In this document: one piece after another, positions 1 through 64,000 of the stretch
Position numbering within the stretch: the stretch's first letter is position 1
Layout: every line of letters begins with the position of its first letter
Assembly: GCA_019671135.1 (NCBI GenBank)
Contig: JAHRHY010000029.1
Span: forward strand, 213,858 to 277,857
From: Linnemannia hyalina
Taxonomy: Eukaryota > Mortierellomycota > Mortierellomycetes > Mortierellales > Mortierellaceae
Length of the DNA: 64,000 nucleotides
Direction: 5' to 3'
The notes under the pieces: model-generated
The model's database searches: none
Told to the model about the DNA's origin: nothing
The model's input: only the letters and a program-made list of their open reading frames with translations
Translations under genes and position numbers: made by a program

Positions 1-480
1 CTTCAAAACCTTACTCATGGCGAACCCTTTGACGTTGTCATTGACGGTGCTGGAGGTGATGGCTTTAAGGCCTTCACTAGGCTTCTTCGCATGGGAGGCA
101 TCATTGTCTCCTATGGGATGACCGTTAAGTTCGAGGTCGACTATACCATGGTTGCCGTCTTGCGCAACATCGAGGTCCGTGGAAGCACCATGGTGAGTCC
201 TTGTTTTATGGAGCAGTCAACACAATCTTCAGCGAAGCAAGCATAGAACATAGGCGATGTTCAATATCATTAGCTAACATGAGCAACTGTGTTTTTCTCC
301 TAGGGATCGCGCGTCGAGTTTGGGGAGATGGTTGACTTTGTTGCAAAGCACACGATCAAGCCTGTGGTCAGTCAGGTCTGGCCTGGCCTTGAGTCTGCTG
401 AGGAAGCGTTTAATGTCATCAAGGCTGGAACCCAGTTTGGCAAGTTAGTGTTGTCCTTGAAGAACGATTCCAAGCTGTAA
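1..480 (+). CDS. Zinc-type alcohol dehydrogenase / quinone oxidoreductase, 3' part
   Basis: C-terminal part of a medium-chain dehydrogenase/reductase, an NAD(P)H-dependent oxidoreductase of the cytosol or mitochondria. The reading frame is open from base 1. The first exon (1-192) reads through DVVIDGAGGDGF and LLRMGGIIVSYGMT, the Rossmann strand after the cofactor site that is typical of the family. A GT-AG intron (193-303) follows, and the second exon (304-480) ends in KAGTQFGKLVLSL and a TAA stop. The helix-rich tail with SAEEAFNVIKAG, the usual MDR C-terminus, fits. The N-terminal catalytic zinc domain lies outside the window, so the exact substrate class cannot be told. AATAAA-like signals follow at about 531-545. 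Confidence 0.85.
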
Positions 481-695
481 GATACTTGTAACTACCTATG
501 AGTGCCTTGGATACAATGGAGCCATCGCTGAATTAAAATAAAAACTACACACTGTTCGCAATCAAATCGATGAAGGTGACTGCGTCATCGCAACATCGCG
601 TTGCAAATTTCGCCTTCAAGGGGCTGGACCTGCTGCTTTTTTGTTCCTTATTTTCTTACTCATCTACTACATTCACCAACAATTTACACACAGCC

Positions 696-1033
696 ATGGT
701 TGACCATGCAGAACTCATCGCCAACTTTGCCGTCATCTCTGGAGCCACCCCCGAGCAGGCCCAGTTCTACCCCGAGGCCAACAACTGGGACATCCACTTA
801 ACGTGCAAGCAATCCGTCAAATGCCACATCACTAACAACACCTACTGCCTTTTGTTTGCATGACTAACTCATATTTTGCGTTCTCATTCCACTTTTATAG
901 GCGGCCAGGAGCAGCTTTTACGAGGAACCACAGGCAGAAGCAGCATCAGGAGGACTATGCCGACGAGGGCGACGATGAGGACTTGGACGACGTTCTGGCG
1001 CAGCCTGCGCCCAAGTCTGTTTCAAAAAAATAA
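696..1033 (+). pseudogene. Truncated p47/Shp1-like UBX protein (UBA end only)
   Basis: The ATG at 696 opens MVDHAELIANFAVISGATP and continues EQAQFYPEANNWDIH, which is the UBA domain at the start of p47/Shp1 (NSFL1C), a ubiquitin-binding Cdc48/p97 cofactor. An intron follows whose donor looks damaged (the frame fits only if two bases at the junction are discounted) and ends at TTTTATAG (891-900). The next exon encodes an SSFYEEP stretch and then an acidic run (DEGDDEDLDD) in a frame shifted by one base. The sequence stops at TAA 1031-1033. The SEP and UBX domains are absent. I read this as a partial gene copy that has decayed. A short genuine UBA protein is unlikely because of the frame break. 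Confidence 0.6.
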
Positions 1034-1321
1034 AAGTGAGTTCACACATTTGAGCACCTTCCAGACAAGGAAAAATATGGTAAAAAAAGTGTGTCCGTTC
1101 AGGCCTGGAAAGTGTGTACACACTTTTTTCAGCTTCGAATTACTCGGCCTAACAGATACGCGAGCGTGATGGGGTTTGTTTTGTTGGATAGAAGTAGAGC
1201 ATAGCTCTTCCACAATAGCTATTTGAATCAGTTAGCTCAAGTGGCTCCCACCTGACGTCCAGAAACAAAATAAAAATGTGTGTCACTTTACAGATGGAAA
1301 TAGCACGGTGCGCGTGCGAAA

Positions 1322-2351
1322 TTGCATGCAGCTGTGCTTGCACAAGGGCGTAAAAGAAAGAAATCACTCAGAAAAGTCGCTCAATCACTCAACATCTCCA
1401 AGCCTTCGGTTGCAAGATCAAGGACAAAGACAAAGAAAACATTACACCACCAAACCCAGGAAGACCAAGGGCGATCTCGACCAAAACAATATCGCACACC
1501 ACCATGACATGGGCGACTTGAAAACATATAAGGATGGGCAACGATTCGCGCAATCGACAGAAGAAAAGCAGGTTCACATCAGCACGGTCCGACAGAATCT
1601 ACTTCAGGAGGGTGTGAGGAGTACTCACAGCCCAAGAAGCCTAATCCCAACCGAGATCAAAGAGCTCGAAGGCTTGAATTCGCCAAAGCCCGTATTCATT
1701 GGACAAAGGACGACTGGAAGAAAGTGGTGTTCTCCGATGAGACGACGATCAGTTGCTTCGGGACCTTCGGCAAGTCTTACTACCGCAGTAGACGCAATCG
1801 CCGACGCCTTCAACCTCATCAAGTCCAACCATCATTACAAAGAGGTGGTGGAACGATGATGGGGATGCGTCACCTTTTTTGGCGTCGGTGATGCTAGCTG
1901 GATCATGGGGAAGGTCGATCCAGATGCTTGCCTCACTGTTTTCAAGGATTATGTTCGGCAATCGCGCGATTTCTGGGGCATGGACGAGGCGATATTCATC
2001 TTTCAGTAGGACAATGCCCGAGTACATACTGCACGCAAGGTCATGGAGTCCTTTGAGGAAGAGGATATTACTATCCTTCCTTAGCCCGCCAACTCTCCAG
2101 ACCTCAACCTCATCGAACATGTTTGGGCGTACATGAAACGCAGGCTGGATCGTAATACAGAGCCGCCAGAGAGGCTGAAGGACCTCTGGGAACGTGCGCA
2201 GGAGATCTGGACAGACCCCCCTAATAACTTTCTTCAAAAACTGTATGAGCGCATGCCAAAGCGTCTGGAAGAAGTCATCAAGAACAAAGGACGTAAAGAA
2301 ATAATGTTAAAGATGATACTAGAAACAGTCGTGCGTATAGGGAATTTCTGA
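1322..2351 (+). pseudogene. Tc1/mariner transposase remnant
   Basis: Pieces in shifting frames give the order expected for a Tc1/mariner transposase. First comes a basic helix-turn-helix region (SLRKVAQSLNISKPSVARS, about 1361-1420). Next is FSDETTISCFGTFGKSYY carrying the first catalytic Asp (about 1730-1790). Then comes QDNARVHTARKVMESFEEE with the second Asp (about 2010-2060), and ANSPDLNLIEHVWAYMKRR carrying the catalytic Glu (about 2090-2145). The conserved Gln before DNARVH and the Trp before PANSPDLN are both replaced by TAG, and there are several frame changes, so it cannot make a full protein. No terminal inverted repeats were identified. Confidence 0.8.
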
Positions 2352-2542
2352 ATGATTTGCACCTGCGAAAAAAAAAGGAAAAAGAGGATGAAAATGCTAC
2401 ACGACGTAGAAGTCGGGGACCGCACAAAACATAAGAAAATGATTTTTGCAGTCCGCAGGGGACTGTACGTCGGGGTGTACGGCATTGGACTGACTGCTAG
2501 AAGTATAATTATTTATTGGGATTCGCATCACCGTCGTCACCA

Positions 2543-3844
2543 CTACAGGTCCACTTGGATTTCGGTGACAACGGGGTAATGATCACTGTAATCGTTGTAG
2601 GTAGCTCCCTTGAGCACATATGGGGAAGACTTGACCCTAAGCGAAGTCTGAACTGAGGATCGAACACCGGCAGAATGCTTTGCATCGGTAAACACAAAGT
2701 CAATGTACTGTGGGGGCTCCTTGACCGTATCCGGGTAGTTGTAGTTCGCAATCGTATTATCGACCGTATCCCAGGTCCAGGGCCAGCCCTGGTACCTTTT
2801 CGGTTGAACCGCACCTAACCTCGAGATGAGACCCGAGAACTCTGAGGAATCCTTTAATATGTTGAAATCACCTGCCATAACGACCAGCTCGTTCGCAGGG
2901 ATGTTGCGACTGTCAATGAATTGACGCCATTGATCCAAAGAGAGACCACGGTACTTGGCAGCCTGGCCCGAACTGCACATGGAATCGTCACTCTGCATGT
3001 GCGTACCGAAGACGTGGATATTAGTTTCCTTGTAGTCCAGAATCACATACGCGAAGCCCTTATTAGAGAACCTGCATATAAGAAAAAAAAATGTTAAAAC
3101 GACGCGGGGTTGTTCGTTGAACGCATACTATAAATATGTTTTGCCTGGACAATTATTCCTTACCAGTCAGCTCCACAGCCATTTTTGTAAACAAACTGAT
3201 GCTTCTGCTTAATAGGCCATTTGCTCAGGATTGTCACACCACCGTTCTCAACCGAGGTTGCAGAATAGCTGCCTGAAGTTGAGTCCCAGCCGCTCTTACT
3301 ATGACCGACCGTGGGGGTTTGGTAAGGGTCTAATAATACGCCAAAAGAAAAAAGTTGAGTGAGTGAAAGAGAAGAGGAATTGGTCTTCTGCAAATAAAAA
3401 GCAAACGAATCATCGATGTTGTCTTACACTGGGAGGCGAGTCCAGAGCGAATGACATCGCAGGCAGTCAAGTCAAAGCACTCCTGGAGGACAAGAACATC
3501 GTGGTCCTTGATGTAGTCCGAGTTGCTGATGAGTCCAGCTCGCGTAACTATTTACCGCCAATAGTCGATATTGGGAATTATCAAGGATCAAAGAGAAAAA
3601 AAGAGAGAGTGTAGAAGGTAATGAGTCAGCTCAAAAGGCTTCGGCGGTTAATTTGTCTCGACAGCCGAGAAACGACAAATCAGCGCTTACCTTGGCCCCA
3701 GTTGGGGTAGAGGTTAGTGCTCAAGAAGTAGACATTGTTGGTGAGGATGCTCAAGGTTGCGTTCTTAGATTGAGCCGAAGTCAAGGAGGGGACCAAGACC
3801 ACGGCAACGGCGGCAGTCATGGGGATGATTGATGTGAACTTCAT
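2543..3844 (-). CDS. Secreted sphingomyelinase C-type phosphodiesterase
   Basis: Four exons join cleanly: 3844-3691, 3547-3428, 3329-3164 and 3071-2543, all with GT-AG introns, giving 322 residues. A signal peptide (MKFTSIIPMTAAVAVVLVPS, then cleavage near LTSA-QS) predicts secretion. The rest is the DNase I-like endonuclease/exonuclease/phosphatase fold used by neutral sphingomyelinases, which hydrolyse sphingomyelin to ceramide and phosphocholine. Visible active-site signatures are ILTNNVYFLS near the start, DVLVLQECFD (metal-binding Glu), GTHMQSDD, VMAGDFNILKD and the terminal DYSDHYPVV carrying the catalytic His. Phase is preserved at all three junctions, so the gene appears intact. The secreted form suggests use of host or environmental membrane lipid, which is inference. 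Confidence 0.88.
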
Positions 3845-4880
3845 TATAGAGCGGAAGAAGGAAGTCGTGGAGAGAACCAGGGGAAGCGAATAAAGGAAAG
3901 GGCTAAGATGAAGGGCTAAGAAGCAAAGCCGACAGATAAAAAGTCTCTTTTATATTAATCACCATGAGAAGAGGGTGGAGTAGGGAAGGGCTGTAAGCTC
4001 GAGCTCGAGCCTCTTGCCTTGATTTTTTCAACTGCTTGGAGAAAACACCCGTCTGGATAGGCTGGTGGGCAACATCAACATGCCAAAGCGATCCAAACAA
4101 ACGATCATAAGAAGGAACGAAGGTGCAGGCTTTTCTGGAAAAATCTTTAGTCAATACCGTCCGAAATTCAAAGGATTAGGCTTGTGGTCTAGACCAACCA
4201 GCCCATTGGGCTATGAGTTTTATACCACTTGGAACTACAGATGGGGGTATACAACGGAGGCCTTGGGAGCAAAAGCCAACGAAACCCCGTCTGGGTCAAC
4301 ACATTCCGGATTGATTGGGTCTTGAAGAATCGGACCCTGACCAGCCACCTGTTAGTCAGCCTCGTGGATGAGAAAAGTCGAGCCATCGTGCAGAAACGAT
4401 CGTATGTTTGCCGTCATTTTAGGTTAGGGAGAAAGAAAATGAGAGCAAAGCAAACACGTCCTTTGCCCCATGCCTGTGGAGAGAGAGAAAAGGTTGGGTC
4501 ATCTGTCAATGAGAGCATTCCAACCTAAAGGCCAAAAGAAAATTAAAAAACAATACAAACCCGTTCTAACTGCTTTTAAGGGGGGAGCTAGCAAAGGGGG
4601 GTATTGTTGGTTGCACAGAAAAAGGAATTCGTAAGATATTTACCGACAATGTTTTTTGGAATGTTGGATGGAGACAACAAAGAATAAGCGCTGTGGTCCA
4701 CTATCGGCAGGTCTGCTGTCATTTAAAAAAAAGGTTCGCAAAAAATACAAAAGAAAAAATATCACTCGGGCATGTGCTTGCATGATGTGGGTGATAAAAA
4801 ATAGACTCGGTAAACACTTAGGCAGATGAAGCATGATGTAGGTGCACTGGAATATTTACATGGCTCCAGCATGAGACTTA
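3845..4880. other. Intergenic stretch, nothing recognised
   Basis: About 1 kb between the sphingomyelinase start and the next gene remnant. It should hold the sphingomyelinase promoter on the minus strand. Short open frames here show no recognisable protein. Confidence 0.5.
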
Positions 4881-6560
4881 TTACACGACTCGGGTACAGG
4901 AATATCTACATAACTCTAGCACAAGACTTTTTGTATGGCTCGTGCACAGGAATATTCCGGCGTTCTTGAGCCTGCCAATGAACTTGACATGCTCTTTGGG
5001 AAAGATCTGGCCAAAGTTGGTATCGCTGACACGCATCACGACCTGCTGAACGCCACTCGCGTCCACCTTGGGAACTTTGACTGGTGGCAAGCTGGAAGAA
5101 CATTTCATGGGGAAGGCGACGACCATGCTGATGTAGATATTGTCGACTGTCGAGGCAGAAGTTCCGGAAGTCCTTAGCATGGTCCCGAATGCAAGACGCC
5201 GAAACCGTGGCCTCTGCCTCATCTTTGTAGAGGCGGGTTGAACTCTGATGCCGCTTCGTCTGTACAAAGACAGACACCATCCTGCGACCGTCGATTCGGA
5301 TGACGAACACCATGTCTGGTCCCGATGGCTTGTGTTTGGGGAAGAAGAACGGAGCGACAGGCGTGTTGTTGCGAGTTGAATGGTGGTTGACATGTGCGTC
5401 CATAAACTCCTCCATCGACATCATCTCATGGGTCGTACATAGCAGGAGTGCAGGTTCTCTCCAGCCAACAATCTCCACCTCGCCGACAAGGCCAGGGCAC
5501 ATCTCCAAGATCGGGGGCTGATGAGGTCAATCAGAGAGACGTCGCGATTTGAATGTCTCGCTGAAAACGGTCATCATGTACCGCTCGAAGATGTTTCCCT
5601 GAGTGGCTGCGTCCGTCCGATCCATCAACTCCTTGAGAGCCGTTTGAAAACCTGGGTCCGTCGCGGTGAAGTAGTTCTCCACCGTCTTGAAAACGAAGTG
5701 CTCGCCGACAACGGTGACGGCGTGATGGTTGACGATCTTGATCCGACCAAATGCACATTCTACCAATGATGCATTGACGCTGTCGACTTCGAGCGTGTGT
5801 TCGCGCCGAAAGCAGCGCCTATAAAAGTAGAAGCCGAGAATGTCAAGGGCAGTCTTCACAGACTTGTCACGGCGCGCGTCTTTGTGCTTTTAATCAATGC
5901 CGTCGAGCTCGCGGCAGAGATTACCTTTGATGGTCCTGTGCTCCCATGCAACGAGCTTGTCTTCCGTGTCCTTGATGAGTGTCTTCCATGAGCCATGATC
6001 GCTGTGCTCCACGATTTTCTCCTAGAGATAAAAGGAAAAAAATTATTTGGGATAAGCACATGGTCATTTTCTGGGCCTTTTCCTTGTCCTCATCTCAATT
6101 GGTACAAACGGGTACGTACGAACGGGAACGATGGCTGGTCGATAGCGGTCCACAAACTTGTCGAACAGCATGTCGAGTGCATCCTGCGGAAGACTCTCGT
6201 CAAGGACCCGCCTTGATTCGTCATTCAGCAGGCACCTCCGCACTCGAGAAACGTACGCCTTGATCGATTCGAGACCTATCCACCCTGGAAACTCAAAGCA
6301 CTGTTTTATCATGTAGACAAAAAAGAAATAGGAGAAAGGTTGTTAAGAAATGTAATAGCGACAAACAATAAACAGAAATGACAATAAAATCAGACAGCAT
6401 CAACCACGCTGACTTGCTAACCTCAAGTTTGGTCGAGCTATCCTTCAGGCCTGAGCCAGAACCCTGAACCCAGAAAAGGGTATTAATGCTCAAGTCATTG
6501 CCAAAAGTAACTAGAGTAATTTGATGTTGGCCGATGCCCTGAAATGCATTCAAAATTGGC
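4881..6560 (-). pseudogene. Degenerate Crinkler-like (CRN/RHS-type) gene
   Basis: Reading right to left, coding pieces follow one another with intron-like gaps: NAFQGIGQHQITLVTFGNDL (6553-6490), FPGWIGLESIKAYVSRVRRC (about 6290), EKIVEHSDHGSWKTLIKDTE after an AG acceptor near 6024, then ECAFGRIKIVNHHAVTVVGE (about 5770-5700), and CPGLVGEVEIVGW through PDMVFVIRIDGRRMVSVFVQ (5500-5300) to the end near 4881. There is an in-frame TGA at about 5521-5523 and a frame change near 5150-5200, so it is broken. The layout, a long helical middle followed by a nuclease-like C-terminal part, reminds me of Mortierella Crinkler-RHS-type proteins, but no P-loop is visible here. The family call is tentative; that a coding gene once stood here is firmer. 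Confidence 0.45.
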
Positions 6561-6589
6561 GACAGATTGTCGCTTTGATCTCCCTCGGG

Positions 6590-7960
6590 ATGAATGTGAA
6601 TTGACAGTCGTCAAGGCAAGGGTGAAAGAGTGCACTGTCGCCGTACACAGGACGACATTTACGTCAACAACTACAGCCCAGATATTCTTCGGATGGCCAG
6701 GGCAAACATCGACATCCAGATGAACGCAGGAGACAAGCCTCTGTCATACATCTGTAAATACATCAAGAAACCGGCGGTAGTCTACAAAGGGTCTATTCAA
6801 CCATCAGATAAGCTGCGGGGGGTGATTCATACATTGTTTTCAACGATTTTTTTTTGGCGGCCGGGACAAAATAAAAAGGGTGTACCAATGGATTAACTCG
6901 GTGGTTTTTTTTAACCGTTTCTCTGCCTCGCCATTTTTTGACATACATAGATCAGGAACAAGATCGACGCAAGAATGAACTGGTTGCAGTTGTGGATGTG
7001 CAGAAAGATGATCGAGGTGTTCCAAATAAGTGGTACAGGCGATCGCTATGCTGTTGTTGTAATGTACTTCAAAATTTCATATATAAAAATGATGACAGGC
7101 GAATGAAACTGAATGAATAATTATGGCTGCTACGACTATGCTAATCAATGACATATGCCTTCTCCATACTCTTGCATATAATTTTTTTTATCACCGGATG
7201 TCCCTTCCTGAGGTCTGTCTAGAGATCTGTAGTTTCAACATTAGCCGCAAGAGCCACAACGTGATGTTTCTTCCAACCCACCGGCCGGAGGATGAGATGA
7301 ATCTGTTGAAACCGAGACGGGCACCGAACTCTCTACAGGATGAAGACGAGTGTGTGTTTGCTGATAATCTCTGGAAGCAATATCTCCAAAGGCCTCAGGG
7401 AGAATTGTTTGTGTACCTGACGTTCCCGGAGTTCATATCCTCTTACAAGGAGGTGTCTGTCAGGAGAGTGGCTCCTCCTCCTCCCTACGACGCCGCCATC
7501 AATAAGGGAATATACCTGAACATGCGAGCTCCGGTACCTCGAAAGTACCAAGCATATCAAGCAGGTCACGAGGCGATCCCTCGATGGAGAGCGACACCAA
7601 CAACAGATGTGGAAGAAGCTTGCTTGCATGTTTTGATGCTCAATATCCCCTAGGGAAGCGACAGCGACCGAAGGCTACAGAAGAATGAAGCCGACGTTCT
7701 TTTGTCTTACCGAACGTCTTATGAAACATGGCCCGAACTCGACCAACGTGGCAATCTTCGGCAATATCGCGCCGCTCTTCACTAAAGGAGGAAAAGCAGA
7801 AGATCAGGAGATCGCCATTGATGCCGACTGCGAACAGAAACTCACCCGTGACCAGCAGCACCGTCTGGCGATCATCTCACAGCCTGGCCTGCATCTGGTG
7901 GAAGGAGTTGCTAAATTATCTTGTTTGTGTTTTCTTTCTACCAATTCACGTAAATAGCTT
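6590..7960 (+). pseudogene. Helitron Rep/helicase-like remnant
   Basis: DDIYVNNYSPDILRMARANI, followed by DIQMNAGDKPLSYICKYIKK (about 6645-6775), matches the region of fungal Helitron proteins where cross-strand contacts and the 'KYI-K' block precede the helicase. Further on, RMSLPEVCLEICSFNISRKS (about 7195-7255) and ELFVYLTFPEFISSYKEV (7402-7455) fit the following linker, and LTRDQQHRLAII near 7840 could be the start of the Pif1-like helicase. No Walker motif survives. Frames change and stops intervene, for example after 7653. The 5' TC and 3' CTRR ends typical of Helitrons were not located. Confidence 0.5.
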
Positions 7961-8099
7961 TAGTTTCTTCTAGTTCCCTTCCTCCTCATCTTGCAATAAA
8001 AACCATCAGCCTTGCAATTTCAACACTCCAGTCCTCACTCCTCTTTCTTATTCCTCCAGCCCTCACAGTTCTTGTCCAGAACCTGGCACAGCCTCCGGA

Positions 8100-8312
8100 A
8101 AGAACCCTCTTCAACATCAATCTACAAGAGACGAGGGTCAAGATCGAGCTTGCATTTGGATAGCTCAAAGACGCTTTCGTTGCCTCATCAACTTGCGATT
8201 GGACCACACTGAGGAGATCGACATGCGATGCCTCAATCAAAAGATCATGGCCTGCGTTGTCATCCATAATATTCTTATGGCTAAGGATATTCCTCATGAC
8301 ATGCTAGTCTAA
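8100..8312 (+). pseudogene. PIF/Harbinger (DDE_Tnp_4) transposase C-terminal fragment
   Basis: The stretch reads ETRVKIELAFG, then a TAG and a one-base frame change, then RRFRCLINLRLDHTEEIDMR and IMACVVIHNILM. This is the classic end of a DDE_Tnp_4/Harbinger transposase, where the catalytic Glu sits in the R..IE.AFG block and the protein ends in an 'ACVVLHNIL' helix. Only this tail remains. It is unrelated in sequence to the transposase at 54-55 kb beyond the shared superfamily. Confidence 0.6.
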
Positions 8313-8552
8313 GACATCTTGAGCGATGACTTGTTGATGCTGCCAGTGAAAAGAGAAACAGGAGCAGAGAGGGTGAGAATGGGTAGACGAGCAGCAGCAG
8401 ATGGCGATGGTGAAAGCGATGAAAAATGATGGTAGGGCGGTGGAGGATCTTCCTTGGCGTACATTCGACACCGATGCTGAGGAGGCAAGAGATGAAAGGG
8501 TACAACAAATCCTGGGGTCGAGGAAAAGAGAGAAACTGACCAGGGCAATGCT

Positions 8553-10961
8553 TTAATAAAAACCCGTATTATTAATATACAGTTTAGCTAGTTTTGAACG
8601 CTTGAGGCTACCAGGTTCGTTCAAATTTACACATCCTTTGACCACAAGTCCCGGCCGACGGAGCTTGAGCCATTTCCATTGAGGTTCATTCTCAAGCAAC
8701 CATCCATTAGCGCCATGGTGACTGTTGACATACGAAAACTCGCGGAGACACGGCCAATTCAGTTCCATAAACTCCACCTCGGCTTGGTCTGGCAAGACCC
8801 ACCGCGGCCATTTGTCAGTCCGCACTCGTAGAACACGTAGGTTCCTGAGTCCACGCAGCAGGTGCAACAGTCCCGGATTTTCCTCCGCCGCGCGACTGTC
8901 GTCCTTCTCGTCTTGCCCTTTTTTAATCGGACCTCCAAGCCTCAGCTCCTTTGTCCAGTACACGTCTGAAGTGCTAGCCGCCTTCGTACTACCGATTACA
9001 AGCTCTTGCAGTTTCGATAAATGTCCGACTTGAGTCCAAAAGTGCCTTCTCGATTCCGTGTAGTCCTTGTAGCCTTGCGAAGGTGATCCCACACGTCGTG
9101 GTCCAAAAAATACACAGTCAAACAGCCACAGGACCTCTAAACCCGCGCAGCTCCATCGTCCGGTCTTGAAATCGATGTCCTTATAGGCCGTGGCATAACC
9201 GGAAAACCCCTTCTCGAGACGGAGAACCTTCAGCGCACTGCACCGCAACAGAACCTGGTGGAGAATCGCGCTCGAGATCGTCTTGAAAGATGGCAGGATC
9301 AGGACCGTTAGGGTATCAGCATGCGGGCAGAAATATCGTTTGTTGAGCATTGAGGCACACGTAACCGATATCGATGAAAGCGCGTTACAGTTTTCGAGAA
9401 CATTGTATATCTCAGGGAAGGCGTCACAATTGTCGGTTCCAGGTGAGAAAGTGAAATGCTGTAGTTTTGGACATCCCGATCGAATGACAAGGCCAAGGTC
9501 CCTGGCCGTGGTTGTTTCTGCTCTAGGAAGTCTGAGAGATCGAAGGTTGGGTAGGCCAGAGCGGAAAAGGGGCTCTAAAAAGGTAGCTGGATAAGGGCGA
9601 TACTGGCGGGGAGGTAGCTCCAACTTGGTAATCATAGGATATCCATCTGCCCTCAACTGACGCTCAAGCTCGTTGAAAGTATCCATCTCCTGATTTCCTA
9701 TTTCATCCTCGTCCTCATCCCCGTCAGAAAAATGACTGTGATCCTCATCCGAATAATAACTGCGTTCGTCATCGGAATCTTCACTGCAGCACCAATCTCC
9801 AAAAAGAATCGCCTCCAGTCGCGGATGCTTGTTCAGTAGGTCCATAACCATCTGGAGAGCCGTGGGAATCGTTGGACCTTTAACGGACATGTAGACACGC
9901 AGTAGTTGCAATTGTTGCAAGGCCAGGAACGCTGGCAAGAAAGTCTCTGGATATCGCCACACAAGCAGGGTATTGAGCTCCAGTTGCGTCAGATGGTGTT
10001 GTCGACCAATAGTTGAAATCAATGGATGCAAGTACTTCTTCTTGTTGCGGTCATCGCAAAAGTCGTCCAAATCATCGTCATCGGCGCAGACGTGTAGTCG
10101 GGTAAGTGAATCGCATCGTCCAAAGACCTTGAAAAGTTCGGGATCCGAGAGACCAACCTCCAGGTCAAGTGAACGCAGGTACGCCATGTTCCGATCAAGA
10201 GCCTCCGTTAGGCAGTCGTCTTCCGTAAAGACGTAATGGTACCAGAGTATAGAGTGAAAGACATTTTGGAGGCCTTTGCTGGTTTGACAAAGTCGACCAA
10301 GATCTACGGCGTCCAAGAACCTGGAAACGAGCCAGGCGATTTCCGCGATAGCAAATATGTCGGGCTGACTCTCCTTAGATGCGGACATAGGTCTCTTGTT
10401 ATTGTCGTTGTTGTTGCTGTTGTTGTTAGAGCTTGTTGAAACCCAGGGTGTATCGTCTGCTTGGCCGTTGCCATCCGATGGCTTTTTTGGTGGTGGTGAC
10501 GCGTGAACCACAACAGCAGGATTCGCCGCCGCGTTCTGAGCGGTTAAAAGCCGAGCCTTGAACCGTAAGACCGGCTTGATGAATAAGTCATGACCGCTGA
10601 GATAACCCTTGTCGCCCTTGGTCAAGCCCCGTCTCCGATTGATCTTCTTTTCCTCATCGTTTACAAACACTTCAATATATCTGTGTATGTTTGCGGTGGT
10701 TGGCGTCTTGGGCCAGTCATGAAGGTCGCAGAAGTCCTATGAATGCGGGCGAAATAAGACAAAAGAGGTGTAAGTTTTTTTCTAATTTGCGCACAGAGGG
10801 CAAATCGAAACTGACTTTTTTTCTTCTCAACTTACTTCCCAAAAGACAACACCCGCATCTTCATCCGGGAGTGATTTCATACGAATGGATCTTTGGCGTC
10901 GGTAATCCTTGTCCTCCTGTTTTCCCAAAGAACGCCTCGAGAGAATCTTCTTGACCGTCAT
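8553..10961 (-). CDS. F-box / leucine-rich-repeat-type protein with extra N-terminal domain
   Basis: Two exons, 10961-10836 (starting MTVKKILSRRSLG) and 10736-8553, join in phase across a GTAAGT...AG intron to give about 769 residues. Around residue 150 an F-box-like helix set (IAEIAWLVSRFLDAVDLGRL, then CQTSKGLQNVFHSILWYHYV) is followed by a long series of LRR-like units such as LRSLDLEVG, LTRLHVCADD, LTQLELNTLL and LRVLRVR. An acidic insert rich in Asp, Glu and Ser sits near residues 300-330 of the longer exon. Such proteins usually recruit substrates to SCF ubiquitin ligases. The first 100 residues (DFCDLHDWPKTPTTANIHRY and on) are not part of an F-box or LRR and look like a separate folded domain of unknown role. 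An Asn-rich linker (SNNNSNNNDNN) separates them. No frame damage is seen. Confidence 0.7.
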
Positions 10962-11249
10962 GATCGCTGTGACCCAAGTCAAGAATCAAAGAAAGGGAAA
11001 TAGGGAAAGAAAAGAGCCAAAGAGTCAGTTTCGAATAAGAGTCAAAGAGTGCATGAAAGATGGCGTGCTTGAGTTGCAATTAATGGAAAGTAAAAACTTA
11101 CGATGAGGAAGGAGATGGTCGAATTGGTTTCGAGGATGCAATTGAAGAATGAAGTGTTTTAATGGTTTGGCGGTTTAGGAAGGACAAGACAACCAGGAAT
11201 TTTAAAATGAGAGGTCTGAGAATGGATGCCTGACTAGAGGAGAATGGGC
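10962..11249. other. Promoter side of the F-box gene and 3' flank of the Fanzor gene
   Basis: About 290 bases between two minus-strand genes. It should contain the upstream control region of the F-box gene. No clear TATA or other motif was recognised. Confidence 0.4.
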
Positions 11250-11275
11250 GCCTAAATTACGTCACCGAAGACGCA
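11250..11275 (-). repeat. Conserved 3'-flank motif of Fanzor family, copy 1
   Basis: About 80-100 bases downstream of the Fanzor stop codon. It is 24 of 26 bases identical to 16025-16050, which lies just past the stop of the deleted copy 1b. The core on the minus strand is GTGACGTAATTTAGGC. Confidence 0.7.
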
Positions 11276-11351
11276 TCTGTGCACCCACACCCTCCTATCT
11301 GCACTAATGTGTGTGGGCGAACCATCACACAGACTATGTATAGCAGCTGCT

Positions 11352-14300
11352 CTATTTATCCTCTTGAGCCACCTTCCCACGACGACCCCGACTTGAGCTG
11401 GAGGTCGAAGCTGCCCTCTTGCGCGATCCCTTTGGTCGATTGATGGCGGTGGTGGTGTTGCTGCTGGAGGAGGCGGCGGTGGAACTTGTAGCGGGTCCAG
11501 CGCCGGCTTTTGCCATCCATGGGAGAGAGCCGTCAGCGGCTACAGGGTGTAGATACTCAGGCCGCTCTTGCTTTTCCAGATATCCACGTACAATGTTCGC
11601 CATATTCTCGGCTGCCATAACGTCGCGATGATGATACACTTGGCACTCGGGGCAGTAGAAGCGGCGGAGAGTGACCTGGGCGACAAAGTGGCCGCAGTGA
11701 AGGCACTTCTTACTCGTGTAGTACTCGTTCAGACCGACGATAATGTAACCGAGAGAGCGGGCCTAATTCCAGAAAAAAAAAATCAAAGGAGCATACGTAT
11801 TAGTTTTTTTAACACACGGAGACCCATAAAGGGGTACTCTCCGCTAATGGACACTTTCAAGGCAATGGTTACCTTTTGAATGAAGTAGCTGAGAAAGGTC
11901 GAGTTGAGGGCTGACAGTCCGCTCGTGATAGAGAAGTTCCCAAGACCGACGCCAATGAGAACTGGATTTGATGGGTCATATCGCTCGCCAAGACTTCCTC
12001 CCACGATCCCAAGGAGCCGATTTGCGATAAGCTGGTACTCATAATCGCGGGCCCTCTCCATGTCCCACTTCTGCCGCTTGTACAGATTTCCCGAGCCAGC
12101 ATAAAACTTCTGGAGACACTCCTCCACCCGCTTCAGCTCCTGTACATAGTTGATCACGCTCGAGCCTTGGCCTTTGAGGGGCGGAAGTCGAGACTCGATG
12201 TCGGATATCGATACCTGCTGTCCATCCACAGAGACCTGCTCTTGCTTTGCGTCCTCAAGCCAGCGCCGGAATCTGAACGTAGGTTGGTAAACGGCTTTCT
12301 GTTTGACAGCCAGGTTCAGAAATGTTGTCCTGGACGAGAAGGTAGGTAACCCTTGTGACTGTGGCAACGGGATGGGGACTTTGGTCGATACGGAGGTAGT
12401 TGCATTAATCGATTGCTGATTGTCGGTGGCGTGGTAGTGGCGACGGTGGTGGTGGTGGTGGTGGTGGTGGTGGTGGTGGTGGTGGTGACGTCTTCCATAG
12501 ATGACTCGTTCGCATTATCCATGCCCTTAGACTGGCTCAACACGTCCTCTGCAAGATCCGCGAAGGCACCAATAACGCATACTTGTCCACCGTCCAATGT
12601 CAAAGTCTTGATCCTTTCGACAGGGACACCTGGCCAAAGCTTCTCGATATCCTCCTTGCAGGTTATCACACGCCGGATTTCTTGGAGATAGTAGTCTGTG
12701 CCTCCAACCGTAGACGTCAGCTTGGGTGGCAGCTTGGTAGGTTCCAACCGACGGTACCGTACTGATTGCAACTCACGGAGCTTGTAGGCCGGAAGTTGAA
12801 GCCGGAATCCGTCCGTGCGAATGGAGCCACGCAGGATGTATCCTTTTGTGGCGTAATTGATCGGATCGACCCACTTGTCCTGAACAGCTGTCAAATGCGA
12901 CTTGATCTGTTCTAAGGTGAGAAGCTTGATAGCCCCGCGATGACCGGCCTTCCTCCGCTGACGGCTCGTTTTAACCTGAGGCGCGACATCAGCAATGAAC
13001 TGCTTGATAATGATCCCGGGACCCTTGCCAGCGATCCAGCTCGTGATATCGAATAAGGTATTGACAGGAGATCCATCCTCTGCAACCAGATCCGTAAGTC
13101 GCGTCTTGAGCGATTCTCTCTTCCAGAAAAACGAAGCAAGCTCAGGCTCAGTGAACGACACGAATGGTAACTCGAACGAGGTGAGAGGGATGATCCGACG
13201 CCTGTTGCCAGTGATTCGATTTAGTTGAAGAAAGTTCTCAACAGCGGAGATGTCGTCCTGTATACCAATGTCAGCCTCTGGTGGCAATAAATGTTTCGCC
13301 ACCATAGCTGTGGCCTAAAAATGAAAAACAAGAGTGAGAATGTTAACTTTGTGATTTAAATTGAAATACATAATAAGTAGGTACTGATGCTTTGATTCAT
13401 ACCTGCTTGTGAAGGTCATAGGGGCCATGTCCATAGATCCGCTGTAATTCGACTGCGAGTTGTACTGAGATAGAGCGAACAAGCATGGAAGGGGTGAACG
13501 GCATAGTCTCGTTGAGGTCTCTCCTAGCCCGAATAGGGTGATGGAACCCGTGATCTGTCAACCAGTCAATGAGCTTGTTCACAACGACACCCACTCTTGT
13601 TTTACTCGGGTAGTTCCCGGAATAGAGATATGCCAGGAAAGGCCGCAGAAATTTTTGCTCGAGATTGCCCTTGTCGTCCAGGTCGGTGTTGTCCTCCTCC
13701 TTCTGCTCAACATCCTGTTGCTCCTTGTCGGCAGCATTGGGTTTGATACGCACACATAGATGGGTAAGGATTTCTCGCTCGTCCTTTGTGACAGCATCGC
13801 GCTTGGCTTTGCGACGCTCGACGTTGGTCATGGTCATTGGCGGGGAGAGCTTCTGCAACTCTGCCCTCTTCGTCTCCTCTGCGGCGTGCATCCTGACAGC
13901 CAATGTCTCAACAAACTCTCCGATCAGCCGCTGGGCATTCCGTTTGACAGTTGCTGCTGATTGGACAGCCTCCTGTAGGCAATCCACCACTTCCTGCTGC
14001 ACAATGTTAAGATTCAGTGGGATTTCCGGGTTTCCGAGTGTTGCTCCATCTCCTGATACACGTCCAACATTCGCCTCCAAGGTGCCAATTTCCAGCCATG
14101 CGGTAGTATGGTGCCAAGAAAGAGATCGCAATAATCCACTCTTGTCCTTGTCGGCGATCGGTTTCATGTTGGGTTGTGGTGGTTTGTTGGCCTTTGACGT
14201 CGTCTTTTTGGCTGGGGTGGGGTTGACAGTCTCCGGTCGTTCTTGGTAAAACTTCAGTTTGAATTGCTTAGCCTTGGGAGGTGGAGCATGGACAACCTTG

Positions 14301-15797
14301 CGGGTTCTCTCCTTGAACGAGAATCGTCCTCGGTTCCGCGGGATCCGTGTCCTTGATAAGGGTGGATGGCCGTCAGCATCTGGGGCAGACATCACAGAAG
14401 TAGACTGTTGAGATGGACTGGAATCAGAAGAAATTTGTTGTGAAGGACCACGCGCAGGTTGCGGTGTAGTGACGGTCTTTGTCTTGGAGATAGCAGCGGG
14501 TGACTCGACCGTCCGGTACCGGTTGAAGGTCTTTGGCGAGGGTAGCCGTACAATGTCATCCTTGGGCCTATTTATTACATACCAACAAAAGCACATGATG
14601 AGAACTGTAGTTCATAAATAACTCTCCGCAAAGTACAAAAATCCTCAAAAAATACATTGTACAATTACCTCTCTTTGACTCCTGCCGCTCGAATATTTTT
14701 TATGGATTGGTGCTTGATGCAAAGTTCGTTGAACCTGTGCTGCAGTACACGGAAGAGCTGCAAGGCTTGCGACTCTTGGACTAAAGGCCGGATTGGCTCT
14801 TGCTGTAAAAGAATGAACACCCGGATCGAGTTCTCGAATGTCTCCTCTTTCGTGTTTTTCACCACGACTTGGCCGTGGGTAAGGTAGGCAGTGACAATCT
14901 CTCGGGCGTCTATTTTAAAAAAAAAAAAAAAAAAAGTAATCAGAATGAGAACCAGCTTTGTAAAATATTTGGCTGAGAATGCCAAAAAAAAGAAGTCGCC
15001 ACTCAATTTCAACGCGATATTACCTGGTCTTGATCCAATCGATTTGATAATGCTGAAGTTGGTTACTGGCCCAAGCGAGTAGATGTTCTTGTGATAGTCA
15101 TTTCGAGATACTACCGCGAGCGCCGTCAGCTGCGTCCGAGAGATACCAAGAGTTGCGAGGACATCGGGAATCTTGTAAACGAGGATAAGGTTATTGGAGA
15201 CTGGACGCCAGAGGGTCGTGACTGATTGATACGCCATCATATCACTGTCCGAGATAATGACGTCAATGCCCTGAGCATCCATAGCAATAGCAAGATCAGC
15301 CTCCGTCCTGCAAACGATAACAGTCCAACCGCGGTGCCGCATGTAGTTGGCAAACTCCTGGCGACTCCTCAACGACCAGTGAAAAGACGACTTGAGTCCA
15401 GCCTTGACGTCAGTGAAGTGTCGTTTCCTGACCCTCAAATTGCTGTTCAGTCTCTCCTCGAAAACCTTGATGCTCTTTTCCGTCCGGTTCAGGGCCTTGT
15501 GTCGCTTTGCGTCTCGTGCCTTGGCTGTATCCATTTTTTCCTCTGCCTGATCGCGTCAATGTATAAACGCATGTTGAGTGGGTCGCCAAATCGTTTAATG
15601 TCGTTTTCCAAAATCCTGTGCGCATCATCGGGAGGCAAGTTCTGGTTCGAGTAGGCTTGTTGGATGACGGGAAAGCAGTTGGCCATCACATCAAAGCGAC
15701 GTGTGCCTGTTGTCAGGGAGGCTAGGACTGATTGGTATAGAACAGTAGGGTTGTAGCCCTTCTTGCGAATGAAAGGGTACCAGTCGAAGAGCCCCAT
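11352..15797 (-). CDS. XPG-like nuclease fused to Fanzor/TnpB-like RuvC nuclease (copy 1)
   Basis: Exons as read: 15797-15024, 14909-14669, 14567-13403, 13314-11873 and 11762-11352. The N-terminus starts MGLFDWYPFIRKKGYNP, as in XPG/FEN1 proteins, and keeps acidic active-site candidates: Asp in RRFDVMANCF, Asp in LYID, Glu/Asp in TEADLAIA (about 15303) and two Asp in ISDSDMMAY (15249, 15243). A helix-two-turn-helix region with SRNDYHKNIYSLGP follows. A low-complexity linker (FNRYRTVESP) leads to a Fanzor-type half: SIRTDGFRLQL, RuvC-I Asp in LTLDGGQVC (12592-12594), a zinc ribbon (CLHCG...CPEC) and the last Asp in HHRDVMAAEN (11622-11624). Two frame breaks exist: one base missing near 15550, and a shift within or near the (GGT)14 tract around 12445-12490. 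The gene is therefore a recent pseudogene, or carries assembly errors or an unseen intron. Confidence 0.75.
12445..12486. repeat. (GGT)14 microsatellite inside the Fanzor coding region
   Basis: Fourteen GGT units; on the minus strand the open frame reads them as 14 Thr. The coding frame upstream and downstream of this tract differ, so the frame change of the Fanzor gene lies in or close to it. Confidence 0.9.
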
Positions 15798-15945
15798 GGT
15801 GTTGGGGCTTGTGCTTTTGGGGTCGGAAGAAACGAATGTTGATGAGGATAGTCGGTTTGCTGAGGTAGTAAGAGTAGGAAAATGGTGAGGAAGAAACAGC
15901 TTTGTCATTTCATAGTAGTCCAGTAAAGTCTTGTGAGAGTTAATT

Positions 15946-15961
15946 TCGATCCATATTAGGA
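15946..15961 (-). promoter_or_regulatory. Shared upstream motif of XPG-Fanzor copies
   Basis: TCCTAATATGGATCGA on the minus strand lies about 150 bases before the ATG of copy 1. The same 16 bases recur at 38236-38251, about 130 bases before the start of copy 3. A 16-base match at equivalent places in two otherwise diverged copies suggests a promoter or leader element, though simple shared ancestry would also give it. Confidence 0.45.
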
Positions 15962-16024
15962 AAGATCACATAGATTCTTTCAGTCAACAAGAGAATTATG
16001 GCGTCCATTGTCCTGCTCCCGGAT

Positions 16025-16050
16025 GCCTAAATTACGTCACTGTAGACGCA
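16025..16050 (-). repeat. Conserved 3'-flank motif of Fanzor family, copy 1b
   Basis: Second occurrence of the 26-base motif at 11250-11275, here starting 11 bases past the stop of the deleted copy. Similarity also extends toward the coding end (CTATGTAGAG against CTATGTATAG). Confidence 0.7.
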
Positions 16051-16060
16051 ACCCAAGCAC

Positions 16061-16815
16061 CTACTGCCCCACAATCTTCACTATGTAGAGTGGGTGCAAC
16101 ATCAATAGTTTCGCTTCCTCCACAGCCTTGCGCTTCGACAACCGGGTCGGGGCCTGAGTGTCATCGATCGCCTTGCGCTTCCTGGACTGCCGAGGTTGAC
16201 TTGACTTGGGCTTGGCATCGGTGTTGGATGAGATGCTTTTGCTACTTCCAACTCCGTCTGCACGGGTGGAGGCTCGTGCTTGATTTTTCCTTGTCCGGGG
16301 TTTGACCGAATACCGACACCGATGTACGAGGGTTGTTGGGCGCTCTTGTTTTATGGTATCCATGGTATCCTTGTGGTCCACGGGTGGAGGTCGGTCGATA
16401 GTCCGGTATCTGTTGAAGTGCTGTGATGATTTTTGTCTCTGGGTAGACCTGTTCGACGAAGAACTATTTTCAAAAAAGATGACTATTAAAATCAACCGTG
16501 AGATATGGCATTTTCGATGGCTATACAAATTATTGCAATGTTGATCTGTACCTTGTTTGGCTCGCTCGACTGGTCATTTCCAGCTCGCTCTTTCTCTGGC
16601 TGTGGATCGACCAGGCCTCTGCAAAACGTGCCTTGACCTTCTCTACCGTCAGTGTACCCGGAACATCATAGCTGCCGTTTGTTGTAGGTGAACTGGTGTT
16701 TGCCTTCCACCGACAAAAACTCGGATCGACGAGGCAAAGTTTAGCTTGTCCTTGTTCTTGAATTCGACGCGGCTGTCGGTCAGATACACTTCCACCATGG
16801 ACGGCACATCCATTC
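16061..16815 (-). pseudogene. XPG-Fanzor family copy 1b, internally deleted
   Basis: An AG acceptor at 16816-16817 opens an exon beginning GMDVPSMVEVYLTDSRVEFK, with NFASSIRVFVGGRQTP further on. It is equivalent to the second exon of copy 1 (EIVTAYLTHGQVVVKN...NSIRVF). After an intron, FNRYRTIDRPPP matches the linker. The frame then runs straight into a Ser/Lys-rich tail (SQPRQSRKRKA) that resembles the very C-terminus of copy 1, and stops at 16061. The whole RuvC half is missing, so this is an internal deletion derivative, and in-frame stops interrupt the first exon. Its left edge abuts the decayed Fanzor half of copy 2 near 16850. Confidence 0.6.
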
Positions 16816-16849
16816 CTAATTAAAAAGATATATGAGAATTAAAACAAGC

Positions 16850-19800
16850 AGTAGTAAATCATCCACCAACAATCCCAAGCAGTCTCTCCGCGATGGTTTG
16901 ATACTCTGCTTGTCGGACCCGCGTCATATCCCAATGATACCTCTGATACCGATGGTCGTCTCCCTATAGACCCTTTTCAGCCGTTGCTCGACCTGCTCCA
17001 GCTCTCTCACATACTCACAACGCTCGCACCTTGTCCTCGAAGGGGTGGCGGACGGGTTCCGATGTAAACAATGGACTTCTCCTCGTCACCTTGTGGTGTA
17101 GCCATCTTTTTGTTCTCGAGCCACCTTCTGAAGCGAAATGATGGCTGATATACGGCCATCTGCTTCACCGCCAAGTTGCCAAGTTATAGTAGGCAGGTCT
17201 CGATAGGGTCAGGGGCGAATCCGTTACATGAGGTTGCGCGGAGGTGAAGGTGGAGGCTGATGCGGGCACTGGATCCACGGACGCTGACCCTTGGCTGGCG
17301 AGGCTGGTCGATTCCTGGTTGGTGGTGATGATTCCGTCCATGCTGGACCTCTCCTCAGCCTTCTTGCCATCCAAGTCATTGGGTATATGTGCGAACACTC
17401 CAACCACACACGCCTGGCCCCCATCCAAGGTTAAAATCTTCATCCTGTCCACGTCCTTTCCAGGCCAAAGCTCTTTGATGTCCTGCTCGCTCTTGATCAC
17501 ATTCCGAATTTCTTGAAGGAAACCGTTAACCCCTGCAACGGCTGTAGTGATTCTTGAGGGCATATCCTCCTCGGCCAGTCTTTTGAATAGAGCGTCTTGT
17601 CGTTCACGCAACTTGAGGGTCATAGCCTGGACCAGGAAACCGTCCGTTCGTATCGATCCTTGAGGGATGTAGCCGCCACGGTGATAGTCCTTTGGCTTTG
17701 TCTCTTCAACCAACTGTAAATGATCCCGAATCTGATCCAAAGAGAGCAGTTTGATGGCCCCGCGATGAACGGCCTTGCTCTTTTGACAGTTTGACAGCTC
17801 AACAGAATCAATGACGGAGATAAAGTTCTAGATGATAACCCCAGGCTCACTTCCCCCGATCCAGTCCTCGAGATCCTTAACAGATGCGAGGGCGGTATTG
17901 TCATCGTCCGAGAGGGCCAGCTCTCGCTCCGAAAATGTCACAAACGGTTGCTGCAAGGGGGTGGTGGGAGCGAGTCGCCAGCTGTTCGGTATGAGCTCGT
18001 TGAGGGTAAGGTAGTTTTCCGCGGCCGAGATGTTTTCCAGAATCCGGATATCGATGTGGGCCTCTAGTCGTCCCTTGTCCTTCAAGGTCTTGACCTATAG
18101 CGAAAAAGTTAAGAAGCATTAGCTATATATTTTGTAGCAGTGAACTTCAGCCCACTCTTGCTAATAGCCCATGTATCCTTACCTGATCATACAAAAGGTG
18201 GGTGCCATTTTTATACATCTTCTTCAGTTCCACTGAGAGCTGTCCAGCGACGGACCGCACCAAAGAGTTCGCCGTGAACAGCATTCTTTCGTTGAGCTCG
18301 TTTCGATTTCTACAGATGTCGAAGAGTTGAAGCCCTACCAAGAAGCTGATGAAGGTTCCTTGAGTACAAGTAGGTCAGGAAAGACTGAAGGAATTGGACG
18401 TGTTTGTTACCTTTTCCTTCTGTATCCAAGTCGTCTGAATCCTCCTGACTGTCGTCGACGTCGTCGTCACCACACTTGTTGACTTTGAGCTCAACCCTCT
18501 CACACAGATAGTCCAAAGGGTCTCGCTCGTCCATCGTCACCGCATCCCGCCGTACCTCCAGCCGCTCTGACTCCGACGTGGTCTTGCCTGCTTTCCTCAG
18601 TTCCTGTCGCTTAGACTCCTCCGCTGCCTTCATACGAGTCCGCAACTTCTCCAGAAACCCACCAATGAGGCCTTGACTTTGATACAGTTGGTCGCCTCGA
18701 GCTGTAGATCAGGCCGATCCGACAAGACTCGTTCGATATTTGTCTTCAAAGTACCGACTTCCAGCTATGATATGGGATGATGGTGCCAGCCGAGAGACCT
18801 CACGAAACTTTGCTTGCCCTTCTCAGCGTACGAGTTCGATCTCTCATCGGATGGCGGCTTTTTTCGAGTCTTCTTAGCCTTCCCATCCTTCTTTTTGCTG
18901 TCCTTCTTGGTGCTGCTGGTGGAAGTGTCGTCGGGGGACTCGGGAGCCTTCTTGGGCGGTTTCCAAACCAATTGCTTGGCCTTGGGTGAGGGCTCATGAG
19001 CCACGTTCCCTAGTCGCTCCTTGAAGGAAAATCGCTGACGATGTCGAGGTATCCGTGTTCTGGTTAACGGTGGATGACTCTGATCTTGCGGATCCGAAAA
19101 CGAGCTATAGGCTCCAAACTAGCAGTGGGTGGCTGTTGAGGGAAGGGTTCAGAGTCCCTGGAAACCGGTGCTGGGGATTCGATTGTCCGATACCGATTAA
19201 AAGATCTCGGAACTCGCAATCATGCGATAGTATCGTCGGAGGACCTATCAATTATTTTAAGAAAAATACAAACATGATGAGATGCACTTCATGTATATAG
19301 CTTGATCTAGATAGGACCAATAATAAATAGTTACCTAGGCTGAACTCCCCGCGTTTGACTCTGTTTATATTGGTCACATCGCGTACAGAAATCATGAAAT
19401 CGGCCTTGTAGTTGCCCGAACAGGATCTGAGAACCGGGCCGGGATCCATCACTTTCAACCCTGGTTTGTCGGAGATCCACAAAGACTCTGATCGAGATGG
19501 CAAAGTCCTGATTGTTGGTGTTTTTTGAGATAACCCGGATGTCAGATCGATAAGCCAAGACGATGTCCTTCGGGTCTATTAAGAAACGCAAGATATCAAT
19601 GAGCACAGTCAGGATTTCATATGAAAAGGTAGCCAAGAATATCAAGGGATAGCAATTTTCCATTTGATCATTACCTGCACGCTTGATAGACTTGATAATA
19701 GAAAAATTAGCCCCCGGGCCAAGGGAGTGAATATTCCTTTCATAGTTGTTGCGACTCACAACCGTCATAGCGGTCAACTGGGAACGGGTGATATCAAGAG

Positions 19801-20385
19801 CTTTCAAAAGATCTGGAACGGTGTACACGAGGATGAGACCTCCGGATACGGGACGCTATAGAGTTCGGATGGAGGCGTACGCAAGCATATCGGAGTCACC
19901 AGAGATGATAATGTCGTCTGGCTCCGCATCGCAACTTTGACAGTCCAGCCCGCGTCCTGCATGTGCTGTGCAAATTCCAGGCGACTTTCCTGAGACCAGT
20001 AAAAAGATGATGCCAGTCCCGACCCGTTTTCTAATGCGGAGACCGTTGTCCAGACAGGACTCGGGTGTGTCCAGGGCTGTGGCGGTGCGTTCTAGTGCTC
20101 TGTTCCGTACTTCTTCTCGCTCGGCGGCTGTGTCACTCTTTTCCACTGCCTGATAGCCGTCGATATAGAATGACATATCCAGCAGACCTCCTTCTCGAGC
20201 ATATGGTGCGCGACATCTGGAGGATTGTTGGAGTAACTGCTTCGAATGACACAGGTAGCATGTTCCGAGGACATCAAGTCTTCGACATCCGTTGGTAGCA
20301 ATTTTGGAGACGATGGACTGGTACAATAGAGCAGGGTTGTAGCCCTTGCGTCGTATGAATGGGAAACAAAAAGACAGACCAAAGT
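16850..20385 (-). pseudogene. XPG-Fanzor fusion, degenerate copy 2
   Basis: Same domain order and intron positions as copy 1. The start reads FGLSFCFPFIRRKGYNPALL with the ATG lost (about 20385). It continues with FYIDGYQAVEKSDTA, IIISGDSDMLAYASI, ITRSQLTAMTVVSRNNYERN, the exon PKDIVLAYRSDIRVISKN, the linker (18760-19200), ANSLVRSVAGQLSVELKKMY, GSIRTDGFLVQ (about 17640) and LTLDGGQACVVGVFAHI (about 17420). Frame changes and stops are frequent: a stop after YASIRTL, one in SLGWHHHPIS, one after GSEPGVII, and others. Similarity ends around ERLLGIVGG near 16860, so the zinc ribbon and last RuvC Asp are absent. It cannot be expressed as one protein. Confidence 0.7.
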
Positions 20386-21479
20386 GGTTGGCGCTGGCAC
20401 ATGTGTCGAAGGAAAGAGAGGTGTTGTTGTGTACGCGCACAACCTTAATCCCAAACACACTGACGGAACTCATTTATTTCCTATCTAGCAGGGAAATAAA
20501 GATGGCGTTTCTTTTTACTATCACGAACCCCTGCCATTGTGTGTCTTCCCTCTGATGTTCTCTATTCTATTCTAGCCATCTGCTCGGCATCTCATAATGG
20601 TAATCTATAAAGTGCAGGCGTAGGTCACGATGGAAGTCCTGTCATGTTAGGTCAAGCCTCCTTGAGATGGAGCGTGGCCAACGGATTCACATCTGTGCCG
20701 CGTTAGTCGGGGAGGAGAGTTTCAGTCTGTTGCCGCGTGCCCTTTGCGGTCGTGCCAGCAGATTGTTGCATTCTTGGCGAGACTTGAAAAGAGGAGGAGG
20801 GGGGATGGACACGCGTGGTCGTGACGGACTGTTGAAGCAAAGTATCTTGTTCTTCCTCGTTCCCCTATAATTACAGCTTTGTTTCTTTGTGAGCAACTGA
20901 GCATCCATAGTTGGTGATCGGTGTGATAGAAATGGCCCTAACGTCTATCTTTTTCCTTCTTTGTTATTGTGTTGGTCTCGTTCAATGCGAACATGCTGTG
21001 TCGTAGGCTAACTACTATGGGAGGTTTTGACAGGATCAAAGGCGTATTAGCATCAGAGTGGACAATGTCGAGCCTAGAAGTAAAGAGCAGGAGTCTAGTG
21101 ATGTGTCAGGATCAGTGCGTGTCAAGGAGTACATGCCGTGGCTCATGGTTGTTTTCTTTTTCAAACACCTTCTGACATACCATGCCCTACAGAAGCACGC
21201 CTTGCAACACTACGCCAATCTCGTATTAACTCCGCTATTGTTGACACTCGCGCCAAAGCCGACATTTTTCTCTTTTACTCTGGAAGCGAGAGGAGAGCCC
21301 ATCTGTTTTTTCACCTCCCTCCGACGTATTTGTTGACAAACAGTACAGTCACTTCCTCGGAGAAGCAAAGAAAATTTCCCGCTGCGCAGTCGAGTTTGAA
21401 GTCTAGGCCGTTTTGTTACAGTAAGATAAACATGTTCGTCATCTCTCACCATGCCCCCACCAACCCTCATGTACACTAG
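20386..21479. other. Intergenic stretch, no gene recognised
   Basis: About 1.1 kb with only short open frames of no recognisable content. The right end should be the promoter of the membrane protein gene. Confidence 0.5.
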
Positions 21480-21487
21480 TATAAATA
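21480..21487 (+). promoter_or_regulatory. TATA box of the membrane protein gene
   Basis: TATAAATA, 255 bases upstream of the ATG at 21742. It is followed by a pyrimidine-rich leader. Confidence 0.55.
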
Positions 21488-21535
21488 CCCCTCTTGCAAT
21501 AAACAGCATCTTTTTTTGCCCATTCCTCTCTTCTT

Positions 21536-21690
21536 AGCCTTCCTCTCTTCTTAGCCTTCCTCTCTTCCTAGCCTTCCTGTCTTCCTAGCCTTCCACTCTT
21601 CCTAGCCTTCCTGTCTTCCTAGCCTTCCTCTCTTCCTAGCCTTCCTGTCTTCCTAGCCTTCCACTCTTCCTAGCCTTTCTCTCTTGTCTC
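21536..21690 (+). repeat. 17-bp pyrimidine minisatellite in the leader
   Basis: About nine head-to-tail units related to AGCCTTCCTCTCTTCCT, with single-base variants. It sits between the TATA box and the start codon, so it is probably transcribed as 5' leader. Confidence 0.85.
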
Positions 21691-21741
21691 TTCCTTGTTC
21701 ACGTCACCTCGCCTCTGTTCTTATTACACATCTGGATTGTA

Positions 21742-23289
21742 ATGGATATCGAAATCGTTATCAAGGATGATGTCCTTAGGGGCATTGTCACGAGCATGCT
21801 TCTGGCTGTCGTCGGTGGATTCTTCGTCGTCATCATCCAAAGCGCCAGAGAGGGAGTGACCGTTTGGTTGTACAAGCATTTCCCTAAGAATAGGGGCAAG
21901 TTGTACGTTATGGCAACATCTCGTGCTGGATCGTACTTGGATGTGCTTGGATTGCTCAACCTTCTTGGTGGATTTCCGATGTTTGCCGTCTTGTTGCTCA
22001 TGACCATTGGCATCCTGGGCCAGACTTTCTCGGGCCTTGTCGTCAGCACCAAAAATATCTCCACAGACTTCTGCACCAGCACTGGATGCTTCTCTACGGG
22101 ATTCGGGCAGAATCCATTGGAAGGGTACGACAACGCCACAAACATCCTCCCGGCAGAGACCAGAGAGTTTTCGTCGATGAACAACTTTGTGCTGCAAAGC
22201 CTCAACAACACCATCGCGTCGGGTTTGCCATGGGCGGGCAATCCGAGACGGCTTACCGCGGCAAACTTCCCACCAGAGATCCATAAAGTTCCATTGGAGA
22301 GGTTGAGTCGACGAGTGGAATTTACCGGCATCTACGACACTGTGCAGATATACGGAGCTGCGCTAAGAGTTGATTACGCGAATGGCACCTCCTTTTTGTT
22401 GTCGGCAGGAGTAACAGAGGCAAGTAACTATACGGAAGTCTACGATGGATGGTCCTTCGGCGACGATATTGCGAACGCCACGAACGGTACTTTTAAAGTA
22501 AAGCCATTCTACTTGTCAACGAACACCACTGCCGGGATTGCCTTGCTACTTGGCACGTCGTCCATAGACGGCTTCGGCAACGTGCAGTCCATCCAGGAAG
22601 CACGCGATCGTGCGACGAGAGGGAACAATACCGACATTACAAGAACAACTTACTATGGGCTATTTGCCTACCAAAGTTGGTTGGCCATCATAGATCTCAC
22701 CTTCCGGGCTCAAAGCGCAGGGAAAGCCGGTCGACTCGAGCTCTCCATCGCCAGCAACGTACGGCAAGTAAACTCCGCTGACTCCACCCTCTTGTTTAGC
22801 GCAGTGTTAACCAACTTGAATGCCAATTTGAGGGTGTTGGGGAACCATAGTCGAGAGCTGCAAGCGGTATTTCGTCAGCAGGATGCCATGTCATCCATAT
22901 TTGAGAATGGAGACCTTCTCAGCTACGTTGCTACTTGCTACGCCATGGCGGTCTCCCAAACGCGACCAATCGGCATGATCAAGGGGTACGAACAAGCCGG
23001 CATCATCACACCCGCCATCTCTATCAAGTTGGTGTTGGCAATCCCATTGCTGTTGGTCACCATCGCCTTTCTTGTTCCATACGCCATCGTTACCATCAAG
23101 TTATACACCAACAACGACAATTGGCTCTCGTACAAGCTCCACGTAGATGCTCGAGAGTACATCATCAACTTGTGCCATTCGAGGTTCATTGTAAACAGGC
23201 TGAGAGATGATGACGAAGTCTTGAAGATAATCCGCGAAGATCATGGCGATGATGGGCCGATATTCGAGCTCGGAGAGTTGGATGTGTAG
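21742..23289 (+). CDS. Glycosylated multi-pass membrane protein, unknown family
   Basis: An uninterrupted frame of 515 residues. Hydrophobic segments lie near residues 15-36 (IVTSMLLAVVGGFFVVII), 70-95 (LLNLLGGFPMFAVLLLMTIG) and 428-457 (KLVLAIPLLLVTIAFLVPYA). Between the second and third is a large loop of about 330 residues with many N-x-S/T sites (NNAT-like, NGTF, NTTA, NNTD), so it is probably extracellular. The acidic tail would be cytoplasmic. The gene may continue past the stop: splicing GAT|GTGTAG...CCAG|GCA (intron 23284-23330) and ATT|GTAAGT...ATAG|TAT (23385-23477) keeps the frame open to TGA at 23615-23617, adding EEANELSLNKDKVISEI and more. I do not recognise the family. A TATA box and a repeat-rich leader precede it. 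Confidence 0.7.
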   Translation: MDIEIVIKDDVLRGIVTSMLLAVVGGFFVVIIQSAREGVTVWLYKHFPKNRGKLYVMATSRAGSYLDVLGLLNLLGGFPMFAVLLLMTIGILGQTFSGLVVSTKNISTDFCTSTGCFSTGFGQNPLEGYDNATNILPAETREFSSMNNFVLQSLNNTIASGLPWAGNPRRLTAANFPPEIHKVPLERLSRRVEFTGIYDTVQIYGAALRVDYANGTSFLLSAGVTEASNYTEVYDGWSFGDDIANATNGTFKVKPFYLSTNTTAGIALLLGTSSIDGFGNVQSIQEARDRATRGNNTDITRTTYYGLFAYQSWLAIIDLTFRAQSAGKAGRLELSIASNVRQVNSADSTLLFSAVLTNLNANLRVLGNHSRELQAVFRQQDAMSSIFENGDLLSYVATCYAMAVSQTRPIGMIKGYEQAGIITPAISIKLVLAIPLLLVTIAFLVPYAIVTIKLYTNNDNWLSYKLHVDAREYIINLCHSRFIVNRLRDDDEVLKIIREDHGDDGPIFELGELDV

Positions 23290-23639
23290 ACTGAGAACTA
23301 TTTTCTGCCGTTGCATTTTGCGACTGCCAGGCAGAAGAGGCCAACGAGCTTTCTCTCAACAAAGACAAAGTGATCAGCGAGATTGTAAGTTTGTATTCCC
23401 TATTCAATGGTTCAAATATGCATGCCTTTTAAAGATTGTCCTTGCTAATCCCCTCTTTATTTTTAATCAACCCATAGTATGTAACCGAGGACTGGCGAGG
23501 ATTGGATGGAGTATCTACAAAAATAAAATGAGCAAACTCTACAGATACCAAATAGGTGCAATGAGTAGATGTATGGAAGCCAGAGGCTATGGTTGTTGTT
23601 GGGAACCTACTGCATGAATGCTGGGCAACAACCGATCCA

Positions 23640-24241
23640 ATCGCATTAGACACGATAAGGAGAAGAAGGGAGGAAAAGTTACAGCCGAGTATTCCCATGT
23701 GGTCCACCACCATAGTTTTGACAATGCCATCAAGTGTTTAACTGCGCAGATCAGACGGGATGCGGTGGGTTTAGTTATGTATGGCCGTAGCTTAGTTATG
23801 TATTTTTCAATCAGCATATGTATGAGTGGACCAGTAGCTAGTGCGGTCAGAGAGACAAAAAGCCCAAGTCGAAAAAACAGCTGGAGTTCTGGACTTTTTG
23901 CCCGCTATGTGTATGAGTGAGCCCATAGCTAGTGCGGCGAGGAAGTTCCGGGCTTTTTCGCTCGCTGTGTGTATGAATAGATGTAGAAGTAGTGCAGTGA
24001 GAGAGGTAGAAGATTCGAAGGGCCAAACAAAAAAGAATTACAGGTCCCCGGGCAAGTAGAATCACAGGCAAAAAAGCAGCAAAAATGAGAAAAGTGCGTG
24101 CGCGGGCGGTGTAAAAAAGAGATCGAAAGAAGAACTAGACTACAGTTCTTTTTACGCATATGTTCTAATGCCCTTAAACATAGCAGTAGAAAAGAAAAAA
24201 AAGAAAGGGTAGAAGGAGAGAGAGGAGATGTTGTTCTTTCG
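23640..24241 (-). repeat. rDNA spacer-like repeat, copy A
   Basis: About 600 bases nearly identical to 33391-33951 and lying directly downstream, on the minus strand, of a 28S rRNA 3' fragment in both places. I therefore read it as the beginning of the intergenic spacer of rDNA. It contains short internal repeats built around CTAGTGCGG and TGTGTATGA. Confidence 0.65.
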
Positions 24242-24535
24242 AACAAATCTATAGAACAATGGGCTTAATCTCAGCAGATCGTAGCAACAAAGCTACTCTA
24301 CTGCCTACTGTTTACAATACCCCGTTCAATTAAAGTCGTCTACAATGGATTTATCTCTTCCAATATTTGAAATTAACACTAGCAGGAACCTCAAAGCCTT
24401 TCCGCTCTGCAAGATAACCCCGCGTAGTATGACTCAGGAAACCCCCGACGCGAGTCTCTATTCGTACTCAACTAAAAATCGGAAAAGGCGGTAATCGTCG
24501 CGTTCGAGCACGGGTTCTGACTTGGAGGTGCCTTC
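24242..24535 (-). rRNA. 28S rRNA 3' fragment, degenerate, copy A
   Basis: On the minus strand this matches the last part of fungal 28S rRNA: the terminal GATTAAGCCC block at about 24265-24275, the CGGGGTATTGTAA block at 24315-24330, and CAGAACCCGTG near 24512-24525. About 290 bases are present and they are diverged or rearranged, so this is a dead fragment and not a working rRNA gene. Confidence 0.75.
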
Positions 24536-25281
24536 GCCCCTGTGATAGGGGTGTGCGCAATCTTTCTGATAGAGGTCGAGGCGCGGTGTTAACTTTGAAA
24601 GCATATGCATCTATGATAGGCGTGCATGGTTTTTCTTTGTGAGAGGTGCGTGCGTCACTGCTACTTGGTTTTGGTATAGGGGTAGATGCACATTGTTTTT
24701 ATTTGTTGGGGTGGTTGCATGGGGTTGCATCTGTGATGAAAAATAGGAGCAATGGTTGCGTCTTTGATAGGTCACAGCGTGTTCCCAAGTCAAATCCTTT
24801 TCAGGGGACAAACAGAAAATCACAGTCGAAAAGTCTTCAGACAGGGAGCGTGCACTGCAGCTGCTTATTTTTTTTATACCTCATTGGAAGGTAGCAAATG
24901 CAAGAACATCGAGGCTCCTGAACAAGCAAATAGAATTCATGCGCATGATGGTGCAAAATGTATTGACCGTCCCAGGATAGCATTATTATTATTGTTTTTA
25001 CTGTAGTCAGGATCCACCATCCCACTCCTCTGATTCCTCTGCTTCTACTAGTCGAGCTATGATACTGTACCTCTCTAGGTGGATTCTTGTAAAAAGTTTG
25101 ATGCGCCACTTGGCTGTCTTCTTTGAAAGCGAACAAGATAGGGGTACATGTAGAGCGGGGTGCGGCCATGTAATCATTGTAGTTGAAACGAGATCGAAAA
25201 AATTGCGTACCTTGGCCCATAGGCGCAGTGCTCTGAGAGACACCAGACCCCAGGGGCTCAAGGAGACGAGTTTGAGTCACG
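24536..25281. other. Intergenic stretch with weak internal repeats
   Basis: No gene recognised. Loose repeats of a GATAGGxGTG(C/T) type recur between 24540 and 24760. Confidence 0.35.
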
Positions 25282-25289
25282 TATATAAG
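25282..25289 (+). promoter_or_regulatory. TATA box of the 25.5-kb orphan gene
   Basis: TATATAAG, 208 bases before the ATG at 25490. Confidence 0.5.
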
Positions 25290-25489
25290 GAAATCGTTCT
25301 TTTAGACTGTCCCATAAAAACTCAACCAACCATTCCTCACGACTCCAGATTCGCAACAACACTCTTAAGAACCGTCGCACGAACTTTCCCTAGCAACGAC
25401 TCCCATAGTACCCCCACACGAGTCCCCACAAGAACTCTCGCAAGAAGCATCACAAGAACACTCTCGATTTCCTCCTGACCGACTTTGCT

Positions 25490-26473
25490 ATGAACTTTCT
25501 CACCGGCATCAAGAAATCAATCGGCACCCAAGCCCTCTACTACGATGATAATGATGTCAACATGATCGACGTCCCTGTTTCTGGATGTGAAGGCGACTAC
25601 ATCCTTTCCGCGGCCGAACTCAAACGCTACTTCGGCGTGAAAGCCGCACGAATGGGGAAGCTTCCCGAATACCTCATCGTTCCGCGTCTCAATAGCACTT
25701 GGAACTCTTCCAGGAGCGAGTCCACCTCCCGCTCGTGGTGGGACATCACCGGTGAAGTCGTAGCCTACAAGCCGCTTGCATGGGTCCCTATCGTCCGCGA
25801 GAAGGGCACTATCCCCTACAACCACTTCGAGACCGAGTACGAGAAGAATTCAACAACGATCGAGACGTCGGACATCTACGGCCACTTCGAGGCATCCTTC
25901 ACCATGTCCATTGGTGGCAGCTGGAAGGCCGTTAAGGCGGAGGTCTCGACTACCACTAAGGTGGAGGCAAACTACAAGAAGTTCACAGAGGTGAAGGAGG
26001 AGATCAGGCAGAAAGGCACGATCGGCGACGTCGTCATCAAGGAGATCATCTTGGGCATGGCTCTGCGTGTGCAGCGCGTCTACGAGCATTCCGTGCACTT
26101 GCACCTCAACGACGAGGCCAAAGGCAACTCCCTTACCTGGGATGGACCGTTGTCGTGGGGTGATCTCTGGGTCGCCTCCAATGCCCTCCCCAACGTGGAG
26201 TTCTTGCAGTTCCACCCTATGAGCATGACCGGGACTGGACACAGCAGTTCTCTGTTTCTTCAGGCTCTTCCGGTTTTCAACGCCGAACGCCATCTGGATA
26301 ATTTGCATCTCGTCCTGAGTTGCAAAAGCTGGACTGATTGGTACGTTTACAATGGCGGGGTCAAGACTGCTTACGCCATCGGGGCCGGCAGGACGGAGAC
26401 TTTGCCTGTACCAGGCAAGCAGCCGTTGGTGACATTCATCGCGGCTGGCAATAGATCGGGAGTCGAGCAATGA
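25490..26473 (+). CDS. Orphan protein of 327 residues
   Basis: Single exon with coding-like base use, preceded by a TATA box. No signal peptide is seen (starts MNFLTGIKKSIGTQALYYDD). The middle alternates polar and hydrophobic residues in long Ser/Thr-rich strands (HFEASFTMSIGGSWKAVKAE, VSTTTKVEANYKKFTEVKEE), and the C-terminal third is Trp-rich (LTWDGPLSWGDLWV, SWTDWYVYNGG). The strand-rich alternation could suit a beta-rich, possibly aerolysin-like fold, but there is no motif to prove it and I do not assign a function. Its frame is intact over 984 bases, while the complementary frames are shorter. Confidence 0.6.
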   Translation: MNFLTGIKKSIGTQALYYDDNDVNMIDVPVSGCEGDYILSAAELKRYFGVKAARMGKLPEYLIVPRLNSTWNSSRSESTSRSWWDITGEVVAYKPLAWVPIVREKGTIPYNHFETEYEKNSTTIETSDIYGHFEASFTMSIGGSWKAVKAEVSTTTKVEANYKKFTEVKEEIRQKGTIGDVVIKEIILGMALRVQRVYEHSVHLHLNDEAKGNSLTWDGPLSWGDLWVASNALPNVEFLQFHPMSMTGTGHSSSLFLQALPVFNAERHLDNLHLVLSCKSWTDWYVYNGGVKTAYAIGAGRTETLPVPGKQPLVTFIAAGNRSGVEQ

Positions 26474-27708
26474 GTACCGAATCCAGAATGCGGTCTGAGT
26501 ACAGGAGTTCTTTTTGAAGAAGGGGCTGTCCACGAAATAAAGAATTTTTATCTTGTCTCGTCAGCCCATCTGCAATAGGAATGATAGTGATGAAGTAGAA
26601 GAGGGGCTTTATTGTCGAAAGAGGTGGAATTAAGCCAAGGGAGAAGGAATCCGTTTAGGTGTCCATTTATATGAGAGGAAGGGCTCGGTACTATTGCACC
26701 ACCGATTATAATGTTAAATTGTTCACAGCCCATTAAGGAAGGATTCAAGTAGTAGAATGTTGGGTGGGAGTTACTAACTCTTTCAGCCACAGAGGAAGCG
26801 ATAATACTGACTGTGGTAAAGCTAATATATAAATCCATCCCTAGTGTGGTGAAGCAGGTGAGGGTTGGTCGTTGCAGCCTTTTTAGTGACATCTTTTTGA
26901 CTAGTTTTAGCGGTCGTAGAAGCAATAACATGGAGACGAGAAACGCGCTGGCTCCTGAGCTTTTTTTTTCCTTTTAGTTTTTAACCCACGTTTAGTTTTA
27001 CGACTTAATTATCACGCAGTTACAACCACTTTTCGACATTACTGCCATCAGGCGTGCCCTCGCCCTGTGTCTTGTTTCCCTCAAGAATCATCGTTACCAG
27101 TAGAGTTTATCAGCTATTCAACTATTCCACTGACTCTATGTGCGCCAATCATGCTCTACACATAGAACCATTGATCGCCCTGATAGCGTTTCCGCCCGAC
27201 CTCTGCTATCAACAAATATGCTTATCATAGGCTGATACATCGCGCAACAGTGAAAAACGCTCATAGATGACATGGTTCGCCTCGGATAGCAAGAAAGAGC
27301 TCAATTATCAGGGGTGTACTTCACTGTCATCACCCCTGCCTTTTCTTCCTTTTTACCTTCTTTTTCTATTATTTTACTCCCTTTTCATTCTTTAATATAT
27401 TACGACCTCATATATGCGAACCTCCTGCTCCTCTCTAAGTCTGTTCTGCCCCTAGAACCTAGTTCTAGCTCGATCCATTTCAGTAAGACGTGATCCATAG
27501 TTACAACAAGACTCCACCGCGCCAGCACCTCCCTACATAAGCCCCTCCTTTGTTGTCTCTTGATAGTGTCCATTGATGCTGTCCTTTTGGTATTGTCCGT
27601 TGATGTTGTCTCTTGGTGTTGTCACTTGATCTTTTCCCGTCCTTTTCCCTTCTAGCATTCCTTGTTCTTTTTCAGTACCCCTTAATCATTTTCCTGCATC
27701 CCTTGGTA
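26474..27708. other. Intergenic stretch, nothing recognised
   Basis: About 1.2 kb without a convincing coding frame. Around 27540-27700 there are TTGGTATTGT/TTGATGTTGT-like short repeats. Confidence 0.4.
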
Positions 27709-28125
27709 TTGTTACTCAGGGGAGAGGGTCGACGGCCAGAGTTGTAGGACCGCTGTTAGGTCCTCAATTGGTACGGAGGAGGGGGGGAAGGGGGTTGTAG
27801 GTTGGAGGGAGGGGAAGTGATAATAGCGTCCTAAAAGAATCACACAAAACGATACACTGCAGCGTGCCAGCGAAACTCTTGTCAATACTGCTCTCGTCCA
27901 AGTGATGTGTAAAAGGACCTTGTATTCATATTATTAAAGAGGGGGTTGTTACCTGCAGCGAGCCAGCGAAACTCTTGTCAATACTGCTCTCGTCCAAGTG
28001 ATGTGTAAAAGGACAAAGAGCAGACAAGAGGGCTCGGCGCACTACTAATACTATGTCTACTAAAGAATATGACTGCTAACCTAAGGCATCGCCGCCACTG
28101 CCTAGCCACCACATCTTTTTGCAAC
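27709..28125 (+). repeat. Left copy of an inverted dispersed repeat
   Basis: Matches 32337-32690 in opposite orientation at about 90 percent by eye. The shared part runs from TTGTTACTCAGGGGAGA through ACTGCAGCG to GGTGGCTAGGCAGTGG on the complement. This copy carries an extra internal duplication: a 54-base segment beginning GCCAGCGAAACTCTTG is present at about 27868-27921 and again at about 27963-28016, separated by about 41 bases. Confidence 0.8.
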
Positions 28126-28239
28126 AGTATGTTCCTCGATGTTGTCTCTTGCTTGATGGGAAAAAACCTTTTCCACAATGCCAACCCAACAGCAACATCA
28201 ACACCAACACGGAGATGGCGACCCACCCTCTCAACCCCT

Positions 28240-29051
28240 GCCCTCAATCGAGTCTCCACCATCTCCCTCCTATGCCTCCATGGCAGCTGGAACCCATAGT
28301 AACAATAAACTTCTCATTCACAAGTGTTGAGGATCACCTTGCTGCTGCCGCTCTTGCACCAAAGGGAGCTCGCCTGGGCGACCTGGTGAACCCAAGAGCT
28401 GTGGCATACATTGTCCCCAAAACCATTTCTTCTGGTGCATTTTCGGATGCAGTCAGATCCACCCATTCAGCCTTATTCAAAGCCCATGATGACATAGCAC
28501 CTCTCCATATTCTCAGCAGCATGGCCTTCTGTCAGAGTTTTACTCTGATAACTGGCACATGACCAACGCCACTAACTTCTAGATCTTTCTATCGCCACTG
28601 ACTTTGGGATCAACTGATCACTGAATGGCTTTCGCTGACTAATCGCCTTTCTGACCATTCAGACGATACAGTTCTACAGAAAGACCTAGAAAGAACTATG
28701 GGCTCCGCCAGATCCCTTGAACACACATACATAGGTAGTTCATACGTAGTCTAGTTCCTCAGTTAATAACTCCCTTTTATTAAACAAGACATTACAATGT
28801 AACATTTCCTTCGTCTTCCTTGTCCACTCGCCTCGTTCTTCCTTTCGTCCGCCCTCGTCTTCTTACACCTTCCCTTGCGCTGATAATGTCCACCACCGCA
28901 TCGAAATTGTGTACCACGAATCTCTGGATACTACGGTTGTCTCCACCACACCCATTACCGTCGGCGATAAGCAATTCGCTCCCCTTTCATCGACTGTTCC
29001 CCACATTATCACCCCTTTCGTATTCACGGACTACCAGTTCCAGACTTCCAT
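28240..29051 (+). pseudogene. Coding remnant of unknown, possibly retroelement, origin
   Basis: Three protein-like stretches lie in order on the plus strand: EDHLAAAALAPKGARLGDLV continuing to KAHDDIAPLHIL (28331-28515), LWDQLITEWLSLTNRLSDHS (about 28600-28660), and CADNVHHRIEIVYHESLDTT continuing to FVFTDYQFQTSI, which ends at a GTAAGA donor (about 28872-29051). The segments are separated by stops. Composition and order suggest decay of one longer gene or a retrotransposon ORF1. No catalytic motif is visible. Confidence 0.35.
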
Positions 29052-29643
29052 AGTAAGAAGTATGAATAATCTGTGAGGAGGCATAGAAGATGGGGGATAG
29101 ATGAACGAAAAAATGATCTTGCTGATGATGCTATTTTTAATTTATAGGACCATTTGACGTCACTACTTTCGATATATGTTTCCTCGCATTTGGTCTTGCA
29201 AGTGTTAATGAGGATGAAGTAGCACCAAGTCAAGAACAAAATAAAGAAGATATGAGAGGAATCCGGGGGTTGATTGCACAAGTAGGATATCACAATTCGA
29301 CTGATCATTTTTTTTTGAGCACGTTAGTATCCGGGAAATCAGTAGACAGGCAGACCCAAAGAATAAAGATCCCAAAGCCGCACACTCTTCCATCCCGACT
29401 GCCACTTAGACACAAAGTTCAAACCCTACGAACTTTGGAGTGCTCTTCTAAGCAACCAGCGCAAACACAATCTTGCACAAAGCACGATCTGATGCTGTAT
29501 GCATTGTATGCAGAGTTTGTGTGTGTCGTTGATGTATTTTTGGGGACGGGTGGCTCCCTTTTCTATTGTCTGCTTGAGATCTAACGTGGAATGCTACATG
29601 AACAAACAAAATGAGATGGAGTGTTGCCTTGGCTAAGATGAAA
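29052..29643. other. Intergenic stretch, nothing recognised
   Basis: About 590 bases downstream of the minus-strand gene at 29644. No motif or coding frame could be supported. Confidence 0.4.
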
Positions 29644-30612
29644 TCACTTGTGGCAACTGCATGCTGCTCTGCCTGTGACGCCATTGACGTGGGGTTCGGT
29701 GTCGACCTCCTTGATGGCCTCGCGCAGAATCTTGGTCGCCTTCCGTCCAGCTTCAAGATCATACGAGTTGACAATGGCCAGTCGGAACCCACCAGGCGGG
29801 TTGGAAGCCGTCGCAGGATCCATATTCTCGTAAAAGGGCACCTGTATGCTAGAGACACCAGGAACAGCTGCAGCTCTAGATATCTCAGCAGCTGGCGGCA
29901 AGCGATACGACCGTTGCTGCGACCCCCACAGGATGACGCTGTACTGGTCGATCCGACCACTGTCGTCAAACTCCCAGACCTTGTCCACGTACAGCCGTAC
30001 GACAGCATTCAGCCACTTGTCGCCATAGAGATCGGCCCACTGAGGGGTGAAGCGCAAATGCATCTCGATGATTTTGCCGCCGATTGTCTCAAAGTTGGCC
30101 ATCCCCGTGTAGCCGGTTAGATGCTTACGTGCCCAGCTACCGCACCAGTCCTCGATCTCGGGCATGGCTTCTTTGTGCAGATACCAATAGTCAAACATAC
30201 CGTCGCTAATAGGCACGCCGGTCGTATGGCGGGACCAAACCATCTCGCCATTGACAAACGCGGCATCCGTGCTGACATGGCGACCCTTCAGAAGGGTGCA
30301 CCAGAAATGACCCGGTTGGAGCGACTCGAGAAAGGTCGCCTCATCGGGGATGACACGGCTGCCAGCGCCCATGCCCTTGAGATTCATGAGCGGTTTGCTG
30401 AAGACTGGATATGAGGCCTTTGGTGGGAGGACACAATGGGGTGCTGCTTGCAGATCCTGGGCCAGTGCAATTGTCAGCTTGTTGTAAACCCAGCGGTGCT
30501 CGGGGCAGAGTTGCCAGGCATCGCAGTCTTCTGTAGGGATGAACACATCCTCGGGGCACTTGATGTGATTAAAGAACTGCACGCGCCAGGGTTTGCTGTA
30601 AATGAATGGCAT
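29644..30612 (-). CDS. Conserved ATP-grasp-like protein
   Basis: The frame from ATG 30612 (MPFIYSKPWRVQFFNHIKCP) gives 322 residues. RWVYNKLTIALAQ, KPLMNLKGMGAGSRVI, PGHFWCTLLKGRHVSTDAAF and TGYTGMANFETIGGKIIEMH resemble an ATP-grasp arrangement, in which a Lys binds nucleotide and a late E-x-H/N stretch binds metal. The following LRFTPQWADLYGDKWLNAVV, and FRLAIVNSYDLEAGRKATKI near the end, also fit. Such enzymes ligate a carboxylate to an amine using ATP, but the substrate here is unknown. The open frame extends upstream past 30612 only with non-ATG codons, and an AG acceptor (TTTTGTAG) just before suggests a leader intron. A Cys pair ends the protein (CSCHK). It lies between the two arms of the inverted repeat. 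Confidence 0.6.
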   Translation of the reverse strand: MPFIYSKPWRVQFFNHIKCPEDVFIPTEDCDAWQLCPEHRWVYNKLTIALAQDLQAAPHCVLPPKASYPVFSKPLMNLKGMGAGSRVIPDEATFLESLQPGHFWCTLLKGRHVSTDAAFVNGEMVWSRHTTGVPISDGMFDYWYLHKEAMPEIEDWCGSWARKHLTGYTGMANFETIGGKIIEMHLRFTPQWADLYGDKWLNAVVRLYVDKVWEFDDSGRIDQYSVILWGSQQRSYRLPPAAEISRAAAVPGVSSIQVPFYENMDPATASNPPGGFRLAIVNSYDLEAGRKATKILREAIKEVDTEPHVNGVTGRAACSCHK

Positions 30613-31986
30613 ACTGTTTTGCTTTACACCTACAAAAGACAAATGACGAAGGAATGTGTGGTGATGTTAGCATTGCTATCAACGCATTTTACTCTCACTA
30701 AAACCGTGCCGCACTCGATTACCTGCTGTCTTGTCTTCTGTGGGGATAAATGTGGTGGCGGCCGTAGTTGGTTGGTCGTGACGGGTATGTATCTGTATAT
30801 GTCGACAGGGTATGGGGAATGCGCAATTAGGCAGAGAGAGGAAAAAAGTGGTTGGGTGGAAGAAATGACGATGAGGGAAAAAGAGTGAGGCGAAAAGATG
30901 AGGGAGAATGGGAGGACATGAACATGCTTGGTGAAAACGCACTTTGATGACGTCATCACTTTGGTGCACACATGCTTAGGATGGTCGTGGGATGGTGTCA
31001 TGACGATGACGAATGGATCGGTTTCCGTGAGAAACCAATAGATCCGCGTGTTGGTGTGATGTTTGCCCGTTGGGCCTTGTTCTTGAGCCTACTACAGTCT
31101 ATGCAAAATGTATCGAACTAAAGATGTGATACATTTTTGGAGCAACGCTCGGGGGCATAACAGGAGTAAGTGAAGAGAAAACCACAGTCTTTTGCGCTAT
31201 ACCCTTTTGGAGACAAGGGGTCCTTTGCTAATCAGCGAGAGCTTTTTTACGGTTTGTTTATGCGGATTGGATGGTACATGCATGCGGGATGCTTTCAGCA
31301 GCGAGCAGGAGGAAACTGACAAATAAAGGAGAGAGGAGAGAAGGAAAGATACATTCCCGTGGGAGATATTTTTGTATGCGAGCGCATGAGCTACGCCTCA
31401 TCCGCCGACCATTGCAGCCCCAATAGTGAGGCCGATCGACTACGTAGACGCATAGCGTAAACTGAATGCCATCCAGTCCCTTTCCAGCGGCTCCAAGGTA
31501 AATTAAGTGCTAGGTACACATGCCAGGTAGGGCTTGTCATGCCGAACAGAGAGAGAATGAGAGCGAGAGAGAGGTCGAGAACAGCTCCCACACAAACTTG
31601 CTCCCACGCGCCTGAAATGTGATAACTTGCCGTTTGCGCTGAATAAAATATGAATGCATTGGGTTTGCAGCTGTTACTCTGTTCCCGATCAAGGTGGGTT
31701 GTTAAATAGGACAAGCATGTAGCGGGATGAAAGGTTTTTGTTTTTGTCTGTGGGCAGACGGTGATTACACGTGATTTCACATTTGTGGGAGTCTTGGAGG
31801 GAGTTGCCCTTGGCTGGCCGAGTCGTTGGCGTCAGTGCCAGGTTGAACAGGGTCACTTGTCGAGGGAGAAGGAGAAGGGAGAGTGGAGTTTCTCTCGGCA
31901 ACTCCTGTATCCAAAGGAGTACCTTCGGGGTCAGCGGGCATAACTCGGATAGCGGGCAGACGAGGAAAAGGATGTATGTATAAAAG
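30613..31986. other. Intergenic stretch upstream of the ATP-grasp-like gene
   Basis: About 1.4 kb. The first part should contain the promoter of the minus-strand gene. No other gene recognised. Confidence 0.4.
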
Positions 31987-32001
31987 TGTGTGATGTGTGT
32001 G

Positions 32002-32045
<44 letters not shown>

Positions 32046-32089
32046 GTATGTGTGTGTGTGTGTATGTGTGTGTGTGTATGTGTATGTGC
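31987..32089. repeat. (TG)n microsatellite
   Basis: About 100 bases of TG repeats with ATG interruptions. Open frames across it encode only His/Thr or Val/Cys runs and are not genes. Confidence 0.95.
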
Positions 32090-32336
32090 TCCCTCTCAAT
32101 ATCGCGAATAAAGACAGTACTCAAGACCTGCTCGTATCGTGGAAAAAAAGGTCTTTTATGTCAATAACTATTCTCCAAAGGCTAGAAACTGCCATTGCTG
32201 CCAATGGTCAAAGGGTATAGTGCCTACCTGCTCGGCAGTGCTCGTATGGTGGAAGAAAGGTGCTTTTCCAGACACTCGCAGGCAAGCGTGTAAAATAGTA
32301 AAATAGCGAAATGGCCACCAGAAGCTAAGCCACTCC

Positions 32337-32690
32337 AAATCACCACATATTGTTACAAAAAGATGTGGTGGCTAGGCAGTGGCGGCGATGCCTTAGGTTA
32401 GCAGTCATATTCTTTAGTAGACATAGTATTAGTAGTGCGCCGAGCCCTCTTGTCTGCTCTTGGTCCTTTTACACGTCACTTCTTGGACGAGAGCTGTATT
32501 GACAAGAGTTTCGCTGGCGCGCTGCAGTGTATCGTTTTGTGTGATTCTTTTTAGGACGTTATTATCACTTTCCCCCTCTCCAACCTACAACCCCCCTTTC
32601 CCCCCCGTACCAATTGAGGACTTAACAGCGGTCCTACAACTCTGGCCGTCGACCTTCTCCCCTGAGTAACAATATTGTCAGGATTCCTTG
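32337..32690 (-). repeat. Right copy of the inverted dispersed repeat
   Basis: Inverted relative to 27709-28125 and lacking the internal duplication of that copy. Together they flank about 4.2 kb that includes the ATP-grasp-like gene and the coding remnant at 28.2-29.1 kb. Confidence 0.8.
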
Positions 32691-33390
32691 CTTCCCCTTA
32701 AGTATGTCCGCCTGTAGTCTGTCTGGCCACCACATCCCCTACTTTAGTCTAGGATCCAGAGCCCAGGTACGGTCCGGCCCGCCTGGCCGGCTCCCCTAGG
32801 CCCGACAGCCCCGACCCAGGAAGCTCTCCTGAGGCTCTGATGCTCTGCCGATCCCGCGACCACGATCCTCCTGGACTTTGGCCGAACCGCACCTCTATAT
32901 AATAGCTAATTTAGGAAGTCAAGCATCTCGTGGCTCAAAGCAGAGTGAGCGATGCCAGCTTGAGCCACGATAATTCCATTCAAAGGGCCTTGTTGGAGCT
33001 CGATTTGCTGTTCGAGATGCGCGCATGAACTGTTAACCAGCTGGTCAATTATAGACGAGGCCAAGTGGGCGAGAAAAAAAGAGAAGCCACAACCACAGCC
33101 ACGTAGTGATGGATTTAATGTAGTCATCTCAGCTATTACTGTCGTTTTTGTTAAGAAAATAATCATATTTACGGCGTAGGTGTAAACGAGAGAGAAAGCT
33201 TTTGCTTAAGATTGAAAGTATTGTCTAGTATAGGAAGATGAAAGGATAGGAAGAGATAAAGGAACGTAAAAGTACAAGTACAGGACTTGATATACCTTGG
33301 GGTACCTGTTGGAAAGGCAAAAGTTATCTTCTCTCTCTCACTCCAAAACAAGTAAGGAAAAAAAAAAAAAAAAAAATACCACAGCACATA
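32691..33390. other. Intergenic stretch, nothing recognised
   Basis: Contains a GC-rich stretch at 32760-32890 and a poly-A/poly-C junction at 33358-33415. No gene supported. Confidence 0.4.
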
Positions 33391-33951
33391 GTATTCCTAT
33401 GTGGCCCCCCCCCCCACCATAGTACTGACTCGTGCCATCGACTGTTTAACTTCGCAGATCGGACGGGATGCGGTGGGTTTAGTTGTATATGGCCGTAGCT
33501 TAGAGTTATGTATTTTTCAATCAGCATATGTATGAGTGGACCAGTAGCTAGTGCGGTCAGAGAGACAAAAAGCCCAAGTCGAAAAAACAGCTGGAGTTCT
33601 GGACTTTTTGCTCGCTATGTGTATGAGTGAGCCCATAGCTAGTGCGGCGACGGAGTTCCGGACGTTTTCGCTCGCTGTGTGTATGAATAGATGTAGAAGT
33701 AGTGCAGTGAGAGAGGCAGAAGATTCGAAGAGCCAAACAAAAAAGAACTACAAGTCCCCGGGCAAGTAGAATCACAGGCAAAAAAGCAGCAAAAATGAGA
33801 AAAGTGCGTGCGCGGGCGGTGTAAAAAAGAGATCGAAAGAAGAACTAGACTACAGTTCTTTTTACGCATATGTTCTAATGCCCTTAAACATAGCAGTAGA
33901 AAAGAAAAAAAAGAAAGGGTAGAAAGAGAGAGAGGAAATGTTGTTCTTTCG
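33391..33951 (-). repeat. rDNA spacer-like repeat, copy B
   Basis: Direct copy of 23640-24241 with few differences, again directly after a 28S 3' fragment on the minus strand. Confidence 0.65.
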
Positions 33952-34524
33952 AACAAATCTATAGAACAATGGGCTTAATCTCAGTAGATCGTAGCAACAA
34001 GGCTACTCTACTGCCTACTGCTTACAATACCCCGTTCAATTAAAGTCGTCTACAATGGATTCATCTCTTCTAATATTTGAAATTAACACTAGCAGGAACT
34101 TCACAAAGCCTTTCCGCTCTGCAAGAAAACCGCGCATAGTATGATTCAGGAAACCCCCGACGGGAGTCTCTATTCGTATTCAACTAAAAATCGGAAAAGG
34201 CGGTAATCGTCGCGTTCTAGCACGGGTTCTGACTTAGAGGCGTTCAGCCATAACCCAACGGATGATAGCTTCGGGCCATTGCCTTCTCAGGCAGGCCCAA
34301 ACACCAATTATTCAAATGAACGGTTCCTCTCGTACTAAGTTCAATTACTATTGCAACAACATTTCATCAGTAGGGTAAAGCTAACCTGTCTCACGACGGT
34401 CTAGTGGGTGAACAATCCAACGTTTACTGAATTCTGCTTCAGTATGATAGGAAGAGCCGAGATTGAAGGATCAAAAAGCAACGTCGCTATGAACGCTTGG
34501 CTGCCACAAGCCAGTTATCTAGCT
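33952..34524 (-). rRNA. 28S rRNA 3' fragment, copy B
   Basis: A longer piece than copy A. On the minus strand it includes the region up to CCAGTTATC (complement) near 34524, the sarcin-ricin loop (AGTACGAGAGGAACCG on the minus strand, 34322-34337) and the terminal GATTAAGCCC block near 33978. Compared with the near-universal sequence, about 25-30 bases are missing near 34403 (after the GACGGTCTA complement), so it is not a functional rRNA end. It could come from an rDNA array or a transposed fragment. Confidence 0.85.
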
Positions 34525-34540
34525 GTATGGCAATCTGGTC

Positions 34541-34930
34541 TTTCAGCGTCTCTCCCCTTTTTTCTGCATTCCCATTTTTTTTCCCTTTTTTCCCTTTTTT
34601 TCCTTTCGTTGACTTCTTTTTTTCCGTCCCTCCCCTGACGTCTCTTTCCTTTGCTGTCTCCTTGGCTTTTTTTCTGCCCCATCTTCCTTTGCTCCGCCCC
34701 GCCCCATCTTCCTTTTCTCTGTCCCATCTCTCTACCCTGTCTCCTTGACTATATTTCTCTGCTACGTCTCTCCGCTTGTTTTCTTGCCTGGTGCCCTTGC
34801 CTTTTTTTTCTCTGCCCCGTCTCCTTGATATTTTATCTCCCACCCTCCTCTTGGATTCGTTTTTTGTCCTCCCCTCCCCTGAATCTTTCCCCTCTGTACC
34901 ACCTTCATTTGCTTTAGTCTTTGCGATGCT
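34541..34930. other. Strand-biased polypyrimidine tract
   Basis: About 390 bases of almost pure C/T on the plus strand. The minus strand gives a Lys/Glu/Arg-rich open frame, which I regard as an artefact of composition. Confidence 0.7.
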
Positions 34931-35376
34931 CTTGGCGTCTAATCTCTTGTGGGCAGTTGCTTGATCGTTGTCCATAGCCATCATTTGAACCCGGTGCATA
35001 TTCTGCGTTGTCCCTAGGTGCAGTCTCTTGATGTAGTCCTTGAATATTATCCTCCGATTCTAGATGCAATCCTCCGATGCGGTCTCTTTAAGCTATCATC
35101 TGATGCTGTCTCTAGTATTGTCTATGGTGTCGTCTCTGGGAGTTGTCGCTGGTGTGGTTCTTCCCCAGTATCCTTTGGTCTGTTGGCTTTCCTCCTGTAT
35201 TCAGAACCTAGAACTTTTCGGCATGCCCTTGGCTTTTTTATCTTCCCCTCGAGCCCTTGTTGTTTGTCCTCCGTTCTTGTTGCATATCTTTGACACACCA
35301 GTCTTTTGCTTTTGCGCTGTTCTTCAGCACCCGTCCCGCCCTTCCATCATGTGATTTATAGGCTACGCTGTTACTG

Positions 35377-35385
35377 TATATAAAG
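35377..35385 (+). promoter_or_regulatory. TATA box before the cysteine-rich secreted protein
   Basis: TATATAAAG. A plausible leader intron follows, from AAG|GTAAACG near 35488 to AAAATAG near 35770, bringing the start codon to the exon edge. Confidence 0.45.
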
Positions 35386-35779
35386 ACTTCATTCTCAACT
35401 CTTCAAATCGTTCGCTTTTTCCTCAGCACTCAATTTCATCTCCCACCGACGCTTGCCTTTTTCTCATTACTATCCACACGCACCCAAGGTAAACGATCTT
35501 CTGGTAGTCTATTGCTATTTGGCGGCCTCAACTTGTCTTCCATGAATTTTATCTCACATGCATGTTACGTTTTCCTGCTCATTCAAAAGCAACGCTGAAT
35601 GAATCGTTGGAGGGACTCTCATCTGACTCGCACAAGAACCAATACTTAAATTCCACACGTTAAGAGACTATCCGACAGTTTCCAAACAGGTACGGTGATC
35701 TGAAAGCTTTCAAATATCTGGTTACATATTTCTCATACGGTAACATACCTATCCGTACGTCTAAAATAGGTTTTCCGTT

Positions 35780-36007
35780 ATGATGCTTACATGTGGACTA
35801 CTTCTGTTATTTGCCTCAGTGGCATGTGCTATTCCTTTTGAACTTGTTTTTGAACTTTGCCCCAGTACTAATCAAGTAAGGCCAAACCCGTGTGCCAGGC
35901 CGGTGTGTCACCCGGGAGTTGCCTGTCCGCAGTTTATATCATGTCCGCCATGTGCTTGTGTCCCCGGTTTTGTGGAAAACGCCTCTGGCGAACGTGTGTC
36001 ATCTTAA
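35780..36007 (+). CDS. Small secreted cysteine-rich protein, TIL-like
   Basis: 75 residues. MMLTCGLLLLFASVACA is a clear signal peptide. The mature part has seven Cys with Pro-rich spacing (ELCPSTNQ, NPCARPVCHPGVACPQ, ISCPPCACVPGFVENASGER). The CxC-PGF-x-NASGE ending resembles a trypsin-inhibitor-like (TIL) cysteine-rich domain, which inhibits secreted proteases, but the final Cys of that domain is not present. I am confident of a secreted cysteine-rich protein and less so of the inhibitor role. An in-frame upstream ATG adds only one residue. Confidence 0.65.
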   Translation: MMLTCGLLLLFASVACAIPFELVFELCPSTNQVRPNPCARPVCHPGVACPQFISCPPCACVPGFVENASGERVSS

Positions 36008-36305
36008 CCGGGTTACAAACCAGATACAGTTTAACACAGAACAACGCCTCCGCGGCATATCTCTCCTCATCAGTAAGATAGCTTAATGGAATACACAGAT
36101 ACTAGCAGTGTTAAATTGAAGACATGAGCCAAATTCAAATCATGTAACTGTCAGGAAAAAAGAGATGAAACGTTATTAAGATGGAGATGTGAACTAAAAT
36201 TATGGTGTAAAATTGTCTCGATGTTTCTATTGATCACCTACTGTATGACCAAAGGTCGACGTCGATGAGAGAGTGATTTTACATGTAAAGAGCGGACACT
36301 GCTCC

Positions 36306-38108
36306 TCAGTCCTCCTCCTTCTCCCCTTCCTCCTTCTCCGCATCGATAGGGGGAGAAGTCCCATCGGTGGCGCCGCGCTGCAAAAGCAATCGTCGATTAG
36401 CGTCGCTGAGACCAGTAGTATTGGTTATCGCTGCTCCTGTGGCGGTGAAGATGTCAGGTCCTGCGCTCCAATGCAACTGCATCGACACGTTACTCGATCC
36501 GTTCTGCACTCTCCTTTTGAGACTCTGCTTGTTAGTCTCCTTGGATGCCCTCAAGCCAGTAGCTGATGGCGCCTGGTCCGACTTCCGCTTGCCTTTGCTA
36601 TCCGTAGTGTCAGTGGTGGAGGGGTCGTTGTTGGAGTCTGACATCTCCTTAAGTGCTTTCCACGTGAGTTGCTTGGCCCATGCAGGAGGCTCATGGCTCA
36701 CTTTTTCCTGATGTCGCTTGAAAGAGTACTGTTGGCTGTGTAGGGATGTCCGTGTCCTAGGCAATGCTGGATGGCCTTGGTTTTCGAGATCCGAAGAAGT
36801 AGAAGTGGGTTCCTGGGCGATGCCGGGCTGATGCTGTGAAGGGGTTCCAGAGGCCTTGGAGATCTGTCTTGGCGACTCCACAGACACAGTACGGTAGCGA
36901 TTCCACGACCTTGGCGCCCGCAGGCGTACAATCTCGTCACTGGTAGCTCTATTATTATTAATCGTATAAATGATGTAATGAGGTACAATTCACAGTCTTT
37001 GTAAACTATGAATAAAATTACCTCTGCGTGCGGACGCGTTTGAGCTCGTTGTGCCGAGTACATAGATCCTTGAAGTTAAGACGCAGTTGTCCATACAGGA
37101 TCTGAGCATCTGATGTGGAATCGACACTGTCAAGTTTTGTTTGCCGCTTGTCGATAAATACGCGAATAGAGTCTTCAAACTCCTTATTGTCCTTGTTTTT
37201 GGAAACGACTCGAGAGTTCGCTAGATAGCCGTGCACCACCTCCGTTGGGTCTATATAAGAAAAAGGAAAAGCATTAAACCCAGTTAGTACCCACTGTAAA
37301 GACTGCCAAGAATATCCAGACCTGGAAATAGAATCATATCCGATCGTTACCTAAGCTGTCGATGAACCAGATAATAGAGAAATTAGTGACCGTACCAAGA
37401 TAATGAATATTCTTGTTGGAGTCATTTCTTGAAACTATAGCAAGCGCGGTGAGCTGAGCGCGGGTGATGCCGAGGGCCAAGGGATGGAGTAGACCAGGGT
37501 CATGCCGTTTGAAACGGGGCGCCACAAAGTCACGATGGATTCATAGGCCAGCATGTCCGAGTCGCAGGTGATGATGTCGCCAGGGTTTGCGTCGATCGCG
37601 ATTGCCAAGTCAGCCTCTGTAGCCGCAACCCTGACTGTCCAGTGTCGTTCCGCCATATAGTCCGTGAAGCTCCTCCGGCTCTCCATCGACCAGTAGAAAG
37701 AGGAGACTATACCTGAGCGGACGTTCGCGTTTCTCGGGGGTTGGTTGTTGTCGATGCGTGATTCGAGAGTGGCCAAGCTTGTTGCTATTTGTTCCAGTGC
37801 TTTCTCTCGCCGTTTTTAGCGCTCGGCCGAGACAGCGGCCGCGGTCTCGGTCTTTTCCTTGGCCGGGTCCCCATCAATGTAAAGAGTAATGTCAGCGCCG
37901 TTCCGAACCGACTGACCTCCTTTTCCAGACTGCGGTGGGCGGCGTGTTGTGACATGTGGAGTAAGAGTTCCTGATGACTATAGCACGACCCAAGAACATC
38001 CAGTCGCCGTCGACTGCTGGTGATGATTGTCGCGAGGATTGATCAGTAAAGTTGGATATGTATGTAGTCCTTGCGTCGAATGAAAGGATAGCAGTTGAAT
38101 AGTCCCAT
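36306..38108 (-). pseudogene. XPG-Fanzor family copy 3, truncated after the linker
   Basis: The ATG at 38108 begins MGLFNCYPFIRRKDY, and a TAG soon follows. Later pieces match the family: LLYIDGDPAKEKTETA, VSSFYWSMESRRSFTDYMAE, AATEADLAIAIDANPGD, ITCDSDMLAYESIV, then after a frame break LGITRAQLTALAIVSRND. After an intron comes VVHGYLANSRVVSKNKDN-like sequence (37239-37018, exon 2 equivalent), and after another, ATSDEIVRLRAPRSWNRYRT (linker). The frame then ends after an acidic stretch at 36306. No RuvC half follows. Two introns are at the same places as in copies 1 and 2. Several stops make it non-functional. Confidence 0.65.
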
Positions 38109-38235
38109 GGTGAAGGATGGTACATGTGATGGAGGTAATGGATGTGTCGTGACAGGAGAAAGGACCAGTAAATAGACAAACGGTGTCAAAGGAGTGCCTC
38201 GCGTCGATTTTTGGTGTATCAATTGACAGCACAAG

Positions 38236-38251
38236 TCGATCCATATTAGGA
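38236..38251 (-). promoter_or_regulatory. Shared upstream motif, copy 3
   Basis: Same 16 bases as 15946-15961, about 130 bases before the start codon of copy 3. Confidence 0.45.
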
Positions 38252-38639
38252 TAATTTTCCTCTGTGATGACAGAGTAATGACGTTAACACCAAAGTGACA
38301 ACGTCACTCGTTGCGTGATCGTCACCAAAGGACGCTAAACAGTACTTTCGCTCGCCAGCAAGTCAACCCCTGGACTCTCGGTAAGTGAGCATCAACAATC
38401 ACTCTTCTCCTTCCTCCTTCCTGGTTTGAAGCGGGAAGCTTACCACCATGCCTTCTTGCATTGTAAAGACAAATGGTGAGGCGTCTCTATCCGGCGGTAG
38501 CGTTGGAATCATTTATATGGAGACTCCTTTTGTGGATTCTGTAGAAAGTATTCCAACACTGCAGAGTTTTCGTGACCATCAGTCCGCTCAATCATCAGCA
38601 ACTAACAACTTCAACCCTCTCGTTATCTGTAGATCGACA

Positions 38640-41164
38640 ATGGACGGCCTTCCACCCGAATTTCTTCGCTTGATGCAGCAAGCCATGGCCAACAGCAACA
38701 GCCAAGCCGCCGCCAATGGCTCGGCGGGGTCAAGCCCTTTGGACATCCCAAGCTCGCTTTTCGGCAATATATCTCTGCCGAAGCCATCTTCCTTTCCTAC
38801 CCCTGACGAGGTCCGCAAGGAAGCCCGCAAGCGAGTGACAAAAATATTCAAGGATTGGACCCTCCTGAATCACATTGTGCAACGGCAGGAGGCTACGATC
38901 CAGAAGAGATGGCTCAAGAAGACTCGAGAACAGCGCAAGAACACCTGCTCTCGGCATGGCCGAACATGTCCGCTTCACATCGTCCCGACATGGAGGCATT
39001 CCTCCGAGAGAAATCAAGGAGCGCCACAGCATTCAGGGAGGCATATCTATGGCCACATATCAACCAGGAGGACCTTCTCAAGCCCAAGTTGTTCCTCATC
39101 TTTCTCAACGCGCGGGCCCGTAACTTTCCATCAGCCTTTTCAGCAGCCGATCACGAGTCGTTCAGGTTCGCCACCACAAGTAGGAAGGTTACTGCAGCCT
39201 TTCTCAACGAATACACGATGATGTTCACGGGAAGAAATACGCCAGAAACATATGGACAGTTGTACTCCTGGGACGACCATACCGATGCGGCGTCGTGGCT
39301 ATTCTCTCAGCGAGGTGTGCATCCTGGGTACGGCCTCCAGGTTCTCGAGATTCAGGAGCGTGTCTATCACTTTCTCCTGGAGTGTTGCTTGCAGATTCTG
39401 CATGACATGCCACGCGAATCCCTGATGGTCGATGATATTCCGATCGAGCCGGAACCGCCAGCGTTGTCCATTGCCGAAGGTCGCTCGAACTCCCTGGCTG
39501 CGGTCGCTGCAATCACTCCGTACCGCCTGCCCGCCAGTCTTAATCTCACCCGTCTGCAAGATCTTGTCGCCGCTAAACGGTCCGCCACGGAGGATCACAT
39601 TTGGTCATTACGGGAGGATCCCAGTTATTTTACGGATTTCGTTCTGGATATGAAGGAGCATCGACAAGAACTTCTTCCGGATACCAAAGGACGACAGCAC
39701 TCCTTGATGAGGCCTTATCCAAGCAAGCGCTTCTGGGATCGTGTAGCAGGGGGCGTGATCACTGAAGCATACTTCTACCTCGAGATTTGGGACGATTTGC
39801 ATTCTCTGATCGGCAAGGTCATGTCCCTCCAACAAAAGCATGAAGGCGCTATCAAATACGACGATGATCTTCCGAACGAGCTTCTGGAGGCCTTTTTGGA
39901 ACTGGATTTCAGTCTGAGCCAATACGCCAAGGGACCGATTCAAGCTCTCAAGACAATTGTCGTTGCTTCTCCCCCTTTACGAGCCTCCTTTGTCCGCCTG
40001 CCAGAGGAGGGAAACAGCAGCATCATCCAAGTGGTGCAAAAGCCGGGATCAACCTGGGACAAGACTCAGAGTCGTCTAATGTGGCTCTTCCAGACTCTGT
40101 GGGACGAGCAGCAGAGACACCTCTGTGGTCTACATCCCATCCTAGATGAGATGGAGCGTTTGGTAGAGAACGACCCCAAGGCCAGGAACCTCTTCTCCTC
40201 TCGAGTCGCGAGCATGGTTGCGGATTTATCGCTTATTTCAGAGTGCCAGCATCAGATCTCCCTCTACCAACCTTGGGCATCCTCCTTTGAAGCCGAGGCA
40301 CTCCCCTGTCAGGACGAATTGAAGGCCAAATATATTCAACGGACCAGTAGGATGCAGGAACTCGACATTGCACTCAAACAAACCTCATTGGCCGATGCAG
40401 ATCCTTCGGACGGCAAGTTTTTCTACCCCGTTGAGAAGCGCAGGACAAAGGAGAATACGGAGGCGTTGCAGAAGGCGGAGAGAACTCTCGATACGTTCTG
40501 GGAGAAGCTGGACAAATATATCTTGCAGAAAATCGACGTATCGCGCCATGGGACATTGATGCACTTGTTATCGGACCACCGTATCCTGTACAGAACTCCT
40601 GACTGGGTCCAGCCTGATCCTGCCTTGCCGCCGACAGACCCCCGGAAGGAGAATAGATTGGAGGAAAATGGCAAGCCCCTATCCCGACTCTTTTTCGACA
40701 ACGAGCATACACAGAGCAAGGTTGACTCCGGAGGCAAGTCACCCCAAAAAATCAAGGTCAAGACTCGAGGTGTCGCTCTCACCACTCCCTCGCCCGATGA
40801 GCCATCGCGTCCTCCAGGCGCTCCGCAGTCTGTCGATACCCAGCCCACGTTCACGGTGGACAAACGCGCCCTGAAAGTCTTTTCAACTCTTTTCTACCAG
40901 CCCTCTAACAATGCCCAGCCTGATGAAATCCCCTGGAACGATTTCTTGCATGCAATGAGCGCGACAGGATTTGCGATCGAGAAACTATATGGCTCAGTCT
41001 GGCATTTCATGCCTTCCAAGTTGGATGTGGAGCGCAGCATCCAGTTCCACGAACCCCATCCCACTAGCAAGATTCCCTTCAAGACCGCAAGGAGATTCGG
41101 AAGGCGGCTGTTTAGAGCGTACGGATGGCGTGGAGATATGTTCAAGCAGGTGGATGCAAAGTAG
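38640..41164 (+). CDS. Large helical protein with HicA-like C-terminal domain
   Basis: The ATG at 38640 (MDGLPPEFLRLMQQAMANSN) follows a leader intron (GTAAGTGAG near 38381 to TCTGTAG near 38632). The first part, to about residue 100, ends in an IQKRWLKKTREQR stretch. The frame then changes by one base near 38940, and the rest (LLSAWPNMSASHRPDMEAFL onward) runs open to the TAG at 41162-41164. The long middle is helical with no known motif. The last 90 residues (IPWNDFLHAMSATGFAIEKL, then GSVWHFMPS and IQFHEPHPTSKIP) resemble the double-stranded RNA-binding-like HicA fold, found in bacterial mRNA interferases and as a domain in many fungal proteins. The usual catalytic His after GS is Val here, so interferase activity is doubtful. 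The frame break means a pseudogene or a sequence error. Confidence 0.6.
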
Positions 41165-43413
41165 AAAAAATAAATAACTTAATCGACGAATACTAGTCCT
41201 TTGTTGTCTCCTTTCGAGAATTACCAGTCTTGATTTTCTTCCTCGTGCAATTGCTCCCCATACCTTGACACTAGTTCGGCCGTTTTGGAGAAGTGGACGA
41301 GTATTCCTGGGCGCCAAAGGAGTATCCTTCTGAAAGCCTTGAAACATTCGTCAGTTCAAGTGGCCCATTCCCAATCAACTCACGTACAATATTGTTTGTC
41401 TTAGGCAAAGGCCATGCGAGATTCGACATGCCTCGGTGTTCAGTGAGATTTCTTGACGGTAACCCGAAAAAATACCCCCTTGTTACGGGGAATCCCGCTT
41501 ACAGTGTTATGTTTATTTCCTGGAGGGTTTCGCGGCTATTGTCTTGTATCCTAGTAAGAAGTTACTCGATATCCTGCTCTCCAAGGATGGGTGGACTTTC
41601 AGTTGATTTTTTAGGCTGCTTTTGTGCCGCTTTGTCATGGTACAACCATGCCCTAATTTGTATGAGGCTAAGGAATAGAACACGTTTAAATAGGACCATG
41701 CGACCAATTCAAAAAAGCTGTTTTTTCGAAAATTCTATGACCATCATCTCTCCCGAGTTTTCCGATAAAACGAAAAGAAAACCACTTCTCCAATACTTTC
41801 GTTCCACCACCATCGCACTCGACCATCACCAACACCATTTACACCACGCCTAAGCAGCATTCTATCGAGCTCAAGCGCCGTGTTGCATCTCAGTATCTGT
41901 TCACTCTCTCCTCATTCACTATGAAGGGTAGTAGTCACCAGTCTATATTATATATTCTCATAGGGCTCAATAAAACATATCAAAAACTCTACACTCCTTC
42001 CCGAGCCCTGCCAGATCGTCACACTTGCTAAATTATCGCGACTACAATGGAGAAGAGATAAGAAACCTCGATGTCCATTACCCCAAGGGTAAGAGGGAAT
42101 AATATGTTATTGTATATGCCAGACGCAAACCAACTGGAGCCCAGAGCCCGAATACAATCATGGACTACGTAAGTTGAATTGTGAATCGCACCTGATGCAC
42201 TCACAACGAATGGAATACGGACCTTATGCCCCTGTAAATGCAGAATCTAGATACGTTTGTCAACAAGCATTGGATGTGTCCTGGGCCCCAGCTAGATTAA
42301 CTCCAGAACCTGCATCCAAGTGCAAAAGGCTTCCTCTCTCCGATCTTAGTATTCTGTAAGTTGACTTGAGGTCGACTTTCAGTTCTCTGTGAAACTGTAA
42401 GCGCTTTCACGGAAAGTAGTATGGTGCATGCACTGTGAAGAATTAAAATTCGTTTTTCTAGATTCTAACTAGCGTTCGAGACAACCATCACGTTGCATGC
42501 AATGCTAGCGATTCGGGACGTACTTTGCATTATCACCAACGTCTTGTTTGCCGTCTTTTCCGGCGTCTTGACGGATCAACTTTGATTGCGTCAAAGACAA
42601 TGAGCGTATCTTGCAGTAGTATGTGTAGCTGTCGAAGGTGGGAGATTCCATGAACTGTGCGACCCGCTGAGCGAGTCAGAATTGTTTCAGCGAAAGAAAC
42701 GGCAGGGATTTAGAGATCAATTTGGTGACTTTTAATTTTGGCGGAAGAGGTACCTGCACTGATCTACTTTTCACCGGATTTGCTCAAAAGTGATCATCGA
42801 AGAGGATGAATTGCATCCGAGCCGAGGTCATGATCAGATTCGAAATGGTTGGCTTCATTAACAGGATTTCAAAAGCAGATGGTGTTTTGATGCATCTTTG
42901 ATCCATTCATCCATGGCCTGATTTGCAGGTTTTTGGATTTTCTTGGATTTGATCAATAAAAGTGGATGAATTGCAGCCAACGTGATCAGATGGTCGGATT
43001 CCACGGTTTCAGTAAGTTCATTAACAAGATTTCGAGATCGGATGGTGTTTGGATCCAACATCCACCGACATCCTCATACTCTTTTGTCCATTCAACCATG
43101 GAACCTTTCCCAGATCACTGTTGCATCGGATCCTAGACCCCTACCGTGATGGCAAGAAAACATAGTCACATTTCTTTATTTTCTATCAATCCTGAATCGC
43201 AAGCGCTGTCCCGTTTTCCACGCACTTTCCTGAACAAATACTTAATAGATATGGTAAAGAGAACGAATATAAAACAAAAAATTACTACAAGTAAACAATC
43301 CAAAAACCTGCATTAATCTATTCGATGAAATTACTCTGGGTGAGTTTATTCGATGTGTTATTCAAGTATGACAATTGTCAAGGGGGTGGTCGGACACAGA
43401 ATAGGCAACAGGT
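41165..43413. other. Long intergenic stretch with degenerate repeats
   Basis: No gene supported. 41882-41990 matches 48412-48500 (GTTGCATCTCAG to GGGCTCAATAAA). Around 42790-42910 and 42955-43060 a segment of about 100 bases is duplicated in diverged form (GGATGAATTGCA..., CATTAACA(G/A)GATTTC, AGATGGTGTTT). Confidence 0.5.
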
Positions 43414-43860
43414 TCACTTCTCAAGGTAAAATGCGTCGGAATCGTCGTATCCAGAGTTGGGACCATCGAAATGGGCACGAACCCTGAACGGTCTGGAAGT
43501 CTGAGTCGGGATGGGATAGCTCTCCAAGACCGGGAACTCGAAACCGCTTTGGTAAAACTTATTGGCAGAGACCGAGCCTACGTGTTCGTTCAAATCCGGC
43601 ATGGCGATAAACTTTTGGATGAAAAAATCGATCTTGGTATCATCCTTGTAAAGAGGGTTCTTCTTCCCATCCTTGAACACGGCCCGAACGTGAAGTAATT
43701 CGTCAACGTGGTAGGTTGCACCGCCACGGGGTTCTTGAATATCAAGCAAAGGCGAGGACGGAGGAAGGCGAGCCAGGACCGTGGTCGAAGACATCGTCAC
43801 CATCATGGCGATGGCACACAGCGCAATGACAAGAGTCTTGGTGAAGGATGGAGTGTACAT
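43414..43860 (-). CDS. Small secreted protein, unknown family
   Basis: 148 residues from ATG 43860. A signal peptide of about 30 residues (MYTPSFTKTLVIALCAIAMM, VTMSSTTVLA) precedes a mature domain without Cys. Its pattern LLDIQEPRGGATYHVDELLH, VRAVFKD, FFIQKFIAMPDLNEHVGSVS, FRVRAHFDGPNSGYDDSDAF resembles an immunoglobulin-like beta sandwich with a conserved last strand. I have seen similar short secreted proteins in Mortierella but know no function. The frame is intact and the codon use is like other host genes. Confidence 0.7.
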   Translation of the reverse strand: MYTPSFTKTLVIALCAIAMMVTMSSTTVLARLPPSSPLLDIQEPRGGATYHVDELLHVRAVFKDGKKNPLYKDDTKIDFFIQKFIAMPDLNEHVGSVSANKFYQSGFEFPVLESYPIPTQTSRPFRVRAHFDGPNSGYDDSDAFYLEK

Positions 43861-46800
43861 TGTTTTTAAGTATGTGGCGGATCTAGTTCAAGAGTTGAAG
43901 GTAATTGAAAAGAAAAAGAGAGAAGAGACGGAGGAGAACCTGGTCCTTTTATGTGCTCGCTGTCTCGCTCCCATGAACGAGTTTTGGTCCTTGTCACATA
44001 ACCCTCAGGAGTTCGGCCTCTTCGCCGTAAGACATTTTTTTTAGTTCGCGCCTCACCTTTGCGCCATTCTTTCCTGTGCATAAGGCGGGGGCTTCCAAGA
44101 ATAAGTCTGGTCGTGCTAGTAAAGAAACACGGTGTCGAATCATGTCTGGTTCGCGCCGTAAAAGTGCGCAGCAACGCCCACTATCAAAAAAACTCTTACT
44201 GGAATGGCGCTTGGCAAATATGGTAAGGGAATGTATATAAAGGATCAAAAGGCGACGCCGCTATGAATGCGGCCTTTTTTCATGCCTTGTTATCTTTTAT
44301 CCCTTCATCTTTTTTTATCCTTCATCCCTTGATCTCTAACGACTGCGGACAAAGGGATATAAAGTGAGCGAGCGAGAGGCAAGGGTTAGCGCAGGGAAAA
44401 GTCTGGGGAAAAGGAGGATGATGTATTAGGGTAACCCGAGCCGGGTATATTTATAGTAGCCTAGGAGGGGGCGCAGGGGATGCGTGAGGCGACGTGTGGG
44501 CTGTGGGTGAAGGAACGAGAGTGAGAAGAGGAGGAGGGGTTTCGGATAGGGATGACGAAGGCCTAGTGAGAGGAGAAGGATGGCCGGATGTGTGTATGAA
44601 AGGCGTCGAGGGAGGAGTGGTAACTGGGATGACAGCCAGGGATGGTGTGGGAATGCTAGCGTCGATGAATCCTGTTGCATGCATGACCTTTTTTTTCTAA
44701 TTTTATCCCATGGTCTCATGGTCTTTTGTTGATTTATTACTGTTTTTACCAGATTAAGAAAACGAACTAGTTTACTCGACGACGACTAGTGCCGTAGTTC
44801 TGATATTTGGCAAGACATGAGAGCTCGGCGTGTTCTTTCGATTGATGGAAGAGGGAACCGTCTACGCCCATCGTACGAAAAGTTATGAATGAATAGCCTT
44901 ATTATTCATGGTTTGGTCATCAATTTTTTTCGTTTACCCAAAAGGAAACTATCCCGCACTCTTTTGCCTGCGGACTCTCAACATTCCTTGTAGATGAGGC
45001 ACAGTGATCCTGTAGTGAATGATGTTTTACCGGTCGGCTTCCGTCTGATGGTGAAATCTGAATGAGGAATGGATAAAAGTTGGGCGAAATGCACTTCACC
45101 GTTCATATGTGGGCATGAGATGGGTATAATTTAGACTAGCTGGCTGCCCTGGGGTGATGCGCCGCCATTCTTTTTGTGCCCCACTCTATCCGCTTTTAAA
45201 TTTGACACTCTTACGAAGAAGGCCTTCCTTGTCAAGTGTGCTTTGAATGTTCAGGGGGGTTCTCAAGCAGAACGCCCGTAACAGAGCCACGTTCGTCCCT
45301 CTTTCAAAGTCAGGTATTGTAGTTATTGTGTCTTGTTCCATGATTTTTCTCTTAATGACTCATAACCATGGACGATTGATCGCATCGTCGAAAAAAAAGT
45401 CGAGGGTTTCCAATATGTGTAATCAGTTTTTTAATATGACCCTCTCAAGCAGAACGGCCGTGGCAGAACCACGGTCGTCGCCCTTGCCAGGTATGCTTTC
45501 TTTGTTCGCGGGGTCAGCAAAAGGGATAACCTTAGGTCCGGCCTAAGGCTGCCGCTGTATTTGTAAGTGAGTGACCAATGTTTTTGACCAAGTTAATCTG
45601 TTAACCGAGTAAAAGGTTAACCATCACCATATTTCGTTCTCTCTTTTACACGCGTCATTTCACTTTTTATTCTTCTATATTTCTTCTTTCGCCTATATTT
45701 CTACGACCTCGTCAGCGTTTGTTTTAGTCATCCACCCGGACGAACCTTCGTCGGTTTCATTGCGTCGATGACCCCAAGTCAACGTCAAGTCGTGCTCTTT
45801 GTTGTTGTCAGAATTCATTTCTCTTTGTTGCTCTTGCTATTCTATCTTTTACACTTAAGATCCTCGCCTTCTCTTTCTTTCGTCTTTCTTCTTCCCCTCT
45901 CTCGTCAATGAGATCTTACATGTTCACTTCCACCCTCTCTTGTTTTCACCAACCTCATAACCTATTTATTAATGAAAACCCGGCTTCCCTCCCACTCGCT
46001 AGTGCGCCCAACCCCTATCACCCCTATCTTCGCTCACTTTTTTTATTCACACTTTCCCTTCGACTCTTTCTATTCCCTTCCACTCCCTCTTCTTGGTCGA
46101 GTTGAAGGGGTTCTTGATGTGGATCGCAAACATTGAACGGTTAACCGCCTTGAGCTCGCCGGCCTTCTCCCGGGCGTTCCCTTCCACTCTTTTCCTATTC
46201 CCTTCCACTCTTTTCTATTCCGCTGTTGTAGTAGCAAGTAGTGTGGCCAGATGGTTAAAAATGGCACTGAGAGTGAACGTTAGAATAGCATCTTCCCCCA
46301 GCTGTCTATCACATCACATTCACCTAATTCGGTCCATTTTTCTCGCCCTTCCTATCTATAATAAATTTTGTTCTTGTCGCCGCTCGAACAATATACTCCT
46401 CTGCTTTCTATCACATTCGCTATGTTGAGAACTTTTGCTGTGCATCCGAAGATCCATCTAAATTTCGTCGTCACCAATGATCTAGTTATGATCGCTCACT
46501 CTCCTTCTCCCTCCCCCTCACGCTTTGGTGGTCTAGTTGTGACCGCGTGGCACCTCTCGCCTGAGCGTCTGAGTGCTGAGTTACTATTTCCCCACATTGA
46601 CCAATTTTTTAACCCGATGAAAAGTAATGACGTCGCACCAATGTATGCACAATAAAAGATCTCTTTTCTCTTTGTCTTTCATGCCATTGACACACACCTG
46701 ACCATGCATCTTGTTACTTACTTTTTATAACTTGCAAGGTTGAATGTATTATTTGAATGGCAATGGCCTTGCTGTTTGTTTTTGTTGTGCTTGCTTGACT

Positions 46801-46879
46801 TGTTTGTTTTGGCCTTCTTGGACTGTGGCGTCGGCGGGTGATTGTTTGCCATAACGACCATCGTTCAATCTTTCGTCGT
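43861..46879. other. Intergenic stretch with small duplications
   Basis: About 3 kb without a supported gene. 44243-44275 is a diverged copy of a 28S piece (AAGGATCAAAAGGCGACG; compare 34466-34500). 45256-45315 and 45437-45491 are diverged copies of one segment (CTCAAGCAGAACG...CAGGTAT). Confidence 0.45.
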
Positions 46880-47036
46880 TGCAACAGGCGAAGACTGGGA
46901 CAGAGAAGTATAGAACGGGGACGAGAGTTGAAGCAGTGATGATTGATGCTGTTGCTGTGATACAGCTAAATATATATACAAAGTTGCCAACTAGGTTTCT
47001 AGGTGTAGTGTCATACAGAGTCAGAGATGACAGAGC
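46880..47036 (-). repeat. Truncated Ty3/Gypsy LTR
   Basis: Begins TGCAACAGGCGAAGACTGGG, as do the LTRs at 56212 and 61564, and follows them for about 157 of 207 bases at roughly 92 percent. It is cut off where foldback element 1 starts and does not resume after it. Confidence 0.85.
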
Positions 47037-48115
47037 GCTCCAATCAACCAAAACGCGATTTCGACTTTTTTTTGGAAATGTTCATTCACCAATGTACCGA
47101 ACGGCCCTCAGATTCCAGTCATTCATTCTCTTGATTCATAACCTCATTCATCACAACTTGCCTTTTTCTGCATGCACCTACATGGGATCATCGCCGGAAT
47201 TGAATGCCCGATGTTGCTTGATCAATTAATTGGATTACATGCATCACAATTTCTTTTTTTTAGCTTGCGAGGTATTTTTAGTTTCTCTCTACCTTCAAAC
47301 TTCAATGACTTACTTCCGCAATTCTGTACGACCTTCCATCAAAGTTTGGAGCTCCTAATTGAAGTCTTTGTGTTTGACCTATATGCATGACCTTACATGG
47401 GTTTAGCACGCACTGACCTGTTTTTTTTATACCGCAAGCTCAATACACTTTCTACAGATAAATTGAAAGCATGTCCATACAAAGGACATCAGGTAGGATC
47501 TAAAAGTCTTTGATGCGCGAAACCAGCCATTCTCAATAGAGTATAATATATGAAATCGTGCTAGAACCATGTAACAAAACCTACTTTAAAGATATCTTCT
47601 ATAATTGATAAGAAGTCATTCAAGTTTTCCATGCTCTAGATCCCACCTGATGTCTTCTGTATATAACTGCTTTCAATTTATCTGTAGAAAGTGTATTGAG
47701 CTTGCGGTATAAAAAAAACAGGTCAGTGCGTGCTAAACCCATGTAAGGTCATGCATATAGGTCAAACACAAAGACTTCAATTAGGAGCTCCAAACTTTGA
47801 TGGAAGGTCGTACAGAATTGCGGAAGTAAGTCATTGAAGTGTGAAGGTAGAGAGAAACTAAAAATACCTCGCAAGCTAAAAAAAAGAAATTGTGATGCAT
47901 GTAATCCAATTAATTGATCAAGCAACATCGGGCATTCAATTCCGGCGATGATCCCATGTAGGTGCATGCAGAAAAAGGCAAGTTGTGATGAATGAGGTTA
48001 TGAATCAAGAGAATGAATGACTGGAATCTGAGGGCCGTTCGGTACATTGGTGAATGAACATTTCCAAAAAAAAGTCGAAATCGCGTTTTGGTTGATCAAT
48101 TGATTGGAGCACTTT
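47036..48115. mobile_element. Foldback/MITE-like element 1
   Basis: Two arms of about 450 bases (about 47036-47505 and 47633-48115) are near-perfect inverted copies, so the same 72-residue frame appears on both strands (47172 plus and 47749 minus). The right terminus GCACTT is followed by TA. No transposase is encoded. Related in sequence to element 2 at 48837. Confidence 0.8.
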
Positions 48116-48836
48116 AATTGTTGTCTGGCGGGGCTGCAGCCGGAACGGCCAGAACACCAGGGGCAGCGTTCTGAAAGTGCTGCAACCCTTCTTGAAGGTT
48201 GTGTGCTTCCACCCTGAGATATCAACCTTAACGAACGCCGCCTTGGGTCAAACTGAGCTCTGTGACAACCAGGAACTGAACGGCTGGCTGACCTGGAACA
48301 AATATTTCCTCGAGGCTTCCGGATACTCTGAGCACGGTGCCCACAAGGTATGAGACTGGAGCGTCGTTTCGGACTTGTGGATTCCAAAGATATGCCTTCG
48401 ATACTGGTTGTTGCATCTCAGTGTCTGTCCACTCACTCCTCATTCTCTATTAAGGGTAGTAGTACTATATACTGTCATAGGGCTCAATAAAGACCCCAGC
48501 TTCTTTCTCACCATCTTCCTCTCCCCAGCTGTTCATATCACACTGGTCTCTCAGAGCGTCTAGGTCTGCCAAAAAAAGTGCGGCCCATGTTCTCTCCAGC
48601 GACCTCTCTGATGACAAATCCGGCGTGGTTGGTATAAGTATTTCGAATGATGGGACTGACAACCACTACTTCTCTGTCAAGGATGAGTGTGCTAGTAGGT
48701 CTCTGAGTCATGCTGGCTGGTGTTGAGTGTGTATTCTGGGAAGTGGTGTTGTGAGGTTTGTTTTGGGGTTGGGGTGTCGAGAGATATGGTTGCGTAAAAA
48801 GAGAGAAGATAAAACTGGTAAGGTTGCGGTCAATTT
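48116..48836. other. Spacer between foldback elements, possible coding remnants
   Basis: The minus strand near 48435-48240 reads VSYLVGTVLRVSGSLEEIFV, continuing PGQPAVQFLVVTELSLTQ, and the plus strand near 48600-48690 reads SDDKSGVVGISISNDG. Both look protein-like but are short and unassigned. Confidence 0.25.
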
Positions 48837-49696
48837 AAAGTGCTCGACAAAAATGATCACTCTTTTTGTGAATTCAGCTTTTTTTTGGAAATGCTCATCC
48901 ATCAATGTTCCGATTAACCTCCAGGTTCCTGTCGTGCATTCTCTTGATTCGTAACCTCATTCATCACCACTTGTCTTTTTCTGCATGAACCGACATCGAC
49001 TCATCGCCGGAATTGAAATGCCTGATCTCAATTGATCATTTTTGTCATTCGCCATATGTGGCGAGTGATCTCTATGTAAAATTTTACGTGGGTTTAGCAC
49101 GGAACAATCTGATTTTTTAATCCCACAAGCTCAGTACACTTTCTACACATAAATCGAATGCAGTTCCATACAAACGACGTGAGGCGTGATGTAGAAAGTA
49201 GGAAAATTACGGCACATTTATATCATATATTGAAGATATCGTTAAAGTATGTTTTACTACATGGATTTAGTATGATCTCACGCATTTTCATGATATTACA
49301 CTCTACTAAGAAAGGCTGGTCTCAAGTATCATAGACCATTAGATCACAATTGGCACGGTTTGTATGGAACTGCATTCGATTTATGTGTAGAAAGTGTACT
49401 GAGCTTGTGGGATTAAAAAATCAGATTGTTCCGTGCTAAACCCACGTAAAATTTTACATAGAGATCACTCGCCACATATGGCGAATGACAAAAATGATCA
49501 ATTGAGATCAGGCATTTCAATTCCGGCGATGAGTCGATGTCGGTTCATGCAGAAAAAGACAAGTGGTGATGAATGAGGTTACGAATCAAGAGAATGCACG
49601 ACAGGAACCTGGAGGTTAATCGGAACATTGATGGATGAGCACTTCCAAAAAAAAGCTGAATTCACAAAAAGAGTGATCATTTTTGTCGAGCACTTT
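48837..49696. mobile_element. Foldback/MITE-like element 2
   Basis: Arms of about 350 bases in inverted orientation, with termini AAGTGCTCGAC and its complement. Both ends are flanked by TA (or TTA/TAA), consistent with a TA-duplicating (Tc1/mariner-like) non-autonomous family. Some AT-rich unique sequence lies in the centre (about 49190-49340). Confidence 0.8.
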
Positions 49697-50483
49697 AAGC
49701 CACGAACTCAACAAGGTCAGCCCACCAAGTCCGTCAGGTTTTCTCCTCTTACCACCACCAGGCGTACGGCGGCCACTAAACATACTGTTACCACTCCCTC
49801 CTCTCCTTCCTCGCTTCCCATCAACAGCGATATCACCACACCCAATGCAATCGCTTCTTCTTCCCCCTCCTCTTCCTCTATTAGCAGGTGCATTAGGTGC
49901 CGTGGAAACGATCACCAAAGGTCAACAAGTCGTCGCTGCCCATACTTTAAAGGGAAGCAAACGACAAGTGCAAGGATCAGCTATTCCCAAAAGCATGCTT
50001 CCAACAACTACAAATACCTCGAAACCATCTTTGACACCGTTTCGGACGAGAGCATCCTCGCTGCACTTACTGATATTGTTCAGGATCAGGATCTAAACAC
50101 GACAAGTCAGTCTACTTTGGTGGAGAATATCGTTTGGGATCAGGATTTAAACACCACAAGTCAGTCTACTTTAGTGGAGGATGAGAACAGCGAGGATGAG
50201 TCACTTATAAGGCGGCCGCGAGTCTGGAAAAATATTTCCAATCCTGAATCAACTCTTGCCACCCAATTGGAAGGCAAAGCCAGGGACGACCAGGAAAAGC
50301 CTTTGACACGAGTTATTCCAACAACAGCATCGCAAAGCCCTTCTTCAAGTTATCCAAGTACGACGTTGGACGAGTGGGCCCCTCCGATACACTCCACTAC
50401 CATGTTGAACACTACTTCTGGATCCATGGTCATTGTATGTCCCAGTTGTTCATCCAAACTCTCACTTACAGCAGTCTTAGAGT
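49697..50483 (+). pseudogene. Ser/Thr-rich protein with zinc knuckle, cut by a transposon
   Basis: An open frame enters from foldback element 2 (its first 25 codons are element sequence, so the true start is unknown). It runs through a Ser/Pro/Thr-rich part, a CIRCRGNDHQRSTSRRCPYF motif (CX2C...H...C zinc knuckle), and a tandem 17-residue repeat (DQDLNTTSQSTLVE twice). It is then interrupted at 50484 by the left end of the DNA transposon. Proteins with such a knuckle occur in fungal transposable elements. Function unknown. Confidence 0.45.
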
Positions 50484-50877
50484 GGGAATCGTCTTGGGTC
50501 GAAATAGTTAAATATGTTATGGAATACCAATGGAAGTTGCAAGACTTTGTACAGACAATTATGGAAGGAGTTTTTAAAAAGACAACAGATATATCTATAA
50601 AGAGTACATATACAAAAGCAAAAGAATCCAAATGGACATAGTTATCTAGCAGTATTAAATTTACAAGAGCAAAACGTAAGGAGAGAGTATCAACATAAAC
50701 ATATTTTACACAACGGTAATCGGGGAGGACAAAAAGGTTGGAGCGCTTTTTTTTGGGCGAGGGAGTACACCTGTTTTCTCGTCTTTTGTTAAGCTATGCC
50801 CACCATTTTAAAACACCTACGTTCATATAACATATATAGCATTTATACGTGTGTCCACGGTGAATCTCATGCATATA
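50484..50877 (+). mobile_element. Left end of outer transposon (copy 0), first segment
   Basis: Starts GGGAATCGTCTTGGG, like the termini of copy A, and continues through the terminal repeat and leader to ATCTCATGCATATA. Copy A interrupts it there. The interrupted sequence resumes at 56117. Confidence 0.8.
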
Positions 50878-51196
50878 GGGAATCGTCTTGGGTCGAAATA
50901 GATGAATATGTTATGGAATACCAATGGAGGTTGCAAGAATTTGTACAGACAATTATGGAAGGAGTTTTTAAAAAGATAACAAATACATCTATAAAGAGTA
51001 CATATACAAAAGCAAAAGAATCCAAATGGACATAGTTATCTAGCAGTATTACAAGAGCAAAACGTAAGGAGAGAGTATCAACATAAACATATTTTACATA
51101 TCGGTAATCGGGCAGGACAAAAAGGTTGGAGCGCTTTTTTTTGGGCGAGGGAGTACACCTATTTTCTCGTCTTTTGTTAAGCTATGCCCACCATTT
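50878..51196 (+). repeat. Left terminal inverted repeat of copy A (319 bp)
   Basis: Complementary to 55385-55703. It contains an open frame from an internal ATG (50915) encoding 40 residues (MEYQWRLQEFVQTIMEGVFK and on), so each terminal repeat has a copy. Confidence 0.85.
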
Positions 51197-51372
51197 TAAA
51201 ACACCTACGTTCATATAACATATATAGCATTTATACGTGTGTCCCCGGTGAATCTCATGCATATACATCATGATGATAATGGTACCAGCTTGGTTGACAG
51301 TACATGAATTTCCTGGGAATAATTCCCATAATACTACTTATGGAAGGTATATATATTGCACATTTTAAAAGT

Positions 51373-51765
51373 TTATTCCGATAGCTCAACAACATTGGCT
51401 GTATCTAATTCTTCCTCTTGATTTACCATAAGACCACTGGCAAATCCTTTGATCAAGGCATTTATTATATAAATCTCCCTCTTCTGCTGGGAAATAATTT
51501 GGTTCATCTTATCCATTTCTTTCTCTAATTTTCTGACACGTTTCTTTAACTTCTTATTCTCATACTGTAAATCATCATCGGATTGTTGCACATCCTCATC
51601 TTTCTTACATCTCCCAGATTTCACATGCTTTCCACCATTCTTTTTTGCCTGATAGCTCTCCTTGGAAGACTTTATCTTGCATTCCTTACATGTATTTCTG
51701 GAATCATCGTAGAAATCATATGAAGGCTTCTTTTGGTTACACCTGTTGCAAATCCTTTTTGGCAT
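51373..51765 (-). CDS. Zinc-ribbon coiled-coil protein of the transposon (copy A)
   Basis: 130 residues. The N-terminus MPKRICNRCNQKKPSYDFYD continues NTCKECK, giving two CX2C pairs of a small zinc ribbon similar to those at the start of endonuclease VII-like and some large-virus proteins. A basic patch and then a heptad-rich coiled coil (YENKKLKKRVRKLEKEMDKM) follow, with a hydrophobic and acidic tail. It is likely a DNA-binding dimer that helps recognise the element ends. Copies in elements 0 and C are nearly identical. It is transcribed away from the 90-residue gene. Confidence 0.7.
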   Translation of the reverse strand: MPKRICNRCNQKKPSYDFYDDSRNTCKECKIKSSKESYQAKKNGGKHVKSGRCKKDEDVQQSDDDLQYENKKLKKRVRKLEKEMDKMNQIISQQKREIYIINALIKGFASGLMVNQEEELDTANVVELSE

Positions 51766-51960
51766 ATTAGGCGGAATGGTGATCTCTTGATACTTGATAT
51801 ACCACGTTTTTTCCCGGGAATATTTCTCTCAATGTTTGTGTTTGAGGGCCATATACAACAATATCTAATATAGATGTCAAGTTGTATCTATTCAAGGGAG
51901 TAATTGACAAAGCAGTACATTATGGAACACGGATCTTAAAGTCTTAACTCCGTAATTATT

Positions 51961-52233
51961 ATGCCCAGGCCATCACGTTTAACTAAATCGCGCCAGCGGG
52001 AAGTTGTTGCCGATTTTATCTATGCAAAGAATCTGGAATTGTGTATGTTTATCTATTTGGATGAATTTCTGGACTATCATCGTAATCTCTTTCCACAAGA
52101 CGCCACTACATTTGGGACAAACGGCATAAAGAAACTATTGGAGGCATCCTATCAACTCATCCGTGAGAAAATACGTAATGCGGGATTGCTTACAAATAAG
52201 GATGCTGGTGAATACATGCTTAGAAGAAACTGA
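51961..52233 (+). CDS. 90-residue helical protein of the transposon (copy A)
   Basis: MPRPSRLTKSRQREVVADFI is followed by helical segments (LELCMFIYLDEFLDYHRNLF, IKKLLEASYQLIREKIRNAG). The copy in element 0 (62385-62657) has about 81 percent identical residues over the same length. Conservation in two copies shows it is a real gene. Its small size, basic start and helices would suit a DNA-binding accessory protein, but no family is recognised. Confidence 0.65.
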   Translation: MPRPSRLTKSRQREVVADFIYAKNLELCMFIYLDEFLDYHRNLFPQDATTFGTNGIKKLLEASYQLIREKIRNAGLLTNKDAGEYMLRRN

Positions 52234-52279
52234 CAACCTAAATCTTACACTTTTTAAAACCTTAAGTATACCTTTTATT

Positions 52280-53983
52280 ATGTCGCTAACAAAAGAATCT
52301 ATTGTAAATACAGCTTTCAACGAAGTTTCCCACTTGCTGTCAAATGTGGGTAGCCTAAAGTCTGCTCCACCTGGAAGTATAGAGAGAAAAGGGTTTACTA
52401 AGTTTTCGAAGCTCTTCTGCGATTCCATCATCTTTTGGGGTATATATAATTTTGCTGACAATTCCACTAAAGGTACGGCAATTGGAAAGTACATTGCGGA
52501 ACTGCGCGATGCATTTAACCACATGGATTTAGATGTGGAATCCGTAAAGTTTTTGGATGCTAGGGCTGTTAAAATGGATGACAACTATTTTTCTGCACGC
52601 ATGGTCAAACGCCATAGAAGGCTGTTTGTTGGAAAGGAATACCAGCATGGCTTTATTACCATTAAGGTTTCTCTAGATTTTTCACGAGCTAAGATTGTTG
52701 TGCCAATTTTGGACGGCATGTTGCCTATCTTGAACGAGAGTGGCATTGCTTTACATGACATAGACTTCGCCTATGATTGTACGCGTATTACCACACGGTT
52801 TTATGTAGAGAAATTACTAAAAGAAGGTAATAATACGGAAATTGTAGATGATTTAGGAAGAGTTGGACATCATTGCATTTCATGGAGAAGTTTAGAAGAT
52901 GATAGAAAGAATATCCGATATAAGGTGTATAACAAATTTGTTCAGATTTTGGAAAGTGCCGAGGTGCGAAAGAGCCTTGGTTCACGTTTGGAGGATTTGG
53001 TGGAGAAAGAAACAGCATTTGGACGACGAGTTAAAAAATATAAAAAGCATGGTTATAGTCGTATCGAGCTGACGTTTGAAGGTTCATCTTTGAGATCTCT
53101 TCAGTCATATCAAGACGAAATGGACAAGACAAAGAATCTCTTGAAGAAATGTAAAACATTTAAATGTTCCTTTGAGATGCAGTGGGAGGAACGTGCAAAA
53201 TGCATTACCTCGATGGTGGCTGTACATTTTCCACATGAGAAACTGTTTGCTTATTGTCACTGGTGGAATTCGGTAACCTCTAAGAAGTATGGATATATGT
53301 GGCAAAACTTTAAGAACCCCGAGCTTATTACACTTTTGCTGGCTAACTATTCCTTTAACGATAGACCTATATACTTTGTGGAAGGACATGTAAAAGAGGT
53401 AAATGGGAAAGAGAAAGTTATTTTGGGCGAAATAAGGACATTTAAGCGCGAGCCTGGATGTACTGCCATTACACTAGTTGCTGGCTCGCAAAAAGGAATG
53501 TTTCCTTCAAGGGATGCATCTCCTAATGTCATTCGTAAATTTAGCAAAGTTGGAATTGTGGAAGTTGACAACATCTCTATTGCCTGGCCAAAGCGTGTTC
53601 ATAACAGGTATAGTGCCCCACTTGCAGATATCTTCGAATATGATGAAGATACAGTAGACACAAATGTATTACATCTGAAAACTATTCATGTTTCGATGTA
53701 TACTGCAGCCCACCAAATTTTAGAGCCTGATGAAGAGTATACCATTGTGGCGGCCGGTCTCAAAGAATTTCGTTCTGAACGTCGTTGGCATTTTATTACA
53801 GCATGTGGCATAAAGGTGCGCGAAGGAAAATCGTTGGCAAAGATTTGGAGACCATGGCGTGTGGAGCATCTTCAAGGTCTACAGAGAATTGGTAGTGTGA
53901 AAGGTGTGCCGTTCATGACATTTCGAGCGATTAGAGTGGTTAATTCACATAATATACTTGATATGAAGTGCGAGCGCGTTTGA
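52280..53983 (+). CDS. Candidate Rep_trans-like replication initiator (567 residues)
   Basis: The start ATG at 52280 is chosen because the second copy begins at the same codon (62703); upstream codons of the open frame are not conserved. Around residues 158-170 lies ALHDIDFAYDCTRITTR, then at 213-220 YKVYNKFVQ and at 258-269 HGYSRIELTFEG. This order (D-x-D, Y-x-K, R-x-E) is what rolling-circle initiators of the Rep_trans/RstA type show, with the Tyr as the nicking residue. No HUH pair or helicase motif is visible. The C-terminal 200 residues are of unknown fold. Many differences from the second copy are silent, so the gene has been under selection. The Rep call is an inference from motifs only. 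Confidence 0.5.
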   Translation: MSLTKESIVNTAFNEVSHLLSNVGSLKSAPPGSIERKGFTKFSKLFCDSIIFWGIYNFADNSTKGTAIGKYIAELRDAFNHMDLDVESVKFLDARAVKMDDNYFSARMVKRHRRLFVGKEYQHGFITIKVSLDFSRAKIVVPILDGMLPILNESGIALHDIDFAYDCTRITTRFYVEKLLKEGNNTEIVDDLGRVGHHCISWRSLEDDRKNIRYKVYNKFVQILESAEVRKSLGSRLEDLVEKETAFGRRVKKYKKHGYSRIELTFEGSSLRSLQSYQDEMDKTKNLLKKCKTFKCSFEMQWEERAKCITSMVAVHFPHEKLFAYCHWWNSVTSKKYGYMWQNFKNPELITLLLANYSFNDRPIYFVEGHVKEVNGKEKVILGEIRTFKREPGCTAITLVAGSQKGMFPSRDASPNVIRKFSKVGIVEVDNISIAWPKRVHNRYSAPLADIFEYDEDTVDTNVLHLKTIHVSMYTAAHQILEPDEEYTIVAAGLKEFRSERRWHFITACGIKVREGKSLAKIWRPWRVEHLQGLQRIGSVKGVPFMTFRAIRVVNSHNILDMKCERV

Positions 53984-54018
53984 GAGGTTTTTAAAAACTT
54001 TGGAAAGACTTTTGTTAA

Positions 54019-55299
54019 TTATAGACTGGTATTATCGTCTTCGTGGTTTGACATTTCCTCGTCATCATCCTTATTTGACGTTTGTTCATCATCATCATCT
54101 GAAGCAACATCTATTCCTACAAATTTCTCTTGCATTCTTTGTAACTCAAGACCGTTTTCCAGTTTGTTTTGTACTGTAATGGTTTGTGTTAACTCTGGGA
54201 CAAGTTGCCTTTCTCGTGGATAATCTACTCCTTCTTCCATCCATCCACGATGATGTGGCTGCTCTTCGATGTCCACTGCTTTAACAAAGTTGCGAATATT
54301 TAGCAACAAAAGACAAAGGCGGAATGTAAGATTAAACTCCTTTTTGGATCCAACTCTTACAATCTCCTTGTTATTAAACTTGGCGAATGTTTTCATGAGA
54401 TCACCAAAGACAGCCTCTGACGTAGATCGAAATCCACCAAACATAGCATTAAAGTTGGATTCCTCTTCGTGGAGTTGCTGTAGTCGTTTCTTACGAATGG
54501 GAAAACAGAAGTTACGCTCGTCCAACTTTTCTTTTTCCACAATATCGCCAATGTATTGTGTATATCCTCCATCGAGAGCAATACAGTCCATGTTGTTGAT
54601 CTTCTTACCAATGCCCATCTCTTGTAACATTTTCCCATCGTTGTTATCACGACATGACGCTGATTTGGATACAAAGAGAACCATTCCATTGGCATCGATG
54701 GCCACTTGCGTTCTCAAACCCGATTTCTTTAGCTTATAAGAATACATTGCTGCTTTATCTTCCCCATATGTTGCTCGAGAGTCATGACCATCCAAGTAGA
54801 GAGTTACATGCTTGAACATTGGGGGATTTTTCCAATTGGCTGTTCGAATACGAATTTCCAGCGAAGAGAACATAGATGCAAAACAGCGTGTAATCTCCTT
54901 CTCAAATAATGCACGTTCCACCTTGACGAATGTGCTGTATATCAAATGGAATGTGGACTTTGGCATATACTGTGCCATGGAATCCATAGTCTCTCCAGCG
55001 ACGAAAAAGTACAGAAATGCAATTCCTTTCTCAAGTGCGTTATATGGACCAGGGAAATAGTGTTTACTCCAGATGGTAGATAGAAAGAAAAACACTGGTA
55101 TGGCTCCAAGTCTCTTCATCAACACCTTTTTCATATCCTGTATTCTTGCAATTGGTTTCAACTCTGAACGATGAAATGTCATGACCTTTGGGCACATTGG
55201 CCACGGTTCATCAAGAAATCCCCATTCGTTCTCCAACAGATTATCAAGCAGCCGTGCAAGTTTCTTTGGCGTAGGGTTTACGACGGTATCAGTCTCCAT
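54019..55299 (-). CDS. Harbinger-like DDE transposase
   Basis: 426 residues from ATG 55299. A TTTTTGCAG acceptor lies just upstream, so a short leader exon is possible. The catalytic triad is visible: Asp170 in VTLYLDGHDSR, Asp243 in CIALDGGYTQYI, and Glu295 in FRSTSEAVFGDLMKTFAKF. The spacing and flanking words (D-GGY; N-F...R-S-E-FG-K-F) are those of DDE_Tnp_4/PIF-Harbinger enzymes, which cut and paste DNA with three-base target duplications, in line with the ATA here. The acidic tail (DDDDEQTSNKDDDEEMSNHE) is unusual. The frame is intact, so this copy may be active. It converges on the Rep-like gene. Confidence 0.8.
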   Translation of the reverse strand: METDTVVNPTPKKLARLLDNLLENEWGFLDEPWPMCPKVMTFHRSELKPIARIQDMKKVLMKRLGAIPVFFFLSTIWSKHYFPGPYNALEKGIAFLYFFVAGETMDSMAQYMPKSTFHLIYSTFVKVERALFEKEITRCFASMFSSLEIRIRTANWKNPPMFKHVTLYLDGHDSRATYGEDKAAMYSYKLKKSGLRTQVAIDANGMVLFVSKSASCRDNNDGKMLQEMGIGKKINNMDCIALDGGYTQYIGDIVEKEKLDERNFCFPIRKKRLQQLHEEESNFNAMFGGFRSTSEAVFGDLMKTFAKFNNKEIVRVGSKKEFNLTFRLCLLLLNIRNFVKAVDIEEQPHHRGWMEEGVDYPRERQLVPELTQTITVQNKLENGLELQRMQEKFVGIDVASDDDDEQTSNKDDDEEMSNHEDDNTSL

Positions 55300-55384
55300 A
55301 ATGTCGTTTTCTGCAAAAATAGGGAGTATACACACGTAATTATGTCAATTATTCCCTAGAATTCCCCAGATATGTCATATTAAG

Positions 55385-55703
55385 AAATGGTGGGCATAGC
55401 TTAACAAAAGACGAGAAAATAGGTGTACTCCCTCGCCCAAAAAAAAGCGCTCCAACCTTTTTGTCCTGCCCGATTACCGATATGTAAAATATGTTTATGT
55501 TGATACTCTCTCCTTACGTTTTGCTCTTGTAATACTGCTAGATAACTATGTCCATTTGGATTCTTTTGCTTTTGTATATGTACTCTTTATAGATGTATTT
55601 GTTATCTTTTTAAAAACTCCTTCCATAATTGTCTGTACAAATTCTTGCAACCTCCATTGGTATTCCATAACATATTCATCTATTTCGACCCAAGACGATT
55701 CCC
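55385..55703 (-). repeat. Right terminal inverted repeat of copy A, inner occurrence (319 bp)
   Basis: Inverted match to 50878-51196 and ends GATTCCC. It is followed by 134 bases of unrelated sequence before a second occurrence. Confidence 0.85.
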
Positions 55704-55837
55704 ATTTAGATGTGTATTTTGTTTTACAGATTGGCTTTGATATCCGCGACAAATATATTCCCCACGTTGACCTATTATGTATCTCTTATTTTATAATCTA
55801 CTCTTGATCTACTTTAATATTCCAATGCGTGGGTTGG

Positions 55838-56116
55838 GTACTCCCTCGCCCAAAAAAAAGCGCTCCAACCTTTTTGTCCTGCCCGATTACCGATATGTAA
55901 AATATGTTTATGTTGATACTCTCTCCTTACGTTTTGCTCTTGTAATACTGCTAGATAACTATGTCCATTTGGATTCTTTTGCTTTTGTATATGTACTCTT
56001 TATAGATGTATTTGTTATCTTTTTAAAAACTCCTTCCATAATTGTCTGTACAAATTCTTGCAACCTCCATTGGTATTCCATAACATATTCATCTATTTCG
56101 ACCCAAGACGATTCCC
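55838..56116 (-). repeat. Right terminal inverted repeat, outer partial occurrence (279 bp)
   Basis: A second copy of the outer 279 bases of the terminal repeat, in the same orientation as the inner one. The flanking ATA shows that this outer one was the end used for insertion. Confidence 0.8.
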
Positions 56117-56211
56117 ATACAGCATGATGATAATGGTACCAGCTTAGTTGACAGTACATGAATTCCCTGGGAATAATTCCCATAATACTACTTATGGAAG
56201 GTATATACAGT
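56117..56211 (+). mobile_element. Outer transposon (copy 0), second segment
   Basis: Continues copy 0 after the inserted copy A (ATACAGCATGATGATAATGG...) up to the retrotransposon insertion at 56212. Confidence 0.75.
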
Positions 56212-56418
56212 TGCAACAGGCGAAGACTGGGACAGAGAAGTATAGAACGGGGACGAGAGTTGAAGCAGTGATGATTGATGTTATTACTATGGTACAACTA
56301 AATATATATACAAAGTCGCCAACTAGGTTTCTAGGTGTAGTGTCATAGTGAGTCAGAGATGATAGAGAGTGACAAGGAATGACTAACTAGAGAGCAATGA
56401 TAAACCTAATATGTTGCA
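56212..56418 (-). repeat. 3' LTR
   Basis: 207 bases, identical to 61564-61770, with internal TATATATA usable as a promoter core. Confidence 0.95.
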
Positions 56419-56443
56419 CCTTCCCCTCTTAAAAAAAAATCCG

Positions 56444-59400
56444 CTAAGTCCTAAGGCCATGGTCGCGCTTGTACTTGTTGAGGATGTCCTTACAGTGTGC
56501 CAGTTCACTCTCTGGTTCCCATGTCCAGTCCTCGCGCGGGTATCCTTGCCATTGTAGAAGGTACTCCATGTTGTTGTTAACCTTCCTATGATCTGCAATG
56601 GCCTCGACCTCATACTCTTCCTCGTCTTCAACGATAACCGGTGGTGGCCGTGCTGGTGTTCTTGGTCCTAGCGTCGCAGGTGATGGTTGGTAGCGTCGGA
56701 ATCGGTCGACGTGGAAGACGGGGTGAATCTTCATGGACGGTGGAAGATCAAGGCGGAAGGAGACCGGGGACAGCTGTTCAACAATGGTGTGGGGGCCGGC
56801 AAAGCGAGCCAAGAGTTTCTGCGACGTGCGGGTGCGGTCCGAGGGTAAGGTGATATTCTCAAGGTTAAGGAGAACGTGGTCACCAACCTTGAAATCATGC
56901 TCTCGCCGATGGATGTCGGCGTTGGCTGCTTGACGTTCTTGGGCGGCAGCAAGGGACTCCTTAGCGAGGGTGAGGGCTTCGCTTCGAGATTGCACGAACT
57001 CGTTAACCGATGGGTTGGGGCCGGGAGTAGGGGTCAACAATGACATGGGCATGTTGGGATGGGCTCCGGAGTTCAAGAAGAACGGGGAGACTCCAGTGGA
57101 GGCATTGGTGGCGTTGTTCGTGGCAAATTCGGCGGCGGAAAGTAAGAGGTCCCAGTTAGACTGCCGTTGGTCGACAAAGTTACGGAGCATGGTGATAAGG
57201 GTGCGGTTGGCACGCTCGGTCTGGCCATCGGTCTGAGGGTGGAAGGCAGTCGACATGGCAAGGTGGACGTCCATCAGACGGCTCAATTCTTTCCAAAAGC
57301 GGCTCGTGAACTTGGTATCGCGGTCGGAGACAATGGTGGTTGGCATGCCGTGCAAGCGGAAAACATGGTCGAAAAAAATGCGTGCAACTTGCGAGGCGGA
57401 GTCGGTGGTGTGGCAGGGGGCAAAGTGCACTTGCTTTGTGAGTTTGTCAACAAAGACCGTAATGGAGTCAAAGCCGCGTGGGGTCTTGGGTAGGGGGCCG
57501 ACAAAGTCCATTGTCACCGTTTGCCAGGGTCGATCGGGAATGGGTAGGGGCTGGAGGAGGCCAGCAGGTGGTTGGTTGCTGGGCTTAGTCCTTTGGCACG
57601 ACTCACAGGTCTGCACATACAGCCGGGTGTCCTTCGCCATAGATGGCCAGAAGAACCGCGAGTGGAGATGACCGTACGTCTTCTCGAAACCGAAGTGACC
57701 AGCTATAGCGGAGTCGTGTGCATCGTGAAGAAGAGAAAGCCGAAGGTCAGAGTTCGAGGGGATACAAACAAGTAAAAGATCATTACGTTGAATGCAAAGA
57801 ACACCATCAACAAGAGAGTAATTAGACGGTGGACTTCCCTGGAGGCAGCTTTCATAGATCGGTTTGAGGCGGTGATCCTCTTTGTAACCATCCATCAGGC
57901 GCTGCCGGAGCCTGGGGTCGAGCTGTACTGAGAGTGTGTTAATCTCTCTATGGTCCGGTCGGCGAGACAGGGCATCTGGGACAATGTTGTCGGCTCCTTT
58001 CTTGTACTTGAAGGTGAAGTTGTATTCCTGCAACAGTTCCATCCAGCGGGCCTGACGGCGGGTGAGTTTGGGTTGAGTGGGGAAGTGTTGGAGGGTGGCA
58101 TGGTCGGTGTATACGATGAAGTGGGATCCGTCCAGATAGTAGCGCCATGTCTTCAATGCATGTACAACAGCCAACAGTTCCTGTTCGTGTGTTGGGTAGT
58201 TGCGTTCGGCAGAGTTCAGCTTGCGGGAGGTGAAGGCGACGGGGCGCGACTCGCCATGCTCATCGGTCTGAAAGAGAACGGCACCGAGAGCAAAGCCGGA
58301 GGCATCGGTTTCGACGGTTGTTAGAAGGTCGGGGTCGAAGATACGTAGAACAGGTGCTTTACTGATGGCCTCCTTCAGAGTCGTAAACGCTACTTCCTGC
58401 TCCTGAGACCAAGAGAAAGGAACGCCTTCACCTAAGAGAGCGGTCAACGGTAGGGCGATCGAGGCAAAGTTAGCGATGTACTGATGATAGAACTGTGCAA
58501 GACCAACAAACTGCTGAACATCTTTCTGCTTCTGGGGACGGGGCCATTCACGGATGGCACGAACGAGACCGCCGCTCGTATGGATACCGTCCTTGGAGAT
58601 GACGTGGCCGAGGAACTCGGTCTCTTTCTGCATAAAGGAGCACTTGCTCAACTTGGCGTAGAGACCGTACTTGCGGAGGAGCGTGAGGACGGATCGGAGA
58701 TGTTGTAGATGTTCGGCCTCGGTGCGCGAGTAGATAAGAATGTCGTCGAGGTAAACAACAACCCACTTGTCGAGAACAGGGTCTAATACTCGTAGCATCA
58801 TATTGGAGAAGGACGCCGGTGCATTCGTTAACCCGAAAGGGACCACATTAAATTCGAAATGGCCGTAGCGGCAACGGAAGGCTGTCTTGTGTGTGTCCTC
58901 TTCTGCTATACGTTGCTGATGGTAACCGGAGAGGAGGTCAAGTTTGGTAAAGTAGCGTGCCCCGCGGAAACGGTCGATAAGTTCATCAATGCGGGGAAGG
59001 GGGTGTCTGTTCTTTTTTGTAATCCGGTTTAACCCTCTGTAATCAACACACATACGCAAGGAACCATCCTTCTTTTTCACAAACAATACAGGGGCACCAT
59101 AAGGGGAGGTAGAGGGTTTGATAAAGCCTTTGCCAAGTAGGTCGTCGAGTTGCTTCCTTAGTTCATCCAATTCAGCAATCGAGAGACGTATAACAGGGCG
59201 AAAGGGGGGATCAGCGCTCGGATCAGTTTCGATCTTCATTGCATCGCCTCTGTCAGGGGGAAGGCCAGAGGGGAGGGAGGAAGGGAAAACGTCGGGGAAC
59301 TCGTTGTGGACGATGTTGTGAATGTCGGGTGAGAGTGGAGGGGAGGTCGGTTTGTTGTCATTACTGTTGTTGTCGTTGGTCTTTTTAGCGATGTTGACGA

Positions 59401-60352
59401 GGGCGAGGTAGACAGCGTTTCCAGGTTGGGTAGCAAGGGAGTGAAAGTGAAGGTGAGAGAGGAGTTTCCCTTGTGTGCGAGCGGAGATGGAGTTGGCGTT
59501 GGCACCACGACAGCGCCAGAGAACAGTGTGTCCATTGTGGGTGAAGTGAAGGTCGTTGTTTCGCCAGTTGATGAAAGGGTTGATGGTCGTTAGCCAGGGT
59601 TTTCCAAGGATGAGGTCGTAGTTGGAGAGGGGGTAAATGAGTGCTTCCAGTTTGTCGGAGTAGTGGTCGCGGTCGATGGTAAAGGTGGAGGTGGATGATG
59701 AAATGGAAGAGGAACCGTTTGGAAGGATGATGGGGATGGAGGGGCCAGGAGTGCGAGTGAGGGAGTGTTGTTTGCAAAAAGAAGAACTGATGACGTTCCC
59801 TTCCGCACCGCAATCGATTAAAATACGCGCAGGGGCACCAGCCACATTACCAATAAACGACAAGAGTGTACGGGAGGCTTTCTCAGCCGTGAAAGCGTGC
59901 AGACGGACGGATTTGTGTCGCAAGCGTTTGGTCCTGCGCTTGGACATGGGTTGGTCTAAAGCAGCAGGAGAGGAGAGTGGGTCCAGGTCCACTTCTTCTG
60001 ATGGGCTAAGACCAACAGGCGAGGTATCAGATACGTCGTCGGTGAGTTGTAACTCATCGTCAAAGGGTACCGTGGTGGAGTGAGTGTTGGGGGCAGTGGT
60101 GGTCGAGTCGATGGCAATTGAGGAGGGAGTACGAGGCGAGGCAGGGATGGATGAGGGAAAAAGGGAGAGTGGAGGAGGAGAGAAGGAGAGTTTGTGTAGG
60201 CTACGAGGTGCGGATGTGGTAGTGCGAATAATGGATACAGAGGGGGGAGTGTTTTTGATAGCAGAATTTTTATTCTTGGAACTGTAACTTAACTCTGGTA
60301 AGGAAACACTCCCTTTGTCCAGAGGAGAAAGGGAGGGAACGTCGACGATCAA
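56444..60352 (-). CDS. pol: Pol polyprotein (protease, RT, RNase H, integrase, chromodomain)
   Basis: The open frame of 1,302 codons has no ATG at its start, so it is probably made by -1 frameshifting from gag. Order: a Ser/Thr-rich start; aspartic protease with ILIDCGAEGNVIS (about residue 180, DCG in place of the common DTG/DSG); reverse transcriptase with VPFGLTNAPASF and YLDD; RNase H with TVETDASGFALGAVLF; integrase with the zinc-binding HHCC region (HDSAIAGHFG...CESCQRTK) and catalytic residues in VTMDFVGPLP, IVSDRDTKF and QTDGQTERANRTL; and a C-terminal chromodomain (YLLQWQGYPREDWTWEPESE). The chromodomain places it among chromoviruses and probably directs insertion to heterochromatin-type sites. 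No damage was found. Confidence 0.95.
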   Translation of the reverse strand: MIVDVPSLSPLDKGSVSLPELSYSSKNKNSAIKNTPPSVSIIRTTTSAPRSLHKLSFSPPPLSLFPSSIPASPRTPSSIAIDSTTTAPNTHSTTVPFDDELQLTDDVSDTSPVGLSPSEEVDLDPLSSPAALDQPMSKRRTKRLRHKSVRLHAFTAEKASRTLLSFIGNVAGAPARILIDCGAEGNVISSSFCKQHSLTRTPGPSIPIILPNGSSSISSSTSTFTIDRDHYSDKLEALIYPLSNYDLILGKPWLTTINPFINWRNNDLHFTHNGHTVLWRCRGANANSISARTQGKLLSHLHFHSLATQPGNAVYLALVNIAKKTNDNNSNDNKPTSPPLSPDIHNIVHNEFPDVFPSSLPSGLPPDRGDAMKIETDPSADPPFRPVIRLSIAELDELRKQLDDLLGKGFIKPSTSPYGAPVLFVKKKDGSLRMCVDYRGLNRITKKNRHPLPRIDELIDRFRGARYFTKLDLLSGYHQQRIAEEDTHKTAFRCRYGHFEFNVVPFGLTNAPASFSNMMLRVLDPVLDKWVVVYLDDILIYSRTEAEHLQHLRSVLTLLRKYGLYAKLSKCSFMQKETEFLGHVISKDGIHTSGGLVRAIREWPRPQKQKDVQQFVGLAQFYHQYIANFASIALPLTALLGEGVPFSWSQEQEVAFTTLKEAISKAPVLRIFDPDLLTTVETDASGFALGAVLFQTDEHGESRPVAFTSRKLNSAERNYPTHEQELLAVVHALKTWRYYLDGSHFIVYTDHATLQHFPTQPKLTRRQARWMELLQEYNFTFKYKKGADNIVPDALSRRPDHREINTLSVQLDPRLRQRLMDGYKEDHRLKPIYESCLQGSPPSNYSLVDGVLCIQRNDLLLVCIPSNSDLRLSLLHDAHDSAIAGHFGFEKTYGHLHSRFFWPSMAKDTRLYVQTCESCQRTKPSNQPPAGLLQPLPIPDRPWQTVTMDFVGPLPKTPRGFDSITVFVDKLTKQVHFAPCHTTDSASQVARIFFDHVFRLHGMPTTIVSDRDTKFTSRFWKELSRLMDVHLAMSTAFHPQTDGQTERANRTLITMLRNFVDQRQSNWDLLLSAAEFATNNATNASTGVSPFFLNSGAHPNMPMSLLTPTPGPNPSVNEFVQSRSEALTLAKESLAAAQERQAANADIHRREHDFKVGDHVLLNLENITLPSDRTRTSQKLLARFAGPHTIVEQLSPVSFRLDLPPSMKIHPVFHVDRFRRYQPSPATLGPRTPARPPPVIVEDEEEYEVEAIADHRKVNNNMEYLLQWQGYPREDWTWEPESELAHCKDILNKYKRDHGLRT

Positions 60353-60360
60353 GTCCTGGA

Positions 60361-61359
60361 CTAAGCCTGATCGTCGGAGGCTTTTCCCGACTCGGGGGAA
60401 TCACCCACGGCTACTTGATAAACCCATCGTCCTTGGCGGTTGTTGTTGTTGCCACGGTTGGTATTGTTGTTGTCGCCGTAGATGGGGCACTCCTTTGCAT
60501 AATGTCCAGGTTGGCGACAGCGACGGCAAGCATTGTTGTTTTTACACCATTCGCGTTCCTGAGGGGTCAGGGAAGGGGGATTACCGTTGTTGTTGTTTCG
60601 GGGGCCGTTGTTGTTATTGTTGTTGCGGTTGTAGTTATTGTTATGACCCATGTTTCTCTCTAGGCGATTAAATCGTTGGGTGATATTGTTGAGGGCGATC
60701 TGGATGTTGTCGATTTCCATGGGGGTGGCTTGAGAGAGAGCGGAGGAAGAGGTGAAGGAAGAAATGATGGGGGCGGAGGCGATGGCGAGCGAGTTGGTCT
60801 TGGGGCCGGTGTCGGGTTTGAAGGAGTAAATGCGGTCCATCTCTTGGGCGTATTGAAAGATCTGAATGAGGGTGATATTGGGGTTTTGAATAATGTGTCC
60901 TTCGATCATCTGTTGAAGAACCAAGGGGCAGTTGTCGATAAAGGATGTTTGGGCGAACTCGTTGACCGTGGTCTTGGCAGCGTCGGTGGAGGCATAACCA
61001 AGAAGGGCGCCCAAAAGTTCCTTGAATGTAGATAAGTAGGTCGAAAAGTTGGTGGTCATGCGAAGATTGGTGAGGTGTCGTCGACAGGAGCCCGCAAAGT
61101 TGTTGGGAATGTACTCTAGCTTAAAAGCAGGAGTAAACTCGGTCTCGAAGTTGCAAGTATCAGGGAGCCCACATCCATCAAACCATCGGGCAGGGCCAGG
61201 CGTGCCCAAGTACGAGAGAGCGTGGGGTGTTCGTTCAGTCTCACTTATCTTAGCAAGGTTGAAGTAGCGGTTAACCGCAACGAGCCAGGCCAAGGCAGAG
61301 AAACCGTCGCGGGCGCCTGTAAAGACAGGAGGGGGGTTAAGGCGGGCAGGGGTAACCAT
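60361..61359 (-). CDS. gag: Gag protein
   Basis: From ATG 61359 (MVTPARLNPPPVFTGARDGF) to TAG at 60361-60363, 332 residues. It contains a retrotransposon gag region (FNLAKISETERTPHALSYLG and following helices), an Asn-rich stretch (NNNYNRNNNNNNG), and a CCHC zinc knuckle (CRRCRQPGHYAKEC) that binds RNA. An open frame continues upstream of this ATG into the leader without another ATG. The C-terminal end overlaps the pol frame. Confidence 0.93.
   Translation of the reverse strand: MVTPARLNPPPVFTGARDGFSALAWLVAVNRYFNLAKISETERTPHALSYLGTPGPARWFDGCGLPDTCNFETEFTPAFKLEYIPNNFAGSCRRHLTNLRMTTNFSTYLSTFKELLGALLGYASTDAAKTTVNEFAQTSFIDNCPLVLQQMIEGHIIQNPNITLIQIFQYAQEMDRIYSFKPDTGPKTNSLAIASAPIISSFTSSSALSQATPMEIDNIQIALNNITQRFNRLERNMGHNNNYNRNNNNNNGPRNNNNGNPPSLTPQEREWCKNNNACRRCRQPGHYAKECPIYGDNNNTNRGNNNNRQGRWVYQVAVGDSPESGKASDDQA
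60382..60388 (-). promoter_or_regulatory. Candidate -1 frameshift slippery site (G GGA AAA)
   Basis: GGGAAAA lies in gag phase G-GGA-AAA seven codons before the gag stop. The -1 frame is open from here through the gag stop into pol. This gives a direct way to make Gag-Pol. No stem-loop was worked out downstream. Confidence 0.6.
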
Positions 61360-61563
61360 GACTGGTAGTGCAGAGAGAAGTGCGGAGAGGTCAAAAATGT
61401 CCAGAGTGTAAGAGGGTACGAAGGAAAATAGGGGCAGGGAATGAAATTCAGGGCTGGTGTGCAGAGAGAGCTGGGACGAGGGAAAATTAAAGTAAAACGC
61501 GGGCAGTGAAAACGAGGAGGGAAAAATCAAGAGGTCAGTGGAACGAGGGAACCTTTGCTACCA

Positions 61564-61770
61564 TGCAACAGGCGAAGACTGGGACAGAGAAGTATAGAAC
61601 GGGGACGAGAGTTGAAGCAGTGATGATTGATGTTATTACTATGGTACAACTAAATATATATACAAAGTCGCCAACTAGGTTTCTAGGTGTAGTGTCATAG
61701 TGAGTCAGAGATGATAGAGAGTGACAAGGAATGACTAACTAGAGAGCAATGATAAACCTAATATGTTGCA
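61564..61770 (-). repeat. 5' LTR
   Basis: 207 bases, identical to the other LTR, next to the tRNA primer site. Confidence 0.95.
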
Positions 61771-61795
61771 ACAGTATATTGCACATTTTAAAAGT

Positions 61796-62188
61796 TTATT
61801 CCGATAGCTCAACAACATTGGCTGTATCTAATTCTTCCTCTTGATTTACCATGAGACCACTGGCAAATCCTTTGATCAAGGCATTTATTATATAAATCTC
61901 CTTCTTCTGCTGGGAAATAATTTGGTTCATCTTATCCATTCCTTTCTCTAATTTTCTGACACGTTTCTTTAACTTCTTATTCTCATACTGTAAATCATCA
62001 TCGGATTGTTGCACATCCTCATCTTTCTTACATCTCCCAGATTTCACATGCTTTCCACCATTCTTTTTTGCCTGATAGCTCTCCTTGGAAGACTTTATCT
62101 TGCATTCCTTACATGTATTTCTGGAATCATCATAGAAATCATATGAAGGCTTCTTTTGGTCACATCTGTTGCAAATCCTTTTTGGCAT
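61796..62188 (-). CDS. Zinc-ribbon coiled-coil protein (copy 0)
   Basis: 130 residues, differing from the copy A protein by only a few residues (for example Asp for Asn after the second Cys, and Gly for Glu in the coiled coil). Both CX2C pairs and the heptads are kept. Intact, although its element is interrupted elsewhere. Confidence 0.7.
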   Translation of the reverse strand: MPKRICNRCDQKKPSYDFYDDSRNTCKECKIKSSKESYQAKKNGGKHVKSGRCKKDEDVQQSDDDLQYENKKLKKRVRKLEKGMDKMNQIISQQKKEIYIINALIKGFASGLMVNQEEELDTANVVELSE

Positions 62189-62384
62189 ATTAGGCGGAAT
62201 GGTGATCTCTTGATACTTGATATACCACGTTTTTTCCCGGGAATATTTCTCTCAATGTTTGTGTTTGAGGGTATACACAACCATATCTAATATAAATGTC
62301 AAGTTGTTTCTATTTAAGGGAGTAATTGACAAATAAGTATATAGGGGAATGAGCATCTGGACGTCTTATCGCCGCAAATATATC

Positions 62385-62657
62385 ATGCCCAAGCCTACAC
62401 GTTTAACCAAAGCACGCCAGCAGGAAGTTGTTGCAGATTTTATTTATGAGAAGAATCTGGAATTGTGTATGTTTGTCTATTTGGATGAATTTTTAGATTA
62501 TCATCGTAACCTCTTTCCACAAGATGCCACTATATTTGGCACTAACGGTATAAAAAAGTTATTAGAGGCGTCTTATCAACTCCTACGTGACAAAATACGT
62601 GCAGATGGATTACTTACCGAGAAAGACGCTGGTGAATATATGCTTAGAAAAAAATGA
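62385..62657 (+). CDS. 90-residue helical protein (copy 0)
   Basis: MPKPTRLTKARQQEVVADFI opens a frame of the same length as in copy A with about 17 replacements, mostly conservative. An upstream ATG at 62349 would add 12 residues that copy A lacks. Confidence 0.65.
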   Translation: MPKPTRLTKARQQEVVADFIYEKNLELCMFVYLDEFLDYHRNLFPQDATIFGTNGIKKLLEASYQLLRDKIRADGLLTEKDAGEYMLRKK

Positions 62658-62702
62658 CAACCTAAATTATAGACTTTTTAAAACCTAAGTATACCTTTTA
62701 TT

Positions 62703-63275
62703 ATGTCGCCAACAAAAGAATCTCTGATAAACAAAGCCATCAACGAAGTTTCCCATTTGCTGTCAAATGTGGGTAATCTACAGTCAGCACCATTTGGCAG
62801 TGTGGAGAGAAAAGGATTCACCAAATTCTCCAAACTCTTTTGCGATTCCATCATCTTTTGGGGTATATATAACTTTGCTGACGATACCACTAAAGGTACA
62901 GCAATTGGAAAGTACATTGCTGAACTGCGCGATGCATTTAACCACACCGATTTAAATGTGGAATCTGTAAAGTTGGTCGATGCTAGGCAGGTTAAAATGG
63001 ATGATAACTATTTTTCTCCGCGCATGGTCAAACGCCATAGAAAGTTGTTTGTTGGAAAAGAATACCAACAGGGATTTATTGCCATCAAGGTTTCTTTAGA
63101 TTTTTCCCGTGCAAAGATTGTTGTGCCAATTTTGGCGAACATGTTGTCTAGCTTGAACGAGAGCGGCATTGCTTTACATGACATAGACTTTGCCTATGAT
63201 TGTACGCGTATTACCACACGACTGCACGTGGAGAGATTGCTAAAACAAACGAAAACTATAAAAATTGTCGATGAT
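62703..63275 (+). pseudogene. Rep-like gene of copy 0, truncated by copy C
   Basis: First 191 codons (MSPTKESLINKAINEVSHLL to IVDD), about 83 percent identical in protein to copy A and including ALHDIDFAYDC. The left end of copy C (GGGAAATG) replaces the rest, so the Tyr and R-x-E region is lost. Confidence 0.8.
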
Positions 63276-64000
63276 GGGAAATGTCTTGGGTCGAAATAGT
63301 TAAATATGTTATGGAATACCAATGGAAGTTGCAAGAATTTGTACAGACGATTATGGAAGGAGTTTTTAAAAAGACAACAGATATATCTATAAAGAATACA
63401 TATACAAAAGCAAAAGAATCCAAATGGACATAGTTATCTAGCAGTATTACAAGAGCAAAACGTAAGGAAAGAGTATCAACATAAACATATTTTACATATC
63501 GGTAATCGAGGAATAGAATTGGGGGAGTGCGCTTTTTTTTGGGCGAGGGAGTACACCATTTTTCTCGTCTTTTGTTAAGCTATGCCCACCATTTTAAAAC
63601 ACCTACGTTCATATAACATATATAGCATTTATACGTGTGTCAACGGTGAATCTCATGCATATACATCATGATGATAATGGTACCAGCTTGGTTGACAGTA
63701 CATGAATTTCCTGGGAATAATTCCCATAATACTACTTATGGAAGGTATATATATTGCACATTTTAAAAGTTTATTCCAATAGCTCAACAACATTGGCTGT
63801 ATCTAATTCTTCCTCTTGATTTACCATGAGACCACTGGCAAATCCTTTGATCAAGGCATTTATTATATAAATCTCCTTCTTCTGCTGGGAAATAATTTGG
63901 TTCATCTTATCCATTCCTTTCTCCAATTTTCTGACACGTTTCTTTAACTTCTTATTCTCATACTGTAAATCATCATCGGATTGTTGCACATCCTCATCTT
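63276..64000 (+). mobile_element. Left end of a third transposon copy (copy C), runs off the window
   Basis: Starts GGGAAATGTCTTGGGTCG, continues through the terminal repeat and leader as in copies A and 0, and enters the zinc-ribbon gene. Two bases at the tip differ from the other copies. It was inserted into the Rep-like gene of copy 0 after GATGAT. Confidence 0.85.
63771..64000 (-). CDS. Zinc-ribbon coiled-coil protein (copy C), partial
   Basis: C-terminal part, from the coiled coil to the stop, near-identical to the other two copies. The zinc-ribbon start lies beyond the window. Confidence 0.65.
   Translation of the reverse strand, partial: DEDVQQSDDDLQYENKKLKKRVRKLEKGMDKMNQIISQQKKEIYIINALIKGFASGLMVNQEEELDTANVVELLE

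Follow-up and report, generated by a model that had tools for sequence, protein, structure and literature searches.

The two described groups of enzymes closest to the gene reported here are the Fanzor1 proteins (SpuFz1, GtFz1 and PpFz1) and the EXO1/FEN1/XPG(RAD2) 5′ nucleases, to whose superfamily T5 exonuclease also belongs. The Fanzor1 motif has been given as D-X(125,275)-[TS][TS]XX-C4 zinc finger-X(5,50)-RD (PMC3627910). The RuvC-I motif of Fanzors is described as near-exclusively, not strictly, DPG, and in Fanzor1 proteins the alternative Glu is found six residues ahead of the zinc finger (PMC10711439). Fanzors are related to the CRISPR enzyme Cas12. To alter repair outcomes, engineers have joined 5′ nucleases to RNA-guided Cas enzymes in EXO1-Cas9, with more homology-directed repair and less end joining (PMC11107001), and in T5 exonuclease-Cas12a, with increased editing and no notable rise in large deletions (PMC8945719). 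For the related TnpB, a drive function in plasmids of bacteria has been reported (PMC11870625).

We analysed a window of 64,000 nt from the soil fungus Linnemannia hyalina, in which one gene of a mobile element joins a FEN1/EXO1-type half to a Fanzor1-type half. Compared with Fanzor1, the fusion adds an XPG-family nuclease domain of ∼340 residues in front and has a total length of ∼1200–1400 aa in the fuller members; the window's family differs further by a RuvC-I DGG. Compared with the EXO1/FEN1/XPG(RAD2) enzymes, the domain differs in its mobile-element carrier and in its linkage to a Fanzor. TnpB of IS200/IS605 has the TNB/RuvC core in common with the fusion, but is smaller, has the canonical Glu position (PMC10711439) and lacks an XPG domain. 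The EXO1-Cas9 "exonuclease editor" (PMC11107001) and T5exo-Cas12a (PMC8945719) likewise pair a 5′ nuclease with an RNA-guided nuclease; in T5exo-ErCas12a the 5′ nuclease is N-terminal as in the natural fusion, whereas in the best EXO1 editor it is C-terminal. Both are man-made, while the Mortierellaceae fusion is natural and occurs across several genera. The MuDr-like Fanzor1 elements ROr-4, PBl-3 and MCi-4 of the Mucorales, also early-diverging fungi, likewise have inverted ends and no transposase gene, but their target duplications have 9 bp and that of the window copy 8 bp; PMC3627910 describes them without mentioning an XPG domain. No description of an XPG-Fanzor fusion was found among the open-licence PMC papers listed, nor, by title and abstract, in those on Mortierella and XPG; a prior mention elsewhere is possible. 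The features of the window are as follows, L039 being an intact copy described below.

11232..16020, minus strand: 4789-bp mobile element containing the fused gene (limits approximately where homology to L039 stops)
16021..16028, minus strand: target-site duplication, left copy, AGGCATCC
16000..16020, minus strand: left terminal inverted repeat
15797 to 11352, minus strand: fused gene, copy 1, five exons
15024..15797, minus strand: exon 1, XPG-family nuclease domain (limits set against the intact L039 model)
15797, minus strand: XPG-type start, MGLFDWYPFIRKKGY
from 15108, minus strand: H2TH region, SRNDYHKNIYSLGP
14669..14909, minus strand: exon 2, end of the XPG half (comparison with the L039 model)
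13403..14567, minus strand: exon 3, linker and probably the Fanzor start (from the fold match of protein P0024)
11873..13314, minus strand: exon 4, SIRTDG motif, RuvC-I and RuvC-II region
12825-12808, minus strand: SIRTDG
12603-12583, minus strand: RuvC-I, LTLDGGQ
11352..11762, minus strand: exon 5, alternative catalytic Glu, C4 zinc ribbon (PF07282), RuvC-III Asp and stop codon
11732-11694, minus strand: LNEYYTSKKC..C
11657-11643, minus strand: YCPEC
11633-11622, minus strand: HHRD
11232..11351, minus strand: candidate guide-RNA (omega/reRNA) scaffold, stop codon to right end
11232..11252, minus strand: right terminal inverted repeat, also within the 3′ arm of the terminal hairpin
11224..11231, minus strand: target-site duplication, right copy, AGGCATCC
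16029..20473, minus strand: copy 2, decayed element, XPG half to RuvC-II
36300..38107, minus strand: copy 3, truncated, XPG half and linker start only

L039 is almost identical to copy 1 (98.3–98.4% nucleotide identity) and intact. Its model has 1335 aa in five exons with four GT-AG introns, and the protein is the same as KI688_002751 of L. hyalina at every residue. Copy 1 itself is broken: the frame of exon 1 is lost between ∼15560 and 15490, and that of exon 4 at an ACC/CAC repeat near 12500–12430. All seven XPG acids are present, though in broken frames, and one residue is absent beside the DSD pair. The preliminary description had listed an XPG start, acidic residues, H2TH region, linker, SIRTDG, RuvC-I Asp, zinc ribbon and HRD, all of which we found on the minus strand. 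It had also placed the pre-linker intron at the same position in copies 1, 2 and 3, and the donors at 14668, 19334 and ∼37021 (the last by eye) agree with this.

Its central proposal, a single gene in which an XPG-type nuclease is fused to a Fanzor-type RuvC nuclease, is supported by profiles, folds, deposited fusions from other Mortierellaceae and the frame of a divergent relative (L059, below), and we regard the fusion of both halves in one protein as well supported. The N-terminal part of one profile matched XPG/RAD2 enzymes and its C-terminal part TnpB/Cas12. The C-terminal sequence profiles gave matches to TnpB, Cas12 and mimivirus Fanzor2 and no Fanzor1 chain at E ≤ 1; the fold comparison did match Fanzor1. 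One full-length deposited protein matched FEN1/EXO1 structures over residues 2–348 and Fanzor1 structures over 441–1147, the full-length model being weak (pLDDT 59.3, pTM 0.45) and its Fanzor match having a high rmsd (∼10 Å over 483). The two predicted folds are an XPG/RAD2 fold with H2TH region and a Fanzor1 fold with REC, WED, RuvC and TNB.

Protein P0001 has the complete Fanzor1 motif (D969, 245 residues, TSKK, C4, 5 residues, RD), and exon 5 matches PF07282 with an E-value of 7.9e-13. The alternative Glu is present (NEYYTSKKC); of 25 aligned proteins 15 extend this far, and 13 of these have E. At RuvC-I the window's family and the relatives nearer to it have DGG, DAG or DLG (DGG in the window's copy), and P0023, P0024, P0025 and L061 have DPG. 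The DGG is a point against the reading proposed below. We also asked whether RuvC might be dead in the window's family, whose VGLGNF lacks the acid of GDGNF in L059; the idea was given up, as Fanzors rely on the alternative Glu ahead of the zinc finger and this Glu is present. RNA-guided DNA cleavage is predicted for the Fanzor half.

We give a probability of roughly 0.55 to the reading that the two halves work as one mobile-element protein, which makes an RNA-guided cut and then trims the 5′ ends, whereupon repair copies the element back. An RNA from the right end would guide the Fanzor half to cut a matching site. The FEN1/EXO1-type half, being on the same chain, would meet the 5′ ends at once and would trim or resect them, so that exact rejoining is hindered. 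The 3′ strands thereby exposed could recombine with an element-bearing copy, which would restore the element at the cut site. Repair would move from end joining to homologous recombination, as with the engineered EXO1-Cas9 fusion. T5 exonuclease-Cas12a brought no notable rise in large deletions, a warning that the natural fusion may behave differently. The preliminary description had suggested that guided cutting could be coupled to flap trimming; we would refine this to 5′-end trimming or resection that favours recombinational repair. A bolder version, to which we give somewhat less than an even chance, sees a natural two-nuclease genome editor that arose in the Mortierellaceae, Fanzor1 plus EXO1-like resection, whose guided cut leads into recombination, which lives as a homing, drive-like parasite and which is the standard Fanzor form in the phylum.

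The ends left by Fanzors vary: GtFz1 gives mixed ends, NlovFz2 blunt ends and MmeFz2 3′ ends, and SpuFz1 consistently leaves 5′ overhangs (PMC10432273). That SpuFz1 is the only one of these cited Fanzors to do so consistently speaks against the proposed mechanism.

Nature appears to have made a joining like the engineers' 5′ nuclease-Cas fusions, with both halves kept through deep divergence. If active, the protein would cut under RNA guidance and itself determine the pathway of repair; it would also serve to test ideas on the persistence of Fanzor-bearing elements among eukaryotes, and editing tools could be built directly on it. A cyclophilin-binding insertion has been described in PpFz1 (PMC11423790); the fusion further extends Fanzor architecture, by a second catalytic domain.

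At the right end, about the last 70 nt of the candidate scaffold form a conserved terminal hairpin. The last 30–40 nt (CTTCGGTGACGTAATTNNNGCGCCCATTGTCC) are nearly unchanged across loci with XPG halves ∼35–61% identical, and a 17-base core, allowing up to 2 mismatches, had 77 genomic matches vs 3 for the reversed pattern. The motif was not found in L059 or L061, and Rfam gave 0 matches in 11000–16100. The element end folds well (z −2.4 to −5.8, 8 tested). In the last 80 nt of 14/14 sequences the conserved 3′ arm pairs with the upstream arm, and in several cases standard pairing persists at variable positions of the hairpin. On the long alignment RNAalifold gave a consensus of only 9 pairs, and a shorter alignment and an arm-swap test took its place. 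In this test, with 9 representatives after five near-identical copies were left out, the real total energy was matched or beaten in 13 of 20000 permutations; a family's own arms came first in 5/9 families and last in L049. The covariation score was 0.187 vs 0.150 in shuffles (4/500), and 18 cells were changed on both sides vs 10.8 (2/500). Two of the five covariation measures were not above shuffles, namely pairs changed on both sides (7 vs 7.2) and further pair types (28 vs 26.4).

Yoon et al. place the inverted ends within the predicted Fanzor1 guide-RNA scaffold, and we therefore take the hairpin as a candidate scaffold. The inverted repeat falls within its 3′ arm, and a transposase may account for the conservation; a purely DNA-level role may apply. 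The candidate RNA directly follows the gene's own stop codon, and 5′ processing would therefore be needed. The XPG half could provide it by trimming the 5′ end of the transcript or guide RNA and freeing the hairpin, with no role in DNA cutting. XPG-fold enzymes resemble 5′-3′ exoribonucleases, and XRN1 and XRN2 were among the fold matches of the XPG half. Even so, we consider such a role in place of 5′-end trimming on DNA unlikely.

The element is a 4.8-kb block common to the window copy and L039. Its ends (left GGGAGCAGGACAATGGACGCC, right GGCGCCCATTCTCCTCTAGTC) form imperfect inverted repeats of about GG(C/G)TGCAGGACAATGG(A/G)CGCC. The target duplication of the window copy has 8 bp (AGGCATCC), the ninth base differing. 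It measures 8 or 9 bases in L044 (ATTTGCAT(G)) and 8 to 10 in L041/L046 (TCCCTCCA(GG)); none was found at the element ends of L039 and L045. Insertion of copy 1 has split the right-end motif of copy 2.

These inverted ends and the 8-bp duplication would also suit an XPG half that serves transposition by processing flaps or hairpins at these ends as the element excises or inserts, while the Fanzor half is an independent retention device. Frames of at least 150 aa inside the element all come from the fused gene, save one 207-aa antisense frame, and the fusion protein may therefore take part in movement. Against this stand derivatives that keep both ends without the XPG half, a 0.77-kb deletion derivative on C1 with residues 1195–1335 only and the foldback element L060, which suggest a transposase acting in trans. 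We judge a service in transposition to be as improbable as the role in RNA processing, and prefer trimming of Fanzor-made ends.

The preferred reading takes the XPG half to be an active nuclease. The seven metal-binding carboxylates D36, D81, E166, D168, D185, D187 and D235 are kept in 9/9 loci, these having been chosen for a readable exon 1. At the positions of the FEN1 gateway residues Lys93 and Arg100, a Lys follows the second Asp at +7 in 8/9 loci and an Arg at +14 in 9/9; Gly2, as in FEN1, is kept in 9/9 (roles of these residues: PMC5490271). The curated Pfam XPG_I cut-off of 24.9 bits is passed by P0005 (28.1) but not by P0001 (20.1), P0004 (23.5), P0003 (19.4) or P0021 (23.5), and P0017 and P0023 have no XPG_I match at E ≤ 0.01; 7 of the 9 aligned loci have one at E ≤ 0.1. 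Among the matches listed, solved EXO1/FEN1/XPG members are ∼12–18% identical to the XPG half.

Some members have an altered site. In the 25-protein alignment the first Asp (D36) is replaced by K and S in 2/19, the fifth acid (D185) by N in 1/24, which is P0008, and the last (D235) by T in 1/23; the L061 family has QSD where others have E-x-D (by eye). Alterations such as those of P0008 and L061 would fit an XPG half that only binds branched DNA, with no nuclease activity in vivo, and helps the Fanzor half to find or hold R-loops or broken ends. The seven acids kept in the 9/9 loci speak against this, because binding alone would not require them, and we regard it as less probable still than the two preceding alternatives.

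Related proteins, 22 in number, were found in the seven genera Linnemannia, Haplosporangium, Podila, Gryganskiella, Entomortierella, Benniella and Mortierella, the first six all belonging to the Mortierellaceae. Deposited proteins running from XPG to zinc ribbon come from 5/7 genera, all except Entomortierella and Benniella. A protein-database alignment search, which scored only the candidates sharing most words, gave 4 proteins, and a search of viral contigs with one of our alignments (A4) found no relative. Genome-wide, an XPG match lies 1.9–4.5 kb upstream on the same strand for 52 of 91 TNB-domain matches, as against 1/91 downstream and 1/91 on the other strand, which excludes chance pairing. 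In the divergent family L059, whose XPG alignment with L039 shows 26% identity, the XPG start, linker, RuvC-I and RuvC-II all lie in a single open frame of 1385 aa without interruption; its zinc-ribbon exon alone lies behind an intron, and the deposited P0023 has the same joining. That two neighbouring genes were misjoined by gene prediction, for which the introns parting the halves in the window's family might speak, is hardly credible and was rejected in view of the single L059 frame, the fusions deposited from several genera and the constant spacing and strand across the genome.

The mobile family to which the gene belongs is large. Of 21 loci (20 chosen mostly for XPG-TNB pairs, plus L059), 19 are colinear with P0001 from XPG to TNB, L040 and L047 being cut short; several examined copies are decayed. 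L061, the single TNB family examined among those without an XPG match, also has a very divergent XPG half (23–33% identity, best E 3e-12). Both halves are under purifying selection where this is measurable. Finite dN/dS values were obtained for 7/21 XPG pairs (0.13–0.24; none for 14/21) and 6/21 pairs of the RuvC exon (0.12–0.32, plus 1.22; none for 15/21), ratios that are rough because dS is near saturation between families, where changes at the protein level are fewer. The value of 1.22 comes from the near-identical pair L049-L050, with very few changes. The XPG and RuvC ratios are 0.13 and 0.12 for L039-L044, and 0.14 and 0.12 for L049-L051.

Pairwise identities of the two halves are correlated (Mantel r 0.91, 0/5000 permutations; the 17 of 25 rows with enough coverage), and in the trees of the halves (16 of 25 proteins) the deep clade P0023–P0025 appears in both with support of 100/100. 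Against the expected agreement, these trees have only 4 of 13 splits in common, which probably reflects shallow-level exchange of halves among copies.

Elements of the XPG-Fanzor family, which encode an XPG-type nuclease half fused to a Fanzor1-type RuvC half, occur in or beside the terminal motifs of fellow family members. In the window (11224-16045), copy 1 lies within the right end of the decayed copy 2. At locus L047 elsewhere in the genome, the inverted right end of another family element directly adjoins the L047 element on its left, and L045 possibly sits in or beside another such terminal motif, likewise on its left.

Two derivatives and one divergent family were located on genome contigs C1 and C4:

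C1:about 79140-79910, derivative with an internal deletion, about 0.77 kb long (L002)
C1:239080-240650, foldback element of 1.47 kb (L060)
C4:126900-131200, very divergent XPG-Fanzor family (L061)

L060 consists of the family's right end present twice, head-to-head, including the hairpin motif, with no obvious protein within the 1.47-kb element. Motif matches in the genome include a similar outward-facing pair of right-end motifs on contig C48 (1973123/1974571), spaced by about 1.46 kb as at L060. L002 has no XPG half; its two ends are still in place, as are the exon for the zinc ribbon and the hairpin region of the right end.

When read by eye, the Fanzor half of L061 has both the DPG and the alternative Glu, and its XPG half carries QSD at the position of E-x-D in other families; the latter half may be in the process of losing its activity. 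Among the deposited fusion proteins P0001, P0003, P0004, P0005 and P0006, trees of the XPG and RuvC halves differ in their shallow-node grouping with high support, which we read as a sign of recombination between copies.

The window contains other features:

51352-53983, two-gene unit, parts of which recur at 61775-63299
54019-55344, DDE_Tnp_4 transposase
56212-61770, Ty3-type retrotransposon with chromodomain

The two-gene unit, whose 151-aa cysteine-bearing and 617-aa proteins have no match in Pfam, adjoins the transposase, and its repeated parts lie 10.4 kb away. The retrotransposon has identical 207-nt stretches at its two ends and is flanked on either side by a copy of another repeat.
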